Of a stretch of DNA of 64,000 bases, positions 1-64,000 are shown in pieces. Source of the stretch: a virus. Within the stretch, counting starts at the first letter, position 1. Each line of letters opens with the position of its first letter. The position numbers and the translations under genes are program-made. The notes under the pieces are model-generated. The model was given only the letters and a program-made list of their open reading frames with translations. It was not told the DNA's origin and did no database searches. Location of the stretch: positions 1-64,000 of IMG/VR virus record IMGVR_UViG_3300048018_000619. One strand, written 5' to 3'.

Positions 1-260
1 CATCTACAACTCTTAACGGGTCAATTAATACACCTTACATATTTGATGATAGGATAAATCATTATGATGTTGTTTCATCAATACAGAAGATGTACGATTT
101 AGGTAGAGAGGAAAGAAAAAGAAGAGGTCTTGTAGGTAGAAAATACATGATAAAGAACTTTTCAACTAAAACTATGTGTGAATCATTAATTAAAGGTATG
201 GAGAACGCCTTAACTAAATTCACACCTAAGAAAAATTTTGAATTATTTAAAATAACATAA
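1..260 (+). CDS. Glycosyltransferase, C-terminal fragment (GT4-like, 5' end outside window)
   Basis: An open frame runs from the window edge (first full codon at base 3) to the TAA at 258-260, giving 85 residues. The segment reads like the last helices of a GT-B glycosyltransferase: a loop with IFDDRINHYD, then a charged helix (GREERKRRGLVGRKY) and the usual terminal MCESLIKGMENAL helix. This matches the C-terminal end of family GT4 enzymes, which transfer sugars from nucleotide-sugar donors. The catalytic core lies outside the window, so the family call rests on the tail only. It is two bases upstream of the next gene and belongs to the + strand glycan cluster. Confidence 0.6.
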   Translation, partial: STTLNGSINTPYIFDDRINHYDVVSSIQKMYDLGREERKRRGLVGRKYMIKNFSTKTMCESLIKGMENALTKFTPKKNFELFKIT

Positions 261-262
261 CT

Positions 263-499
263 ATGAACACTAAATTAATCGATATGCTAAGAACTAACGC
301 CTTGGCAGAAAAATCAAAAGCGTTATTAACTTTAGATCTTTTAGGTAACAAAGGATCAGGTATTGGGGATCACTCAACAGGTGACTTCTATAAAAACGCA
401 GAGGAGGCGTTATCAATGTTGGTTGATGCTGATGATAAATTATCAACCTTAACGAAATATTTTCCTCAAGAGTTTATAAATAAACAAACCGAAGATTAA
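263..499 (+). CDS. Small protein of unknown function (78 aa)
   Basis: A 78-residue acidic, mostly helical protein with no signal peptide or membrane segment. A central GIGDHSTGDFY segment is followed by a helix rich in Ala, Leu, Asp and Glu. I do not recognise the family. It starts two bases after the preceding stop codon and ends six bases before the GT4 gene, so it is probably co-translated with the glycosyltransferases. No Shine-Dalgarno sequence precedes the ATG. A role in the glycan pathway is inferred from position only. Confidence 0.6.
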   Translation: MNTKLIDMLRTNALAEKSKALLTLDLLGNKGSGIGDHSTGDFYKNAEEALSMLVDADDKLSTLTKYFPQEFINKQTED

Positions 500-505
500 A
501 TCAAC

Positions 506-1768
506 ATGATTAAACAGAAACTATTATTTAGAGGACCAGTCAAAACTTTAAGTGGTTACGGTTCACATTCAAGAGATTTATTGAAGTCCTTATATGATAT
601 GGATAAATTCGATATCTACATTGATAGTTGTAATTGGGGAAAGACCCCTATGACCGCATTAGAACCTGAAGTTAATCTATTTCATTCTTGGATCGAAGAG
701 AACATAATAGATAGTTTAGATTTTCATCCTGACATATATGTTCAAGTCACCGTACCTAATGAATTTCAAAGAAAAGGTAAGTACAATATTGGTATAACCG
801 CAGGGATAGAGACCACCGCAGCACCTAAGGAGTGGATAGATGGGATAAATAGGATGGATAAAGTTATAACCACATCGACGTTTTCGAGAGATGTGTTATT
901 ACAAACAGTTTATAATGAAACAGATAAGGTCACAGGTAAATTAATATCTCAACATAAAGTAAACGTAGATTTAGACGTTCTTCATGAAGGTGTGGACACT
1001 TCAATATACTATGAAAAAGAATCCAACTTAAAATTAGAATTAGAAAACGATTTTAATTATTTGTTTGTTGGTCATTGGTTGAAGGGTGATCTCGGTCAAG
1101 ATAGAAAAGATGTGGGTATGTTAATTAAATGTTTTTGTGAATCATTCAATGATGTGGAAGACGCACCAGGATTGATTTTAAAGACGTCTAGTGCTAACTT
1201 CTCTATTAAACAAAGGGAAGTTATGAGAAAAAAAATACAAAGAATTACATCAACCTACAGTAACCCACCTAACGTATATCTATTATTTGGTCAACTAACT
1301 GATGATGAGATGAATGATTTGTATAATCACCCCAAAGTAAAATCTATGGTAACACTAACAAAGGGTGAGGGTTTTGGTAGACCCCTATTAGAATTTTCCA
1401 TGACGGGTAAACCAATTATTGCATCTAACTGGTCAGGACATAAGGATTTCTTACCGATGGATAAGGCAATAATGTTAGGAGGTAAATTAACTAAAGTACA
1501 TGAGAGTGCTGCCGATGATTTTATACTTAAAGAGTCAAAATGGTTTACGTGTAATTACAATGAGGTTGTTGAGGTCTTTAAAATAGTAGAAGAGAAGTAC
1601 GATGAATTTTTAGATAAATCTAAAATACTCAGAGATGAAAATAATGAAAACTTCTCATTAGAGTCCACAACAATTAGATTTGAAGAAATTTTAAAAACAG
1701 TAATAATAAACGAGGTTAAACCAAAGAAAACTAAATTGGTTTTACCTGAATTAAAAAAAATAGATTAA
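506..1768 (+). CDS. Glycosyltransferase, GT4-like (GT-B fold)
   Basis: A 420-residue protein with the layout of a two-domain GT-B retaining glycosyltransferase. The C-terminal donor-binding domain carries GEGFGRPLLEF, in which Glu288 and Glu296 form the E-x7-E motif of GT4 enzymes, followed by TGKPIIASNWSGH. The N-terminal half has short Rossmann-type strands (YNIGITAGIETTAAP, DKVITTSTFSRDVL) where the acceptor would bind. There is no signal peptide or membrane segment, so it should act in the cytoplasm. It probably adds a hexose or amino sugar to a glycan; donor and acceptor cannot be read from sequence. It sits between a small protein and a sugar epimerase, all closely packed. Confidence 0.85.
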   Translation: MIKQKLLFRGPVKTLSGYGSHSRDLLKSLYDMDKFDIYIDSCNWGKTPMTALEPEVNLFHSWIEENIIDSLDFHPDIYVQVTVPNEFQRKGKYNIGITAGIETTAAPKEWIDGINRMDKVITTSTFSRDVLLQTVYNETDKVTGKLISQHKVNVDLDVLHEGVDTSIYYEKESNLKLELENDFNYLFVGHWLKGDLGQDRKDVGMLIKCFCESFNDVEDAPGLILKTSSANFSIKQREVMRKKIQRITSTYSNPPNVYLLFGQLTDDEMNDLYNHPKVKSMVTLTKGEGFGRPLLEFSMTGKPIIASNWSGHKDFLPMDKAIMLGGKLTKVHESAADDFILKESKWFTCNYNEVVEVFKIVEEKYDEFLDKSKILRDENNENFSLESTTIRFEEILKTVIINEVKPKKTKLVLPELKKID

Positions 1769-1772
1769 TAGT

Positions 1773-2621
1773 ATGAAAATTTTAGTAACAGGAGGGAACG
1801 GGTTTATTGGTTCCAATTTAATCAGTAGATTAATGGATGAGGGTCACGAAGTGTCCTCAATTGATGACCTATCTACGGGATTAAAAGAATACGAAATAGA
1901 TGGGTGTGATTACCATTACAATGACATCGAACAAATCAATTCGATAGGTGGTAATTTTGATATATGTTATCATTTAGCTGCGTTGTCAAGAATACAACCC
2001 TCGTTTGATGACCCTACTGAAACATTTAGAGTTAATGCTGGTGGTTGTCAGTATGTTGCTGATTGGGCTAAGGAAAACAATATTAAAGTGGTTTATGCGG
2101 GTTCCTCCTCAAGATGGTGCAACCCTCAAACATCTCCGTACGCAACTTATAAGAGAACAGGTGAAGATATATTCAAAATGTACAGAACCGCTTATGGTTG
2201 TGACTTCGAGATCTGTAGATTTTATAACGTGTATGGTCCTAACGAATTGGTGGATGGTACATGGGCTGCAGTGATAGGTATATGGAGACACCAAGTATCA
2301 AAAGGGGAACCTATTACGATAGTTGGTGATGGGGAACAAAGAAGAGATTTCACTCATGTTATTGACATCGTTGACGCACTTTATAAAGTGGGTACAGGAA
2401 ATGAAAAACATGAAGATGCATGGGAATTAGGAACAGGTATGAATTACTCAATAAATCAAGTTTACAATATGTTTACTGAAAGGTTTGGTGATCACCCAAA
2501 AATTAATATACCTGATCAACCAGGTAATTATAGATCCACTAAAAGAGAGAATGACGATACTTTAAATAAATTAGGTTGGTCACCTAAAGATAGATTGGAA
2601 GACTATATAAAAACCTTATAG
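1773..2621 (+). CDS. NAD-dependent sugar epimerase/dehydratase (extended SDR)
   Basis: A 282-residue extended short-chain dehydrogenase/reductase. The N-terminal Rossmann motif is GGNGFIG (residues 7-13), followed by the acidic pair IDDLSTG that binds the adenosine ribose of NAD. The catalytic Tyr123-x3-Lys127 lies in SPYATYK, after a serine-rich AGSSSRW segment. GDGEQRRDFTHV is the usual substrate-domain signature of UDP-glucose 4-epimerase and related enzymes. At 282 residues it is somewhat shorter than typical GalE (about 330-340). It should interconvert or dehydrate a nucleotide sugar that feeds the neighbouring glycosyltransferases. Which sugar is not determinable from sequence. Confidence 0.9.
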   Translation: MKILVTGGNGFIGSNLISRLMDEGHEVSSIDDLSTGLKEYEIDGCDYHYNDIEQINSIGGNFDICYHLAALSRIQPSFDDPTETFRVNAGGCQYVADWAKENNIKVVYAGSSSRWCNPQTSPYATYKRTGEDIFKMYRTAYGCDFEICRFYNVYGPNELVDGTWAAVIGIWRHQVSKGEPITIVGDGEQRRDFTHVIDIVDALYKVGTGNEKHEDAWELGTGMNYSINQVYNMFTERFGDHPKINIPDQPGNYRSTKRENDDTLNKLGWSPKDRLEDYIKTL

Positions 2622-3251
2622 ATGAAAATTAGTTATGCTATAACTGTCTGTAATGAATTCGAGGAAATAAAACGATTGGTTGAATTTCTACTTAGAATTA
2701 AAAGACCTAAAGATGAGATAGTCATTTTGTACGATCATAAAAATGGTTCTGAGGAGATTGCTGAATGGTTAATTAAACATAATAAGTTACCTAACTTCCA
2801 AATGTGGAGAGGTTTCTTTGAAGGTCATTTTGGTGAGTGGAAGAATGAACTTTCAGATTACTGTAACGGTGATTATATTTTTCAAATCGATGCAGATGAA
2901 ATGCCTCATACAAATTTAATTAATTACCTACCAACGATACTTGAGGCCAACCCTAAAAACGAAGTATTCTTAATTTCAAGAGTAAACACTGTTGAGGGTT
3001 TGACGGAAGAGCACATTAAGAAGTGGGGATGGAATGTAAACTCAAAAGGATGGGTTAATTTTCCTGACACACAAACAAGAATATGGAAAAGAGAGGGTAG
3101 GATAAGATGGTATGGTAAGGTACATGAAAGGTTAGTAAACTATAACACGTACACCAACTTACCTGAGGACGAAACATTTTCACTAATACATCATAAAGAT
3201 ATTAAGAAACAAGAAAAACAAAATAACTATTATGATGAACTACAAAGGTGA
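2622..3251 (+). CDS. Glycosyltransferase family 2, WaaE/SunS-like
   Basis: A 209-residue GT-A enzyme. The N-terminal strand SYAITVCNE, the nucleotide-binding region and the metal motif at residues 90-93 (DADE) are those of inverting GT2 enzymes. The later segment WYGKVHERLV resembles the VHE motif of the WaaE/SunS branch, which acts on LPS core heptose or on peptides. It begins directly after the stop codon of the epimerase gene and overlaps the next gene by 20 bases, indicating translational coupling. No membrane segment is present, so it should be cytoplasmic. The acceptor is unknown. Confidence 0.8.
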   Translation: MKISYAITVCNEFEEIKRLVEFLLRIKRPKDEIVILYDHKNGSEEIAEWLIKHNKLPNFQMWRGFFEGHFGEWKNELSDYCNGDYIFQIDADEMPHTNLINYLPTILEANPKNEVFLISRVNTVEGLTEEHIKKWGWNVNSKGWVNFPDTQTRIWKREGRIRWYGKVHERLVNYNTYTNLPEDETFSLIHHKDIKKQEKQNNYYDELQR

Positions 3252-3834
3252 TTTAATAGTAAGTAGATATAGAGAAGACATATCTTGGTTATCAGAGTTT
3301 TCTGATTATAGAATTTTCTTATATAATAAAGGGGAACCTATCGAAGGTTCAATTAATTTACCTAACGTTGGTCGAGAAGGTAACACCTATCTAACCCACA
3401 TAATAAAAAATTATGATAATTTAGGTGAGTGGGTATTCTTTACTCAAGGACACCCATTTGATCACGTTAGAAATTACAAAGAGGTTTTAAAAGAGTTTCC
3501 AAATATTACCAAATCAGTGGTTTTTGAAAAACCTAATGAGTTACTATTTTTTAGTGATGGACCCTTTAAAAGAGTTTTACATTCGAGACCAAACGGGACT
3601 CCCCATCACGGAGGTATGGACATAAATGGTGTTTGGGTAGAACTATTTGAAAATCCACCTCTTGAACTATATCCATTTACCGCCGGTGCAATATTTGCGG
3701 TTAGTAGAGACACTATCAGAATGAGAAGTGTGGAGTTTTATAAAAGGGCTAATGAATTATGTGTCAATAAAGTATTAGGTCCGTGGATCTTCGAACGACT
3801 ATTCATTTCAATATTCGATAACACCAATAAGTAA
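3232..3834 (+). CDS. DUF3431-family protein
   Basis: A 200-residue protein matching the DUF3431 pattern: an N-terminal DLIVSRYREDISWL segment, a central GREGNTYLTHIIKNY segment, then a WVFFTQGHPFDH motif. DUF3431 proteins occur in glycan gene clusters and are suspected to be glycosyltransferases or glycan-processing enzymes; I know of no defined reaction. Two consecutive ATG codons (3232 and 3235) are possible starts, and either one overlaps the end of the upstream GT2 gene. It shares a TAATG stop/start with the following GT2 gene. The HHGGMDINGVW segment could contribute metal or substrate ligands, but this is speculative. Confidence 0.75.
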   Translation: MMNYKGDLIVSRYREDISWLSEFSDYRIFLYNKGEPIEGSINLPNVGREGNTYLTHIIKNYDNLGEWVFFTQGHPFDHVRNYKEVLKEFPNITKSVVFEKPNELLFFSDGPFKRVLHSRPNGTPHHGGMDINGVWVELFENPPLELYPFTAGAIFAVSRDTIRMRSVEFYKRANELCVNKVLGPWIFERLFISIFDNTNK

Positions 3835-4934
3835 TGGATATCTCTTTAGTACTTGCCGTTTTTAATAACTTAGATTATACTAAGAATACACATAAAAGGA
3901 TTAGGGATATATACCCTGATGCCCCTATGGTTATTAGTAGTGGTGGGTCTACGGATGGTACATTAGATTGGTTACAGTCTTTGGATGATGATAACCTTTC
4001 CTACATACATGATGACGATCAATTAACTTTCTCAGACAATTATAATTCGGCGATCAAGTTAGTTGATACTGATAAATTGGTTTTGATTCATAATGATATG
4101 GTGATCGGTAAGAATTTTTTAGAGAATTTATCAGAACTAATTGATGAAAAGTCTCTCATCACATATACCACTATTGAACCCCCTATTTTTAAGGGACATA
4201 AGAGACCTGGTAAAGTTATATTAGAATTGGGTAGAGGGTTTAATGATTTTAATTACCACTTGTTTGATCAATACGTTGACAAAGTTAAGGAAAGAAAGGA
4301 ATTAGTTAATGGGGCCACATTTTTTATGTCGGGTTATAAGAAAACATTTATTGATGTTGGTTTATTCGATGGTTTTACTTTTGACCCTTTTTTCTGTGAA
4401 GATGATGATTTCATTATTAGAGCCAAATTAAAGGGTTACCTACTTAAAACAACTGAATGTGCCGTAGTATATCATTTTGTTTCTAAAACCAGTAGAGTAT
4501 TAAGGTCCGAAGAAAGTAAATTAAGTGAACACAGAAACATACGTAACTTTATACGTAAATGGGGGATTACCATACCCACTTTTAATGAACTGTATTATTG
4601 GGAGGACGAAATTTTTAATTACCCCACTTTTAATATGGGTATTAAATTGAGGAGTGATAGACACCTATATAAGTTGGAACCTTATTTTGATAAATTGTAT
4701 TTAGGGGGTACCACACCCACTGAATATATTGCAAACGAACAACCTAATACCAACTACGATTTAAGATCTAAATTTCTATTAACTGATATGGTGGATGTTA
4801 CGATAATCGAGACCGAACCAATGAACGAAGAAGATCTTCATGTAATAAACAAAATCCGATTATCAATTCCACACTACGATGTAGGGGAATATCAAATCGG
4901 AAATTTGAAAATTGTGATTAAAAGAAAAGTTTAA
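3834..4934 (+). CDS. Glycosyltransferase family 2
   Basis: A 366-residue GT-A enzyme. The first strand (SLVLAVFNNLDYT) and the SSGGSTDGTLDWL segment are the nucleotide-sugar-binding start of GT2 enzymes. FFCEDDDFIIRAKLKGY, with Glu189 and Asp190-192, is the typical ED motif carrying the catalytic base. The last 130 residues form an extra domain (from about 240 on) that I do not recognise. The start codon overlaps the previous stop (TAATG). This is the last + strand gene: it ends at 4934, one base from the stop of the convergent gene, with no visible terminator between them. Confidence 0.8.
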   Translation: MDISLVLAVFNNLDYTKNTHKRIRDIYPDAPMVISSGGSTDGTLDWLQSLDDDNLSYIHDDDQLTFSDNYNSAIKLVDTDKLVLIHNDMVIGKNFLENLSELIDEKSLITYTTIEPPIFKGHKRPGKVILELGRGFNDFNYHLFDQYVDKVKERKELVNGATFFMSGYKKTFIDVGLFDGFTFDPFFCEDDDFIIRAKLKGYLLKTTECAVVYHFVSKTSRVLRSEESKLSEHRNIRNFIRKWGITIPTFNELYYWEDEIFNYPTFNMGIKLRSDRHLYKLEPYFDKLYLGGTTPTEYIANEQPNTNYDLRSKFLLTDMVDVTIIETEPMNEEDLHVINKIRLSIPHYDVGEYQIGNLKIVIKRKV

Positions 4935-4935
4935 T

Positions 4936-5379
4936 TTATCCTACCAAATTAAATAGGATGTTATATTGGTCTTTGGTTTTACCCGCATCTTTAAGATCTT
5001 CTTTAGTGATTACAGGATGATCCAACTCTATCTCCTTAGATAGTAACTTATTATATTCATTCAAGAATTCTACATACTTAGGATTTTTAACCGTTTCTGT
5101 TTTCTTTCCCTTTTTTTGTTCTACTGTAGGAGTAATTTGTATACCACCCTCTTCAGTTTTTTCACCAAATTTTTCAATTAGTTCGTTTCTTAATTCATCA
5201 ACCTTAGTTCTTTCTTCTTTTAATTTATCAGACAATTCTCTGAGTTCGTATTTTAAAAGAATTGATAATGGTTGTGATGCAAAACCTTCATAGATAACTT
5301 CACCATTTTGAGGATTGGTATATCCGTTTATTTCTGCATCTAATTGTAAGATTTGATCGATTGTTAACTTTGTTGACAT
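4936..5379 (-). CDS. Coiled-coil protein of unknown function (147 aa)
   Basis: A 147-residue hydrophilic protein. Residues from about 40 to 75 form a heptad-like charged helix (ELRELSDKLKEERTKVDELR), followed by a Lys/Thr-rich linker and a second helical part. There is no signal peptide or membrane segment. I do not recognise the family. Small coiled-coil proteins of this type are common among phage structural and assembly proteins, but that is only an analogy. The ATG is preceded by an A-rich stretch and no Shine-Dalgarno sequence. It lies 25 bases downstream of the permease gene and converges with the + strand cluster. Confidence 0.65.
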   Translation of the reverse strand: MSTKLTIDQILQLDAEINGYTNPQNGEVIYEGFASQPLSILLKYELRELSDKLKEERTKVDELRNELIEKFGEKTEEGGIQITPTVEQKKGKKTETVKNPKYVEFLNEYNKLLSKEIELDHPVITKEDLKDAGKTKDQYNILFNLVG

Positions 5380-5404
5380 AATGTTATTTTTTTAGAAATA
5401 TAGT

Positions 5405-6418
5405 TTATTTTAATTTAAAAGTCAAGTCTAAAACACTGTAGACTATCATAATTATTGTCCATACCGAAATGGATGAGATATATTTTTTTATGGGAGTACC
5501 AAAATATTGTTGTCCTATGTAAACACACTTATGTGTTGGAGATAATAAATAACCTGAGTAACACATTGTAAATAAGAAAAGAAAATATTCAATACCCACT
5601 ATTGAGCTGACTATTGAAACTATTCCCGCGTATTTACCTGATGACCCCAATAAGAACGAACTCAAGAAACATAAACCTCCAACCAAAAAAATATTATAAG
5701 TTGTGGTAACCCCCTCTAAATATGTTTTTATTTGTTCATTGTATTGAGATATGAAATTAGAAAATACAATCACAACCCCTACACTAATTACCAATTTCCA
5801 ATTGACGTGTTTAAGTAATTTACCCCACGAGTTAGAGTAACTGACTAAGTACAGAGTAAAACCACAAAATAAAGGTAAATAACGATCCGTAAGACCCGAT
5901 AATACCAATGTTAGTATGAACGGTAAGAATATAAGATAAACGTTCTTATAATTGATCTTATGGATTTTTGGTATTTCTATATTACCGTCTTCAAATTTAT
6001 ATATAAAACCACATATAACTAATAAAGATATAATTAAAAGTGGATACAATATATTGATTAGTTCTCCATAAGTTACACCTAATATCGCCATAGGTATGAT
6101 TACCGTTTTCTCTAAAGGTGACCATATGTAATAGTGGTGTGTTGATAGGTAATCTATGATACCATAATTCTCCCTACCCCTCTTATCTTTTGGGGCAATT
6201 GTATCGAGTATTCCCGCAGAAACCGCAACCCTACCAGGTATCGGTAAAACCCCACCAAATAGTGAAATTAGAAATAAAACTATTTTCTTTGATTTCACTG
6301 TCTTTAGTAAAAGACTAAATACGTCAGTAAGGTATCCCTTTTCTTTTAGGATTCCCGTTATGACCATAATGAATCCTAAGTAAAGTAGGAAGTCTTGGTT
6401 TTTAATTAGAATCTCCAT
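5405..6418 (-). CDS. DUF401-like integral membrane permease
   Basis: A 337-residue, very hydrophobic protein with roughly nine to ten predicted transmembrane segments. GGVLPIPGRVAVSAGILD in the N-terminal half and LLSPTHKCVYIGQQYFG near the C-terminus form two similar re-entrant-like loops. They resemble the conserved loops of DUF401 proteins, which are distant relatives of the ion-transporter/citrate-transporter superfamily. It is probably an inner-membrane transporter with unknown substrate. Its start lies inside the end of the outer-membrane protein gene (13-base overlap), so the two are made together. DUF401 members I recall are near 400 residues, so this one may be compact. Membrane permeases are unusual phage cargo. 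Confidence 0.7.
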   Translation of the reverse strand: MEILIKNQDFLLYLGFIMVITGILKEKGYLTDVFSLLLKTVKSKKIVLFLISLFGGVLPIPGRVAVSAGILDTIAPKDKRGRENYGIIDYLSTHHYYIWSPLEKTVIIPMAILGVTYGELINILYPLLIISLLVICGFIYKFEDGNIEIPKIHKINYKNVYLIFLPFILTLVLSGLTDRYLPLFCGFTLYLVSYSNSWGKLLKHVNWKLVISVGVVIVFSNFISQYNEQIKTYLEGVTTTYNIFLVGGLCFLSSFLLGSSGKYAGIVSIVSSIVGIEYFLFLFTMCYSGYLLSPTHKCVYIGQQYFGTPIKKYISSISVWTIIMIVYSVLDLTFKLK

Positions 6419-7263
6419 CCAAAAATAATGGTATTTCTAAACTTCTTCGCATCTTCATTAAGACCTGGCAGTAATTCAAAGTTTACATATGCATTACCGT
6501 TAAATCTATATTGTAGTGCGGGTCCAACATACCATTCATTTGAACCATCTACATCGTTATGTCTAAACATGTTAGACAGACCTATCGTTAAATCATCATT
6601 TATTACCTGACCATAAGATGCGGTATAAGCGTACTCTCTTTTTTGGTCTTCTCGTGTTGGTGCAGTATACGCCTCATAAATTAAGTTTACGCCCCATATT
6701 CCTCTTTTACCAATACGATCACCTAAAAGTAGTTTTGGTTCTATACCTTGGTATTTACCATCCAATAATTTGTGTTCAAAGTACAAAGTTGGATTACCCC
6801 ATATCTTACCCCATTCGGCAAGTGCGTATCTTATCTCCCACGAAAACCCTCTGAAACCGTATGAAGATTCATACCCATCAGATTTATAAACTGTGTGAAT
6901 ATATAGATCCAACTCTAATCTATTAGCTAGACCAAATGCAATCTCATCTCTCATTCTAACTTCTGTTGGGTCACCACCTCTTGGTGTTCTCATATCGAAC
7001 CATTTTTCATACATCACAGTACCCTTAGGGACCATAATATAAGTTCTGGTTGATGGAAATTTTCTTACTAATGTCCAAGCGGGTTGGTTATTCTCACCCA
7101 CTAATTCGAATTGACTATACTTTTTGGCTGTAACTACAACCTCGTTTAATTTTTTAACTTGTGTACTGTCTTGTTGACCATTACTAAGTGCTCGTCCCGA
7201 GTATTGTGCCGATAATTGATGTGTTCCTAACACTAACAATATTGATAATATTAATTTTTGCAT
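6406..7263 (-). CDS. Outer-membrane beta-barrel protein with signal peptide and TonB-box-like motif
   Basis: A 285-residue secreted protein. Residues 1-20 form a signal peptide ending LSAQ, a cleavage site typical of Bacteroidetes. Residues 39-46 read LNEVVVTA, like the TonB box of SusC-type receptors. The rest alternates polar and aromatic residues in strands, and the protein ends in aromatic FGWRF, the usual C-terminal signal for barrel insertion. Its size is that of a small barrel of about 10-12 strands, far shorter than a full TonB-dependent receptor, and no plug domain is evident. It overlaps the permease gene by 13 bases, which suggests a two-membrane uptake or export route. It is probably host-derived cargo. 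Confidence 0.8.
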   Translation of the reverse strand: MQKLILSILLVLGTHQLSAQYSGRALSNGQQDSTQVKKLNEVVVTAKKYSQFELVGENNQPAWTLVRKFPSTRTYIMVPKGTVMYEKWFDMRTPRGGDPTEVRMRDEIAFGLANRLELDLYIHTVYKSDGYESSYGFRGFSWEIRYALAEWGKIWGNPTLYFEHKLLDGKYQGIEPKLLLGDRIGKRGIWGVNLIYEAYTAPTREDQKREYAYTASYGQVINDDLTIGLSNMFRHNDVDGSNEWYVGPALQYRFNGNAYVNFELLPGLNEDAKKFRNTIIFGWRF

Positions 7264-7285
7264 GTATATGTTTTTATTTAGATAA

Positions 7286-7299
7286 AATATAAATAAAAT
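7286..7299 (-). promoter_or_regulatory. AT-rich motif upstream of the outer-membrane protein gene
   Basis: Read on the - strand this is ATTTTATTTATATT, 22 bases before the ATG. The same 14 bases occur upstream of the 46681 gene, and the core TATTTATA recurs upstream of several other - strand genes. It may be a promoter element or an AT-rich unstructured leader. The upstream region also holds TTGACTATTGTC, but there is no convincing spacing to a -10 box. Confidence 0.3.
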
Positions 7300-7314
7300 T
7301 TAGACAATAGTCAA

Positions 7315-7980
7315 CTACCTTTCAAATAAAAAAATACCCAATCCATTCCAAAAATCTGACATATCCTCACCACTTGTATAAATTTCTCTTTGATGGGTCA
7401 CAAATAGTTTTTCCTCGTGTATCACTCGATCTAACGCACCACTGTTCCAATTCCAATCATCCATTATGAGTATTGTTTTGTCTGAGAATTGGGGGATTAA
7501 TTTTTTAAGTGTAACATACTGATCATGGAATTTAGTATCCCCGTCATAAAATATAATATCTAACTTAGGTAGTTGGGTGTAATCAAATGTGGTATAGTCT
7601 GTTTTATAAACGTCAATCTGTTCAGTTTTTCCAAACCTCTTAACATTATTTAAAAAATCTTCTTGTGGTGGGGTGTCAATACCTTGTTTTAAATATGTTG
7701 CTAATTTCTGACTCACACCCATCGGCATAAGGTTGGGTGATGCAAAATTATCAATACCTATACTGTGAAGATTATCATTATTGTAGATTGATGAACAAAA
7801 AGTTGCTCCTCTGAAGACACCTATCTCCAAATAAGTCCCACCTATTGAACATAGGTTATTTAAGAAACATCTAACTTTGTTACTAGTGATACCGTGAATG
7901 TTGAGTACGTCTTGGTTAAGTTTAGAAACCTCTCTATTCCCCCACTCAATGGATTCATCAATGTGTTTAATTAGATCCAT
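7315..7980 (-). CDS. Class I SAM-dependent methyltransferase (Methyltransf_24-like)
   Basis: A 221-residue protein. GGTYLEIGVFRGATFCSS is the glycine-rich SAM-binding loop of the Methyltransf_24 / cephalosporin-hydroxylase type. LDIIFYDGDTKFHDQY and TILIMDDWNW are the acidic post-motif segments; the Asp residues there bind metal or SAM. The likely role is O-methylation of a sugar or small molecule. It overlaps the upstream U32-like gene by 14 bases and so is probably translated with it and the radical SAM gene. A second Methyltransf_24-type gene is at 41085-41810. The substrate is unknown. Confidence 0.75.
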   Translation of the reverse strand: MDLIKHIDESIEWGNREVSKLNQDVLNIHGITSNKVRCFLNNLCSIGGTYLEIGVFRGATFCSSIYNNDNLHSIGIDNFASPNLMPMGVSQKLATYLKQGIDTPPQEDFLNNVKRFGKTEQIDVYKTDYTTFDYTQLPKLDIIFYDGDTKFHDQYVTLKKLIPQFSDKTILIMDDWNWNSGALDRVIHEEKLFVTHQREIYTSGEDMSDFWNGLGIFLFER

Positions 7981-9007
7981 TTAATTTCTTTTTTTTGTGT
8001 TCAGAGACAATATCACAATAATTACAATCCCAACATTGAAATTTACATTTCTTGATCTTATTTCTCCAACCCCTTAACTCTTCATGAGGGACACCATCTA
8101 AATATATTTCTGAGGATTTTGATAAGATGTCCTTACCTTGTGAATAAGATTCCACTATTTCCATAGTTTCATTTAATCTATCAAAACTATCCCTACCATG
8201 CATTTTATAGACATCGATATGATTTAGGTATTCATCAAATTCTTTTTTAAATGGTGGTATGGTTGCAGTTTTAAAGAAGAACGCACCGATTTCGTTTTCC
8301 CATTTATGTTCACATGTGACTTTTGATATCTCATGGTGAAAATACGGTAATTCGTTAGGTTTTCTTAAGTTATTATATGAGTAGTGTTCATCCATAACGG
8401 GACATCTACCTAAACAACCTTCATTTGTTAATAACGCAATCTCAACGTATCTACCATGTTTTTGTTGAAACATGAGTTGTGCTCTTCTAATGTTCTTTAG
8501 TTCCTCCATATCCCTCATCAATATTCTATCAACATTAATGTAGTCAAACCCTTGTTCGGCGGAGTACCAAAAATCTTGTGCGGTATTAACCTTCCTGAGT
8601 ATGGTATTTTTAATATGCATCTCAGGAAAATGGTCCTTTAAACCCATAGCCACCCAATGACCGTGAGGTATCGTCATGGACCTTAAACCTTTATCATAAA
8701 GTGGTTTTAAGTTTTCAATAAATAATTTATAATTTTCATATTTGGGAGACACGTTAAAATTATTGAATGTAGCACTAATTTTTATACCTAAAGTCTCCTG
8801 TATCATCAACGCATTATCAAAAACTGAATATCTATCGTCTTCATTTATAACAGACCCCATAGCATCCTGAGTAAAAGGGGGTATTCTACAGGTAAAGTAT
8901 ATATCATATATCCAATCCTTATTCTTTTGTAGAAATGGATAGAATACATGTGTGAACGCCTGTTCACTTAACATAGGATTTAATGGTATTGAGAATATTT
9001 TACTCAT
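7967..9007 (-). CDS. U32-peptidase-like Fe-S TIM-barrel protein
   Basis: A 346-residue protein that looks like a TIM barrel: repeating strand/helix units such as GIKISATFNNF, GLRSMTIPHGH and GFDYINVDRIL. Cysteines are at 198 and 202 (TNEGCLGRCP), 232 and, in a C-terminal cluster, 321, 325, 328 and 331. This pattern resembles the U32 family (UbiU/UbiV, TrhP, RlhA), whose characterised members bind 4Fe-4S and support O2-independent hydroxylation despite the 'peptidase' name. The match is by eye and remote. It overlaps the radical SAM gene by 8 bases and the methyltransferase gene by 14, suggesting one pathway. A plain radical SAM assignment is unlikely because no CxxxCxxC is present. Confidence 0.6.
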   Translation of the reverse strand: MSKIFSIPLNPMLSEQAFTHVFYPFLQKNKDWIYDIYFTCRIPPFTQDAMGSVINEDDRYSVFDNALMIQETLGIKISATFNNFNVSPKYENYKLFIENLKPLYDKGLRSMTIPHGHWVAMGLKDHFPEMHIKNTILRKVNTAQDFWYSAEQGFDYINVDRILMRDMEELKNIRRAQLMFQQKHGRYVEIALLTNEGCLGRCPVMDEHYSYNNLRKPNELPYFHHEISKVTCEHKWENEIGAFFFKTATIPPFKKEFDEYLNHIDVYKMHGRDSFDRLNETMEIVESYSQGKDILSKSSEIYLDGVPHEELRGWRNKIKKCKFQCWDCNYCDIVSEHKKKKLNGSN

Positions 9008-9998
9008 TTTCTAAACAACCTCCACAAATACCATTACATTCTGTTTTATAAAAAACACAATCTAAACAATCTTGTGGTATACTATAATCTTTATGGTTTT
9101 CTCGATATAAATCATCGAACTTATCCCTCAATGATAATATATTGTTTTCTCCCGATATTTTCAATACATTATCTATCTTAACTTTATCTTGTAATGGGTA
9201 ACAGTGTATTGAGGATCCATCAGGGAATATATCTAAAGGCATGAAACCACAAATTTTATCGTAACCTGGTATTTTGAAAGTCGCGAACCCTAAAGAGTTC
9301 TCCATAATTGATTGTTTGTTTCCCCCCTCCCACAAACACGGTGGTACTTGACAATCAGAGGTCACTTGAATATTATTGTAAAGTCCAAACTTTAATATCT
9401 TAGTAACTTCTTTACCCATTTCTTTATTGTTAATTAGGTAAGTACCTGTTAAATCTAAACCTAACCTTATTGCATTTAATTTACCATCCAAAGCATGATA
9501 TAACCACTTAATGTATTCAAACATTTTTCTTTCCTTCCAATCGGACGAAAGTGTTATTGCAATAAATAATCTTGAATTGTCCTCAAATCCCCATGTGTTT
9601 GCATAGGTTGAGTAAAGTGATAAGTAGTTTTTCTTAAATAGATTTAACCTATTTTTTTCATCCAACTCAGCACCATTAGGTAATATCCACCTAATATGTT
9701 TTATGTTGTTTGTTATATAATCTAAGGTTCTTTTACCAAATAGTAAATTACTGACAAGATTAACCTTATAACCTCTTGAGATTATATAATCCATCAGACC
9801 CATAAAATTTGAATGTTGTGTGGGTTCCCCTCCAAGTATTGTAACCTCCTCTCTAGATCCTTCAATATCAAAATGATCAAGTAGTTCACCTACTTTTTCT
9901 ATTGACATCTCACCAAGAGTATGTTTTAGTCTCGCATCTTCTTTTGTGAAACAGAAAGAACAACCTTTAGCACATGTACCATTTATTGCTAAATTCAT
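9000..9998 (-). CDS. Radical SAM protein with C-terminal SPASM/twitch-like cysteines
   Basis: A 332-residue radical SAM enzyme. Cys9, Cys13 and Cys16 form the CxxxCxxC motif that binds the 4Fe-4S cluster and SAM. VTILGGEPTQH is the GGE motif that holds the SAM amino group. Additional cysteines at 311, 314, 321, 325 and 328 suggest an auxiliary cluster of the SPASM/twitch type, seen in enzymes that modify peptides or small molecules. The protein begins unusually close to the radical SAM motif (Cys9). It is first in a three-gene overlapping set with the U32-like and methyltransferase genes. The substrate is unknown. Confidence 0.85.
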   Translation of the reverse strand: MNLAINGTCAKGCSFCFTKEDARLKHTLGEMSIEKVGELLDHFDIEGSREEVTILGGEPTQHSNFMGLMDYIISRGYKVNLVSNLLFGKRTLDYITNNIKHIRWILPNGAELDEKNRLNLFKKNYLSLYSTYANTWGFEDNSRLFIAITLSSDWKERKMFEYIKWLYHALDGKLNAIRLGLDLTGTYLINNKEMGKEVTKILKFGLYNNIQVTSDCQVPPCLWEGGNKQSIMENSLGFATFKIPGYDKICGFMPLDIFPDGSSIHCYPLQDKVKIDNVLKISGENNILSLRDKFDDLYRENHKDYSIPQDCLDCVFYKTECNGICGGCLENE

Positions 9999-10008
9999 TT
10001 AGTTTTTT

Positions 10009-10749
10009 TTAGAAATCCATCTTCAGTGTCAATGGGGTGCTCTCAATTCCTTCCTCTTCTCTTTGTTGTTTACTTAAGGAGATACCAAACTTCTCGTGTT
10101 TGAGTCTGTGACAATCCGCCAAAGTGACACAATCTTTTACTCTTTGTTCTAATAATTGTTGTTCAAGTAATAAAGTTGCTAATTTTGTATTATAAGATGT
10201 TACGTTAGATATTATTTTATCAACCAAAACTTGTTTATCAATACCTCTACCAGATGAAAGTATGTCAATAACGGGTGTTGAATACGAATTATCTAATTGA
10301 TATGCAAACGCCTCTCTTTTTTGTTCTTCCCAAGTATCCTTTTCTAAGTTAGATGCATCAACCATTAAATCTTTATGTCTCGTATAAAATCTATCTGAAA
10401 TAACTTTTAATAAAACCACTTTATTAAAAACAACACCTAAATCCCTATCTTCCTGAGTAAGTGTATACTTAACTTTTTCTTCATCAGTTTCTGAAGATTC
10501 GGCTAAGACCGGAACCTCATCCATCAGCGATGAATTAGTTCTAATACTAATATAATCTTTGTATATGTCAGCGAAAATGAAACCCTTACCTTCTTCTTCA
10601 GTAATTACCGATGCATTTAGTTTATCTAACTCCAACCTCATATCGTCATAGATGTCATCAATACGCCCATAATAGTAATTCATGTAGGACCCAACAACTC
10701 GTATGTATCCAGGTATGTTTCCGGTTATTTTAAAAATAATATGTCTCAT
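10009..10749 (-). CDS. Unknown protein (246 aa)
   Basis: A 246-residue soluble, mixed helical protein with an acidic middle (ESSETDEEKVKY) and a long charged helix from about residue 180 on (LEQQLLEQRVKDC). No catalytic motif, signal peptide or membrane segment is visible, and I do not recognise the family. Its ATG overlaps the stop of the upstream gene by one base (TAATG), so these two are a translationally coupled pair. A structural or assembly role in the virion is possible but not shown. Confidence 0.6.
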   Translation of the reverse strand: MRHIIFKITGNIPGYIRVVGSYMNYYYGRIDDIYDDMRLELDKLNASVITEEEGKGFIFADIYKDYISIRTNSSLMDEVPVLAESSETDEEKVKYTLTQEDRDLGVVFNKVVLLKVISDRFYTRHKDLMVDASNLEKDTWEEQKREAFAYQLDNSYSTPVIDILSSGRGIDKQVLVDKIISNVTSYNTKLATLLLEQQLLEQRVKDCVTLADCHRLKHEKFGISLSKQQREEEGIESTPLTLKMDF

Positions 10750-11513
10750 TATAAAAGTTTTTCAGTATCAGGTTTATCTGCCTCCCCCAACTTTAATTGT
10801 TTTCTCAATGACTCTTCTATTGAGAAACTATTTGTAGTTGCGTTTGCCATTAATTGATTAATGTTCTTATCTATAAATACTGTGTAAGAAGAAGCGAGAG
10901 ATAAAACTTGTTTTTGTTGTTCTGCGGACATCATTAAAATAGAATCCAAGTTACCTGTACCGATCCTACCATATGAAATCATATCTAACATTGCTTGTTT
11001 TGCCATCCTAACAGTCCAATACTCATGTTCAAATTTATCTTCTAATTCTTTATTACCGATTACATCAATTAAATCACTACCATCAGGTAGTTTAGCATCG
11101 TCAGTATCTAAGAAATCTTTTATTAAATCAATAAAACCTTGTCTCTCTATGTAAGCATCTTTAAGATTTCTTTTAAATTTTCTAAGATCTATTTTCATAT
11201 CTGAAATTGTGAGATCTACCAACTGTTTTCTTTTAGGGTCTGTTAAAAATTCTTTACTCTCCTCTTGGATTTGTATTTCCAAATCCTGTTTTTTAACGGT
11301 ATATTCTAAATGTTCTACGGCGTCTTCTCTACCTCTAAGTTCAAGTAACCATTGTTTTAGTTTCGCATAAGGTGTTATTTGTGCACCCCCAACAAAATTT
11401 TCTGCCTTGTACCTTGGTAGTGCGAATGAAACTTGTTCCGCAACTTCAATTAACTTAGTATCTAAACCATCTTTTAGGTTGTTGGTTTTTTCATATTTAT
11501 ACTCTTCTTTCAT
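10749..11513 (-). CDS. Unknown protein, helical (254 aa)
   Basis: A 254-residue, mostly helical protein. Residues from about 60 to 150 are charged and heptad-like (LEYTVKKQDLEIQIQEE; DLRKFKRNLKDAYIERQ). It has no signal peptide or membrane segment, and I do not recognise it. It is the first gene after the three paralogous fibre genes and is separated from them by 58 bases. It is coupled through TAATG to the next gene, so the two products may work as a complex. Placement beside the fibre genes suggests a tail-associated or assembly role, which is inference only. Confidence 0.6.
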   Translation of the reverse strand: MKEEYKYEKTNNLKDGLDTKLIEVAEQVSFALPRYKAENFVGGAQITPYAKLKQWLLELRGREDAVEHLEYTVKKQDLEIQIQEESKEFLTDPKRKQLVDLTISDMKIDLRKFKRNLKDAYIERQGFIDLIKDFLDTDDAKLPDGSDLIDVIGNKELEDKFEHEYWTVRMAKQAMLDMISYGRIGTGNLDSILMMSAEQQKQVLSLASSYTVFIDKNINQLMANATTNSFSIEESLRKQLKLGEADKPDTEKLL

Positions 11514-11571
11514 ATAATAAAAATTTTACTATAATATAAGTATAAAAAACAATTAAATAAAGTGTTTATTA
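11514..11571 (-). other. Short AT-rich gap after the fibre paralogues
   Basis: Fifty-eight bases, almost entirely A and T on the - strand. A weak hairpin, AATAAA-CAC-TTTATT, sits at the fibre-gene end and is followed by a short T run. It could act as a weak terminator after the three fibre genes, but the stem has only A-T pairs. No conserved promoter motif was found. Confidence 0.25.
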
Positions 11572-12687
11572 CTATTCTCTCCAACCACAATGACCTGATG
11601 AAGTACCAGCGTTTACTGCCGGTGGAAGACCCGCGGGATTTAAAACTCCCGTATCTGTTTGATAGTACATTTTCCAACTATCGTTATTCTGTAAAGAACT
11701 ACCGTAACAACCTAACATGTATTGCCAATCTTGGCCCATAGCGAAATTCTCTTCCCCACAATTCGATCTTAATTTTGCAACATTACCAATATTCGTATCT
11801 GTAGATGTATCCCATCTTCTCAAATTGTAACCACCTTGGTAAGATCCCTCATTACCGGCATAACCCTTACCAACTTTAGATGGAATACCTTTTTGTTGTC
11901 CGTGTGCTGACCATGAACTTGATGAACTTGATATAGTCTCCGTAGAGAATTCCATTTTTATACTACTTGTACTCCATCCATATCCATGGGTTTCATTACA
12001 AAAAGAACTCGCTCCACCACTACTACTTATCGAGGTTACCCCATAGTTTGTTATTGTCGTTTCATTAGTTAAATTAAATTTATCTACCTCTGTTCTGTTA
12101 CCCGCAAAAATCCAAGCAAACTCATGTTCTTTCCACATGGTTCCACAATCGGACCTACTATATTGTAAGTCATGGTTAGATTGGTGGGCGTAGTTAGTGT
12201 CGGTAAACATGTTGACCGCAGAAGTTGTGTTACTATGTAGAGACGTTGGTCCTTTATGTGCACTATCCGTATTTACAGACCACATAAAAAATATTCTAAG
12301 ATTACACGCTCCTGATGTGTAGTTTGCGGGATAGTCCAATAACTCACCAATGTGGGTTGTTTGATCAGTTGCGTTGGTTGCCTTATGTACGTTCTTCCAA
12401 GGTGATGAGGATTTATATCCACCGGCGATGTAAGAATAATTAATTATTTGTCTGTACTTAAAATTAGTTCCTTCGTTTTGTTGTGCTGAAATTCTTTCCC
12501 AACCCTCATCCACATTAGACACACCCGTATAAACCATTAAATAACTTGTGTGTTCTGATGATTCTTCCAAGAATAAAGAACCAGATAATGGGTTCGATGG
12601 TCTCTGTGACTTAACACCTTTCGGTGGTCTTGCAGTAACTCTGTCCACTTTAAGTGAACCACTAACGGACATATTTTCGTATATCAT
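11572..12687 (-). CDS. Tail fibre/adhesin paralogue C
   Basis: A 371-residue member of a three-gene tandem family. The N-terminus has the short ENMSVSGSL leader, then a Pro-rich RPSNPLSGSLFLEE strip and YTGVSNVDEGWE, a pattern common in phage fibre proteins. The body is rich in Gly, Ser, Thr and aromatics with motifs YIAGGYKSSSPWKNVHK and ELLDYP, which suggest beta-propeller or beta-prism repeats. The conserved C-terminal section has YAGNEGSY, GEENFAMGQDWQYMLG and finally SGHCGWRE. It probably binds a host surface glycan. The closest copy is the next gene upstream in the operon, 12700-13818, with which it shares a 47-base identical block at the 3' end. Confidence 0.75.
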   Translation of the reverse strand: MIYENMSVSGSLKVDRVTARPPKGVKSQRPSNPLSGSLFLEESSEHTSYLMVYTGVSNVDEGWERISAQQNEGTNFKYRQIINYSYIAGGYKSSSPWKNVHKATNATDQTTHIGELLDYPANYTSGACNLRIFFMWSVNTDSAHKGPTSLHSNTTSAVNMFTDTNYAHQSNHDLQYSRSDCGTMWKEHEFAWIFAGNRTEVDKFNLTNETTITNYGVTSISSSGGASSFCNETHGYGWSTSSIKMEFSTETISSSSSSWSAHGQQKGIPSKVGKGYAGNEGSYQGGYNLRRWDTSTDTNIGNVAKLRSNCGEENFAMGQDWQYMLGCYGSSLQNNDSWKMYYQTDTGVLNPAGLPPAVNAGTSSGHCGWRE

Positions 12688-12747
12688 ATTCTTAAAATTT
12701 TATTCTCTCCAACCACAATGACCTGATGAAGTACCAGCGTTTACTGC
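11573..12747. repeat. Duplicated 47-base block at the 3' ends of two fibre paralogues
   Basis: Bases 11573-11619 and 12701-12747 are identical. The block encodes the C-terminal SGHCGWRE and the residues before it. The third paralogue carries a diverged version from about 13833. Other long near-identical stretches between the same genes encode KVGKGYAGNEGSY and SSPWKNVHK. These are coding duplications that could serve as crossover points; they are not a mobile element. Confidence 0.8.
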
Positions 12748-13818
12748 GGGATTTAACCCACTTACACTTGTTGTACCCGTATCAGTTGCGTATGTAAATT
12801 TCCATGAATTATTGTTTTGGAGACCATTATAATTACCTAACATGTATTGCCAATCTTGACCCATAGTAAAATTCTCTTCACCACAGTTACCATCGGGTTT
12901 GACAACATTACCTATATTGGTGTCTGTTTGATTACTCCATCTCCTTAAGTTATAACCACCACTATATGAACCTTCATTACCGGCATAACCTTTACCAACT
13001 TTAGATGAGATACCTTTTTGTTGTGAATGGTTTGACCAATGAGGGGATGTTGCAAAAGTTTCCGTTGAAAAGTTTAATTTGACACCTCCACTTGAAGTCC
13101 AACCATAACCATATAGTTCATCCGAAAATGCCGAACCACCATCACTACCGTTTATTGTTGATAGTGTATATGCCGTATGTAAGGATTCTGTGGTTAAATT
13201 AAATAACTCAACAGTGGCACTACCCCCACTAAAAAGATATGCCATTTCTGTTTCCTTATGCATCGTACCTAAATCACTTCTTGCTATATTAGTATCCATC
13301 TCAGCGGTGTGTGTATAATTAGTATCGGTTACCATATTAATCGCAGATGTATATGTACCATGTACATTACTCGCACTCTTCCATGCACCATCATTATTAA
13401 CAGACCATACGTAGAAAATAGTTCTACTACACGCACCTGAAGTATATGATGCAGGATAATCTAACAATTCACCCAAGTGTGATGTTTGATCTGTAGAGTT
13501 TACCGTCTTATGTACATTCTTCCAAGGTGATGAGGATTTATACCCTCCCGCCAAATAAGAGTAGTTAATAATTTGATTGAACCTAAAACTGGTTTTACCA
13601 AAATTACTTTGATTCGCAATTCTCTCCCAACCAGAATCATTTCCATTACCCGTGTAAACCATTAGAAAACTATTGTCGAAACTACCCGATGTCGTCATTT
13701 CTAAGAACATAGATCCTTTTTCAGGTGAGGAAGGTCTATCCGCCTTTGCACCTGAGGGTGGTCTTGTTATTCCCTGACCTCTTAACGACCCACTAATTTC
13801 TAAATTTTCAAATATCAT
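12700..13818 (-). CDS. Tail fibre/adhesin paralogue B
   Basis: A 372-residue paralogue of the two flanking proteins, with the same order of blocks: short SGSL leader, RPSSPEKGSMFLEM strip, YTGNGNDSGWE, YLAGGYKSSSPWKNVHK, GEENFTMGQDWQYMLG and terminal SGHCGWRE. The middle section (residues about 150-240) differs most between copies, where loops would form the binding surface. This is what is expected of duplicated receptor-binding proteins that diverged in specificity, though no structure is known to me. TATTTATA on the - strand lies directly before the ATG. Confidence 0.75.
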   Translation of the reverse strand: MIFENLEISGSLRGQGITRPPSGAKADRPSSPEKGSMFLEMTTSGSFDNSFLMVYTGNGNDSGWERIANQSNFGKTSFRFNQIINYSYLAGGYKSSSPWKNVHKTVNSTDQTSHLGELLDYPASYTSGACSRTIFYVWSVNNDGAWKSASNVHGTYTSAINMVTDTNYTHTAEMDTNIARSDLGTMHKETEMAYLFSGGSATVELFNLTTESLHTAYTLSTINGSDGGSAFSDELYGYGWTSSGGVKLNFSTETFATSPHWSNHSQQKGISSKVGKGYAGNEGSYSGGYNLRRWSNQTDTNIGNVVKPDGNCGEENFTMGQDWQYMLGNYNGLQNNNSWKFTYATDTGTTSVSGLNPAVNAGTSSGHCGWRE

Positions 13819-13830
13819 ATCTATAAATAG

Positions 13831-14970
13831 TTAATTTCTCCAACCACAATGTCCTGATGATGCACCTGCGTTAACACCTGGTGCTAACCCTGCAGGATTT
13901 ACCGTACCCGTATCTGTCGTATATGAGAATTTCCAACTTGTATTTGTTTGACCTGTACCATCGTATGTTGCTAACATGTATTGATGGTCTTGTCCTAATG
14001 TGAAGTTTTCTTCACCACAATTTTGGTGGGGTTTAGGTACATTACCTATATTGGTTTCAGTAAAGACATCCCATCTTCTCAAATTATAACCCCCATTATA
14101 TGTACCTTCATTTCCACAATACCCTTTACCAACCTTAGAACTAATCCCTTTCTGTTGTCCACTAGACGCCCATGAGGATGCCCTTGTCTCGAACACATCA
14201 GTAGCAAAGTGACATTTGTTTCCACTTTCAGAACCGTAACCGTAACCATAATTTTCATCAGAGAATCCTGATGAACCTAAAGTACTTGTAATAGATGAAG
14301 TTGTTGTTACATATGGTGAACCACCAGGATAATAAGTGGTATACATTGTCTCATTTGTTAAATTGAATTTCTCAACTGTTGCTACAGATCCACCAAAAAC
14401 ATACGCAAACTCCGTTTCTTTAAATAGGGTACCACAATCATCTCTCGCATTTAATAAATCCCATTTAGATTGGTGGGTGTATGTTGTTTCATTCACCATA
14501 TCAATACCTGATGTATGTGTTGAGTGTATGTTAGTTGCGCCTTTATGAGCACCATCCGTATTTGTTGACCAAAGAAATAATTTAGTTTTACTACACGCCC
14601 CTGAGGTATAGTTTGCAGGGTAATCTAATAACTCACCTAAGTGAGATGTTTGGTCGGTTGCGTTAATTGTTTTATGTACATTCTTCCAAGGTGAACCTGA
14701 CTTATATCCACCTGCCAAATATGAATAGTTTATTATTTGTCTGTATTTGAATCCTGTTCTGTCAGTATCTTGCGAACCCACTGGTTCCCAACCATCATCA
14801 TAATTAGATGAACCAGTGTATGTAACAACGAAACTACCACTTGTAGATTCTTCTAAGTACATAGAACCTATCTCAGGTGAAGTAGGTCTTTCCCCTCTAC
14901 TACCTCTTGGTATGATAAATTGTCCACTCACGTCAAGTGAACCACTAACTATTACGTTTTCTCTAATCAT
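13831..14970 (-). CDS. Tail fibre/adhesin paralogue A
   Basis: A 379-residue paralogue, first of the tandem family in transcription order and the most diverged at its 3' end. It retains the shared architecture: SGSLDVSGQF leader, RPTSPEIGSMYLEE strip, YLAGGYKSGSPWKNVHK, YCGNEGTYNGGYNLRRW, GEENFTLGQDHQYML and terminal SGHCGWRN. It has an extra Gly/Ser/Thr loop near residue 220 (YYPGGSPYVTTTSS). It lies 11 bases after the stop of the 3443-residue fibre gene, so it is probably a tail fibre component or a tip protein for that fibre. The function is inferred from location and composition. Confidence 0.75.
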   Translation of the reverse strand: MIRENVIVSGSLDVSGQFIIPRGSRGERPTSPEIGSMYLEESTSGSFVVTYTGSSNYDDGWEPVGSQDTDRTGFKYRQIINYSYLAGGYKSGSPWKNVHKTINATDQTSHLGELLDYPANYTSGACSKTKLFLWSTNTDGAHKGATNIHSTHTSGIDMVNETTYTHQSKWDLLNARDDCGTLFKETEFAYVFGGSVATVEKFNLTNETMYTTYYPGGSPYVTTTSSITSTLGSSGFSDENYGYGYGSESGNKCHFATDVFETRASSWASSGQQKGISSKVGKGYCGNEGTYNGGYNLRRWDVFTETNIGNVPKPHQNCGEENFTLGQDHQYMLATYDGTGQTNTSWKFSYTTDTGTVNPAGLAPGVNAGASSGHCGWRN

Positions 14971-14981
14971 TTAACTCTTTT

Positions 14982-17900
14982 TTATCCTGTTACGACTACT
15001 CTTCCTGATCTATTTGTTTCAAATTTAACCACAACCACCCCATTTAAAGAATTTATTGCCGAAGGGAAAAATAAATCACCATTACTATCATATACCTGTA
15101 CAATCACGTTGTCGGTTCCTAAACCATGGGTAAAAGTAACGGTACCCACATTACTGAATGTAGAAACATTAACCGCCGGTATCTTTTTCCAAGATTGCCA
15201 AGTATTATTATTTTTACCTCTAACCGCAATTCGTCCACTTCTATAGTCACCCGCAATTTGATGTTGCCATGATGAACTATATATTTGTGAGTAAAGAGCT
15301 CCGTCAGTTGCGTTACCTGAGAAGTTTGTCACACCACCTGTGTAGTATGTGATACCCGCACTATTTAAGGAGTCCGCATCAATCCCTCCAGTTGAATTTG
15401 TGTTTCTAAATGCAACACCATCAATCATATCCGCCGATCCTGCCGTTGTTGCATAATTTACAGATTGTGAACCAATATTACCTGTAGTAATTAAACCTAA
15501 TTGACTAATGAAGTCGGCCTTACTATAATATCTAATATAACCATCTCCCGACGCGTAAATTCTACTTATGGTATCTGAAGCACCGTTCGCTCCCGATGTT
15601 GTATTAATCCAACCAGCTTGGATATAACCGTTTGCATCTGTACGTACTACTTTATTTGCCTCATTGTTACGTCCCGTATGAAGGTCTAAACCATCAAGTA
15701 AATCAGAATCTGCCGCCTTGTCTCCTGTTCCTAAATACCTACCGTCTAAATCGACTGTCTGATTAGTTGCCCCATTCACACTCGCCGTAAGAACACCATT
15801 ACCAGTATCGAAACTTAATCCATCAACATAGTAATTATCATTTCCACTATCGGTGACTGTTTCTGTAGCCGTAGTTATACCCGTAACGTGTCCGTTACCA
15901 TCTACTAAAATGTCTTGAACATACGTTCTACCACTATTGTTAGAAGATGTGGCCGCAGTAATATTATCGTGTGCTGTATAAGTTTCAGTAGTTAAATACC
16001 TACCATCAATATCGACAGTAAATCCAGCATTACCTGTTCCTGTGCCTGTAATTACACCTGTAGTATCATCAAACGTAGCTCCACTTATGTAATCTATATC
16101 ATTATCATTTCCACTATCGGTAACTGTCTCTGTTGCTGTTGTAACACCCGTAACGTGTCCGTTACCATCTAATAAGATGTCTTGTATATATGTTCTACCC
16201 GAGTTATCTGAAGAATTAGCCGCGGTAATCGTTGGGTGTTGTTGGTATGAAGTATAGTTACCTGCGTGAACCACAATGTTACCATTGATTCTAACCGCAC
16301 TGTTACCATTAACCACAAAGTTAACACCATCAGTTGCATCGTTATGTGATTTAATCTCAATGACAGAACCTGCCAATCCACCACTATTACTTGTGTGTAA
16401 TATATGTGCGGTATCTGAGAAATCTGTGGTACCTTCTTTATCATAACCTGTCCAATAGATACCTCTACCTTGGTTGGATGTGGTTACAGGTCCATCAAAC
16501 TCAATATTACCACTACCATTAATTACTTTATTATTTCCAACATATAAAGAACCAAGTGGGTCGAGTGTTACCGCACCATTCGCATTAACATTTAGGATTG
16601 GTACACCTGATGAATCTGAAACCGCGAATAGATCACCCGTCAAATCATCAGTGATTGAGAATAACTGGCCACTTGTACCTTGGATATCAAATATTGTTGA
16701 TCCTGAAGTAGAAGATGTTAGAGTTAACTTATCAGTAAATTCTGACTGACCATTTGATCCTAAAGTTAATATTCTTGTACTTGATTTAACGAATTGTAAA
16801 TTACCACCACTGTTTGTTGTTAAGTCGTTTGGTGATTCAACAATTCTAAACCCATTACCACCTAACCATTCAATACCTTCTGTTGGTCCTGGGTCTGCAA
16901 TTGTAATATGGTTAACATTACTTATCGAACCATTAACCATATCAATACCACTACCGTTCATGTTAATGGCACCACTCATAGTTCCACCAGATTTTAATAG
17001 GAAGTCACCTGATGCATATCCTGCCGCTGAGTGGTCTCCCCATCCATATGCGGTATTCCAATTATTAATACTGCTTTGTTGGAAGTGTCCGGTGTGCCAT
17101 AATTGGTATCCAGTACCCCATGACGCCGAGTCGTATGATTGGTCAGAGACGTAAACATTTGTACTGTACTTGTCGAACACCAATGCGTGTGACCCTTTTA
17201 CATCACTACCATTATATGCACTAATCCAAAGTACATCATTCCAAGATCCCCCGAATCCAAGGTTAGTGTTTGATAGCATCGCTATCTTCAGTTTTCCTGA
17301 TCCAAACGTTGCTGAATTTGGTTTTTCTGTACCACCACCTGAGTAGTGTCCACCTAAATAGGAACCAACAGCATTACCACCACTTGTATATGTTTTATTT
17401 TCTGAAAGTGATTTTAAACCATACCTACCATCAATATCGACAGTCCATGTACCTCCATGGTGTGTCCCTGTTATAATACCGTTACTCGTATTGAATGATG
17501 CACTTGTCGTATACCAGTTAACATCTGTATCAACCGCAAACCCTGAAATATCTACGGTACTTCCGTTTGATTTGGTTAAGGTTAGTATCTGATTACTACT
17601 GTTATATGTACCACTCGTTACAGTAACGTCTACTAGGGCCGATGATAAACTTACACTGTAAGTGTTTCCATCATTTCTTGTGAATTCAAGGGTACCTGAA
17701 CCATTATTAAAAGTGGCACCTGTAGTGTAATAATCAACTTCCGAGTATCCCGCTATTGAATGGTCACCCCATGCATATGCGGTTTTAAAGTTCTGTATGT
17801 TTGTTTTACTTAATTCCTCACCGTCAATATAAAGTTTCTTTTGGTAGAGTTTCATCCACTCTTGATAGTTTCCAGTCCCATCTAAACCTACATCGTATGC

Positions 17901-20900
17901 TCTCCAAACAAATGGTTCACTATAATCATCAGAAGTCCAAAACTCCATTTCACCATCATTATTGGTGTAGTTAAATCTAATACCCGCACCATCATTAGTT
18001 CCTGTCGGAACAAACTTTATCATTGGGTTAGTACCTGTCATATTAAGATTACCCGATAACGATCCTCCCGACAATTGTAGATATCTATTGTCTACATCAA
18101 CCGTATATGTGTCACCATCATTTCTTGTAAATGTGATTATACCATTACCACTATTAAATGTGGCACCTGTTGTATACTCGTCATTTTTCACGTACCCTTC
18201 AGTGGAATGGTCACCCCATCCATATGCGGTTTTGAAGTTTTGGATATTAGTTTTGGTGAGGTCTTCCCCATCTAACCTAAGTAAATCCCCTCTAAGTAAT
18301 GCTGTTTTTCTATCTGACCATCCGTTTACTGTCCAATTACCTGTTTCTGAATTAACCTCAAGACCTTGTTCTGCATTGATATAAACATATTCGTTTGTCT
18401 GTCCTGTTGCATATGCGTAGGACTCACCTGCGTTTAATATTAGTTGTTGACCATTACCTCTTATATCACCGGCAATTGTAAGTGCTCCCGTAAATGTGTC
18501 TGTTGTATCTAATAGGTATCTACCATCAAGGTCAACAGTTGCACCCGCATTTCCAACACCCGATAATGTTACGACACCTGTACCTGTATTAAATGTTGCT
18601 GAATTAACATAATCGATATCATTTGTATCGGTATATCCTGTTAGGTATCCTACAGTGCTGTGATCACCCCATCCATATGCGGTGTCCCAATTACTTATGT
18701 TGGTTGATGTGAAATCACCGGCATCCCATATGAGATTACCGTCATTCTTTAAGTTACCGCTTGTGAAGTTTATATCACCTCTAAGGTTCCCAATTGCAAC
18801 ACCACCATTAACGTGTTTAATGAAGAATTGGTCAGGTGTACCTGTTGCAGATGAATTACCTGAACTTAATATTGTACCTGCATCAGGAACGTGTACGTCA
18901 AGAGTACCTGTCATGGTGTCTCCACCTAATTTTACAAATCTACCATCAATATCTACAGTGAATCCTGCGTTACCCACACCAGTACCTGTTATTACACCTG
19001 TACCTGTATTGAATGTCGCTGAATTAATATAATCGATTGTGTCTGTATTAGTAACAGTTTCTGTTGCGGTAGTGATACCAGTTATATGACCATTACTATC
19101 AACTAATATATCTTGAATGTATGTCCTTCCACTATTATTAGAGGAGGAAGCCGCACTTATATTCTCATGTTCGGTATAGGTTTCAGTAAAACCAGTTAGA
19201 TATCCAACAGTACTGTGATCTCCCCACCCATAAGCGGTATCCCAATTTTGATCTTTTCTTGTACCCGCACCTGTACCTGTCGCCGGTTTGGAGTATATAC
19301 CTTCTTTGTACATTAACTTACCATCGGCAAGTATTGTCATTGTGGGTTGATTTGTTGATAACACTATAGACGCACCAGAACCATAACTAGAACCGTCACC
19401 ATGGTAATGTGTTATATATGCTCTTTGTGTACCAGCCCCTGGGTTATCACTAAATTCAATTCCCGTACCTAACCCATTACTTGAGTTTTCTAACTTTAAA
19501 GTATATGTGTTATTACTTGAAATAGTACCCCCACTAAGTGGTAAGTATCTTCCATCAATATCAACAGTAACATCGGATGCACCCTTAACTTTATAAGTGA
19601 TTACACCTGTACCTGTATTGAATGTTGCACCTGTTAGATAGTAGTTTACGTCAGTATCCAACGCAAAACCCGTAACATCTACCGTGTCGCCATCTGATTT
19701 TGTCAATGTTAATGTTTGACTTGAACCATCATATGTACCACCCGTTACAGTAACTTCCGATAATGTTGCAGATATATCAACAGTATAAGTGTCACCATCA
19801 TTTCTTGTGAATGTAATGATACCCGTACCACTATTAAAAGTAGAACCTGTCGTATATTCATCGGTATTGACCACAGTTTCTGATGATGTGGTTATACCTG
19901 TAACATGACCATTACCATCTAATAAAATATCTTGTATATATGTTCTACCACTGTTGTTAGAACTACTTGCCGCATTTACATTAGGGTGTTGTGTTAGGTA
20001 ATTTTCATCTGCATGGTCACCCCATCCATATGCGGTATCCCAATTAGTTATTTGAGTCGATGTGATATTGTAAGCGGCATGAGCCGTAAATATTGGATCG
20101 GTTTCTGTGAATGACGTTAAATACCTACCATCAATATCTACAGTATAAGTATCTCCGTCATTTCTTGTGAATGTGATAATACCGTTACCTGTATTGAATG
20201 TTGCACCTGTTGTAAATTCGTCTGTATTAGTTACAGTCTCACTTGCAGTTGTTAAACCTGTAACATGACCATTACTATCAAGTAATATGTCTTGTATGTA
20301 AGTTCGACCACTATTATTAGATGAAGATGCTGCAGATATATTCGGGTGTTGTGTTAAATAGGTATTACTATCAACACTACCGTCCGCTTTCAAGAATTGA
20401 GATGAAGTACCCCCACTTTTAATAAATGAAGATGCAGTAACGTTCCCTGAAAAGACCGAATTCTGAGAAGTGTCGATATTTAATGCGGTTGTGTTGTTTG
20501 TTACTAATGCAACGTTGTCACCCCCCGTTGAACCAAGGTAGAATCCGTCTCCCGTAGCGGCTGACGTAAAGTCTTTGGTTGTTATCTTGTAATCGTCACC
20601 GTCGGCGTTATTTCTAAATAATATAGAATGGTCGTCATCGTCCGTTGTGTCTTTTAAAACTATTTGTGAGGAACCTCCATGAACTTGTAAATTTGTTGTA
20701 ATTAAACCACCCGTCATCGTACCTCCACCTAACTCAACGTACCTACCATCAATATCAACAGTAAATCCGGCATTACCCACACCAGTACCTGTTATTACAC
20801 CTGTACCCGTATTGAATGTTGCGGAACTCACATAGTCAATATCATTTGTGTCTGTATTGACGACAGTTTCAGTGGCCGTAGTTAGTCCTGTTACGTGTCC

Positions 20901-23900
20901 ATTACCGTCTAATAGTATATCTTGGATATATGTTCTTCCACTATTGTTAGAAGACGCTGGTGATGCAATTGGTGGGTGCTGTGTTAAATATGTATTTGAA
21001 TCTACACTACCATCCGCCTTTAAGAATTGTGATGATGTACCCCCACTTTTAGTGAATGAAGTAGCAATAACTTCTCCTGAAAAAGTAGCGGTATCGTTTT
21101 GGTTAAGTATTAATAATGATTTCCAATTCGCACTCGCTCCTAATTTAACATCAAAACTAAAAGTATTCGCACTTGTTGATGAAGTGTCAATAGTTTTTAT
21201 TCTTTGGTAGTAAGTTCCGTCAGTACCTTGTATACTAAAATTACCCCCCAATTCGAGAGTGGGTCCTGCAGTTATATTACCAACAGTTATGTCGTTTGTT
21301 GTAATATTCCCTCTTGTAGTTACACTATCTAAGGTGTCTGTCTCAGAATAACTTGTTAGGAATCTTCCGTCAATGTCTACGGTAAACGTATCCCCATCAT
21401 TTCTTTTGAATGTAATTACACCGTCACTAGTATTAAAAGTGGCACCTGTCGTATATTCATCATTATAGTCTGTTAGGAAATTTTGATCATCAACCCAATC
21501 TCTTGTTGCGATGTGATACCACGTTGATCCCGTTATTGAGTCAGTACCCGCAAAATTTCTAAAGTATAATCCGTCACCATTAACTATTGTTGATCCCCCT
21601 AATTGGAAACCATAATTACCGTCTGTTTGAGATACATGTAATATTGTGTTGTGACCACTGATAGGTCCGTTAGACGCGTAATTTCTATATATACCAAATT
21701 CTGTATAATCATTAGCGTCACCATTTGTACTATATAATTCACTATGTACTTGTGCCCTTGTGTCTAAAAATCTACCGTCTATATCAACAGTAAATGTGTC
21801 ACCATCATTTCTTTTAAATGTAATTACACCGTTACCACTATTAAATGTAGCACCTGTTGTGTATTCATTGTTGTAGTCTGTAAGATAACTTCCTGTTTCT
21901 GCCTCGATACCATCTAATCTACTATCTAAAGTGGTTAAATCGGTATTATCTAATAATCTTTCTTCAGATCCTTTTTGACCACCCTTCCAATAGTTGTTTT
22001 GTCCGTCCCATAATAATGAACCCGATAATAAATCAGGAGAAGTGTTGTCTCTAACCTCTATACCCGCATTTTGTGCCCCACTACCATTTAAAGATATGAT
22101 ATTATCACCGATCTCAACAGTTGTTGAATCCACTCTTGTTTCTGTTCCCTTAACTAAAAGATCACCTTTGATAGTTACGTTAGAACCTGTAAATTCTAAA
22201 CCACCTTCTATTGTATCTAACCTACCATCTAAACCTGTAATATTACCATCTAAACTACCAGTCTTAGTTTCTAAAGAACTTAATCTATTATTTTGTGATG
22301 TATTGGTCGAATCGTTAGATGATGTGTAGGTATTAAAATCACTTCTAACACTACCACTTTCAGTTTCTAAACTAGTTAATCTAATATCTTGGTTTTGGTT
22401 GGTTGTGTTGTTAGATGAGGTATAAGTATTTAAATCATTTCTTAATGTAGTAACATCTGTATCACTCGCATATGTATCATCAATACTCGCAGTGAATGAT
22501 TCTATTGAATCTAATCTACCGTCTTGATTGGTATTGGTGGTATCTAAACTACCTGTCTTGGTTTCTAATGAATCTAACCTTCCGTCATGAGAACCTGAAG
22601 TTGTTTCAAGTGACCCTAATCTATTATTCTGAGTAGTATTCGTAGTTTCTAATGAACCACTTTTGGTTTCTAAACTACCAACTCTGTTGGTTAGGTTAGT
22701 TACATCTGTGTCAGTAGCATAAGTATCATCAATACTTGCGGTAAATGACTCTATGGAATCAACCCTACCATCTAAAGTATTTATATCGGTTGTTAAACTC
22801 CCAGTTTTAGTCTCTAAAGAATCTACCCTACCACTTAAGTTTTGTTTATCTGTTTCGTTTGAAGACGTGTAGGTATTTAAATCACCCCTTAGATCAGTTA
22901 TATCGCTATCTAAACTACCTGTTTTGGTTTCTAATGAACCTAATCTATTATTTTGTGATGTATTGGTTGAATCGTTGGATGATGTATAGGTATTTAAATC
23001 ATTCCTAAGAGTTGTTACATCAGTATCAGTTGCGTAAGTATCATCAATACTACTTGTGAATGATTCTATACTATCTAATCTACCATCGTGTGAACCACTT
23101 TTGGTTTCTAAACTACCTAATCTACTATTTTGATTTGTATTCGTAGAATCATTAGATGATGTATAGGTATTTAAATCATTCCTAAGAGTTGTTACATCAG
23201 TATCACTCGCATATGTATCATCAATACTCGCAGTGAATGATTCTAAAGAACCAATTCTATTGGTAACTAAATTATAATTTGTAGTATTTGTTATATCAAC
23301 TTGTTCAGAACCACTAATAACAGTTTCCGTATTTAATTTGGATTTAACTCTAGCATCCGTATAGTAAAGGTTAGTTGATCCTTCTGTAATTGAGTCTGTG
23401 TCACCAGCTCCACCGACGAAAACTTTATTACCCATACCATTATGATTGGTACAATAGTATAATAGTGTTTGTGGTGTGTCTTGATTTACAATAATTTGAA
23501 CGTATGCCCCTGATCTACCTTCAGTACCATTTACAGTTACACCATCTGTGTATTGATTGTTATCTGTCGTTGAGAATCTAAATGGATGTCCTGCATTTGA
23601 AGAGTCTGACACATCAAACCTATAAACTAGTCCTTTCGCTAATGAGACAATTTGTTGTTCTACACCATCTATATAATATACACCACCACTTGCAGTTACG
23701 GTAACATCAACATATTGTGTTATTGGTGAGGTTGAATTTAAAACAAACTCAGAACCTGAAACAACATTTTCCGTATTTAGTTTTGATTTAATATCGGTAT
23801 TTAAAGAACCACTTTTGGTTTCTAAACTACCTAATCTACTATTTTGATTTGTATTAGTTGAGTCGTTGGATGAGGTATAACTATTAAAGTCAGACCTTAT

Positions 23901-25313
23901 AGTACCATCCACACTACCCGTAAATGTTTCTAATCCATCTAACCTACCGTCATGTGATCCCGTAATAAACTCTATCTCCCCTAACCTTTCAATTATAGAA
24001 CCTGACGCTAATTCTAAAGAGTTTAATTTAGATGAGTGTGAACCACTCGTTGTTTCTAATGAACTTAATCTCCCATCATGTGAACCACTAGTTGTTTCTA
24101 ATGAACTAAGTCTATTATTACTTGCGGTATAATGTGCCGCAAATGCTTGGTCATTCGCAGTATCAACACTATTGATTAATCCTACGATTTCAGCAAACGA
24201 ATCTTTATCGGCTTCAGAAGAATCTAAAATAGCGTCTACATCTGTTTTTAGTGATGCCACATCAACCCCATCGACAGTACCTGTTAATCCAATACTACCA
24301 GTAATAATCAATCCATTACCAAAAACAATTGAGTTTCCGTCTGAAGATATTATTTTATTACCCGCCGTTATTTGTATAGGTGCATCTAATTCTATATTAC
24401 CCGTTCCTGAAGAACTTAATGTAATATCACCATCAACTGTTTGTAGTGTGATAGTATCAGAACCCGTTTCTAATATTTTTATTGATTCACCACTATCTGT
24501 AGTGACTCTTAATTCAGTACCTGTAGTTGAAAGTACTTGTTGTCCATTTATATATAATGACCCTGATGAAAGATATAAATCTCTCCACTCCTTGTCGGGT
24601 GCACCTAAATCAATTGTATTTGTGATACTAGGTATAATTGAAACATTAGTTATCAAACTGTCTGAGGATATCGACGCGGTTGCTGTTGTACTTGCAATCC
24701 GATCTAAACTTAGACCCGTAACCCCACTTGCGGGAACATTAATTAAACCACTACCATCTCCTCTAAAAGAACCAGTGAACGAACCCGATAATTGGGCTAA
24801 CTCTTCATCACTGTCGTTAGTGGCCATTAACTTTAAACGACCATTATTTACTTTAAGAACTTTCTTGTTCGATCCGTGACCTAACTCAATTTCAGATGCA
24901 ATTAATCTTTTTAAAGTATTACCACTATCGTGAAGTTGTACATCACCATCACTATTCTTAGTTATTTTTGTACCACCCAAATCGATAGTACTTCCCGCTA
25001 AATATATATCATTCCATCTTTTAGTGTCGCTACCCAAATCATGAGTAAGTGTTCCTTGAGGTAACAACGATCCACTAATTGTTTGATCCCCAATGAATAT
25101 ATTACTTCCAGTAGTAGCTGCGGTATTTTTATAATCATTAAAACTTGATGTGAGTAAGTAGGAGGCGGCGTGTGATGCACTTATTGCATTATCAACACTT
25201 CCGTCAATCTGTGCAGTACCATAGATAGTTCCTTGTACTGTTAAATCCCCTTGTATTTCTGCAGATGCGGAAACGGATAGGGATCCTGTAATGTGTGGAT
25301 CAAATATATTCAT
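14982..25313 (-). CDS. Giant tail fibre protein (3443 aa) with repeat arrays and embedded cupredoxin-like site
   Basis: This is the largest gene of the window. The first part (about 1-400) has phage fibre patterns such as LGSDTKRWNDIYLAGS. Residues about 400-1040 are a run of SGSHDGRL / SLETKTGSL / YTSSNDSTN units, probably a long fibrous stalk. Within it, residues about 525-636 look like a cupredoxin domain with His576, Cys621, His624 and Met627. A DNIISLNGS...GSEERLL module follows (about 1050-1120). Residues 1145-3190 hold repeats of TTGATFN...NDGDTYTVDIDGRYL and six copies of NWDTAYGWGDH type. The end is a small beta domain (FTHGLGTDNVIVQVYDSNGD). No S74 chaperone is present. The likely role is a host-recognition fibre. 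Confidence 0.85.
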   Translation of the reverse strand: MNIFDPHITGSLSVSASAEIQGDLTVQGTIYGTAQIDGSVDNAISASHAASYLLTSSFNDYKNTAATTGSNIFIGDQTISGSLLPQGTLTHDLGSDTKRWNDIYLAGSTIDLGGTKITKNSDGDVQLHDSGNTLKRLIASEIELGHGSNKKVLKVNNGRLKLMATNDSDEELAQLSGSFTGSFRGDGSGLINVPASGVTGLSLDRIASTTATASISSDSLITNVSIIPSITNTIDLGAPDKEWRDLYLSSGSLYINGQQVLSTTGTELRVTTDSGESIKILETGSDTITLQTVDGDITLSSSGTGNIELDAPIQITAGNKIISSDGNSIVFGNGLIITGSIGLTGTVDGVDVASLKTDVDAILDSSEADKDSFAEIVGLINSVDTANDQAFAAHYTASNNRLSSLETTSGSHDGRLSSLETTSGSHSSKLNSLELASGSIIERLGEIEFITGSHDGRLDGLETFTGSVDGTIRSDFNSYTSSNDSTNTNQNSRLGSLETKSGSLNTDIKSKLNTENVVSGSEFVLNSTSPITQYVDVTVTASGGVYYIDGVEQQIVSLAKGLVYRFDVSDSSNAGHPFRFSTTDNNQYTDGVTVNGTEGRSGAYVQIIVNQDTPQTLLYYCTNHNGMGNKVFVGGAGDTDSITEGSTNLYYTDARVKSKLNTETVISGSEQVDITNTTNYNLVTNRIGSLESFTASIDDTYASDTDVTTLRNDLNTYTSSNDSTNTNQNSRLGSLETKSGSHDGRLDSIESFTSSIDDTYATDTDVTTLRNDLNTYTSSNDSTNTSQNNRLGSLETKTGSLDSDITDLRGDLNTYTSSNETDKQNLSGRVDSLETKTGSLTTDINTLDGRVDSIESFTASIDDTYATDTDVTNLTNRVGSLETKSGSLETTNTTQNNRLGSLETTSGSHDGRLDSLETKTGSLDTTNTNQDGRLDSIESFTASIDDTYASDTDVTTLRNDLNTYTSSNNTTNQNQDIRLTSLETESGSVRSDFNTYTSSNDSTNTSQNNRLSSLETKTGSLDGNITGLDGRLDTIEGGLEFTGSNVTIKGDLLVKGTETRVDSTTVEIGDNIISLNGSGAQNAGIEVRDNTSPDLLSGSLLWDGQNNYWKGGQKGSEERLLDNTDLTTLDSRLDGIEAETGSYLTDYNNEYTTGATFNSGNGVITFKRNDGDTFTVDIDGRFLDTRAQVHSELYSTNGDANDYTEFGIYRNYASNGPISGHNTILHVSQTDGNYGFQLGGSTIVNGDGLYFRNFAGTDSITGSTWYHIATRDWVDDQNFLTDYNDEYTTGATFNTSDGVITFKRNDGDTFTVDIDGRFLTSYSETDTLDSVTTRGNITTNDITVGNITAGPTLELGGNFSIQGTDGTYYQRIKTIDTSSTSANTFSFDVKLGASANWKSLLILNQNDTATFSGEVIATSFTKSGGTSSQFLKADGSVDSNTYLTQHPPIASPASSNNSGRTYIQDILLDGNGHVTGLTTATETVVNTDTNDIDYVSSATFNTGTGVITGTGVGNAGFTVDIDGRYVELGGGTMTGGLITTNLQVHGGSSQIVLKDTTDDDDHSILFRNNADGDDYKITTKDFTSAATGDGFYLGSTGGDNVALVTNNTTALNIDTSQNSVFSGNVTASSFIKSGGTSSQFLKADGSVDSNTYLTQHPNISAASSSNNSGRTYIQDILLDSNGHVTGLTTASETVTNTDEFTTGATFNTGNGIITFTRNDGDTYTVDIDGRYLTSFTETDPIFTAHAAYNITSTQITNWDTAYGWGDHADENYLTQHPNVNAASSSNNSGRTYIQDILLDGNGHVTGITTSSETVVNTDEYTTGSTFNSGTGIITFTRNDGDTYTVDISATLSEVTVTGGTYDGSSQTLTLTKSDGDTVDVTGFALDTDVNYYLTGATFNTGTGVITYKVKGASDVTVDIDGRYLPLSGGTISSNNTYTLKLENSSNGLGTGIEFSDNPGAGTQRAYITHYHGDGSSYGSGASIVLSTNQPTMTILADGKLMYKEGIYSKPATGTGAGTRKDQNWDTAYGWGDHSTVGYLTGFTETYTEHENISAASSSNNSGRTYIQDILVDSNGHITGITTATETVTNTDTIDYINSATFNTGTGVITGTGVGNAGFTVDIDGRFVKLGGDTMTGTLDVHVPDAGTILSSGNSSATGTPDQFFIKHVNGGVAIGNLRGDINFTSGNLKNDGNLIWDAGDFTSTNISNWDTAYGWGDHSTVGYLTGYTDTNDIDYVNSATFNTGTGVVTLSGVGNAGATVDLDGRYLLDTTDTFTGALTIAGDIRGNGQQLILNAGESYAYATGQTNEYVYINAEQGLEVNSETGNWTVNGWSDRKTALLRGDLLRLDGEDLTKTNIQNFKTAYGWGDHSTEGYVKNDEYTTGATFNSGNGIITFTRNDGDTYTVDVDNRYLQLSGGSLSGNLNMTGTNPMIKFVPTGTNDGAGIRFNYTNNDGEMEFWTSDDYSEPFVWRAYDVGLDGTGNYQEWMKLYQKKLYIDGEELSKTNIQNFKTAYAWGDHSIAGYSEVDYYTTGATFNNGSGTLEFTRNDGNTYSVSLSSALVDVTVTSGTYNSSNQILTLTKSNGSTVDISGFAVDTDVNWYTTSASFNTSNGIITGTHHGGTWTVDIDGRYGLKSLSENKTYTSGGNAVGSYLGGHYSGGGTEKPNSATFGSGKLKIAMLSNTNLGFGGSWNDVLWISAYNGSDVKGSHALVFDKYSTNVYVSDQSYDSASWGTGYQLWHTGHFQQSSINNWNTAYGWGDHSAAGYASGDFLLKSGGTMSGAINMNGSGIDMVNGSISNVNHITIADPGPTEGIEWLGGNGFRIVESPNDLTTNSGGNLQFVKSSTRILTLGSNGQSEFTDKLTLTSSTSGSTIFDIQGTSGQLFSITDDLTGDLFAVSDSSGVPILNVNANGAVTLDPLGSLYVGNNKVINGSGNIEFDGPVTTSNQGRGIYWTGYDKEGTTDFSDTAHILHTSNSGGLAGSVIEIKSHNDATDGVNFVVNGNSAVRINGNIVVHAGNYTSYQQHPTITAANSSDNSGRTYIQDILLDGNGHVTGVTTATETVTDSGNDNDIDYISGATFDDTTGVITGTGTGNAGFTVDIDGRYLTTETYTAHDNITAATSSNNSGRTYVQDILVDGNGHVTGITTATETVTDSGNDNYYVDGLSFDTGNGVLTASVNGATNQTVDLDGRYLGTGDKAADSDLLDGLDLHTGRNNEANKVVRTDANGYIQAGWINTTSGANGASDTISRIYASGDGYIRYYSKADFISQLGLITTGNIGSQSVNYATTAGSADMIDGVAFRNTNSTGGIDADSLNSAGITYYTGGVTNFSGNATDGALYSQIYSSSWQHQIAGDYRSGRIAVRGKNNNTWQSWKKIPAVNVSTFSNVGTVTFTHGLGTDNVIVQVYDSNGDLFFPSAINSLNGVVVVKFETNRSGRVVVTG
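17030..20045 (-). repeat. Six GWGDH-type repeats in the 3443-aa fibre
   Basis: Six units reading NWDTAYGWGDH or close variants (one is AYAWGDH) are encoded near 17040, 17770, 18220, 18670, 19220 and 20030. At DNA level the + strand reads close to ccccatccatatgcggt each time. The units alternate with segments TTGATFN / DIDGRY. They are coding and are common in marine phage fibres. Confidence 0.85.
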
Positions 25314-25404
25314 CTATAAAAACGTTTTTCTTATTAGATAAATACTTTATAATTCAATAGTAATTTGGTTTTGATGAGATTTATAAGGACTAAATATATT
25401 TTTT
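25314..25404 (-). promoter_or_regulatory. Leader of the 3443-aa fibre gene
   Basis: Ninety-one AT-rich bases between the GT-A gene and the giant fibre. On the - strand there is TTATAAATC about 60 bases before the ATG, a near match to the phage late-promoter consensus TATAAATA, then TATTTATC nearer the start. A perfect 12-base palindrome AAAAACGTTTTT (25318-25329) lies five bases before the ATG. No Shine-Dalgarno sequence is visible. The promoter assignment is tentative. Confidence 0.35.
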
Positions 25405-26673
25405 CTAAATTAATGATGTGGTTCCATGAAATTTAAACCCGGTAAGTCTTGTGTAGAGTCTTTCTCCGTTGGAAGTAGTTGGTAATCCTCTTGAAGGGTA
25501 ATGTTTTCTAAAATAGTCATGTATTCTCCTTATCTCGTCATCTCCGATCTCCTTTCTTAGTTTGTCAATTATGATAACTTGTATAATATCATACCATTTC
25601 ATATATGTGGTATGAAAAAAACCATTAAACTCATGATCAAAATAATTTTTAATGTCATCAATATCATTAATAATTAATTCATAGGAGTCATCAGGTTTTT
25701 TTTTGGTTTTAGATAGAGGGGATATTATCACGCGGTCGCAACAATCAAATTTAAAATGATCATTATTGTTTACTTTTAGTTTAAATGGAAACTTTACACT
25801 ATTAATATCAGGTACGTTATTGTGAGCGTCTACGATTGATAAGGGTATATCATCAAATACGAAATTGTTCCCTTTCTTACTTGATTTTTTATATTTTTTA
25901 TCATGCAATCTTAAATTTGTGTGTAACATTAGTTGTTCTATATAACAAGAACCGTAAACCTCATCGTCTATCCTTTTTTTATTTGAATAATAATGATTTA
26001 GGGTTTCCCTACATACTTTACCAAAGGTTTCATGGTTTCTTACGTACGTAATGTTCATGTTTGGTATAGATTCAAAGTGAACTTCATCAAAGACCTTATC
26101 ACTCATATTTTCCATCAAATCGAAGAACAATTTACTGTAAGTTCTATCGACATGGGGGTAATCCATATCTTTTGACGTTTTTTCTAAAATTATTTTAGGT
26201 ATCTTATTGTTACTGTCTTTCACTAAGGATCTAAAAGGGTATTTATTTTGATCCATCTCCTTTTCATCCAAATTACAAAACCAATAAATAAAAAGGTTCT
26301 TGAGTGTCTCACCCTTACCATCAATAAACATATCCCTGTGACTAAAAATATAGTCACTATCATATCTATCCAATAATATTTTATTAAAGAGTAATGTGTC
26401 GGTATCAATATGAAGAAAAGGTTCTTTTATTGATTCATATACCTTTATTTTTGGAATACTCCACGTGTCCGTATCTCCTTTGACGAGTATGTCATGATTT
26501 ATCTCATCGTAAGGTATGCCAATATCTTTTATTTGTTTACATGAAATTTCATCACCGTAGAAACTTATACTTCCATAATGTTTTTTGGCTAAAATGGCAC
26601 TTAAATATTGAGTGTATAATAACTCTTTCCATATTAAGTTTTGTTTGTCTATGTATGTGTGAATTACTTTCAT
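25405..26673 (-). CDS. Putative glycosyltransferase with DxD motif (DUF6734-like)
   Basis: A 422-residue protein whose first 100 residues resemble a GT-A domain: KVIHTYIDK strand, a YLSAILAKKHYGSISFYGD helix/strand, and the metal-binding LHIDTDTLL with Asp90 and Asp92. This arrangement resembles DUF6734-type proteins and GT32-related enzymes. The C-terminal half is rich in Lys and Asp and I cannot assign it. It probably transfers a sugar in the cytoplasm. It starts one base after the stop of the 39-residue micro-gene and is last in the modification cluster. Confidence 0.6.
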   Translation of the reverse strand: MKVIHTYIDKQNLIWKELLYTQYLSAILAKKHYGSISFYGDEISCKQIKDIGIPYDEINHDILVKGDTDTWSIPKIKVYESIKEPFLHIDTDTLLFNKILLDRYDSDYIFSHRDMFIDGKGETLKNLFIYWFCNLDEKEMDQNKYPFRSLVKDSNNKIPKIILEKTSKDMDYPHVDRTYSKLFFDLMENMSDKVFDEVHFESIPNMNITYVRNHETFGKVCRETLNHYYSNKKRIDDEVYGSCYIEQLMLHTNLRLHDKKYKKSSKKGNNFVFDDIPLSIVDAHNNVPDINSVKFPFKLKVNNNDHFKFDCCDRVIISPLSKTKKKPDDSYELIINDIDDIKNYFDHEFNGFFHTTYMKWYDIIQVIIIDKLRKEIGDDEIRRIHDYFRKHYPSRGLPTTSNGERLYTRLTGFKFHGTTSLI

Positions 26674-26674
26674 A

Positions 26675-26794
26675 CTAATGCTTATAGGTAAATGGGTCTT
26701 GTTTTTTTAACCTCTCTATTTTTTCCTTATATCTTAACTCTCTTTTTTTCTTTTCTTTTCGGTCCTTAAACCATCTAATTATTTTTCTAAACAT
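26675..26794 (-). CDS. 39-aa Lys/Arg-rich micro-protein, translationally coupled
   Basis: A 39-codon frame starting MFRKIIRWFKDRKEKKKRE and ending FTYKH. The ATG at 26794 overlaps the stop of the carbamoyltransferase gene as TAATG, and the TAG ends one base before the ATG of the next gene. That spacing fills the gap exactly and is the main reason to call it a gene. The peptide is an extremely basic amphipathic helix, with Trp and Ile on one face early on. It might bind membranes, nucleic acid or a partner protein. I recognise no family. Confidence 0.6.
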   Translation of the reverse strand: MFRKIIRWFKDRKEKKKRELRYKEKIERLKKQDPFTYKH

Positions 26795-28455
26795 TATTTA
26801 AAAATTACGATATTATTTAAGACTAATACATCAATGTCTGTTGAGTCAAAAGTATCTAATGCGTCTTTAGGGGTTAAGACCATTGTCTTATCTTTAATGT
26901 TGAATGATGTGTTTAACAGTACAGGGTGTGACGTTAAAAACTCGAATTCCCTTAAAAGATTATGTATGTCATTATCATGATAAACTGTTTGTACTCGTGC
27001 GGTACCGTCAACATGGGTTGTGGAGACAAGAACATCCCTATATCGGTCACGAACCTCAACAACTTGATTCATATATCTCAAATCGTCATTCATTATAAAA
27101 TATTCATGTTGTCTTTCTTTAGTTACCATAGGTGCAAAAGGTCTAAATCCTTCCCTCCTTTTTACCATTTTATTTATTCTATCCTTCATTTTAGGGTTTG
27201 TAGGGTCGGCTAAAATTGATCTATTCCCCAATGCTCTTGCACCAAATTCTATTTCATTCCTAAACCAACCGACGACTTTACCCTTTCTTATTTGTTTGGC
27301 AACTATTCTATATAAATTTTTATTACTAAGATACATGGTCTTCCTATCACCCAACTGTTTCTTGGATTTTGAATTTACGGTGTACGATGGACCCAAAAAC
27401 GGGGTATTGGGTATCTCAACATTTGTCCCGTTGTTAATATAATAATTAATTACAGAACCTATAGAGGACCCTGCATCAGATGGTGCTGGTGGTACCCATA
27501 CCTTCCTAAATCCAGTGTTTCGATATATCTTACCATTCGCCAACCCATTATACGCACATCCACCACCCAAACATAAATTACTAGTCCGATACTTTTTACC
27601 AACATAATCCAAAAGATCAAACAACACCTTTTCATAAACATGTTGAACCGCATATGCTAAATCCTTATGTATTTTTTTTATTTTTTCGTCAGGAGTCCTT
27701 GGTAACAAACCCAATAATTCAGATAACTCATAGTTGTACATAATTTTATCTGACTTATGCCAATTAAAATATTTTAAATTACATTTTATTTCTCCGTTTT
27801 CGAATTTTATTAATTTACTGACCTTCCCAACCAACTTAGTTTTATTCCCATAAGATGTTAATCCCATAACTTTGTATTCACCCTCGTTTGGTCTAAACCC
27901 TAAGAATGAGGTCATTGCAGAATAAAACAAACCTAAAGAATGTGGGTAAGATGAAATGGTTTCAACATCTAAAACCCCCCCATCGTATTTGGATATGGTT
28001 GTTGTGTCGTATTCTCCTACACCATCAATAGAAACTACTGCGGAGGTTTTATAAGGAGAACTAAATGATGAATAATATAAGTGTGAATGATGATGTTTTG
28101 AGAAAAAAATATTATCAGAAATATTAGGTAGTAGTTTTTTTAACTCTCGTCTATTTCTATAAGATTCCCATACTCTTCTAATTGATAATAAGGGTTTGGT
28201 TAGTAATTGTTTTTTTGAGTATTCTTTAACTCTTTGACTTTTCAACTCAACATCTTCATAAAAACAAACCACCTCTACATTTTCCTTTGTTAAAGAATAC
28301 TTTTTTGTAACATAGTTTAGTACTTTCTTAGGAAAACTATAGTCATGTTTTACTCCCGTGAATTTCTCTTCTTCACACGCGAATATTAATTTCCCGTCTT
28401 TAAATAAACATAAAGACGAGTCGTGATAATAAGATGAGATCCCGATTGCATACAT
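26794..28455 (-). CDS. O-carbamoyltransferase, NodU/CmcH/TobZ family
   Basis: A 553-residue two-domain enzyme. It begins with GISSYYHDSSLCLFKDG, the ASKHA-type fold start of the family. KHHHSHLYYSSF at 120-131 supplies the conserved iron-binding histidines, and LGGGCAYNGLANGK plus PAPSDAGSSIGS are further Kae1-like motifs. The C-terminal domain has GRARALGNRSI-like EFGARALGNRSILADPT and FRPFAPMV, the YrdC-like carbamoyladenylate site. Family members transfer a carbamoyl group from carbamoyl phosphate with ATP to a sugar or antibiotic hydroxyl. The target here is probably a sugar in the local glycan. Length and motifs appear complete. Confidence 0.92.
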   Translation of the reverse strand: MYAIGISSYYHDSSLCLFKDGKLIFACEEEKFTGVKHDYSFPKKVLNYVTKKYSLTKENVEVVCFYEDVELKSQRVKEYSKKQLLTKPLLSIRRVWESYRNRRELKKLLPNISDNIFFSKHHHSHLYYSSFSSPYKTSAVVSIDGVGEYDTTTISKYDGGVLDVETISSYPHSLGLFYSAMTSFLGFRPNEGEYKVMGLTSYGNKTKLVGKVSKLIKFENGEIKCNLKYFNWHKSDKIMYNYELSELLGLLPRTPDEKIKKIHKDLAYAVQHVYEKVLFDLLDYVGKKYRTSNLCLGGGCAYNGLANGKIYRNTGFRKVWVPPAPSDAGSSIGSVINYYINNGTNVEIPNTPFLGPSYTVNSKSKKQLGDRKTMYLSNKNLYRIVAKQIRKGKVVGWFRNEIEFGARALGNRSILADPTNPKMKDRINKMVKRREGFRPFAPMVTKERQHEYFIMNDDLRYMNQVVEVRDRYRDVLVSTTHVDGTARVQTVYHDNDIHNLLREFEFLTSHPVLLNTSFNIKDKTMVLTPKDALDTFDSTDIDVLVLNNIVIFK

Positions 28456-28470
28456 AATAGTTTGTGTTAT

Positions 28471-29148
28471 TTAATCTTTACACATATATTCATTTTTATT
28501 ATTTTCTAATAACTCAATACATTTTAACATCCAACCCTCATGTCCTTTCCATGACCAATGGTAATCACCATTACCCATTTCATGATCAATTGATTCATAA
28601 CGAAACTGAACATCTTTAAGATCCCATAGTAAAAATCTAACACCAAATTGTTCTAATTTTTTTAATATTTTTAACGCTTGTTCATACTGATATTTTTTTA
28701 ATATTTCACCGTGTTGTACTCTATACTCAACCAAAACCGTTTTCAATGAATTAAATAATTCCACATTATATCTACTATCATCCTCATCAAGTACTAAGGG
28801 GGTGTCCTCACTTGTATGGTTAATAAAATCCTGAGGTAAAAAATTCATATATTTACCACTTTTCTTATCGATCAGTTGAAACCTTTCCGACCATGATAAA
28901 CCGACCACAACAATGTCATTAGGTTGTATGTTTAGTAACTCGTCGATTAATGAATTAATTATCCAATCATTAGATGCCCCACCTATCGATCTATTAATTT
29001 CATTCATATTAAAATGGTCCGCAACACCTTTTCTCCATAACACACCATGTGGTTTTAGTTTATAATACTCCCCATTAGGTGGTCGATCTTCAACACACCC
29101 ATCACCATAAGTGAAACTGTCACCAAAGAACCAAATCTTATTTTTCAT
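28471..29148 (-). CDS. SGNH/GDSL hydrolase-like protein 1
   Basis: A 225-residue protein. KIWFFGDSFTYG carries the GDS motif with Ser11 as the likely nucleophile, followed by an N-containing block (RSIGGASNDWII) and a terminal DYHWSWKGHEGW block for the catalytic His. I chose the ATG at 29148, one base after the stop of the dehydrogenase gene; the longer frame would need a TTG at 29157. SGNH enzymes are esterases or acyl transferases, often for glycan O-acetylation. A second SGNH gene is at 32872-33666. The substrate is unknown. Confidence 0.75.
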   Translation of the reverse strand: MKNKIWFFGDSFTYGDGCVEDRPPNGEYYKLKPHGVLWRKGVADHFNMNEINRSIGGASNDWIINSLIDELLNIQPNDIVVVGLSWSERFQLIDKKSGKYMNFLPQDFINHTSEDTPLVLDEDDSRYNVELFNSLKTVLVEYRVQHGEILKKYQYEQALKILKKLEQFGVRFLLWDLKDVQFRYESIDHEMGNGDYHWSWKGHEGWMLKCIELLENNKNEYMCKD

Positions 29149-29149
29149 A

Positions 29150-30328
29150 TTATCCAATTCGAGTATTTCCGTAATGAATAACCTTAATATCTTTTTCTGT
29201 CTTATATGATCTCCACGGATCCACCACTACCGACCCATCAGGGAAATCATAATCATGGTGTTTACCCATATGTCCCAATAAGTAAATTCCTTTAATTGGG
29301 GTCTCTAAATCATACTGTACTTTGTATTTACCACCATACGAAGATTCACAGTAATGACCAACAAGAATAGATGAAGAACCATCTAAATACTCTACGTCAG
29401 GTTTATATGATTGACCTAATATAATAATCGGTAGGTTACGTTTATTTGATTCAACAACTAACTTAGTTGCAATGTTTTTTGCTTGTACTTCTCTTGCTAA
29501 CATAATCGCATCAAATAAGTCATACCCTAAATTCAATTCTTGGGCCATGTATCTTAATGCGATATTATCACGAGGATGACATCCTCCACCATCTCCCATT
29601 CCTGCTTTCATATATGCGGGTCCTAAAATTCTATATGTGGATCTTTCAAGTGCTCCTGTAATAACATCAGTATTAATGTTACCCGATTTTTCAGCAACGT
29701 CTTGAATCATGTTAACCAGTGCGACTTTGGTCGATATAAACGTATTGTAAAATATTTTAATTCCTTCGGCTTCATCCCACGTACCAAGTTCATACCTCGT
29801 ACCTTCAGTAATAAATGTTTTATAAAAGTCTAATAGTAATTTCGCGTCTCCCGTTTCGGAACCATCTTCTGTTCCGATGATAATCATTTCAGGATTTACC
29901 ATATCCCATTTTACAGTACCCATTGCAATTAGATATGGATTATATATAAACCTACCATTTGGTATTAAGTCAATAAATTCTCGTCTAATAGTACCAGGTA
30001 GGACTGTTGAGATTAAGACAATGAGTTGATCTTTAGAGACATATTTATTTACCTCCGTTAGAACTTCTTTCACTATGTCGTAATTAAAATCCTTATTTTC
30101 TAAATGTGATGTTGGGTATCTTCCATCATAGTCTGGATGGTGTGGTGTTGGAACAGCAATGAAAATTAGTTCTCTACCACCTTCACAAACATCCTTAATT
30201 GTTGGGACCATTCTAAAGTTATCTGGTTGTACTTCAGTTATGTCATAACCAACGACGTTATGTTTCTCCGCCATTACTTCGGCCGCGTCTTTTCCGAGTT
30301 TACCAACTCCAATAAATCCTACGTTCAT
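29150..30328 (-). CDS. UDP-glucose/GDP-mannose 6-dehydrogenase family protein
   Basis: A 392-residue enzyme with an N-terminal Rossmann NAD domain (GFIGVGKLG, residues 4-12), a central helical domain (EAEGIKIFYNTFISTKVALVN) with the conserved Lys191 and Asn195, and the catalytic Cys250 in GDGGGCHPRD. It should oxidise UDP-glucose, GDP-mannose or UDP-HexNAc twice to the uronic acid with NAD. LPIIILGQSYKPDVEYLDGS is the usual C-terminal nucleotide-binding part. The glycine loop before Cys differs from the common GxGGSCFPKD, so the substrate could be unusual. It provides an acidic sugar precursor for the glycosyltransferases in the cluster. Confidence 0.9.
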   Translation of the reverse strand: MNVGFIGVGKLGKDAAEVMAEKHNVVGYDITEVQPDNFRMVPTIKDVCEGGRELIFIAVPTPHHPDYDGRYPTSHLENKDFNYDIVKEVLTEVNKYVSKDQLIVLISTVLPGTIRREFIDLIPNGRFIYNPYLIAMGTVKWDMVNPEMIIIGTEDGSETGDAKLLLDFYKTFITEGTRYELGTWDEAEGIKIFYNTFISTKVALVNMIQDVAEKSGNINTDVITGALERSTYRILGPAYMKAGMGDGGGCHPRDNIALRYMAQELNLGYDLFDAIMLAREVQAKNIATKLVVESNKRNLPIIILGQSYKPDVEYLDGSSSILVGHYCESSYGGKYKVQYDLETPIKGIYLLGHMGKHHDYDFPDGSVVVDPWRSYKTEKDIKVIHYGNTRIG

Positions 30329-30395
30329 ATTTTACATGTATTTAATACATATAATGTATAATAAAATGACGTATTAGTAAAGTGTTTTAATGTCT
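30329..30395 (-). other. AT-rich gap upstream of the nucleotide-sugar dehydrogenase gene
   Basis: Sixty-seven AT-rich bases without an open frame. A dyad resembling ATGTATTAAATACAT lies close to the start of the downstream gene. No Shine-Dalgarno sequence or clear promoter is visible. It splits the modification cluster into two possible transcription units. Confidence 0.3.
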
Positions 30396-31874
30396 TTAAA
30401 TTATCGTTTTATGGGTTTTTGTATATTGTTTTTTTGTGTGTGAAGGGTCTATTTCTTTAAATAGATCTTGTAGTGTTTGACCCTTCATTAAGACATTGAA
30501 GTTATGTAATAGATTAGGTAACATCTCCTGAGTTATCTTAAAACACTTTTCCATATCCCAAGACGCAATTTCTTTCATTACATCAAAAATTTTATTCATC
30601 CTTTTATAGTAGTCAAGTTCTTCATCATAACTCTCATCCCACCATTTAGAAAATGTCTTGTATCCTTGACTTCGTAAAACCTCTAACGACCTGGGGTTAC
30701 CCACCAATATAAATGGTTGAGCAACAAATATGGGTTTGTATATTTTCTCTGAGAAAAATACCGTCGTTTCATGAGTTAATGATTCAGACACGATATTTAC
30801 AAATGAATCCGTATGTGCTTTCATATTTAAATTCATTGCCTTATTATTTTCCAAGTCAGGTTCATCGTACCAATAGTGTTCTCTCGCATCGTGATTCCTG
30901 TAGTAATTTTTAATGGTGTTTTTCCATTTATCATTATACTCCTTAGGTACACTTTGATCAACCCAATTCAAATACTCATCTGGATTATTTGTACGAAGTC
31001 CACCCAAGGATGAAATGAATTTACCCTCAAAAATATCGTGACTTTTTAATAATCCGTAAATTAAAACCCTATGTAGTTTGGGCACCCTATTGAAATTTAA
31101 GAAATGGTATTTTTTTCTTTTTGTAAGTGATGATTTGATAAAATCAGATAGTTTCTCCCTTCCACCTATCTCACATTTAGGGTCAGTTATTTGACCTGGC
31201 TCATGAAACCATAGATTACAACCAAAATATGTGTAATCTAATATAGTATATGAATCTTTTGTTATGTGACCATTCGTCTCTAAAAACTCTTTACGTTTTT
31301 TTGCAATTAAATTAGTTGTAATCATATAGAGATTAGTTTTATCTAAACCATATTTTTTAGATAAATTATCAAACCACACATAATTATGGTCATCTTGACC
31401 AAAGAAACCTTCTGTAGGTTGTAAAAAACATATTTTACATTTACCACTTTTCGAGTCCTCGATTATTTTAGGATCTATATCAACCGTACTATACGCATCA
31501 AACAATTCGTTATTGTATAAAACAATTGGGTATATATATTTGATATCGGGATTATCCGTTTTTATATCATCTAACGTATAAATTTTGTGTCTAAAAACGT
31601 CATGATCTAAAAAAACCTCAAAACTTTGACTCCTCAAGCAGTGAAAGTGATCCATTATCTCTTTACTCTCATCACCAGTTCTTTTATAGGGAAATACAAT
31701 ACCTAACTTATCACTTAATATATTAATAAATTCATAATTACCATCACGATCGTGTTCAGTTAGTAGTGGGTGGGTGTGCCATGGGTGAATATTATATGAT
31801 GGGAGGTTTGAACTTACAAACTCAGGTCGACCTTGAGTGTCGTACACAAATATTTCATTATAAACTAGATTCAT
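30396..31874 (-). CDS. Putative GT-B-like glycosyltransferase, phage family (492 aa)
   Basis: A 492-residue soluble protein. The C-terminal half contains VFFSEKIYKPIFVAQPFILVG, followed by LEVLRSQGYKTFSKWWDESYD. The EK...PFIL pattern resembles the donor-binding region of GT10-type fucosyltransferases and related GT-B enzymes. KYHFLNFNRVPKLHRVLIYG in the middle looks like the linker into that domain. The same layout recurs in the next gene, 31876-32868, so these are paralogues. I treat it as a probable glycosyltransferase of unknown specificity. Confidence 0.55.
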   Translation of the reverse strand: MNLVYNEIFVYDTQGRPEFVSSNLPSYNIHPWHTHPLLTEHDRDGNYEFINILSDKLGIVFPYKRTGDESKEIMDHFHCLRSQSFEVFLDHDVFRHKIYTLDDIKTDNPDIKYIYPIVLYNNELFDAYSTVDIDPKIIEDSKSGKCKICFLQPTEGFFGQDDHNYVWFDNLSKKYGLDKTNLYMITTNLIAKKRKEFLETNGHITKDSYTILDYTYFGCNLWFHEPGQITDPKCEIGGREKLSDFIKSSLTKRKKYHFLNFNRVPKLHRVLIYGLLKSHDIFEGKFISSLGGLRTNNPDEYLNWVDQSVPKEYNDKWKNTIKNYYRNHDAREHYWYDEPDLENNKAMNLNMKAHTDSFVNIVSESLTHETTVFFSEKIYKPIFVAQPFILVGNPRSLEVLRSQGYKTFSKWWDESYDEELDYYKRMNKIFDVMKEIASWDMEKCFKITQEMLPNLLHNFNVLMKGQTLQDLFKEIDPSHTKKQYTKTHKTII

Positions 31875-31875
31875 T

Positions 31876-32868
31876 TTAATTTAGTATTTTATCCTCGATA
31901 ATATTAATTATTTTATCCAACCGTTTCCATATATCACCAATTTCATCGTAAGATGTGTCACACCAATCTGTTAGGTGAGTGATATCAAGATTCAGGTGTT
32001 CTTTTACTTCATGTTTAAGGTTTGTCAGCGACCCCTTACTTGAGAGTAATATGAACTTCTTATCTTGTTGGATACATTTCATTGTTTTTTCTGTTATAAA
32101 ATGTAAACCTTCTGACACATCACTTTCAACTACTATTACAAAGTCAACGACTTTATAATAATCACCGTTATAATAACGTGTGTGTGAAATCCCATGTGTA
32201 AGATTATTGACATCTAAAACCAATTTTTTTGGGAGTTTTGATAACCCGTCTTTAATCTTTATTTTTTGACTTTCAGTAATACCAACCTCGTTGAGGTAAT
32301 CCGATGTTTTATCATAAAAGAAATTACCCTTATTATTCGTAACTCCATCACCAAAAAAACTAACATGTCCATTACCAATTAAATTGTGGTGAGACAGCAA
32401 ACCAACCATAGAAGTTCTTGGTGGTTTACTTTTTCCACTTAGAAACAAATAGTCTTTATGTTTAATATCTTTATCTGAATACATAGGTTTGTATTGATCC
32501 ATATATTTTATAAAAAATGGTAAAAAAACCACGTTACCACCTTTCGTTCTAATTGAATTAATATCGTTTTCAAATTCTAATTCATAGGTGTTTGCATATA
32601 TGGTAATTAAAGATGAATCCTCAAGATCTAAAACAAAATCAATAGTTAATTTACCAATAATTTCCGTAGATGCATCTATTATCAATTTACGACCATCATT
32701 AAGAAAACCCATTAAGTCTCTTTTATATAAATCAACATCAAACCCATATGGTGATACAACAACCGTTTCACAATGTTCGATTGTTTTCGTTTGGTTGGGG
32801 AATTTTAAAAAACTTAATTCGGGTTGGTGATCATAACCGTGGATATAAACTAATTCATTTATTACCAT
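31876..32868 (-). CDS. Shorter paralogue of the adjacent GT-B-like protein (330 aa)
   Basis: A 330-residue protein related to the neighbour at 30396-31874. It shares the N-terminal Y..GYDHQPE type segment, the KDYLFLSGKSKPPRTSMVG block, and the C-terminal HFITEKTMKCIQQDKKFILL block with the TEK motif, followed by DTSYDEIGDIWKRLDK. It is about 160 residues shorter, with the C-terminal extension missing. It starts three bases after the SGNH gene stop. It may be a degenerate or differently specific glycosyltransferase. Confidence 0.5.
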   Translation of the reverse strand: MVINELVYIHGYDHQPELSFLKFPNQTKTIEHCETVVVSPYGFDVDLYKRDLMGFLNDGRKLIIDASTEIIGKLTIDFVLDLEDSSLITIYANTYELEFENDINSIRTKGGNVVFLPFFIKYMDQYKPMYSDKDIKHKDYLFLSGKSKPPRTSMVGLLSHHNLIGNGHVSFFGDGVTNNKGNFFYDKTSDYLNEVGITESQKIKIKDGLSKLPKKLVLDVNNLTHGISHTRYYNGDYYKVVDFVIVVESDVSEGLHFITEKTMKCIQQDKKFILLSSKGSLTNLKHEVKEHLNLDITHLTDWCDTSYDEIGDIWKRLDKIINIIEDKILN

Positions 32869-32871
32869 AAA

Positions 32872-33666
32872 TTAAATTAATTTTCGTTTAGTTTTTATGT
32901 TATCCGAATTTTTAGTTTTTATGTTATTCGAACTCAAATGAGGTATAATTACCTCTTCAGCAAATTTTTCATGACCATAGGATGTTGGGTGTACACCTCG
33001 ATTACCATCCTTGTCAAATGACATTGGCATCCCTAACTCATCATAGTTATTTTGAACCCATTCCATACAACCGTCAATAGGTAGAAATTTATCTAGATTT
33101 ACCTTAGAGAAAAGAGGTACTATTTCAGGGTGATATTTTAAGTGTCCCCATTTAAATATATCCATATAAGTTGACATAAAATAATCAATACCCAAACTGT
33201 CTAAGTACCACTGAATTCTTAATATGTGTTCGATAGTAAAGACCATGGATGATATTTCATTATGAAAGACTTCATAGTATGATTTAACTTCTTTACTTTC
33301 CCAATTAATGTTTAATATTCTCCAATTAAACTTACCATCAATAACATCGGTTGGATTTTTTATAGTATTATCATCTTTACTAAAAAATCCCCATGTTTTG
33401 ACATCTTCTGTGTCTTCAGTATAATACTCATGTCTATTAACTCCCGACCACATTATACCAACTAATATTTCTTCTTTCTTATATGTTTTAAGTAACTCAT
33501 CTAATCCTGAAATAACCTTACGAGAAATTAGTCCATTACCTTGTGATGCCATTCCTTTGTTCATCACATTTAAATTTAATTTTTGTGCCAAATGTCCCGG
33601 CCAATTCCAATCTTCAAATGTGAAACTACACCCACTTGCTAATAATACTTTTTTCCCCTCAACCAT
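32872..33666 (-). CDS. SGNH/GDSL hydrolase-like protein 2
   Basis: A 264-residue protein with VLLASGCSFTFEDW near the N-terminus (GCSFT replaces the usual GDSxT; Ser14 is the likely nucleophile), an N-motif region KGMASQGNGLISR and a C-terminal GVHPTSYGHEKFA block where His226 is the expected catalytic His. The last residues contain a short duplicated NIKTK unit made by a 24-base tandem repeat. It is probably an esterase or acyltransferase acting on the glycan. It is related in fold but not closely in sequence to the SGNH protein at 28471-29148. Confidence 0.75.
   Translation of the reverse strand: MVEGKKVLLASGCSFTFEDWNWPGHLAQKLNLNVMNKGMASQGNGLISRKVISGLDELLKTYKKEEILVGIMWSGVNRHEYYTEDTEDVKTWGFFSKDDNTIKNPTDVIDGKFNWRILNINWESKEVKSYYEVFHNEISSMVFTIEHILRIQWYLDSLGIDYFMSTYMDIFKWGHLKYHPEIVPLFSKVNLDKFLPIDGCMEWVQNNYDELGMPMSFDKDGNRGVHPTSYGHEKFAEEVIIPHLSSNNIKTKNSDNIKTKRKLI
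32887..32934. repeat. 24-base tandem duplication in the SGNH gene
   Basis: Two consecutive 24-base units, 32887-32910 and 32911-32934, match at 22 of 24 positions. They encode the duplicated NIKTK part of the C-terminal tail and keep the reading frame. This suggests a recent slippage or duplication event. Confidence 0.8.
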
Positions 33667-33677
33667 TCTTAGAGTTT

Positions 33678-33689
33678 TTATTATAAATA
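33678..33689 (-). promoter_or_regulatory. TATTTATAATAA motif upstream of the SGNH-2 gene
   Basis: On the - strand the 12 bases read TATTTATAATAA and end 12 bases before the ATG at 33666. The identical 12 bases lie upstream of the genes starting at 59894 and 62192. The short distance here argues against a plain -10 box, and an AT-rich translation leader is an alternative. Confidence 0.35.
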
Positions 33690-33695
33690 TAAATC

Positions 33696-35264
33696 TTATA
33701 ATTTTTTAATGTAGTCAAGTATGTTTATCTCCTCAGGGGATTCAACATAATCTTGTGCACCAGGATTAGCCCACTGAGGTTCTAAAACCCAACCTTCTTC
33801 CTTAGCAATGGTGAGTACTTCATTAACATATTTATTATGTTTAGTATCATCACCATTTAATGTTGTCTCCAACTCCTTGATATTTGTGTCAGGTATCAAA
33901 TCCCACCACTTTTTTAACATAGGGAACGTTTCTAAGAAATTTTTACCTCTACGTTTATCATATTGTTTGTAAAATGATTTAAAATCCCGTTCTCTAGTCT
34001 CTATAGATGATGTATGGTCATGACCTTCCTCAGTATTTCTTAGATAGTTGATTAAACGGACCATACCATCACGCTCCCAATCCATAAAATAGTTAGAACC
34101 ATCAGTGTAATTGTCCTCGATCCATTTTTCGAGTGCATCCGCCCTTTCTAATCTCATTTGCATTGGTAATGTCACAATTGATTGAAATGACGGGAATCTT
34201 AGAATGTTAAAAGAACATACAGGTGATGAGGATTTATGTCTTCTTTTAATTTTCATCATTTCATCCATAAACTCAGGTAAACTAAAAAGACATAATGAGT
34301 TTATTGTTAACATCATATTAAGTGATTTAATATTTCCCTCATCTAATATTCTATCTACATTTTTTAACCACTTCCTCCAATCTAATCCGTCTCTAATATA
34401 TTCCGCATGAGTTCCATACGCTTCACAACTTGTATAAATGTGAAATGATTTAACATTGTGACTATACTTAATAAGTGCGTCCATTATTTTATCACTTATA
34501 CCCAAGTTAGAGTTTATTGCAAAATCAATTTCTGAGTTTTGGTTTGTTTCCCACCACTTCATTAATTTCCAAAAATTACGGGACATTGATGGTTCACCAC
34601 CTGTTACCCTTAACTCTCGTAATGAGTGTTGTAATTCACCCTCCCACCATTTCCAAAATGCGTCGACATAGGGGTTTTTTAAATTTAATTTTCCATAAGG
34701 CATTGCATGGTCACCATTATGTTGAAATGCACCCGCACCATCACTTACCAGATTTTGGTAGGGACCATTCTTATTGATGTCTTTTTGCCATGTTGTGGAA
34801 AACGATGAGTTACAATATGAACAAGCAAAGTTACATACAGGATCAAACGAAATTTCTAAAGTCCTTAGATCCACATCTTCACTTGCACCTAACTTTTCCT
34901 TGGCATCAACCAATTCTTTATCAGTGTAAATGACTGATTTATGTGTTCTATCAGAAATCATATCTTTCCCCAAATCTTCTATTCTCCAACAGTAATCACA
35001 TTCTTTTGGACGTACACCCTCCAACATTTGTTTACGTACCGCCTTCTTATATGTGGTATTATGGATTGCTTTATACGATTTTTCAAGATCTGTTAGTGGT
35101 ATCTTATGTGACGGTGGGTGATGACAACTTGTTGTTGCCCCGTTACCTAACCATATCGTTGCATTATACCATTTAGCCCCACAAAATGAAGGTGAAATTT
35201 TGTTAATTACCCGATCTCGATATTCGAGAAATGTTTCACCGGGTTTTCTTGCATCTATACTCAT
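33696..35264 (-). CDS. Radical SAM protein, twitch type, paralogue 1
   Basis: A 522-residue radical SAM protein. Cys144, Cys148 and Cys151 (CNFACSYC) bind the SAM cluster, and LRVTGGEPSMS is the GGE motif. Upstream, Cys28, Cys47, Cys89 and Cys92 lie in the segments FCGAKW, SCHHPPSHKI and CDYCWRIED, which probably hold an auxiliary cluster. Such 'twitch' radical SAM proteins are known in marine phages without a defined reaction. The long C-terminal region (from about 380) is helical. It is a paralogue of 35850-37226, with a ConA-like gene in between. The substrate is unknown; a peptide or glycan is possible. Confidence 0.85.
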   Translation of the reverse strand: MSIDARKPGETFLEYRDRVINKISPSFCGAKWYNATIWLGNGATTSCHHPPSHKIPLTDLEKSYKAIHNTTYKKAVRKQMLEGVRPKECDYCWRIEDLGKDMISDRTHKSVIYTDKELVDAKEKLGASEDVDLRTLEISFDPVCNFACSYCNSSFSTTWQKDINKNGPYQNLVSDGAGAFQHNGDHAMPYGKLNLKNPYVDAFWKWWEGELQHSLRELRVTGGEPSMSRNFWKLMKWWETNQNSEIDFAINSNLGISDKIMDALIKYSHNVKSFHIYTSCEAYGTHAEYIRDGLDWRKWLKNVDRILDEGNIKSLNMMLTINSLCLFSLPEFMDEMMKIKRRHKSSSPVCSFNILRFPSFQSIVTLPMQMRLERADALEKWIEDNYTDGSNYFMDWERDGMVRLINYLRNTEEGHDHTSSIETRERDFKSFYKQYDKRRGKNFLETFPMLKKWWDLIPDTNIKELETTLNGDDTKHNKYVNEVLTIAKEEGWVLEPQWANPGAQDYVESPEEINILDYIKKL

Positions 35265-35281
35265 TATTTTATATTATAATT

Positions 35282-35866
35282 TTAAATTTTATGTAGGAAA
35301 TTACAATTCCCTGAAATATCTACTGATTTGTTATGTATAAATTCCTCAAACGTATGTTCAGATATTAATTTACCATCTGTTATTAGTTTAAACTTATGAA
35401 ACTCAAATTCAGTATAATTTGTATTCGTTTTATTCTTAGGGAAGTTACCCGCACCAAAAATTATGTGAGGTGAGTGGTCTAAACCTAATTCCCTTTCACT
35501 CAAATCAACATTTAATATTACTTCACCATTTAAAAACAATTCAAACCTATCTTTATAAATGTGATTTAATTTAATATTAGTTAGTTGATTAGGGACCACC
35601 ATATGTTCTAAGGTATAATATTCTACATCATCTTGAAAAGTGATTGTAAATGAGATATTAGTAGGGTTAATATTTAAACCCATATACCTTGGTACTAATG
35701 CAAATAGAGTTTTCTCCAAATCACTCTCATCTGTTAATACAAAATCAACTTCTAAGGTGTAATTTAATTTATTGGATAGTATTTTGTTTCCCGCATCTTC
35801 AGGAAATGTTTCACAAATACTATTAGGCCAAAATATCCAAGGTTCCCCTTTATTGATTTTTAACAT
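35282..35866 (-). CDS. Concanavalin A-like (LamG-type) protein
   Basis: A 194-residue beta-rich protein with alternating strands such as LNYTLEVDFVLTD, ISFTITFQDD and DRFELFLNGEVILNVDLS, then FEFHKFKLITDGKLI. This is the LamG/concanavalin A-like jelly-roll layout seen in sugar-binding modules. There is no signal peptide. Its start overlaps the end of the upstream radical SAM gene by 17 bases and its stop is close to the second radical SAM gene. It may bind the glycan those enzymes act on, or be their protein substrate. Both ideas are inference. Confidence 0.65.
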   Translation of the reverse strand: MLKINKGEPWIFWPNSICETFPEDAGNKILSNKLNYTLEVDFVLTDESDLEKTLFALVPRYMGLNINPTNISFTITFQDDVEYYTLEHMVVPNQLTNIKLNHIYKDRFELFLNGEVILNVDLSERELGLDHSPHIIFGAGNFPKNKTNTNYTEFEFHKFKLITDGKLISEHTFEEFIHNKSVDISGNCNFLHKI

Positions 35867-37226
35867 AGAACTCTTTTAGTTGTGGAAATGTGTCCAAAAA
35901 ATTTAATTTTCGTCTTTTATCGTACTGATCAACGAATTTAACGAAATCCTTCCTGTTGGTTTCAACGTCGAAGTCGTCCGTACTAATTGCGTAATCATAT
36001 GTTCGTTTTAATTTTTGTATTTCTACGGTAGAAAACCCATAATTATCATGAGTGAATTCCTTCATACCATAATATAACATTTTTTTAGCTGATTGTAAAA
36101 TCAATTCTTTATGATTATCCTCTAAAATTTTAACTGACAGGTGTTTAGGGTGTCGTATGTATGATGTGTCTAATTGTATTGCAGACACCCAATACCTTTC
36201 ATTATTTTGGTATTTTCTTTTCAGATCAAATACTCTATCAATTAAATCATCATATGTGAATACAGATAATGCGTTGTATGTTGACATTATATTAATAGTC
36301 ACTTTTGGTAACTTACTAAGTATTTTCTCAACATTAGTCCAAAATTTACTAGTATCTAACCCATACCTCAGATATTCTGCTTGTGACTTGGTTGCTTCGA
36401 TTGATGTAAAAACAATAAACTCCTTTACTTTATTGTTTTCTGTTAAATCTTCTATGATATTGATGAACCTATCAATGATATCATCACTCACACCTAAATT
36501 TGTGTTTATGGCTAACGATAGGTTAGGATTTACTTCGTGGTTATTTTGTATATATTCCAATAACTTAAAAGTGTCTGATGATAGTAGTGGTTCACCTCCC
36601 GTCACCCTAAATGTGTGTAGGTCAGGATACAAATCAGGGAACCATTTCCAAAACGCCTCAACATATGGATTAAAATCATTATGATGAATTGGCATTTCAT
36701 TTTTCTTTTTTAAATGTTCCGTATCATTATAATCATACGATAATTTATAAGCACCATTTTTATTTATCTCATTCACCCATTTCGATGAGAATTGTGGTCC
36801 ACAATACGCACATTTAAAATTACATACGTTTGAGAAAGAAACCTCAACATATTTTGGATTATAATTACCTCTCCATCCGTATTCTTTAATTTCTTCTATG
36901 TATGGTGCTGACCATGACTCTGAAGATTTAAATACCCTGTCTGAGAATGAGTTTGAGTTGTCCTCGATCTTCCAACAATAATCACACTCACTAGGTCTTT
37001 CACCTTCCAACATTTGTTTACGAGCCCTCTTTTTGTGTTGTGTGTTGTGTAGTGCCGATGGGTTATTTCTTAATTCGGCTAAACCAATTTTATGTGGGTT
37101 GGGGTGGTGACATGAATGTGTTAACCCCGTACCTAAATGTATAGTTACTTGTGTCCACTTTGCAGCACAAAAACCTCTACCCTTTTGGTCTAGTTGTTTC
37201 TTTATGTTGGATAGTAACTCACTCAT
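35850..37226 (-). CDS. Radical SAM protein, twitch type, paralogue 2
   Basis: A 458-residue paralogue of the protein at 33696-35264. Cys135, Cys139 and Cys142 (CNFKCAYC) form the radical SAM site and FRVTGGEPLLS is the SAM-binding GGE motif. The N-terminal cysteines 20, 39, 81 and 84 are in the same order (FCAAKW, SCHHPNPHKI, CDYCWKIED). It is about 64 residues shorter. Its start overlaps the stop of the GT7 gene by four bases (ATGA). The two copies probably catalyse related steps with different substrates. Confidence 0.85.
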   Translation of the reverse strand: MSELLSNIKKQLDQKGRGFCAAKWTQVTIHLGTGLTHSCHHPNPHKIGLAELRNNPSALHNTQHKKRARKQMLEGERPSECDYCWKIEDNSNSFSDRVFKSSESWSAPYIEEIKEYGWRGNYNPKYVEVSFSNVCNFKCAYCGPQFSSKWVNEINKNGAYKLSYDYNDTEHLKKKNEMPIHHNDFNPYVEAFWKWFPDLYPDLHTFRVTGGEPLLSSDTFKLLEYIQNNHEVNPNLSLAINTNLGVSDDIIDRFINIIEDLTENNKVKEFIVFTSIEATKSQAEYLRYGLDTSKFWTNVEKILSKLPKVTINIMSTYNALSVFTYDDLIDRVFDLKRKYQNNERYWVSAIQLDTSYIRHPKHLSVKILEDNHKELILQSAKKMLYYGMKEFTHDNYGFSTVEIQKLKRTYDYAISTDDFDVETNRKDFVKFVDQYDKRRKLNFLDTFPQLKEFYVKNQ

Positions 37227-38608
37227 AACTTAACATTAAAGATTTTACATTTTTCTGTATGTTGGATAGTTTCAACTAGTTCATATTTTAAACTATTAAT
37301 ACCATCAGTTTTATAATCTAACTTACCTTGTTGCATTTCAGTGACAAATCTTTTTTCATTTCTTGCGGTAGTTTCACCTTTAGCCCACCTTCCATTCACT
37401 AAACCTTCATCTAAATGTGGTAAACAATAAAATTTACCTTCTCGTCTATATGGTAAGATACTTTCATCAATTTCGATAGTCTCTTTCTGTAATTCCACAT
37501 CATTTTTTATACTATCTTCATCATTGTTCATGTCGTATATGATATTTTCATTATTTAATTTACACTCTTCAAATGTGTCGAAGAATCTATCGTATATTTT
37601 TAATTCTGCAACCTTACCCTTAAAATTGGTATTTTGGTGATTACATCTACCAATATTAAAATCACCCATCAATGAGTGAGATCTTATTTTATCTGGTAGA
37701 TCAATGGGTTTAGATTTAAGAACATCTCCATTATTAGAAACTAATTTATTATTTGAAAATATGTACAACTTTTGTTCATCGTGTTTATATGAAACGGTGA
37801 ACCATGTCCATTTATTCTCTACCGCCTTTGACCAGTGATATAACGGATTGTTTATCTTATCGTGATTCAGTATCGATAATGCTCTTGAATTGTTAAACGA
37901 TATCCCCCAAGTCCAACTTCCGTCTTTTCTTAGTATGGGATATTCTATAAATTTTCTTTCTTCATCACCCACTAACCATATTGGTACAACTTCAGGTTGT
38001 TGTTCAGGTGAAACTAATATAGAGATGGTGTGATCTCTAAACAAAGGTGTGGTTAAACCTCTATGTGATTTAAAAGTTAATGATGATGTTTCACCATTAA
38101 ATAGATGTACTTCTTTATCTTCAATAGTTTCATATATTTTTCTATCAGAATGTCCTTCATAGAAACATCTCCAAAATAAATCATCATCCTCTTGTCCCCA
38201 ATCCCAATAGTTGTTAGAATACCCATTTGTTTGTACTAAATGTTCTTTATTGAAAAGTACGACACCTCCAAAATATTGTTCATAACCCATAGACCATGAG
38301 TATTTTGATAATTTTGTTGCAATATGTGTCGGAGTATCATAGGGATATGAATAGTCACATGTCTCATCATGAGGTAACATATCAACATCATGAAATGCAA
38401 CATAATCACAACCGTCTTCCATTGCTTTAACAGCAGCAATATTCTTCATTGCACCTCTATTGAATAGTTTATCATCTACTTGATGCCCAACATAAACACA
38501 GTACTCTATACCCTGTTTATTTAGATGTTTATCTAATTTAGGTAATAACTCATTCAAGTGTGATTCCCTGTTTCTATATGGTATGCATATTCCTAATTTA
38601 TGACTCAT
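37223..38608 (-). CDS. GT7 beta-1,4-galactosyltransferase-like enzyme interrupted by a LamG module (461 aa)
   Basis: Residues 1-150 carry family GT7 signatures: IPYRNRESHL, LFNRGAMKN (FNRG 49-52), FHDVDMLP (DVD 74-76) and WDWGQEDDD (135-143). From about 180 to 365 the chain becomes a LamG-type domain (SLTFKSHRG ... FNIGRCNHQNTNFKGKVAELKIYDRF). Then residues 380-461 return to what resembles the GT7 C-terminus: GKFYCLPH, ARNEKRF, KTDGINSLKYELVE. This resembles the RF...SDGLNSLTYQV tail of animal beta4GalT. So the lectin module looks inserted into the catalytic domain. It likely adds Gal or GlcNAc-type sugars; metal and UDP-sugar use are inferred. ATGA overlaps both neighbours. Confidence 0.82.
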   Translation of the reverse strand: MSHKLGICIPYRNRESHLNELLPKLDKHLNKQGIEYCVYVGHQVDDKLFNRGAMKNIAAVKAMEDGCDYVAFHDVDMLPHDETCDYSYPYDTPTHIATKLSKYSWSMGYEQYFGGVVLFNKEHLVQTNGYSNNYWDWGQEDDDLFWRCFYEGHSDRKIYETIEDKEVHLFNGETSSLTFKSHRGLTTPLFRDHTISILVSPEQQPEVVPIWLVGDEERKFIEYPILRKDGSWTWGISFNNSRALSILNHDKINNPLYHWSKAVENKWTWFTVSYKHDEQKLYIFSNNKLVSNNGDVLKSKPIDLPDKIRSHSLMGDFNIGRCNHQNTNFKGKVAELKIYDRFFDTFEECKLNNENIIYDMNNDEDSIKNDVELQKETIEIDESILPYRREGKFYCLPHLDEGLVNGRWAKGETTARNEKRFVTEMQQGKLDYKTDGINSLKYELVETIQHTEKCKIFNVKL

Positions 38609-40029
38609 ATCCCAACATTTATATGTATTTGATTATTTTTTGAGGTCCTGTTCCATATTTTAAAATCTAAATTAGAAAGACCGTCTTTATTAGGGTCTCT
38701 AAACCCTTTTTCCATTTCGTTATGAAACCTAAGTTGATTATAACGTATATTAATATCTGACCACACACCGTTTTTATATCCGGTGGTCTCATGAGGTAAC
38801 ATCTCAAAATAAGATGTTCTCCTAAATGGTACCTTTATTATATGTTCAATATCATAAGTATAATGTACTAGTTCACATTTTTCTAATTGTAAGTAATTTT
38901 CCCTATCGACTAAATCCATGACCCTATATTCACTTATGTACTTCATATCGAAATAGTGACGTAAAGCATGAGAAGATCCATACTTGCCAAAATCCATTGT
39001 TAATGAGTACTTTTCGTTGGTTGATATTTCTTCTATTTCTTTCGATTTCAATATTTTATTATAAATCGCAACCTGTGATATAATACCTTTAAATAAATCT
39101 TTTTCTTTATTAGTTGATCCGACAAACAACTCTTTTTTGATGCATTTAGGTATAGTCTTTGAAAATTTCATAGACCCAACCTCTTTGGAATCTTGGTACA
39201 TAGTTAGGATCTTTCTTTCCACACTAAGTGTTACAACTAAAGTTGTTTTTCTGTTGGTTTCAATTTTACTGTCAACATAACACCAATCATTATTATCTTT
39301 CATTAAAACCTTATATCTTCTAAAAGAATCGTAACTAATGGTTAAATCTAATTTAGGAATAGAGAGTGCGGTATATCTATCGTACGATTGATCAGTATCA
39401 CACACAATTCCATCAGGGTCGATTGTAACCATAATAGTTAAATCATCTTCACTTGTATCGATATCTACATATCCCTCAGAATAAGCGTTCATACCATTAA
39501 ATTTAATTGCCGAGTTTGGACCTCCTTGTGTATTTACATATTTTAAATCATACGGAATACCCTTGTCAACACATCTTTTGAAGAGATCGTCATCTTCAAA
39601 ACCCCATCCCCAATATTCATTAGAGTAACCATTGATAATTTCAAACGACTCTATTGGAAATATGGTAACACCCCCAAAATATTGATCATATAACTCCCTC
39701 TTAAAGGTTTTATCTTCAGATAAGAAATCAGTGGCTAAGTGTATTGGTACATCCGAATATGAATAATCGACTTTCAATGGTATCATATCTATGTCATGAA
39801 AAACCACATAATTGCAATTTGATTTTACTGCCTCTTTATATCCTATATTTAATAATTTACCTCTATTAAATAATTTAGCATCATCCTGTTCTACCACTAT
39901 TAAAACATAATCAATACCGTTTTCACTCAAGTACTCACCAATCTTTTCTTTAAATTTTAATAATTGTCTATACCTATCTCGGTATGGGACTATGACCGCT
40001 ATCTTATTCTTCTTCTTCGTCTTCGTCAT
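38605..40029 (-). CDS. GT7 beta-1,4-galactosyltransferase-like enzyme interrupted by a LamG module (474 aa)
   Basis: A paralogue of the gene that follows it. With the ATG at 40029 it has 474 residues and begins MTKTKKKNKIAVIVPYRDR. I prefer this to the longer frame from 40083, which would overlap the 75-residue gene further. Motifs: LFNRGKLLN (54-57), FHDIDMIP (78-81) and WGWGFEDDD (140-148). A LamG-type module occupies about 170-340 (AIKFNGMNAYSEGYVDI ... FKGIISQVAIYNKIL). The GT7 tail returns at about 410-474: FEMLPHE, YNQLRFHNEM, DGLSNLDFKI and IHINVGI. Cytoplasmic glycosyltransferase; specificity unknown. Confidence 0.82.
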   Translation of the reverse strand: MTKTKKKNKIAVIVPYRDRYRQLLKFKEKIGEYLSENGIDYVLIVVEQDDAKLFNRGKLLNIGYKEAVKSNCNYVVFHDIDMIPLKVDYSYSDVPIHLATDFLSEDKTFKRELYDQYFGGVTIFPIESFEIINGYSNEYWGWGFEDDDLFKRCVDKGIPYDLKYVNTQGGPNSAIKFNGMNAYSEGYVDIDTSEDDLTIMVTIDPDGIVCDTDQSYDRYTALSIPKLDLTISYDSFRRYKVLMKDNNDWCYVDSKIETNRKTTLVVTLSVERKILTMYQDSKEVGSMKFSKTIPKCIKKELFVGSTNKEKDLFKGIISQVAIYNKILKSKEIEEISTNEKYSLTMDFGKYGSSHALRHYFDMKYISEYRVMDLVDRENYLQLEKCELVHYTYDIEHIIKVPFRRTSYFEMLPHETTGYKNGVWSDINIRYNQLRFHNEMEKGFRDPNKDGLSNLDFKIWNRTSKNNQIHINVGI

Positions 40030-40231
40030 TATCTTGTATAGTGTGTTTATGCCATTCGTGCATATAATATTGGATTCTTTCATCCCAACCCGATTTGTCT
40101 ATTTCTTCAAACCATATTGTTAGTGCATCCAAAGTATTTGCAATTTTTTCTAACGATTTAACTTTTCTTTCTTCTAAGATTAATCTTTCTTCTTCAAAAG
40201 ATATATTTGTTTTTATTTGTTTTTTTGCCAT
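40004..40231 (-). CDS. Small acidic-tailed protein (75 aa)
   Basis: A 75-residue protein: a basic N-terminus (MAKKQIKTN), a long helix (EEERLILEERKVKSLEKIAN), the segment LDALTIWFEEIDKSGWDERIQYYMHEW, and an Asp/Glu tail (NDEDEEEE). I recall similar small helical proteins in marine phages but no function. It overlaps the following GT7 start by 26 bases, which implies coupling, and the ATG follows the GT2 stop by two bases. It could be a small partner of the glycosyltransferases. Confidence 0.6.
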   Translation of the reverse strand: MAKKQIKTNISFEEERLILEERKVKSLEKIANTLDALTIWFEEIDKSGWDERIQYYMHEWHKHTIQDNDEDEEEE

Positions 40232-40233
40232 GA

Positions 40234-41088
40234 TTATATACTTATTATTTTTCTTATTAATTTATCCCAATGTTTATATGAACTGTAGATTGGTTTACTT
40301 GACTTTAAAAATAGGTAGTCTTTATTTTTAAGATTAACTATGAAGTTCGTTTTTCTCAATTCATCATAAAGTTTTAAATATTCTTTAGAATATGCGTACG
40401 GTTCGTTAACATCTACCACTTTTTTAATACGACTCTTACAGGTTTCATCCCATTTAAAATGGTGTACTTGTACGGAATGTTCTTTATATGGGGCAATCAT
40501 TGGATGTGTCCATCCTTGCCACCTCCAAGTGGTATGACCATCTATATTCGCATAATGTTGACCATTAGTTATTTCAATATTACCTTTTACCACACATATC
40601 TTGTTGGGACATGCATTACTCATAGGATACCTAAAAAAACCTGCGTATGGGAATTGTTCAAATATGGGTGTCGAACTTTCTAATTTAGGGAACTCACCTT
40701 TAGGTCCGACCCTATCTATAAAACCACCTCTAACTACCGACCATAAATTTTCATCACATTCTTTAATCATATCACGTAAGTTACTGTAAGGATATACGTG
40801 GAATTCATCTATATCTGCAATAACCCACCAATCATTCTTTTTCTTTGATTTAATCATATTATAGAGAATGGTTACTTTTTCCCAATCGAAAACACGATCT
40901 CTTACCACCTTTACTATTTTACAATTATCGTATTTTTCAATTATTGGTTTTGACCTACTTAGTATTCTTGATGATGCTTCAGATTCATATATGACAAATT
41001 GTAATTCATCTACATGTTTACTGTAATGTTCAATAAAATGGGGTAATAACTCATGTCCATGACCCAAAACACATAATAATCTTATCAT
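40234..41088 (-). CDS. Glycosyltransferase, GT-A fold (GT2/GT92-like)
   Basis: A 284-residue enzyme with an N-terminal RLLCVLGHGHELL segment, a strand/helix pattern of GT-A type, and WWVIADIDEFHVYP with Asp92 and Asp94 as metal ligands. SVQVHHFKWDE in the C-terminal half is typical of this branch, which is annotated as Glyco_tranf_2_4 or GT92-like. It should transfer a sugar in the cytoplasm. Its start overlaps the methyltransferase stop by four bases (ATGA), so the pair may modify the same glycan. Confidence 0.7.
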   Translation of the reverse strand: MIRLLCVLGHGHELLPHFIEHYSKHVDELQFVIYESEASSRILSRSKPIIEKYDNCKIVKVVRDRVFDWEKVTILYNMIKSKKKNDWWVIADIDEFHVYPYSNLRDMIKECDENLWSVVRGGFIDRVGPKGEFPKLESSTPIFEQFPYAGFFRYPMSNACPNKICVVKGNIEITNGQHYANIDGHTTWRWQGWTHPMIAPYKEHSVQVHHFKWDETCKSRIKKVVDVNEPYAYSKEYLKLYDELRKTNFIVNLKNKDYLFLKSSKPIYSSYKHWDKLIRKIISI

Positions 41089-41810
41089 TTTCTCTTAATT
41101 ATTGTTATTCCTGTTGAGGAAGGTTTATCTTTTATGTTTCCGAAATTAAATAAGTCCATTACTACCCACTCATCGTTATTTTTTAACTCTTCTACTAACT
41201 TGGAAGGACCATCGAAGGGGAAGAAATCTTTTTTAGAATCTTCAGATATAATTAAAGTTTCGGAATATGAAGAATCACTATCGTGCACCATTATTAAACC
41301 GTTGGGGTTTAACCTTTTTGAGTACAGATCAAAATCTTTCTTCACACCTTCGTACGAATGGTCACCATCAATAAAAAGTAAATCAATCATGATATCTTCT
41401 CTAACAAAAAAATCATAATACGCTTTTTCTGATGTCTCCTTTATGAATCTTGGGAAGAAGGTCTTCTGATAAAAACCTTCCATATCACATATATTACTAT
41501 CACCACCAACACCATTACAAGGATCAACAACATATGTTGTTCCAATATCACCCCAACTATACGTGGGGTTACCTTCAAAAATTCCTTGTTTATGTAGATC
41601 GATTCTTGCTTGTGTCATTATTCTCGGAATGTAACCACCCCCCGTTCCAATACAAACACAATTTTTATATCTCATGTGTTGTATCATGGAGTAAACAACA
41701 ATCCCATCACCCAAATGACTGTTAGTTGCACCATGTGTCCACAGAAAAGGTAGTTTTTCACCATTATCTGTAGTTATATTGGACTCTATGTAATTTTGGT
41801 TAGTTATCAT
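41085..41810 (-). CDS. Class I SAM methyltransferase (Methyltransf_24-like)
   Basis: A 241-residue protein with a SAM-binding CVCIGTGGGYIPRIM segment, WGDIGTTYVVDPCNG, and the acidic IDLLFIDGDHSYEGVKKD block typical of Methyltransf_24. GLIMVHDSDSS gives a later metal/SAM site. It probably methylates a sugar hydroxyl. It is coupled by four-base overlaps to the GT-A genes on both sides. It differs from the methyltransferase at 7315-7980 but has the same DGD(H) arrangement. Confidence 0.78.
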   Translation of the reverse strand: MITNQNYIESNITTDNGEKLPFLWTHGATNSHLGDGIVVYSMIQHMRYKNCVCIGTGGGYIPRIMTQARIDLHKQGIFEGNPTYSWGDIGTTYVVDPCNGVGGDSNICDMEGFYQKTFFPRFIKETSEKAYYDFFVREDIMIDLLFIDGDHSYEGVKKDFDLYSKRLNPNGLIMVHDSDSSYSETLIISEDSKKDFFPFDGPSKLVEELKNNDEWVVMDLFNFGNIKDKPSSTGITIIKRK

Positions 41811-42541
41811 TTTAAGTGATGAGGTATTTCTCTACTTGGAGTATGTCTTGTGATGGGTTTTAATACATTACTTGTTAATGAAACCAATTTTAAATCTTTT
41901 TGTATGGGTATTTGATTCAATTTACATGCAATGGACACGGATACCCCTTCACCAGCACCCGAAACATCTTTATTGTACCTTAAATCACAATATTCTTTTA
42001 CTATTTGTAATTTCTCATATGATTTAAAAAAATCATTAGTTTTAAAACCACTTTTATTGAATACAATAAAATATTCCCAAAGTGTTTCTAAGTTATCTAT
42101 ATTAGGATATAACGATTTAGCATAATTTTTATACTCTAACCATTCATCTCCCTGCATTGGGATATCACCTACAGTTTTAAATTTTGCACTATGATTCCAT
42201 AAGGTATCTATATATGAAACACCGTCTTTGAAGTTGTAATTTCTGAATCTCTCAAATAAATTGTAATCTTTGACGTATAAGTCGGCATCTAATAAAATAC
42301 ATACGTCGTGAACTCTATGAATTTCTTTTACTAAAAGAACCTTATCATAATATGATTTGTATGTTCTCTTATAAGGAACTATGGTTATCCTCCCCCAATA
42401 CTTCTCTAAAAAGTGGTTTTCATTATCGGTAAGTACATAACAAGGAAACCCCATCTTAGTGAGGTTGTCTATAATATCCTTTGCTCCTTTGAAGTATTTA
42501 TCATCACCGAAGCACATAATTCCGAAACCTATGTTCTCCAT
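41807..42541 (-). CDS. Glycosyltransferase, GT-A type with DxD motif
   Basis: A 244-residue protein with a GT-A start (IGFGIMCFGDDKYFKGAK), a KVLLVKEIHRVHDVCILLDADLYV segment whose Asp85 and Asp87 form the DxD motif, and a later GAGEGVSVSIACKLN segment that resembles the acceptor site. It looks like the retaining GT6/GT8-like type but I cannot place the family firmly. It is first in the cluster after the LamG adhesins and overlaps the methyltransferase start by four bases. Confidence 0.65.
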   Translation of the reverse strand: MENIGFGIMCFGDDKYFKGAKDIIDNLTKMGFPCYVLTDNENHFLEKYWGRITIVPYKRTYKSYYDKVLLVKEIHRVHDVCILLDADLYVKDYNLFERFRNYNFKDGVSYIDTLWNHSAKFKTVGDIPMQGDEWLEYKNYAKSLYPNIDNLETLWEYFIVFNKSGFKTNDFFKSYEKLQIVKEYCDLRYNKDVSGAGEGVSVSIACKLNQIPIQKDLKLVSLTSNVLKPITRHTPSREIPHHLK

Positions 42542-42579
42542 AGGTATTAATATAAAGAAAATATACTAAAAAAACAAGT

Positions 42580-44082
42580 CTAATCTAAACCAAATGGTGT
42601 TTTAAATGAGATATAATTTTGATATACCTCATTATCTGACAATTCATTATTGTATCTTCTAAATACAGGTATGGTACCATCGAAATAAGCGTTCCAACTT
42701 TTACCTATACTATTCACAGGACCACCATTTGTTGTATAACTATTAAATCCTGAGGTACTGTCTTTAACACCGTTTATGTAAAGGTCCATTGAAGAGTTAT
42801 AACCCCTATTCACCCATACTAAATGATAATATTCATTATAGTTTACCGTAATATTACTGTTGTGGTTTTTCCATGATCCATCATAATTTCTATAATGCAT
42901 CTTATTACCATATATCCCAAATGCGTTTGTAACGGGACCTCCCGAATTATTAGATAATATTGAATAACTGGAACTATGTGCGTTTACAATAACCTCTATA
43001 GCCCAACTACCATTACCTAAAGTAACACTATCTATGTCAATATAATTAGAACTACCATTAAATTCGGGATAACCATCAGATGTCCAAGAAATATTTGTTG
43101 TGTCTAATGTTTGGTTACCCTTAATATCAATTAATGATTCAGTGTTTGATCGTGTACCTTGAGTGAATTTTGTTGCCTCATCTTTATTAATCTCAACCAT
43201 AAAATCACACATATCAATTGAGTATGGTTGGGTTGGTGTGTTTGGCCACCAATATGATATAAAGGAATAGGTGTTTGATGCCGTCCAACTAAATTCATAT
43301 TTCTTCCATTGTGTTGTAAGTGGTCCAAATGAAGTTGAACTACCTGAAAACCCCGAACCAAAATACGTCGAGTACCCCAAAGATTTACCTTCACCTCTTC
43401 CGTCCGCTAATTTTAACCATACACTTACAGTGACCACATCACCTTGAGTTACAGGTGTATTAACACCATAAGCCATACCATCAACTACACCATCGGGTCT
43501 ATACGCATGTAATCTCATTGCATTAGTACCGTGTCTTATTCCTTCGTTTGGTACTATCTCCTTAATTAATCCCGAATTTGGAAGGTGTGGTCCTCCCCAC
43601 CACATCGTTGGGAAGTTAGTTGCATTTATTGATATTCTTGTGTCATTTACATATGCATCATGAACTTTAAAAAATCCCGTGTCAGGGTTTATATATCCTT
43701 GAGAACCGTTTTGAGATGAATTATATTCATGTAAAGTGAATGAATCAGTATTGTTTATTTTTTTAATAACGTAATTAGTACCTGCGGTTACCCCACCACC
43801 ACTTGTTTGTGGTTTCAGAACATCAAAACTTCTGATAGTCCGTCCAACCGTACCTAAAATTACTATATTATTAGCTACCGATTGAATTGTACCTATTGAG
43901 AAGTAGGTATTACTATTATATTGATTGGTGTTGTAGGTACTCCAACCATTTTGAATGGTGAAATTACTATTATGTTGAGGTGAGGGTACTAAATTAGTTG
44001 TTGGTTCACCACCAAAGGAGAAACCTTGGGAATCATAACCAAAAACCAAATTTTCATTATTTAGACCACCACCTATTTTCAT
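42580..44082 (-). CDS. LamG adhesin, 500 aa
   Basis: A 500-residue fibre-associated protein. Residues 1-170 begin with GGGLNNENLVFGYDSQG, the leader shared with the other LamG genes, and a Gly/Asn-rich part. About 175-315 is a carbohydrate-binding-like beta-sandwich (NAMRLHAYRPDGVVDG ... WKKYEFSWTASN). SNTESLIDIKG marks the junction to the C-terminal LamG domain (about 340-495), with GSWAIEVIVNAHSS, YYHLVWVNRG and the final NELSDNEVYQNYISFK. Such modules bind glycans. No signal peptide is present, as expected for a virion protein. It probably contributes to host adsorption. Confidence 0.75.
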   Translation of the reverse strand: MKIGGGLNNENLVFGYDSQGFSFGGEPTTNLVPSPQHNSNFTIQNGWSTYNTNQYNSNTYFSIGTIQSVANNIVILGTVGRTIRSFDVLKPQTSGGGVTAGTNYVIKKINNTDSFTLHEYNSSQNGSQGYINPDTGFFKVHDAYVNDTRISINATNFPTMWWGGPHLPNSGLIKEIVPNEGIRHGTNAMRLHAYRPDGVVDGMAYGVNTPVTQGDVVTVSVWLKLADGRGEGKSLGYSTYFGSGFSGSSTSFGPLTTQWKKYEFSWTASNTYSFISYWWPNTPTQPYSIDMCDFMVEINKDEATKFTQGTRSNTESLIDIKGNQTLDTTNISWTSDGYPEFNGSSNYIDIDSVTLGNGSWAIEVIVNAHSSSYSILSNNSGGPVTNAFGIYGNKMHYRNYDGSWKNHNSNITVNYNEYYHLVWVNRGYNSSMDLYINGVKDSTSGFNSYTTNGGPVNSIGKSWNAYFDGTIPVFRRYNNELSDNEVYQNYISFKTPFGLD

Positions 44083-44786
44083 AATCCGTACCTTTCTTTA
44101 CCGTTATTATATATTTGTAAAATTTCATCATCAGACAATGTAATATTGTACCCATATACCTGACCTATATTACCCGTGTGATAATAACCTGCGGAGTGAT
44201 AATCAGCACCAAGTAATGTGTTACCACTATCATTAACCCCTCCTCTAAAATTTCCATTTGTGTTTGTAAATCCAACAGTATTTTTTAAAACACCGTCAAC
44301 ATAAATTTTGATGTCACCTGTACCACCATTTCGTGTACAAACCAATAAATGATATTCTCCATCACCTGTTATATCTACATTGGAACTTAGTAAATGAGAT
44401 GCACCACCACCATCACCCATCCAAGCCGCGGCCGCTCCGTGATACCTACTCATTAATTTAAGACCGTATAAATAACTACTTGAAGTTCCTATCACGGTTT
44501 GGTGTGGGGCACCAGTACTTCCCTGTTTAACCCAACCAACTAATGAGACATCGTATAGATTTCGTAGGGGACTTGTTGTCCCATAATTAAAATAACTACC
44601 ATTTGCACCAAAGGTAAATGTCCCACCACCATCGGTTACGTGTGTAATTGTTCCTGTAATGGTCGTACTATCATCTGAATGTGCGGTATTTCTATAATTA
44701 AGACCATCCCACGATTTTGTACTCGCAGGATCTACTGAAAAAATTAAACCTTCTTTAGGTATGTTTGGTCCTAAGTGTATTCCCAT
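44079..44786 (-). CDS. LamG adhesin, 235 aa
   Basis: With the ATG at 44786 the protein has 235 residues and begins MGIHLGPNIPKEG, matching the MGI/MGV starts of the sister genes; the longer frame from 44861 overlaps the coupled micro-gene and lacks that pattern. The whole chain is one LamG domain: DVSLVGWVKQGSTG, YHLLVCTRNGGTGD, IKIYVDGVLKN and the terminal LSDDEILQIYNNGK. It shares TAATG with the preceding 38-residue gene and overlaps the following LamG gene by four bases. Confidence 0.75.
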   Translation of the reverse strand: MGIHLGPNIPKEGLIFSVDPASTKSWDGLNYRNTAHSDDSTTITGTITHVTDGGGTFTFGANGSYFNYGTTSPLRNLYDVSLVGWVKQGSTGAPHQTVIGTSSSYLYGLKLMSRYHGAAAAWMGDGGGASHLLSSNVDITGDGEYHLLVCTRNGGTGDIKIYVDGVLKNTVGFTNTNGNFRGGVNDSGNTLLGADYHSAGYYHTGNIGQVYGYNITLSDDEILQIYNNGKERYGL

Positions 44787-44902
44787 TATAAATTCTGTTC
44801 TGCCTCTTCTAATGTTTCGTATACACCGACTAAGTTTGCATCTTCCAAGACAAACCAACACCGTACACCATCTTTATTTATACCTTCTTCTATTATTTTC
44901 AT
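44786..44902 (-). CDS. 38-aa micro-protein coupled between two LamG genes
   Basis: A 39-codon frame beginning MKIIEEGINKDGVRCWFVLED and ending EEAEQNL. The start overlaps the stop of the upstream LamG gene (ATGA) and the stop overlaps the start of the downstream LamG gene (TAATG), which strongly supports a real gene. It is acidic and may form a short beta hairpin followed by a helix (ETLEEAEQNL). I do not know a function. Confidence 0.65.
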   Translation of the reverse strand: MKIIEEGINKDGVRCWFVLEDANLVGVYETLEEAEQNL

Positions 44903-45573
44903 AATCCAAATCTCGATTTTTGTGCATTATAGTTTTGTAAAACTTGGTCACCACTTACAGTGTTATTATAAACCTTAATCACTGATATTCCACCTGAAAA
45001 TTGTCTACTGTCACCCTCCCAACCAATATTAAGGTCAGAATAGTATGTCCCCGTAGTTGTGGATGTTGTTACGGTATTTTCTAAAACACCATTTATGTAC
45101 TGATAAAGTTTTCCCGTTGAGGAATCCCATACCGACATTAAGTGATGCCACCTGTTTCGATCCATTTGTGTTGTTGGTTCATGATATCCACTTGGACTTG
45201 CCGAATACCAATAATTACTTAATCTTCTATTTGACTTATTCCAACTTAAATAACAATACCCCTGAATTACTGCACCTCTATCTCCTGAACTTACTTCGTC
45301 TTGAGGATATATCCATGCTTCCAATGTTAGATCATTTGTAGTTCTATTATTATCGGTATTGGCGTTAAATCGTTTTCCCACCGCATCTAATATGAAACAT
45401 TTAGCACCACCTAATTCCCCATGAGTTGGGGAACCGATAATATCCGCATTGTGACCATTACCACTCAAATCGTACCAAGTAGTACCACTACCCGGATATG
45501 ATCTTTGTGACGCCGCATCTAAAATTAAATTAGCCTGAACACTATTTGTGTGTGCACCTCTGAATATTCCCAT
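44899..45573 (-). CDS. LamG adhesin, 224 aa
   Basis: A 224-residue protein starting MGIFRGAHTNSVQ and made of one LamG domain: WYDLSGNGHNADIIG, DLTLEAWIYPQDE, RWHHLMSVWDSSTGKLYQYING, then the terminal VSGDQVLQNYNAQKSRFGL helix that is standard for this family. The likely role is glycan binding at the phage tail. TATTTATA on the - strand occurs between three and twelve bases before the ATG. The nearest upstream gene is a glycosyltransferase, so adhesin and enzyme genes alternate here. Confidence 0.75.
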   Translation of the reverse strand: MGIFRGAHTNSVQANLILDAASQRSYPGSGTTWYDLSGNGHNADIIGSPTHGELGGAKCFILDAVGKRFNANTDNNRTTNDLTLEAWIYPQDEVSSGDRGAVIQGYCYLSWNKSNRRLSNYWYSASPSGYHEPTTQMDRNRWHHLMSVWDSSTGKLYQYINGVLENTVTTSTTTGTYYSDLNIGWEGDSRQFSGGISVIKVYNNTVSGDQVLQNYNAQKSRFGL

Positions 45574-45590
45574 AACTATAAATATCTAAT

Positions 45591-46238
45591 CTATTGGTTT
45601 GATGAACCAAATTTGTAAATTCCTAAGTGACCTATTTCTCTACTCAAATTGGTATCTATGTATATATTTTTACCAATATTTCTAAACTTAGTAAATAAGT
45701 TAAAATCTTCACCTAACCAATCATCGGTTTCCTTATTATAAGTGAATTCAAAGTAAGGTTTATTAATTTCTTTGAATAAATCTGTCTTTATTAATATACA
45801 ACCCATACCAACACCCTCAACTTTGACAAGATCCTTCTTTTCGTCTAAAGAAACCCAACTATCCCAATTACCAATTTCTCTATATGCAACAGGTGTCTGT
45901 GGGTTAGATCTTTTTTTGTAGTTACATCCCACTATCTCTTTATCATGTGATAATAGTCTTAATAATGTGGTCGATGGGAAGGTCATGTCACTATCTAACC
46001 ATAACGTGTAGTCGGATTCAACCTCCATAGACGATTTAACTAATTTCTCTCTCTGATTTAATAATACAGATCCTGAGTTAAAGAATAGGAATGTTTCAAT
46101 TCCCGCATTTTCAGAAGTTTTTATTAGTTGAGTTAATGAGAATGCAAAACCACTATGAACCATATCCCTTGTCGGAACGACAATAGATATTCTTTTAGGT
46201 TGATTTATCCATATTGATGTGTTATTCTTTGATTTCAA
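45591..46238 (-). CDS. Glycosyltransferase family 2-like, TTG start
   Basis: A 215-residue GT-A protein: ISIVVPTRDMVHSG first strand, NQREKLVKSSMEVESDYTLW helix, and LDSDMTFPS with Asp82 and Asp84 as the metal motif. KEIVGCNYKKR follows. No ATG exists before the first strand; the best start is the TTG at 46238, which overlaps the upstream stop as TTGA. A later ATG would remove the strand that binds the nucleotide. It lies among LamG adhesins and may glycosylate tail proteins, or act on the host. Confidence 0.72.
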   Translation of the reverse strand: MKSKNNTSIWINQPKRISIVVPTRDMVHSGFAFSLTQLIKTSENAGIETFLFFNSGSVLLNQREKLVKSSMEVESDYTLWLDSDMTFPSTTLLRLLSHDKEIVGCNYKKRSNPQTPVAYREIGNWDSWVSLDEKKDLVKVEGVGMGCILIKTDLFKEINKPYFEFTYNKETDDWLGEDFNLFTKFRNIGKNIYIDTNLSREIGHLGIYKFGSSNQ

Positions 46239-46681
46239 TCTCCCGGTAAGTTTTCTCCCAATCCATCATTTTGAACATAAACAGATTGTCCTATTTTTAT
46301 GAGTTCCTGTACTCTCTTGGTTACCAAATCAAAATCACTCTTTGGTAGGTTACTTATTTGTTTATATGTGTCTGTGTTGTATGTTCCTGAGGTTAGTATT
46401 TCTATTGACCCATTCCTTGATAATCTTTCAATGTGAGATAATCTTGAGGTTGTTTCATCATTACTTAGTAGGTTAAATATTTTAACCCTACCATAGTGAT
46501 CTACAATATTGATCATAAATTCCAACTCTTTTTTATATGTAGTACTGAATATTGATAGGAACTTAATCCACCTGAATCGTCTAACGAATCTCCTTAGGAT
46601 TTTACGATCGTATTGTACACCCTCCCATTTTATATAGAGTGTTTCGTATTTTGAAAGTTTGTTTTTGAATCTAAGTTTCAT
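46235..46681 (-). CDS. Unknown protein, basic N-terminus (148 aa)
   Basis: A 148-residue protein with a basic N-terminal half (KILRRFVRRFRWIKFL) and a more polar C-terminal half. There is no clear catalytic motif. Its end overlaps the TTG start of the GT2 gene by four bases, so the pair may be a functional unit. A 48-base AT-rich leader precedes it, with the 14-base motif also seen upstream of the outer-membrane protein gene. Confidence 0.55.
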   Translation of the reverse strand: MKLRFKNKLSKYETLYIKWEGVQYDRKILRRFVRRFRWIKFLSIFSTTYKKELEFMINIVDHYGRVKIFNLLSNDETTSRLSHIERLSRNGSIEILTSGTYNTDTYKQISNLPKSDFDLVTKRVQELIKIGQSVYVQNDGLGENLPGD

Positions 46682-46698
46682 TTTTATATATATAACTT

Positions 46699-46712
46699 AA
46701 TATAAATAAAAT
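46699..46712 (-). promoter_or_regulatory. AT-rich motif upstream of the 148-aa gene
   Basis: The - strand reads ATTTTATTTATATT, 17 bases before the ATG at 46681, identical over 14 bases to the site upstream of the outer-membrane protein gene (7286-7299). It belongs to the same TATTTATA-centred motif family as the three exact copies elsewhere. Confidence 0.3.
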
Positions 46713-46729
46713 AACTTAGTTTTTAAAGG

Positions 46730-46951
46730 TTAATAGTTGTTCGGTGTATCTAACCCCCCGAAATCACCCGACTCTTCAGTTGAAGACCCTGATATGATAG
46801 ATGATATGTTTGTAATAGCATTACTTCTATTAATACCTAAAGTACCGTTAAGTTTAATTTGTGATGGGGGTGGATATGATGTAGAAGTACCTAATGCTCT
46901 AGATATTCTACCCATACTTACTTCTGACCCTGTTGCTGGTATTATTCCCAT
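46730..46951 (-). CDS. Small structural-type protein (73 aa)
   Basis: A 73-residue protein beginning MGIIPATGSEVSMGRISRALG. That IPxxGxxxSMxxI pattern is a common short N-terminal domain in phage virion proteins of marine phages. The rest is Ser/Gly/Asn rich, ending LDTPNNY. It is probably a small tail protein or a peptide that attaches to a fibre. It lies between LamG genes. Confidence 0.6.
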   Translation of the reverse strand: MGIIPATGSEVSMGRISRALGTSTSYPPPSQIKLNGTLGINRSNAITNISSIISGSSTEESGDFGGLDTPNNY

Positions 46952-46965
46952 ATCACTTTACTTTT

Positions 46966-48345
46966 TTAAACCGGATAAGTACCCATATTAATTTTATTTT
47001 TTTGTGCATCATAGTTCTCTTGAACTTGATCTGAACTTAAATTTTTACTCCATAATCTAAATGATAAAATATCATTAGTACCTGGTCTATTAGTTGCTCC
47101 TCTTCCTAAAGAATGTAAACCTAGACTTTCTCCATGAGTGAACGTCCAACCAAACGTTGTTGTTTTTTCATTACCATTCTTATATAATGTAAATGTTCCT
47201 TGATTAGATCCTGTAGATTCATAAACAATGGTTAGATGATAGAATCTACCTTGAGGGAAAACCGACGCCTTAGTCCAACCAGTGTATTTTATTTGGGAAC
47301 TACCATTGTAACCTTCATAGTATGTCAATTGATTACTATGAAACATCCAATATCCACCATTACCTAAGTCTCCTCCGAATATACCAGACCAACTACCATC
47401 ATTAACATCCCAAGGGTTAAATACCACTTCCGCAGTCCAACTTTGTGATGGTGAATATGTAATTGGATCCACCGAAATATAATCATCAGTACCGTCCATA
47501 TCAAAATAGTTTAATTGTCTATAACCATCTCTCATACTTGAAAACTCTCCCGAGTTATTAGGTGTCATATATTGTTTGTCCGATCCTAAACTTTTAAAAC
47601 TTGATTCCCCCCTAAATAATAATTGTTCAATTGTTGGTTCATTACCGTCAATTTTGTCGATTCTTGGATATGCAAATTCAAGCCCCGATGACGTGTTTGT
47701 TGTATAAAAATGATAAGTTCTGTGTTGTGCCGATGTGGTTGTTTCATTCCATCTGGTGTCTTGATCACCACAATTACCATAACTTTTATCACTTATTTTA
47801 GTCCCATTTTCATACCACCCCGATTTAGGATGTCTACCACCACTATAACCCGCATAAAATACGTGAGCAACCACCAAATACCATTGATTATGTATTAAAT
47901 TTGAAATTGATGGGTATGTAAAATAAGGATTACCTTGAGAGGATCCGTTATCATTTCTTATTGGGTTTGGGTTCATTCCCATGTAAAAGGTACCTCCCGT
48001 TCCTGAAGTATGTCGTCTAACCCAAACAGAATACCTGTAAGTGTATTGTACATCAACATTATAATAACTACTATTCCAACCACCATCAGCACCTGAAGTT
48101 GCATCGGGTGTTGTTCTCCAAATAACCGATTGTCTACCCCAAGGATCATCAGAAATTACCGCCCTTAATTGTTCGGTGGAACTTCCATTAGAACCATACC
48201 CCGTAAAACCTCCAGTACCTGTTTGCCAAAACCCCGGATCTGTAAGAATGTTACTTGTTTGTAAATTCCTTAATGTCGATCTTATACTTTGAGCATCCAC
48301 CGATAATACTAAGTTGTCTGTATGTATTTTTGATCCTATATTCAT
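46966..48345 (-). CDS. LamG adhesin, 459 aa
   Basis: A 459-residue protein. The leader (MNIGSKIHTDNLVLSVDAQS) resembles the other LamG genes. About 30-240 forms a beta-rich carbohydrate-binding-like part (GWNSSYYNVDVQYTYRYSVWV, WYLVVAHVFYAGYSG). From about 280, YFDMDGTDDYISVDPITYS introduces the LamG domain: SWTAEVVFNPWD, FYHLTIVYESTGS and the final LSSDQVQENYDAQKNK. It shares TAATG with the preceding gene, so translation is coupled. Likely a host-glycan-binding tail protein. Confidence 0.75.
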   Translation of the reverse strand: MNIGSKIHTDNLVLSVDAQSIRSTLRNLQTSNILTDPGFWQTGTGGFTGYGSNGSSTEQLRAVISDDPWGRQSVIWRTTPDATSGADGGWNSSYYNVDVQYTYRYSVWVRRHTSGTGGTFYMGMNPNPIRNDNGSSQGNPYFTYPSISNLIHNQWYLVVAHVFYAGYSGGRHPKSGWYENGTKISDKSYGNCGDQDTRWNETTTSAQHRTYHFYTTNTSSGLEFAYPRIDKIDGNEPTIEQLLFRGESSFKSLGSDKQYMTPNNSGEFSSMRDGYRQLNYFDMDGTDDYISVDPITYSPSQSWTAEVVFNPWDVNDGSWSGIFGGDLGNGGYWMFHSNQLTYYEGYNGSSQIKYTGWTKASVFPQGRFYHLTIVYESTGSNQGTFTLYKNGNEKTTTFGWTFTHGESLGLHSLGRGATNRPGTNDILSFRLWSKNLSSDQVQENYDAQKNKINMGTYPV

Positions 48346-49577
48346 TATATATTAAATCTTCTTTTATAAGAATTAAAATTTCTTTTAATTTGGTTATCAT
48401 CTAAAGGTTGTTTGTACAGTTTGATTACCGGCATCTCACCGTTAAAATATCTTGAATAACCACCATTATATTCATATCTACCAACGTATCTTGTTTTCAA
48501 AGCACTAAAACTTGATGAAAAGGAAAACGACGTGTGGTCACCCCCCTCAGGTTCACCATTAACATAGTACTGCATACTAGTTCCTGATTTTTGGACGAAC
48601 GCAACATGGTACCAAGTATCACTATTAAATACCGTGTTACCATATTTCCATACCCCTTGCCCATGATCCCAAACCGCTAATTTCGATTGGTATATTGCTA
48701 ACCAATTAGCGTTAAAATCGTCCGCTTCCGCAGAGTTAAAATGTTGTAAGGTGGACGCACTATGAGTATAAAAAACATATTCGGCTGTCCATCCTTTATT
48801 ATTTGGTGATAACATTATATCACTCCCGAAATCAATAAACTCATTAGTTCCATCAAAAGTAAAATTCGCAGTAGGGGTTTCATAGGGTATTACACTATTT
48901 AAATGTGCAACCGCACCTCCCGATTCATTCTCATAACCCCATCCGAATGCATTTCCTGCACCTAAACCAGGTCTACCAACTAAAACAAATTCTCTCCTTC
49001 CATTTGCCCATGTTAAAACTTCTTTAGGTGCCCCCAAATCCACCAAAGTCTCTCTAATTCCCGTAACATCATATCTATCATTTGCATGACTTGCAATTAT
49101 TACGTGAGTAGCATCAGGAAAATTTGATTTGATTATCTCATAATCATCTAAAAATTTATTTGACTCACTAACATAATCCGTAGATGAATATAAATCATAA
49201 CAATGACCATTTATTCTCATTCCTGTGAAATAGGAATCAGGTACCCAATCAACTCCATCATGAACATAATAGTTAAGTGACCTACTAGCACCATAAGTCA
49301 TACTTCCGAATTGTACGTTATGACCTGGTGTGACACCATCTCTATTTGCGGGACTATAGTTACCTTCAGGGTAAGTTATGGCATATAAAGTATAATATTG
49401 TGCATCAGTTAAGTGTGGAGAGAAGGTACTTGGGTATTCACTCTTATCAATTAAATTTTTAATAATGTTATCCGCAGAATATGTACCGTTAGGTGTGAAC
49501 CCTCGTATTGAACTTCCCGAGTCTAAGGAAATTACCAACCCATCTCTCTTTATTTTAGGACCTGACGATACACCCAT
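48345..49577 (-). CDS. Adhesin with ILEI/FAM3-like GG domain and LamG domain (410 aa)
   Basis: The leader (MGVSSGPKIKRDGLVISLDSG) is followed at about 100-230 by a block like the GG/ILEI domain of the FAM3 family: ATHVIIASHANDRYDV, LVDLGAP, RREFVLVGRPGLGAGNAFGW. That domain is known in T4 long tail fibre protein gp35 and in animal FAM3 and POMGNT1. Residues about 240-405 form a LamG domain (FDGTNEFIDFG, GWTAEYVFYTHSAS, WYHVAFVQKSG, LDDNQIKRNFNSYKRR). This combination suggests a tail-fibre hinge or tip protein. It shares TAATG with the next gene. Confidence 0.7.
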   Translation of the reverse strand: MGVSSGPKIKRDGLVISLDSGSSIRGFTPNGTYSADNIIKNLIDKSEYPSTFSPHLTDAQYYTLYAITYPEGNYSPANRDGVTPGHNVQFGSMTYGASRSLNYYVHDGVDWVPDSYFTGMRINGHCYDLYSSTDYVSESNKFLDDYEIIKSNFPDATHVIIASHANDRYDVTGIRETLVDLGAPKEVLTWANGRREFVLVGRPGLGAGNAFGWGYENESGGAVAHLNSVIPYETPTANFTFDGTNEFIDFGSDIMLSPNNKGWTAEYVFYTHSASTLQHFNSAEADDFNANWLAIYQSKLAVWDHGQGVWKYGNTVFNSDTWYHVAFVQKSGTSMQYYVNGEPEGGDHTSFSFSSSFSALKTRYVGRYEYNGGYSRYFNGEMPVIKLYKQPLDDNQIKRNFNSYKRRFNI

Positions 49578-49579
49578 CT

Positions 49580-49912
49580 TTATTGAATATCATTACTTGG
49601 GCTCCACTCAGGAGACCTTAATAATTCTAAGATTTCCTTGTGGTTATATTCTTGGTACTCTTCAGAATAAATTGAAGGTCTACCATAAACTCCAACTTCT
49701 ATTGTATTAGTATAAATTATTGTAGGGTCTTCGGCGTCTTGATATTCCTCATTATATTCTTCTGTTACCACATTAACCTCATATTTAATAAAAGTTTTTG
49801 AACCATCTACAGAAAATCTTAATGATTCTGATGATGACTCAAGTACTTGATTGAAATCAATTGTATCTATTAATGTTGTTGGTATTACTAACCATCTTCT
49901 GTTTTCGTACAT
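49580..49912 (-). CDS. Small tail-associated protein (110 aa)
   Basis: A 110-residue acidic protein with NRRWLVIPTTLIDTIDFNQVLE and LRFSVDGSKTFIKYEV, a pattern that I associate with small proteins near tail-fibre genes of marine phages. No enzymatic motif. The function is unknown. It sits between two LamG genes, with a four-base gap to the upstream one. Confidence 0.55.
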   Translation of the reverse strand: MYENRRWLVIPTTLIDTIDFNQVLESSSESLRFSVDGSKTFIKYEVNVVTEEYNEEYQDAEDPTIIYTNTIEVGVYGRPSIYSEEYQEYNHKEILELLRSPEWSPSNDIQ

Positions 49913-49916
49913 ATCG

Positions 49917-51089
49917 TTATAAGTTAAATCTGTTTTTATAGCTGTTATAATTTTGTTTTATCTCGTCGGATGTGAGTGCTCTACCATATACTTTACCAAC
50001 ATACACCGCACCATTAAAATAATAATCATTATATATTGGTGTCCATCTACCTGAACATATGGGTTGAGGTATAAAATTGGGAGTTGATGAAAGACTATAC
50101 GTCGAATCTGATACTCCATTTATAAACCACTCTATTGTGTTATTAGATGAGTCGTATTTTAATACGGCATGAAATGGTACATTCTCTTGAATAACGTAAG
50201 ATGTGTTTTTGGACGCATATTCTCTTGACCCATTTGTATATCCAATAGAGGCACCTAACCTACTTCCACTTACATAGTTTATTCCAAAATTAGATTGTGG
50301 AGACTGAAAGTGGTGATTTGTTAGTATACCCGCAGGTGAGTCGGGGGCTCCTGTAGACATAGCTACAATTTCCCATGTTTGATCTCCCTTTATTAGAAAG
50401 TCCTCATAAGTAACAAGATAATCGTTTGTACCATCAAAAGTAGGTTGTCCTGTTGAATCAAACGATAGGTTAGACATATCAATATCTGTTGTTCTTTTTA
50501 GATCTATGAGTGACTCTGTTGATGGTCGGTCACCATCCACATGTGGGGTTACGACACTTCCTAATTCATATTGAGGTGCCGTAAAGTAAGCAACTCCGTT
50601 GGTTCTATATGCGTTTGCAACATTACCGTAATTATTAACATCATTAGTAACTGTTTGAGATAACCTTACCCACCTACCTAAAGGTGGATTTTGTGTGTCA
50701 CCATACGCCCATGGATTCCAATGTTGACCCACCGTTACGATTGTTCCTGATTCTAAATAACAGTAAACACTATGGACATAATTACCACCCACACCATTTA
50801 CTACGTTAGAGGTTCCCATTATACCTTGATTTAATCCACCATCGTTAGATTGTAACTTATAAACTTCAAACCCTTGAGCTTCAAGTGGTGGTGGTACGGG
50901 TGGTGTTGCATTTCTTGTGGCGGTTATATTCCCACTGGTGTAACTATGTGAGTTTTTATTCCAAGTATTAGTTGTGGGTTTACCTTGGTAAAACCTACTA
51001 CTCGTGTGATTGTCGCACACACCGTGTCCACTATCATATCCGAATACTAATCCACCTTTTTCCATATTTGGTCCTCTATGAATTCCCAT
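49917..51089 (-). CDS. LamG adhesin, 390 aa
   Basis: A 390-residue protein starting MGIHRGPNMEKGG. The N-terminal section (30-200) is beta-rich with VNGVGGNYVHSVYCYLES. RPSTESLIDLKR joins it to the LamG domain (about 215-388): FDGTNDYLVTYEDFLIKG, QTWEIVAMSTGAPD, FHAVLKYDSSNNTIEWFIN and the final ALTSDEIKQNYNSYKNRFNL. Its ATG follows the TAG of the 2934-residue fibre with no gap. It is probably a receptor-binding or accessory protein of that fibre. Confidence 0.75.
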   Translation of the reverse strand: MGIHRGPNMEKGGLVFGYDSGHGVCDNHTSSRFYQGKPTTNTWNKNSHSYTSGNITATRNATPPVPPPLEAQGFEVYKLQSNDGGLNQGIMGTSNVVNGVGGNYVHSVYCYLESGTIVTVGQHWNPWAYGDTQNPPLGRWVRLSQTVTNDVNNYGNVANAYRTNGVAYFTAPQYELGSVVTPHVDGDRPSTESLIDLKRTTDIDMSNLSFDSTGQPTFDGTNDYLVTYEDFLIKGDQTWEIVAMSTGAPDSPAGILTNHHFQSPQSNFGINYVSGSRLGASIGYTNGSREYASKNTSYVIQENVPFHAVLKYDSSNNTIEWFINGVSDSTYSLSSTPNFIPQPICSGRWTPIYNDYYFNGAVYVGKVYGRALTSDEIKQNYNSYKNRFNL

Positions 51090-54000
51090 CTATTTCTTTA
51101 GTTTAGATTCGAGTTCTTCTACTCTCGCAATTAATTCTTTATTTGATTGTATTAGTAGTGCTGTTAGTTTTTCGTACTTAACACCTTTATAACCATCACT
51201 TCTTGTTCCAACAAGTTCAGGTAATACTTCTTCTATTTCTTGTGCAATAACACCCACATCATGACCATTGTTATTTTTTGAGTTTGAATTCCAATCGAAC
51301 TCATAACCACCAATCATTTTTATTTTATCAATTGCGTTTTCAATAGGTTTAATATTGTCTTTCAATCTCTTATCGGATGCGTAGTATGCAATAACATCTC
51401 CCGTTACATGTAAAGTATCGTCTACAGTTACTACACCTGAAGAATTAACAGTTAAGATTGGTATACCCGATATGTCGGATACTTCAAATATGTCCCCTAT
51501 TAAACTATCTGTTATTGAGAATAACTGACCACTTGTACCTTGTACCTCGAATACTGTTTCACCTGCAGTTGTACCTTCAACATATAATGGTGTGTCACTT
51601 GGGTTTGTTATCGTCTCACCCTGACCAACTGATAGTGATTTTGCAATAACCATTTTACCTTCGGTGGTGATTGACGCGGCTCCTTGGTCATCGGTATGTG
51701 AGGTGTCTCCCCACCACCAACCTCTACCGGCGGTATTACTCATTTGGAATGACATTGCGTATTCACCTGATCCTATATGACCGTAATCATACCCATTCTT
51801 CATACCAATCGAATACTCACTTGAATCCCAAACTCTTATTTTATCTCTTGTTTGAGAACTGTATCCAAGGATAAGACCTATGTTGTATCTCGTACTCTGC
51901 GAGAATCTCGCCGCTACAAATGTACCACTTGTAATATCACTCGTCGAGTGTGTGTGTGATGAAGATGCGTAACCAGCACTTGCGTGGTTACCCCATCCAT
52001 ATGCGGTGTTCCATTGTGATGAATTACCATGGGATGTTGTTGTTATAGTACCATCTGTCCATATACCCGCCCCAATGGCAGATACAGTAGTACCATTCCT
52101 CATTATTAACATTTGATGATCTAAACCTGATTTAGATTCTCCACCAACATTTGTGTGTGTAAACGCTAATCCGTATAAATTACCTGCACTTGTACCGTCA
52201 TCTGAGAGATTATAACTCGTACCCATAGACCATACGTGTTGGTATCTTGTTGAGGAATATATACCATAAACACCTCGTCCATAGTTATTAGCCACTAACG
52301 CCTTTTGAGTACCCATTGTTATAGTACCTGTGAAAGTGTCCGCCGTGTTACTTCTTAAAAACTCTGAAGAATCAATACCATCAAGTTTATCTGAATCCGC
52401 GGCCTTATCTGATATTTTTAAATACCTACCATCAATATCGACAGTGAACCCTGCATTACCCACACCTGTACCTGTGATAACACCCGTACCTGTATCGAAT
52501 GATGCTGAATTTATATAGTCAATATCATTATCAAAACTTTTTATATAACCTTCTTGTGAATGATCACCCCATCCATACGCTGTATTCCAATTACCTGAGT
52601 TTCCTCCTGATGCGGTTACACTACCTGTTACAACAACGTTACCGTCACCTCTAATTACCATGTTAGTAGTACCAGCTACACCACCATCCTTAAATGCAAT
52701 GTCTTCACCTCCCGATGTGGCAATAATGAAATGTTCGTCATTTGTGTCTGTCGATTGTAAAAATCCTCTCGTAGTACCAGCAGCGGTTTTAAATGATATA
52801 ATACTTCCACTTTCTATAGTGTCGTCAACATCAGTTCTTAGATATTTTGATTGTGTTGAACTACTTGTTAGATATCCCACTTGTGAATGATCTCCCCATC
52901 CATACGCTGTATTCCAATTACCTGAGTTACCACCTGTCGCTACTATCTGACCTTGTGCAGTAACCGTTCCATTGTAACTAACTCTGAACTGTTCCGCTAA
53001 ACCACTACTATTACCTAACTCATCACTACCAACAGGTGCAGTATATACCACAAACGAACCCGCACCTTCTTTAGACATTGCGTTTGCGTCCGCATCTGGA
53101 CCAACCTGTGCACCTATACGTACTTGTGGTGTGTAATTTGCGTTAGTGTCAGTAAACTTAAAATCAATAAAAGACTGTTGTTGTGATATATCAGAATTTT
53201 CGTTATGTAACGTTAATAAACTCTTACCGGCGGTTGTTGATGTATTTGTATCCTCTTTAATTGTGATTAAACCATCAAACTGACCACCACTTGATTTGGA
53301 CACAAAGTCTGTCGCTTGAGAAGTTATGTATCCTGCAGTACTGTGATCACCCCATCCATACGCTGTATTCCAATTACTTGAGTTGTTGGTGAAATTACCT
53401 GAATGATAAACTTGTAACCATGCTTGAGTTGAGTTTATTGCCGCCGCACTAAACTTTCTATAATATATGTTACCGTTAGAACTAAACCCTAACTGACTAT
53501 TGTATTCACCTGAGTGTCTATTAATATTTAAGAATGCATTTGAATTATCTACGGTAGGCATCCCCAATGCTCCTGAACCTGCACTTACTTGACCTGTAAA
53601 TATTACCTTATTTGTGCCAGGGTGAGTATTTGCAGATCCACCATCACCCAAGAAACTGTTAGATTCTGAAGTTAAATATCTACCATCTAAATCAACAGTA
53701 TATGTGTCTCCACCATTCTTAGTAAAAGTTACAACACCATTACCACTGTTAAATGTTGCACCTGTTGTATGTAAAACCGTATCGACTGCGAACCCCGTAA
53801 CATCTACACTACTTCCATTTGATTTATTAAGTGTTAATGTTTGGTTAGCGTCATTATATGTACCACCAGTGACATTTATATCAGTTAAAGTACTACTAAT
53901 ATCAACAGTGTACTGATCTCCATCATTTCTTGTAAATGTGATTATACCATTACCACCATTAAATGTTGCACCTGTGGTATACTCATCATTATAAGAGGTT

Positions 54001-57000
54001 AAATAACCCTCTTGTGAATGATCTCCCCATTCATATGCGGTATCCCAATTAGTTACGTTCGCGTCACTTGCACCTGCAATAGTACCACCGATGAAATTAC
54101 CCGACCCATTAATACCTTTACTTGTACCATCAACAAAGAAACCTGCGTCGGCTCTTATGTATCTTGGTGTGTATATATTTTTACTTGTGTTTTGATTAAT
54201 TCTTAACCATGTATCATCTTGTGCACCAATCTCACCAATACGAGTTGTTCCATTATAAAATACAATATGATCCGATACGTCGTTATCCGCTTTCTTTATT
54301 ATAAGTCTTGCTTGGTTAGTACCCTCACCAATTGTAAGTGCTCCCGTTGTAGTATCATCAGTATCACTTCTTAAGTATTTACTTTGAGTTGAACTTGAAG
54401 TTAAGTATCCCGCTTGTGAGTGATCTCCCCATCCATACGCTGTATTCCAATTAGATGAGTTGTTGGCAAAGTTAGCACTTGTCCATACGGTTCTCATAGA
54501 TTGCCAAGTAGTACCATTACCCTGTCTAAAATATAGGTTTGTATCTCCAATACCACTATCCGCTTCCGATATTAATTGCCAAGCCGCATATGTACCTGTC
54601 CAACCTTTTAAAGTTATTCCACTATACCATGAACCTAAAGAACCATATTCATCGGTAAAATCTAACGAAAGGTGTTGATCGGTATATTCATTAGGTGTTT
54701 TTTCTGCCGCTCGTGTATCAGGAATCCTTAATTCTGACAATTGTCTTGTAGAATGACTTGTTATTACACCATCAGTCATTGTTAATTGGTCAACAACATA
54801 AGAACCTGATGTATTTATATCTGAGTCCGTACCTATAATAGTATTTCCACTTGAGGTTACGTATCCCGCTTGTGAATGATCACCCCATCCATATGCGGTA
54901 TCCCAATTTGTTTTATTATACCCACTTGCAGAAAGAGTACCCGAAATTTCAACGTTTTGATTGGCATCTATGGTAATTGCAGTGGTTGAGTTTGTTTGTA
55001 AGTATAGTTCGTTTGCGGTTGTGGTTCTAATAGTACCTGTACCACTTGTAAATGATAATCTTCTACTTGCACCATTAATATTTAAATCAGTTGAACCTTG
55101 TACATGTACATCGCCACTAACTAAGAATCTTTCTGAAGTACCACTATATACATGAAGTGCACCTGAAGGATTAACCTTATTAATACCAACATTACCTCCA
55201 AATGGTTGTAATGACATGTCCCAATCAGCGGTACCCGCACCATTTGTAAATTGTAAACCAACTGAGTTACCCGCATCCACTTGTGCTATTGCTAAAGTAC
55301 CCGAATTCGTAGAATGGGGTCTAAACTTAGCAACCCCCATACTTAACATCTCCGCCTTAGTCGTTGCGTTCTGTGCTGATTGGTGAGATGCTAGGAAATC
55401 ACCAACACTAATAGAATTGTTTGTTGAATTTCCTCTTGATGTTACACTACTTAAGGTGTCTGTTTCTGTAAATGAAGTTAAATATCTCCCATCGATATCA
55501 ACAGTAAATTGGTCTCCATCGTTTCTTGTGAATGTAATTACACCATTACTTGTATTGAATGTTGCACCTGTGGTGTACTCATTATTGTATGTTGTTAAGT
55601 ATCCTGCTTGTGAGTGATCTCCCCATCCATATGCTGTGTTCCATTGGGCAACCTTACCATCAGTTATGGTATTGGTTCCCATATCTACACCACCAGTGGC
55701 AGTAAATTGTATACCATTACCCATAGTTATTTTACCATCAGGTAGGAAAGTCATTAAAGTGGTTACTGTTCCTGCTGAAGAATCAGACCATTGAATCATA
55801 CCATTATTTCCACCCGCTCTAACTCTAAACCTATCGGCAGTGTCAGTAAAACTATTAGTATCTACAAAATCCAAATAAGGGAATGTATCGGATATTGTTA
55901 ATCCACCAACTTGTAGATCGTTACTCGTTGTCGCACCTAAGGTAGTTACGTCATTTAATGTTTGTGTTTCGGTGTAACTTGTCAAGAATCTACCGTCAAT
56001 ATCAACAGTATATGTATCTCCACCATTTTTAGTAAATGTTATTACACCATTACTACTGTTAAATGTCGCACCTGTTGTATGAAGTACAGTGTCCACCGCA
56101 AATCCAGTTACATCCACACTACTTCCATTTGATTTATTAAGTGTTAATGTTTGGTTAGCATCGTTATATGTACCACCAGTGACATTTATATCGGTAAGTG
56201 TTGAACTGATGTCTACGGTATAGGTGTCACCATCATTTCTTGTGAAAGTAATAATACCATTACCACCATTAAAAGTAGCTCCTGTTGTATATTCATCGTT
56301 ATATGATGTAAGGTATCCGGCACTTCCATGATCACCCCATCCATATGCTGTATCCCAATTACTTATTTGAGTTGATGTAATATCGTAAGCGGCATGGGAT
56401 GTGAATACTGGGTCAGTCTCCGTGAATGAAGTCAAATACCCCGCAGTACCATGGTCTCCCCATCCATATGCCGTATTCCAATTGTTTCTATCATTTGCTG
56501 AGAAGTGATTTGTCGTCCAAACCTCAGTCCAGTTCTGCCAACCAGATCCTTGTGGAGATGCCGAGTTACCGTTGTATTGTCTAACCCATAATCCTGATTC
56601 AGAATAATCTTCATTGGTTCCTAACTGTAAGGCGTTATATCCACCACCTAAAGTGTAAACAGTTGACCAATTAACAGGTCTATTTGAAGTAGATCCATTA
56701 GTATTATTAGCACTGAATATTGTTCTTGTAACATTATTAACGTCTGAAGTATTACCATTGGTTTCAAACTCCAAATACCTACCGTCTAAATCAACTGTAA
56801 ATGTATCACCACCATTGTTTCTTGTGAATGTAACAATTCCATTTCCATCATTAAAAGTTGCTCCCGTTACAAATTCGTTCGTATCTGTATATGATGTTAG
56901 ATAACCAGCACTAGCATGGTTACCCCATCCGTATGCGGTATCCCAATTTGATATTTGGGTAGAAGTAATGTCATAAACCGCATGTGCCGTAAATATTGGA

Positions 57001-59894
57001 TCCGTTTCTGTGAATGAGGTTAAGTATCTTCCATCAAGATCAACGGTGTACGTATCCCCACCATTCTTAGTAAAGGTAACCACACCATTACTTGAATTAA
57101 ATGTTGCTCCTGTTGTGTGAAGTACGGTGTCCACCGCAAATCCAGTTACATCAATAGAAGTACCATTTGATTTATTAAGTCTTAGTGTTTGGGTTGAGTC
57201 ATTATATGTACCACCAGTAACATTTATGTCAGTTAAAGTACTACTAATATTAAGGGTGTAAGTATCTCCATCATTTCTTGTGAAAGTAATAATACCGTTG
57301 GATCCATTAAATGTGGCCCCCGTTGTATACTCATTATTGTATGTTGTAAGATATCCTTCTTGTGAATGATCACCCCATCCATATGCGGTGTCCCAATTAC
57401 CTATTTGAGTTGATGTAATGTCATAAACTGCGTGTGCAGTAAATATTGGGTCTGTTTCTGTAAATGAAGTTAAATACCTACCATCAAGATCGACCGTGTA
57501 TTGATCACCATCATTTCTTGTAAATGTTACAACACCATTTGAAGTACTAAAAGTCGCCCCTGTAGTGTATTCGTCATTATATGATGTTAGATAACTACCC
57601 GTACTCGATTCAATACTATCTAATCTACCATTCTGTGTACTGTTTGTGTCGTCGTTAGATGATGTGTATGTATTTAAATCATTTCTTAAGTCTGTTACAT
57701 CATCATCCGTGGCATATGTTAAATCAATACTACTTGTAAAAGATTCAATACTATCTAATCTACCATCAACTAAATTATAATTTGTAGTTCCTGTTATATC
57801 TATTTGTGCGGAACCACTTACAACTGTTTCAGTATTTAATTTAGATTTTACACCACTTAAGAAGTGTACCGATCCAGTATCGAGAGTTAAACTCCTATTT
57901 GTATCGATAGTACCTCCACCAGTTAGACCCTTACCACTACCAATTGTTATGGATGAGTGGTCAATGTGTTCATTACCTACGTAATTTGTGGTCGCATCAT
58001 GATCTATCTGTATAGAACCACTTATTACACCATCGTTATTTAATTTACCCTTAATTGTGGTATTAATACTACTCGTAAATGAATTTAGTGAGGACGTTGA
58101 TATTTCAATTCTATCAATTCTATCTTCGTGGGAACCACTAGTAGATTCTAAACTATCTAACCTACCATCTAATGTTGTAAGATCACTATTAATTAGTAAT
58201 CTTTCTTCACTTCCTTTAGTACCCGCTTTCCAAGTATTTTCACCCGTATCGTATATTAAAGAACCCGATAAAACACCTGGGGACTCCGTATCTCTTACTT
58301 CTATACCCGCATTTGCCGCACCACTACCATTAAGTGATAAAATGTTATCGTCAATGTCTACTGTGGTTGAATCTACCCTTGTTTCTGTCCCTTTAACTAA
58401 TAAATTACCCTTTATTGTTACGTTTGAACCTGTAAACTCCAACCCTGTATCAACTTTAGTCTCAAAAGTTTCAAGATCGGTTAATCTTCCATCGTGGGAC
58501 CCTGAAGTTGTTTCTAAAGAATCTAATCTTCCATCATGTGAACCACTTGTTGTTTCTAAACTACTTAGTTTTCCCTCATGAGAACCTGAAGTTGTTTCTA
58601 AAGACCCAATCTTCCCTTCTATTGTTGAAAGGTCGTTAGAAACAAGGAAACTCCCCGTTTTAGATTCAATACTATCTAACCTACCGTCATGGGACCCACT
58701 TATTGTCTCTAAACTGTTTAATCTGCCGTGATGTGAAGAAGTGACGGACTCTATATAATCTAACCTTAGATTACTTGATCCACTTGTTGTCTCTAAAGAA
58801 TCTAATCTACCATCGGTTGATGATGTGTATGTATTTAAATCGGTTCTGAGTGTTGTAACATCATTATCCGTAGCATAAGTATCGTCAATACTTGAAGTGA
58901 ATTCCTCAAGACTATCTAATCTACCATTTTGATTACTATTTGTGTTATCATTTGATGATGTGTATGTGTTAAAGGAACCAGTATCAACTAAAGTGGAAAA
59001 ATCAATAGATCCACTAAGTATTCCTGTTTTCCAAGTTGCAATACCATTATTATCTACCGATAAAACTCTATTCTCATATCCTGAGTCAATTGATGGTAAT
59101 CCACCACCGACAGTTGCCGTTACAGTACCTGTTTGAGGTGATGCAAAACTAACAACCACTTGATTAACACTTGTTGCCTCTATTTTCTGTGGGATAATAA
59201 CCTCATCATTACTGTCAAAAACCTCAATAGAGGGGTGTTTTTCGTTTAAATTGTGATTTAATGTCCATGTACTTGTTGCACTTGTAACTTCTAACTTTGC
59301 AGTTTTACCTTCTCCACCGTCCGATTCCGAGGCAACCCCTGAAAGGAATACAACCGCATCACCACCTGTGGTACCACTTATTTTTATACCTGTTGAATCA
59401 TCGAATTTAATTCTTGTGAACGTAGAATCGATAGAAGTCGATCCCGCGTCTGATCCTGAGATTTTAATTGGCACATCTGTTAAACCTAAACCACTACCTG
59501 TAAATTCTGTTGCTGTGAGAGACCCTGTTACTGTAGTATCCGTATTAATATGTAAACCATCCGCATCAATAGATGCTGTGGAGGTTGAACTCGCTATTCG
59601 ATCTAAACTAAGACCCGTAACTCCTGATGCAGGAATATTATAAAGTCCACCACCATCACCAATAAAGGATGAACTGATATTAGTTGCCGTTAAATCGCCA
59701 ACTAAGTCAATATTACCAAAATTTTGTGTGTTTGTGATTATTACTTCTTCGACGGAAGGTCCGTTTGAACCTGATTTTGATAAGAAAATCTTACCGTCGG
59801 TTGTATTCATGGATAATTCACCAAGTAGTAGTTGTGAATTAATCGGAATCTTACCGGATATAGCGCTTCTACGCAGTTTAACTGTCTGTCCCAT
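51090..59894 (-). CDS. Giant tail fibre protein (2934 aa) with S74 intramolecular chaperone
   Basis: The N-terminal part has phage fibre patterns (VKLRRSAISGKIP, SQLLLGELSMNT). About 200-260 is a small beta domain (WTLNHNLNEKHPSIEVFDSND), and about 300-480 a SGSHDGRLDSLET array. About 490-570 is the DNILSLNGS...GSEERLL module. Residues about 765-2650 have 12 GWGDH-type repeats alternating with TTGATFN / DLDGRYL units. From Ser2840 (SDKRLKDNIK), through GVIAQEIEEVLPELV, to the end is a peptidase S74 chaperone that assists trimerisation and then cuts itself off N-terminal to the Ser. Therefore the mature fibre probably ends near 2839. Confidence 0.9.
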   Translation of the reverse strand: MGQTVKLRRSAISGKIPINSQLLLGELSMNTTDGKIFLSKSGSNGPSVEEVIITNTQNFGNIDLVGDLTATNISSSFIGDGGGLYNIPASGVTGLSLDRIASSTSTASIDADGLHINTDTTVTGSLTATEFTGSGLGLTDVPIKISGSDAGSTSIDSTFTRIKFDDSTGIKISGTTGGDAVVFLSGVASESDGGEGKTAKLEVTSATSTWTLNHNLNEKHPSIEVFDSNDEVIIPQKIEATSVNQVVVSFASPQTGTVTATVGGGLPSIDSGYENRVLSVDNNGIATWKTGILSGSIDFSTLVDTGSFNTYTSSNDNTNSNQNGRLDSLEEFTSSIDDTYATDNDVTTLRTDLNTYTSSTDGRLDSLETTSGSSNLRLDYIESVTSSHHGRLNSLETISGSHDGRLDSIESKTGSFLVSNDLSTIEGKIGSLETTSGSHEGKLSSLETTSGSHDGRLDSLETTSGSHDGRLTDLETFETKVDTGLEFTGSNVTIKGNLLVKGTETRVDSTTVDIDDNILSLNGSGAANAGIEVRDTESPGVLSGSLIYDTGENTWKAGTKGSEERLLINSDLTTLDGRLDSLESTSGSHEDRIDRIEISTSSLNSFTSSINTTIKGKLNNDGVISGSIQIDHDATTNYVGNEHIDHSSITIGSGKGLTGGGTIDTNRSLTLDTGSVHFLSGVKSKLNTETVVSGSAQIDITGTTNYNLVDGRLDSIESFTSSIDLTYATDDDVTDLRNDLNTYTSSNDDTNSTQNGRLDSIESSTGSYLTSYNDEYTTGATFSTSNGVVTFTRNDGDQYTVDLDGRYLTSFTETDPIFTAHAVYDITSTQIGNWDTAYGWGDHSQEGYLTTYNNEYTTGATFNGSNGIITFTRNDGDTYTLNISSTLTDINVTGGTYNDSTQTLRLNKSNGTSIDVTGFAVDTVLHTTGATFNSSNGVVTFTKNGGDTYTVDLDGRYLTSFTETDPIFTAHAVYDITSTQISNWDTAYGWGNHASAGYLTSYTDTNEFVTGATFNDGNGIVTFTRNNGGDTFTVDLDGRYLEFETNGNTSDVNNVTRTIFSANNTNGSTSNRPVNWSTVYTLGGGYNALQLGTNEDYSESGLWVRQYNGNSASPQGSGWQNWTEVWTTNHFSANDRNNWNTAYGWGDHGTAGYLTSFTETDPVFTSHAAYDITSTQISNWDTAYGWGDHGSAGYLTSYNDEYTTGATFNGGNGIITFTRNDGDTYTVDISSTLTDINVTGGTYNDANQTLTLNKSNGSSVDVTGFAVDTVLHTTGATFNSSNGVITFTKNGGDTYTVDIDGRFLTSYTETQTLNDVTTLGATTSNDLQVGGLTISDTFPYLDFVDTNSFTDTADRFRVRAGGNNGMIQWSDSSAGTVTTLMTFLPDGKITMGNGIQFTATGGVDMGTNTITDGKVAQWNTAYGWGDHSQAGYLTTYNNEYTTGATFNTSNGVITFTRNDGDQFTVDIDGRYLTSFTETDTLSSVTSRGNSTNNSISVGDFLASHQSAQNATTKAEMLSMGVAKFRPHSTNSGTLAIAQVDAGNSVGLQFTNGAGTADWDMSLQPFGGNVGINKVNPSGALHVYSGTSERFLVSGDVHVQGSTDLNINGASRRLSFTSGTGTIRTTTANELYLQTNSTTAITIDANQNVEISGTLSASGYNKTNWDTAYGWGDHSQAGYVTSSGNTIIGTDSDINTSGSYVVDQLTMTDGVITSHSTRQLSELRIPDTRAAEKTPNEYTDQHLSLDFTDEYGSLGSWYSGITLKGWTGTYAAWQLISEADSGIGDTNLYFRQGNGTTWQSMRTVWTSANFANNSSNWNTAYGWGDHSQAGYLTSSSTQSKYLRSDTDDTTTGALTIGEGTNQARLIIKKADNDVSDHIVFYNGTTRIGEIGAQDDTWLRINQNTSKNIYTPRYIRADAGFFVDGTSKGINGSGNFIGGTIAGASDANVTNWDTAYEWGDHSQEGYLTSYNDEYTTGATFNGGNGIITFTRNDGDQYTVDISSTLTDINVTGGTYNDANQTLTLNKSNGSSVDVTGFAVDTVLHTTGATFNSGNGVVTFTKNGGDTYTVDLDGRYLTSESNSFLGDGGSANTHPGTNKVIFTGQVSAGSGALGMPTVDNSNAFLNINRHSGEYNSQLGFSSNGNIYYRKFSAAAINSTQAWLQVYHSGNFTNNSSNWNTAYGWGDHSTAGYITSQATDFVSKSSGGQFDGLITIKEDTNTSTTAGKSLLTLHNENSDISQQQSFIDFKFTDTNANYTPQVRIGAQVGPDADANAMSKEGAGSFVVYTAPVGSDELGNSSGLAEQFRVSYNGTVTAQGQIVATGGNSGNWNTAYGWGDHSQVGYLTSSSTQSKYLRTDVDDTIESGSIISFKTAAGTTRGFLQSTDTNDEHFIIATSGGEDIAFKDGGVAGTTNMVIRGDGNVVVTGSVTASGGNSGNWNTAYGWGDHSQEGYIKSFDNDIDYINSASFDTGTGVITGTGVGNAGFTVDIDGRYLKISDKAADSDKLDGIDSSEFLRSNTADTFTGTITMGTQKALVANNYGRGVYGIYSSTRYQHVWSMGTSYNLSDDGTSAGNLYGLAFTHTNVGGESKSGLDHQMLIMRNGTTVSAIGAGIWTDGTITTTSHGNSSQWNTAYGWGNHASAGYASSSHTHSTSDITSGTFVAARFSQSTRYNIGLILGYSSQTRDKIRVWDSSEYSIGMKNGYDYGHIGSGEYAMSFQMSNTAGRGWWWGDTSHTDDQGAASITTEGKMVIAKSLSVGQGETITNPSDTPLYVEGTTAGETVFEVQGTSGQLFSITDSLIGDIFEVSDISGIPILTVNSSGVVTVDDTLHVTGDVIAYYASDKRLKDNIKPIENAIDKIKMIGGYEFDWNSNSKNNNGHDVGVIAQEIEEVLPELVGTRSDGYKGVKYEKLTALLIQSNKELIARVEELESKLKK
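51950..57400 (-). repeat. Twelve GWGDH-type repeats in the 2934-aa fibre
   Basis: Units of the type NWDTAYGWGDH, with NWNTAY and GWGNH variants, are encoded near 51990, 52570, 52890, 53350, 54030, 54430, 54880, 55620, 56340, 56460, 56935 and 57375. They are interspersed with TTGATFN blocks. The DNA repeats are similar enough to be substrates for unequal recombination. Confidence 0.85.
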
Positions 59895-59902
59895 ATATAT
59901 GG
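59891..59902. promoter_or_regulatory. Palindrome overlapping the start of the 2934-aa fibre
   Basis: CCATATATATGG is a perfect 12-base palindrome that contains the ATG of the 2934-residue gene. It might be a translational control hairpin or a protein-binding site; neither is shown. Confidence 0.4.
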
Positions 59903-59915
59903 ATCTCTCTAAATG

Positions 59916-59923
59916 TATTTATA
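59916..59923 (-). promoter_or_regulatory. T4-late-type TATAAATA box of the 2934-aa fibre gene
   Basis: On the - strand TATAAATA lies 22 bases before the ATG at 59894, in the correct orientation. The octamer is the T4-like late promoter consensus. It is the only correctly oriented exact copy that I found upstream of a gene in the window. No separate sigma factor gene is visible here, so the role is tentative. Confidence 0.45.
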
Positions 59924-59938
59924 GTGATATCTATCACT
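59923..59938. promoter_or_regulatory. Inverted repeat AGTGATA-TC-TATCACT
   Basis: Two 7-base arms around a TC centre, directly upstream of the TATAAATA box. It looks like an operator for a dimeric regulator. Its partner protein is not in the window. Confidence 0.4.
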
Positions 59939-59946
59939 TTTATTAT

Positions 59947-59960
59947 GATCTATATAGATC
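59947..59960. promoter_or_regulatory. Perfect 14-base palindrome GATCTATATAGATC
   Basis: A complete palindrome between the promoter-like box and the TATTTATAATAA motif, containing two GATC sites. It may bind a regulator or be a methylation-sensitive site. It is longer than expected in 150 random bases. Confidence 0.45.
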
Positions 59961-59961
59961 T

Positions 59962-59973
59962 TTATTATAAATA
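59962..59973 (-). promoter_or_regulatory. TATTTATAATAA motif upstream of the 2934-aa fibre
   Basis: Identical 12 bases to those at 33678-33689 and 62226-62237, here 67 bases before the ATG at 59894. It follows the terminator hairpin and precedes the palindromes. Confidence 0.4.
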
Positions 59974-59996
59974 CTACTTAATATCAATATATAAAG

Positions 59997-60024
59997 AAAA
60001 TCCCCTGATTTCTCAAGGGATTTT
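59997..60024 (-). terminator. Rho-independent terminator-type hairpin with GAAA loop
   Basis: On the - strand a 12-base-pair stem (one G-U pair) beginning AAAATCCCTTGA closes a GAAA tetraloop and ends in a run of T (TTTTCTTT). It lies 27 bases after the stop of the 713-residue fibre gene. The GNRA loop makes this hairpin stable. On the + strand it also ends in T residues, so it could be bidirectional. Confidence 0.75.
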
Positions 60025-60050
60025 TGTGTAATAAATATTTAATTTAGTTT

Positions 60051-62192
60051 TTAGTAAGTTCCTCCATCAATAACGGTAGAAAATACTAAAGATCCATCAC
60101 TTGATTTGTAACCTAAGATACCGTCTAAAACATCAGTTGTTCCTGTACTCGTTATATAACCTATTTCACTACTTGAATTTCTAAATACAATTTTTGAAGT
60201 AGTATTTCCCGAATCAAGTCCACCACCACCACTAAGTGTTACGTTACCCGCAATTAAAGTAGAACCAGTGTCTTTATCAACTGTAAATTTGTTTGTGTTA
60301 TATGCCAATACACTACCATCATCAGTAAGTAAAGAATCACCCATAGTGTTCTTACCTGTTGCTACAGGTATTGAACCAATTCCTAAACTACTTTCCGAAC
60401 CGTAAGCTCCCGCAGTTGTCCCAAGTAATTTACTTGATTTTCCTGATGAAGAAACAAACATCCAATGGTCATCTTGTGAATCCCATACTAAAGATGCAGA
60501 TACACCTGAAGATCCTGAATCCATAACCTCAAAACCTGCGTATCTTTCAAATGGTGAATATGCGTTTAATTTAATAATATTGTCATCGATTTCGACTGTT
60601 TGTGATTGTATATTCACTTCGGTAGCCGTACCTAATATTTCTAAGTTACCTGATATTGTTACATTATCATTAACTGTTAATGTTCCATCAATTTCAGTAT
60701 TACCTGTTACACCAAGTGTTCCACCTATAGTAGAATTACCTGTGATGGTTGCCGTGGCACCACCTAAATCACCTGATGCTTCAACATCACCAGTTACGTC
60801 TAATGTTGATCCGTCAAATGTTAACTTTGAACTATCTTCAATTGCTCCTCCCGTACCTGCTAATACTACTCTACCTGATGTTAAATCTTCTACGATTGCA
60901 CTTGCTAATGTAGATTCACCATCAACATCTAAACTAGATTTTAATTGTGCAGAACCTGTAACGTTTAGTGTTGAATTAATTCCGACCGCACCTTTTAGTT
61001 CCGTAGTACCTACCGAAGTTAATGAACTTGCCGCAGATATATCGTTACCAATTGTTGAACTACCCACACTAATAACATTAGTTGTTGAGTTGTATGTTAA
61101 ATCAGCGTCATCCTGTAATGAGTCTCCGTCAACTGCGAAAGGTATTCTGTTAGCAGTTAATGGTGTACCATTATTATCAAGTAATGTCTCTCCTTGTACC
61201 CTTGAGTCTAATGTGTCTTGTACTAATTTGTTATTTCCGTCTAAACCAATAAAGATTGCTGTATCTCCGTCAGGAATATTTGATAATTCAATGTCTCCCG
61301 AATTTACAGTAATTGTGTCCGAACTTGCATCACCTAAAGTAACGTTACCTTTTAAGTCTGTAGTTCCTGATACCGTTAAGTCACCTGGTAGAGCCAAACT
61401 ATTTACAGATAATCCACCTTCAAGGTTTAAGTCTTGAATGTGTGCCGTTCCACTTACGTATAATTCTCTCCATGCCTTAGTTGTAGAACCTAAATCAAAT
61501 GCGTCATTTACATCTGGTATGAATGAAGATGATATATCCGCACCAAATGAAACAAAGTCTGTTGATGCATCACCAACACTAATATTTCCACCTAAGTTTA
61601 TATTTCCTGCAATGTCCGCATCTCCCGTAAGTCTAAGATTTGAACCCGTAATTTCTCCTTCCGAAACTAATTTTCCTACAGTCGCAGTTAAAGCAACCCC
61701 TAAACTATCTCCTAGGTTTGTTGCTCCCGTAACTCCTAAAGTTCCACCGATAGTTTGATTTCCTGTTACGGTTACCGTACCACCAGTTACATTTGTTAGG
61801 TTAGCGTTAGAACCTGTAAGTGATGTTATTGTTACATTAGAAATTAAATTACCCTCTATGTTACCTGTTAAATCTACCCTGTCATTACCAACTCCATCAT
61901 TATTTAATATGTATAATGATTCGTCTCCTGACGCGTAAAATGGAGTTCCGTCTAAAATTGATCCGTAAGTACCAACACCTATTGTGGGTGCATTGGTTCC
62001 TGAATATATTTTTGATGTTGGTTTGAACGCTCCGGCGACTCCTTCGTCACTAGAAACGGGTGACCCAACAAATACGAAAGGTCCAGCTAAATCTGAGATC
62101 GATCCTGACGCTATCAAGACTTCACCATTTCTTGTGGTTGTTGCCTTTACACTGTCTATCGAACCTCTTCTGTGTTTAATAATTTGAGCCAT
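60051..62192 (-). CDS. Fibre/tail structural protein (713 aa)
   Basis: A 713-residue protein beginning MAQIIKHRRGSIDSVKATTT, which is the N-terminal attachment motif of many marine phage fibre proteins. The body consists of short beta repeats (GNQTIGGTLGVTGATNL, LTVSGTTDLKGNVTLGD, DLGSTTKAWRELYVSGTA). Residues about 520-590 form the EIDDNIIKLNAY ... GFEVMDSGSSG module shared with the other fibres. It ends STVIDGGTY without an S74 domain. It probably forms a fibre or baseplate-proximal connection. Confidence 0.8.
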   Translation of the reverse strand: MAQIIKHRRGSIDSVKATTTRNGEVLIASGSISDLAGPFVFVGSPVSSDEGVAGAFKPTSKIYSGTNAPTIGVGTYGSILDGTPFYASGDESLYILNNDGVGNDRVDLTGNIEGNLISNVTITSLTGSNANLTNVTGGTVTVTGNQTIGGTLGVTGATNLGDSLGVALTATVGKLVSEGEITGSNLRLTGDADIAGNINLGGNISVGDASTDFVSFGADISSSFIPDVNDAFDLGSTTKAWRELYVSGTAHIQDLNLEGGLSVNSLALPGDLTVSGTTDLKGNVTLGDASSDTITVNSGDIELSNIPDGDTAIFIGLDGNNKLVQDTLDSRVQGETLLDNNGTPLTANRIPFAVDGDSLQDDADLTYNSTTNVISVGSSTIGNDISAASSLTSVGTTELKGAVGINSTLNVTGSAQLKSSLDVDGESTLASAIVEDLTSGRVVLAGTGGAIEDSSKLTFDGSTLDVTGDVEASGDLGGATATITGNSTIGGTLGVTGNTEIDGTLTVNDNVTISGNLEILGTATEVNIQSQTVEIDDNIIKLNAYSPFERYAGFEVMDSGSSGVSASLVWDSQDDHWMFVSSSGKSSKLLGTTAGAYGSESSLGIGSIPVATGKNTMGDSLLTDDGSVLAYNTNKFTVDKDTGSTLIAGNVTLSGGGGLDSGNTTSKIVFRNSSSEIGYITSTGTTDVLDGILGYKSSDGSLVFSTVIDGGTY

Positions 62193-62225
62193 CTTCTTTT
62201 TTAAATTTTGTCTTTATTTGATTTA

Positions 62226-62237
62226 TTATTATAAATA
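62226..62237 (-). promoter_or_regulatory. TATTTATAATAA motif upstream of the 713-aa fibre
   Basis: Identical to the copies at 33678-33689 and 59962-59973, 33 bases before the ATG at 62192. Of the three exact copies this one has a typical promoter-like distance. Confidence 0.4.
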
Positions 62238-62246
62238 TCTTGAATA

Positions 62247-63455
62247 TTAGAAACCACCAAGGTCCATGACAGAATTATTATTAATATCTCCTATCGATCC
62301 TAAGTTTTCAATGTTTAGTGATGCGGACCTTATTTGATTCTCTATTTGATTTTTTAATATACTCATCGCACCCGACACAATTAATGAATCTTGAGTTATG
62401 TCTTGCGATTGTAATGTTGTTTGTCCTTCAACCTTTAAGTCTCCTTTTATTATGACCGAGCCAGTTACTTGTAGATCACTTGTTGATGACCAATATGAAC
62501 CTGAATTACCCCATACTAAATCGTCTTGTCTTGCAATTGGTAATTCACTTCCCTCTTGACCCGCAATCCACTGATCATTCGTAGCATCCCATAATAAAGA
62601 ACCTGATACGGTATTAGGATTTACTGTGTCTTTAATACTTAATCCACCAAAATTAGATTCGTTACCGTTTAACTCTATAATATTATCATTAACGATAACC
62701 GTCTCAGATAATGATGAGGTTACAGTTCCATGTACAGTAAAGTCTCCTGTTAAATCTAAAGATCCACTTATCTGTATGTCATTCGTAGTGGCATAAAATG
62801 AACCTGTAGGTTTAAATATATCTTGTATAGCACTAGCACCACCTCCACCTAATTGGTCACTTAATGTTCTACCAACATATTGGTAAACACTCATGTATAC
62901 ATATTGATTACTTGAAGGGGTACCACTTATAAATTGTACTACACCTGTTTTGTAATCAAAAGAATAGGTAGATGGTTGTCTTAAATCACTATTTGATGGG
63001 GAGGAAGAATTAGTTGAAACAAAAAGTTTAATTAAATAACCTGGTGTGGAATCCTCAACTGTTGAGTTTGCCAAACCTGATATGGCATATTTTGGTGAAA
63101 TGAAATTTACTTCTTGATCATTACTAATCAACTGTGCCCCTATACCGTCATTTGAACCGACGGGATCTAAGAAAAACCAAACCTCCCTATTTAAATCAGA
63201 TTTAGTTAATTTATGTCTGTACCAATATTTTAATACATCTAAACTTGTATCACTATCGGTATAGACAGATAAGTGATCTGAACTACCATTAAATGGTAAG
63301 TTTGAAGAAGGTATGAGACTTTGGTCAACATAAATTTCACTACTATTTAAATCCAATACAGAAGTGAATGATTCTTGTGAATCTAGTAGGTTGTTGTGTG
63401 TATACCTCTTACTTTGGAGGAACCTTGATGATTTTATATTCTTATCGTATGCCAT
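62247..63455 (-). CDS. Fibre/tail structural protein (402 aa)
   Basis: A 402-residue protein with an N-terminal domain (about 1-195) that includes FNGSSDHLSVYTDSD and VQFISGTPSSNQYVYMSVYQYVG, then GSLDLTGDFTVHGT repeats and the shared NDNIIELNGNES ... GSLLWDATNDQWIAGQ module (about 240-310). The last part is LQSQDITQDSLIVSG with a C-terminal helical end. It is probably a short fibre or baseplate-proximal protein. It follows the partial structural gene by five bases. Confidence 0.75.
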   Translation of the reverse strand: MAYDKNIKSSRFLQSKRYTHNNLLDSQESFTSVLDLNSSEIYVDQSLIPSSNLPFNGSSDHLSVYTDSDTSLDVLKYWYRHKLTKSDLNREVWFFLDPVGSNDGIGAQLISNDQEVNFISPKYAISGLANSTVEDSTPGYLIKLFVSTNSSSPSNSDLRQPSTYSFDYKTGVVQFISGTPSSNQYVYMSVYQYVGRTLSDQLGGGGASAIQDIFKPTGSFYATTNDIQISGSLDLTGDFTVHGTVTSSLSETVIVNDNIIELNGNESNFGGLSIKDTVNPNTVSGSLLWDATNDQWIAGQEGSELPIARQDDLVWGNSGSYWSSTSDLQVTGSVIIKGDLKVEGQTTLQSQDITQDSLIVSGAMSILKNQIENQIRSASLNIENLGSIGDINNNSVMDLGGF

Positions 63456-63460
63456 GTCTC

Positions 63461-64000
63461 TTAACTAAAACTTACACTTAAACTTGTTATGGGTGTTGGG
63501 TCCCCTTTGTATCTAACCAATACCATAATTTCATTATAGGTTGAATTCAGGAACATACCGTCTGAATTTCTCATAGGTAAAGAATATGAACCCCCTGAAC
63601 CCGATCCACCTGTATTACCGTACAAATCTATATCTAAACCAAATGGGTTAGTACCATCTGTGTTAGAACTTATTGATCCAACAAAATTTTCTAATGTTTT
63701 AGTTGGGTCATAAAATCTTGCGTTTGCATAAACATTAGTTGTAGAAGATTCAAATAGTATTACCACAGATGCTGAGTTATTATTTGTTGAGTCCCATGAA
63801 ACTAAAGACGTTCCACCTACATTAATACTCATACTTGTTTTTGTTCCTGATGTGGAAAATTTTCTAACATAATACTTATAATCACTACTATTACTTGGGT
63901 TAGTTAACCAATATCCATTGTTACCACCTGGTTTAACTAAACGGTTAGGTCTTACTTGTAAATCTTTAGGACCCAAAATACCATATTCATTATAGGTGTT
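63461..64000 (-). CDS. Structural protein, C-terminal part (5' end outside window)
   Basis: The frame is open to the window edge: the codons before the TTG at 63976 read NTYNEYGI and continue past base 64000, so the TTG is internal. The visible 179 residues include GPKDLQVRPNRLVKPGGNNGYW and a beta-rich body (KTSMSINVGGTSLVSWDS, YGNTGGSGSGGSYSL, TPITSLSVSFS). A tail or baseplate protein is likely from position. Confidence 0.65.
   Translation of the reverse strand, partial: NTYNEYGILGPKDLQVRPNRLVKPGGNNGYWLTNPSNSSDYKYYVRKFSTSGTKTSMSINVGGTSLVSWDSTNNNSASVVILFESSTTNVYANARFYDPTKTLENFVGSISSNTDGTNPFGLDIDLYGNTGGSGSGGSYSLPMRNSDGMFLNSTYNEIMVLVRYKGDPTPITSLSVSFS

What the first reader, a model, noticed from the sequence alone, without database searches (positions are those of the whole stretch)
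37223..40029. GT7 galactosyltransferase catalytic domain split by a nested LamG lectin module, twice
Both proteins start with complete GT7 motifs (FNRG, HD[VI]D, W[DG]WG.EDDD). The expected GT7 C-terminus (RF..E....DG.[NS].L....) reappears only after about 200 residues of LamG-type sequence. In animal beta4GalT this tail (RF...SDGLNSLTYQV) directly follows the EDDD region with a short connection. A lectin domain nested inside the catalytic domain would be an unusual arrangement, and having it in two paralogues suggests that it is functional.
Basis: partly seen in the sequence, partly recalled or inferred. Interest (0 to 1): 0.75.

Follow-up and report, generated by a model that had tools for sequence, protein, structure and literature searches.

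The report
Galactosyltransferase with a nested lectin domain
Two neighbouring genes of an uncultured T4-like phage encode sugar-transferring enzymes whose catalytic domain is split by a lectin-like domain at the hinge of the active-site lid, an arrangement kept in hundreds of related phage genes, which suggests the lectin helps choose or hold the molecule that gets the sugar.

Summary
Both proteins (37223-38608 and 38605-40083, minus strand) are GT7 enzymes whose catalytic domain is interrupted by about 230 residues of LamG/concanavalin-A-like sequence. A profile of the last 79 residues alone finds only beta-1,4-galactosyltransferase 1 in the whole PDB (E 0.0016), and a viral tail profile finds the tails of 22 of 24 uninserted bacterial GT7 proteins above all 1,200 shuffles. 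In those bacterial proteins the tail follows the EDDD motif directly, so the LamG sits at one exact junction, just before the lid that carries the metal-binding histidine. AlphaFold2 models of both proteins are confident (pLDDT 92 and 90; pTM 0.88 and 0.86).

It is no local oddity: 310 of 312 complete viral open frames found here are nested and none is uninserted. The genes lie in a conserved cassette (methyltransferase, GT2, two or three GT7-LamG, twitch radical-SAM) of T4-like phages, beside tail genes. No isolate phage record held here has it; one bacterial bin does.

Most likely both are active transferases of a phage glycan pathway, with the LamG docking the acceptor at the lid. The nested fold is well supported; the LamG's role and the acceptor are inferred. 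New variant of a known kind.

The parts
38605..40083 (-). p2: GT7 glycosyltransferase with nested LamG; likely start at 40029
39544..40014 (-). p2 first part of the GT7 domain (FNRG, HDID, WGWG.EDDD), residues 24-180
38848..39543 (-). p2 nested LamG / ConA-like module, residues about 181-412
38608..38841 (-). p2 second part of the GT7 domain: lid strand with metal His431, N449, DGL, C-terminal strands (residues 415-492)
37223..38608 (-). p1: paralogous GT7 with nested LamG; its start overlaps the p2 stop by 4 nt
38135..38608 (-). p1 first part of the GT7 domain (residues 1-158)
37475..38134 (-). p1 nested LamG-like module (residues about 159-378)
37226..37474 (-). p1 second part of the GT7 domain, with metal His398 (CLPH), N417, DGINSLKY
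40234..41088 (-). GT2-type glycosyltransferase (Glyco_tranf_2_4), conserved directly upstream of the GT7 genes
   Evidence: 64 of 73 loci
41085..41810 (-). Methyltransf_24 gene, conserved upstream member of the cassette
35850..37226 (-). twitch-domain radical SAM protein (NF033640, 340 bits), conserved directly downstream
   Evidence: 63 of 73 loci
33696..35264 (-). second twitch-domain radical SAM protein (NF033640, 320 bits)

Best explanation
p2 and p1 are paralogous GT7 (beta-1,4-galactosyltransferase-like) enzymes. A concanavalin-A-like LamG module is inserted at the N-terminal hinge of the lid (long flexible loop), between the helix after the Trp-loop/EDDD motif and the strand that carries the metal-binding His. 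The chain forms most of the GT-A core, leaves it, folds a LamG domain, and returns to finish the same active site: DxD in front of the insert, metal His and acceptor-binding lid behind it. The enzymes are most likely active and work, with the upstream GT2 and other sugar genes, in a phage-encoded glycan pathway. The LamG most likely binds the acceptor (a growing glycan or a glycosylated protein) next to the lid and so sets acceptor choice or processivity, as a built-in counterpart of what alpha-lactalbumin does for B4GalT1. Shown here by sequence and model: the nesting, its site, conservation of catalytic residues, and the cassette. Inferred: activity, acceptor binding by the LamG, sequential action of the paralogues, and target (host surface glycan or virion protein).
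For: Nesting: Pfam domain order; the A2 profile matches uninserted bacterial GT7 at positions 3-155 and then 405-477 with no residues between (L086: residue 181 then 182); tail-only HMM tests; 310 of 312 complete viral ORFs nested, 0 uninserted. Fold: AF2 pLDDT 92.2/90.2, pTM 0.88/0.86; Foldseek matches B4GalT1/B4GalT7 for the GT part (E about 1e-14 over about 150 residues) and pentraxin/LamG folds for the insert (TMt up to 0.73). Activity: p1 34/34 and p2 43/43 gap-free relatives keep both Asp of DxD, E163/D164 and the post-LamG His. Lid site: in human B4GalT1 the lid is residues 338-365, and its movement repositions Met340/His343 to build the Mn site and forms the acceptor-contacting helix (PMC6198961); bovine site I is Asp254, His347, Met344 (PMC7565966). 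Single origin: trees of the GT7 part without the LamG, and of the LamG alone, give the same p1/p2/p3 groups. Cassette: 73/73 loci same strand, 67 with GT7-GT7 adjacent, 64 with GT2 before, 63 with radical SAM after; near tail sheath and tube in L125 and S74 fibres in the window and L127.
Against: No coordinates or PAE were available, so tail-to-core contacts were not measured; a covariation test was inconclusive (core-tail couplings only at background, Neff 145). The LamG is less conserved than most of the GT7 core (block mean entropies about 2.1-2.9 against 1.2-2.1 bits), and its ligand site is unknown, so acceptor binding is not shown. No biochemical data are known to me for any member. The third paralogue (p3) has altered motifs (FNY, ExLD), so not every copy need be an active transferase.
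Confidence: 0.6

Rival explanations
1. The LamG is an architectural module (dimerisation, or anchoring to the other cassette enzymes or to LamG-type tail proteins) and has no direct part in acceptor choice.
For: LamG faster evolving than the GT core; proteins just upstream in the window carry related LamG domains, so LamG-LamG contacts are possible; B4GalT1 itself is a homodimer with the lid near the interface (PMC6198961).
Against: Insertion at the lid hinge in every member, where a structural tag would more simply be at a terminus; structural relatives of the insert include sialidase lectin domains and pentraxins.
Confidence: 0.25
2. Simple domain fusion: GT7, then LamG, then an unrelated C-terminal region (not nested).
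For: Pfam hits alone stop at GT7C position 60 of 78; phmmer with single sequences does not score the tail significantly.
Against: Tail-only profile finds only B4GalT1 in the PDB and bacterial GT7 tails above all shuffles; metal His, Asn and DGL motifs retained.
Confidence: 0.02
3. On the target: the cassette decorates the phage's own tail fibres or other virion proteins.
For: Cassette lies among tail genes: S74 fibre of 2934 aa in the window, sheath and tube in L125, S74 fibre in L127. Twitch radical-SAM proteins, related to many peptide modifiers (my knowledge), are constant partners. Virion glycosylation is reported for mycobacteriophages (Freeman 2023, as cited in PMC12619734).
Against: No acceptor or sequon identified; the same region of pelagimyophages carries glycosyltransferases read by their authors as O-chain modifiers (PMC7029224).
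Confidence: 0.4
4. On the target: the cassette modifies the host's surface polysaccharide (O-chain or capsule), for example to block superinfection.
For: Published reading of glycosyltransferases in the host-recognition cluster of marine T4-like phages (PMC7029224); sugar-nucleotide epimerase, UDP-glucose dehydrogenase and carbamoyltransferase genes in the window; the one apparently cellular member (L087) sits beside a GT2 and an ABC exporter.
Against: No flippase or polymerase was recognised among the cassette genes searched; radical SAM partners are not typical of O-antigen loci (my knowledge).
Confidence: 0.4

Closest known systems
Animal beta-1,4-galactosyltransferase 1 (B4GalT1, CAZy GT7; PDB 6FWT, 1FGX)
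   Same: GT7N/GT7C, DxD, Trp loop, EDDD, metal His in the lid, NPQRF and SDGLNSL tail motifs
   Different: In B4GalT1 the lid follows the EDDD helix after a short link; here about 230 residues of LamG lie between. No Golgi anchor or stem. The Met ligand position is variable here (mostly C in p1; S, M, L or T in p2).
Uninserted bacterial GT7 proteins (e.g. Parachlamydiaceae L081, Simkania L084, Planctomycetota L085/L086)
   Same: Nearest uninserted relatives: up to about 50% identity over the core and the R.G.[YF]..L.H lid strand
   Different: No insert: A2 profile positions about 155 and 405 are adjacent in them
Lactose synthase (B4GalT1 plus alpha-lactalbumin)
   Same: A second folded module that changes acceptor choice of a GT7 enzyme (working analogy only; PMC6198961)
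   Different: Alpha-lactalbumin is a separate, unrelated chain; here a beta-sandwich lectin-like module is part of the same chain and its effect is untested
GalNAc-transferases with a ricin-type lectin domain (GT27; my knowledge)
   Same: Glycosyltransferase with a lectin module that guides acceptor use
   Different: There the lectin is a C-terminal fusion on a linker; here it is nested in the catalytic domain, in another GT family with another lectin fold
Host-recognition cluster of pelagimyophages (PMC7029224)
   Same: T4-like marine phages with glycosyltransferases and radical SAM genes among the tail fibre genes
   Different: The passages read stress GT8 and do not describe GT7-LamG

Membership tests
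CAZy GT7 / Pfam Glyco_transf_7 | Glyco_transf_7N and Glyco_transf_7C above curated cut-offs | tested here: met
   75.9 and 65.9 bits (p1), 75.4 and 63.9 bits (p2); cut-offs 27 and 23
CAZy GT7 / Pfam Glyco_transf_7 | Catalytic motifs FNR, DxD, W.WG.EDDD | tested here: met
   Near-complete conservation in 35 p1 and 43 p2 sequences; p3 copies deviate
CAZy GT7 / Pfam Glyco_transf_7 | Lid with metal-binding His and the conserved C-terminal segment | tested here: met
   His in 34/34 p1 and 43/43 p2; tail-only profile finds only B4GalT1 in the PDB
CAZy GT7 / Pfam Glyco_transf_7 | Contiguous catalytic domain (usual, though not a formal criterion) | tested here: not met
   Interrupted by about 230 residues at one junction; this makes it a variant and does not remove homology
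CAZy GT7 / Pfam Glyco_transf_7 | Mn2+-dependent transfer from a UDP-sugar, beta-1,4 linkage | not testable with these tools
   No biochemistry possible; donor and linkage unknown
LamG / Laminin_G_3 (ConA-like) domain | Profile and fold match | tested here: met
   p2 37.7 bits (cut-off 27.6), p1 24.2 bits below cut-off; profile of the insert matches LamG, sialidase lectin and pentraxin structures; Foldseek to pentraxins TMt up to 0.73
LamG / Laminin_G_3 (ConA-like) domain | Carbohydrate or Ca2+ binding | not testable with these tools
   No ligand site assigned
T4-like phages (gp23 lineage) | gp23-type capsid protein and large terminase in the carrier genomes | tested here: inconclusive
   gp23 in 7 of 11 and terminase in 8 of 11 carrier records, but neither was found in the window's own 93 kb fragment nor in its two nearest relatives

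The most novel reading that the evidence does not exclude
The nested LamG is a covalent specificity subunit: by gripping the acceptor at the lid hinge it couples acceptor binding to lid closure, and two such enzymes with a GT2 and twitch radical-SAM proteins build an unknown glycan (or glycosylated peptide) on the tail of a large uncultured group of T4-like phages.
Probability: 0.25. Interest if true: 0.8.

Novelty: new variant of a known kind. Interest (0 to 1): 0.58.

Why it matters
It appears to be a natural domain insertion at the moving lid of a well-studied glycosyltransferase fold, kept through duplication into two or three paralogues and spread over hundreds of environmental phage contigs. 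It gives a ready natural experiment (inserted against uninserted GT7) for asking how a lectin-like module can control a glycosyltransferase. It also marks a syntenic glycan/radical-SAM cassette that was not found in any isolate phage record held here.

Tried and rejected
Simple C-terminal fusion: rejected. Chance similarity of the tail: rejected by shuffles and the PDB search. The viral tails alone against the PDB were ambiguous, with B4GalT1 at E 0.4 among unrelated glycoproteins; adding bacterial tails settled it. Assembly artefact or local oddity: rejected, since hundreds of contigs carry the same arrangement. Viral GT7 lacking the insert: none among complete ORFs; of the two 'no tail' cases (L007 and L135, overlapping parts of one contig, IMGVR_UViG_3300021962_000573), L007 was traced to a frameshift with the tail in another frame. 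Covariation to prove core-tail contact: inconclusive at Neff 145. Foldseek does not align across the insert, so it covers one part or the other. Isolate phages: no match for p1, p2, the first radical SAM or the GT2, and only weak LamG-level matches for a relative of p1. Literature: no paper found on GT7 with a nested lectin or on this cassette in the searches made; the library holds open-licence papers only. A fold of the two GT7 parts joined without the LamG was not done, because the fold tool takes unaltered sequences only.
Full report
WHAT IS THERE. Two overlapping minus-strand genes encode p2 (38605-40083; likely start 40029) and p1 (37223-38608). They overlap each other by 4 nt, and p1 overlaps the following radical SAM gene (35850-37226) by 4 nt, so they look like one operon. 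Each begins with the first part of a GT7 domain, continues with a LamG/ConA-like domain, and ends with about 80 residues. Pfam scores GT7N and GT7C well above cut-off in both, but GT7C stops at profile position 60 of 78, and LamG follows. The window's record is a 93,252-base virus fragment.

IS THE TAIL REALLY GT7? Single-sequence searches do not score it, so profiles were used. 73 viral loci were fetched with p2 and 100 non-redundant relatives aligned (A2). The tail carries near-invariant P419, R421, H431, N449 and G468. A genome scan found 32 bacterial loci. Most are uninserted GT7 proteins in which the A2 profile matches positions 3-155 and then 405-477 with little or nothing between (for example L086, residues 181 and 182). 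A tail-only HMM made from viral proteins scored 22 of 24 of these bacterial tails above the best of 1,200 shuffled tails. A profile of viral and bacterial tails, 79 positions, searched against 177,635 PDB sequences, hit B4GalT1 entries only, best E 0.0016, aligned to their C-terminus.

WHERE EXACTLY IS THE INSERT? It lies between the helix after W.WG.EDDD and the strand leading to the metal His. In human B4GalT1 the lid comprises residues 338-365; its closure repositions Met340 and His343 to form the Mn site and forms the acceptor-contacting helix (PMC6198961). Bovine site I is Asp254, Met344, His347 (PMC7565966). The phage C/M-L-P-H corresponds to M-I-R-H of B4GalT1; this last step is my alignment by eye, using the bacterial proteins as a bridge. 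So the LamG sits at the base of the lid and divides the metal ligands: DxD before, His behind.

DOES IT FOLD AS ONE ENZYME? AF2 with family alignments gives pLDDT 92.2, pTM 0.88 for p2 and 90.2, 0.86 for p1, with confident helices and strands in the tail. Foldseek matches the GT part to B4GalT1/B4GalT7 and the insert to pentraxin/LamG folds. No viral model among the listed BFVD hits spans both parts (best TMq 0.38). Coordinates and PAE were not available, and a covariation test was inconclusive, so direct packing of the tail on the core is inferred and not measured.

HOW COMMON AND HOW OLD? Of 312 complete viral ORFs classified (with redundancy among overlapping loci), 310 are nested and 0 are uninserted. 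The two without a recognised tail are p1 in L007 and L135, loci from the same contig, and in L007 the tail lies in another frame. A tree of the GT7 part without the LamG puts bacteria, p1, p2 and p3 in one group each (support: bacteria 88/62; p2 99/92; p1 100/100; p3 100/98), which fits one insertion before the duplications, although the root is unknown. The LamG-only tree gives the same p1/p2/p3 groups. Genome contigs yielded 9 complete nested proteins. Several lie on MAG contigs with the phage cassette, while L087, from a bin of about 3.4 Mb, has a GT2, an ABC exporter and an LRR-kinase protein as neighbours and seems cellular. The arrangement is therefore mainly, but not only, viral.

WHO CARRIES IT? 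Seven of 11 carrier records examined have a T4-type gp23 capsid protein and 8 have a large terminase. One capsid protein is 66% identical to that of Flavobacterium phage immuto and 50% to that of Microcystis phage Mel-JY01. The window's own fragment has no recognised capsid gene, so its T4-like nature is by association. No isolate phage record matches p1, p2, the GT2 or the first radical SAM protein.

SURROUNDINGS. In 73 loci all cassette genes are on one strand; two GT7 genes are adjacent in 67, the GT2 precedes in 64, a radical SAM gene follows in 63, the methyltransferase is seen before the GT2 in 30 (3 kb flanks limit all counts). A third GT7-LamG paralogue (p3) occurs in many, with FNY for FNR, ExLD for EDDD and the lid His in 16 of 22. 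The radical SAM proteins are NF033640 twitch-domain proteins. Tail sheath and tube (L125) or S74 tail fibres (window, L127) are close by. Sugar genes elsewhere in the window include an epimerase, a UDP-glucose dehydrogenase, a Nol-like carbamoyltransferase and a GT1.

HOW IT MOST LIKELY WORKS. Catalytic residues on both sides of the LamG are kept in p1 and p2 relatives (34/34 and 43/43 for the lid His), so these are most likely working enzymes. Because acceptors bind under the lid in GT7, and because the insert belongs to a superfamily with many lectins, the simplest role for the LamG is to hold the acceptor, tuning which glycan is extended. This is like alpha-lactalbumin in effect, not in kinship. 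An architectural role remains open (0.25). The target, virion protein or host surface glycan, cannot be decided from sequence; both have precedents.

VERDICT. It is GT7 by all testable features except contiguity. Novelty: new variant of a known kind. I found no description in the papers searched, but the library is partial and UniProt and AlphaFold DB could not be searched.

Noticed in passing
window 35850-37226 and 33696-35264: Two twitch-domain radical SAM proteins (NF033640, 340 and 320 bits) are constant partners of the GT7-LamG genes; substrate unknown, no match in isolate phages for the first (the second was not searched).
   Followed up: partly
L036:1274-2758, L042:1265-2752, L059:1016-2578 and about 19 others: Third GT7-LamG paralogue (p3) with altered motifs (FNY for FNR, ExLD for EDDD, lid His in 16 of 22); a few even lose the DxD. 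Possible pseudoenzyme or changed donor use.
   Followed up: partly
L087:4941-6431: A nested GT7-LamG protein in a bacterial bin of about 3.4 Mb, beside a GT2 and an ABC exporter; a related bin (G014) has one on a 3 kb contig. Apparently a cellular home of the architecture.
   Followed up: partly
window 35282-35866: 194-aa protein between the two radical SAM genes, no Pfam, PHROG or NCBIfam match; by eye LamG-like; syntenic in L123 and L125 (41-45% identity).
   Followed up: no
window 14982-25313 and 51090-59894: Giant proteins of 3443 and 2934 aa; the second ends in a Peptidase_S74 chaperone (tail-fibre type). They share similar stretches with other long ORFs of the record and its relatives.
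   Followed up: partly
window 11572-14970: Three tandem paralogues of phrog_1417 (unknown function).
   Followed up: no
window 42580-45573 and 48345-51089: Row of proteins, several with LamG matches and MGI(F/H)RG-like starts, probably virion appendage proteins, immediately upstream of the cassette.
   Followed up: partly
L007:4464-5900: p1 of this contig is frameshifted after the LamG; the tail continues in another frame.
   Followed up: yes
window 5405-6418: Membrane transporter-like protein (DUF401, 48.8 bits; weak CitMHS) in a phage fragment.
   Followed up: no
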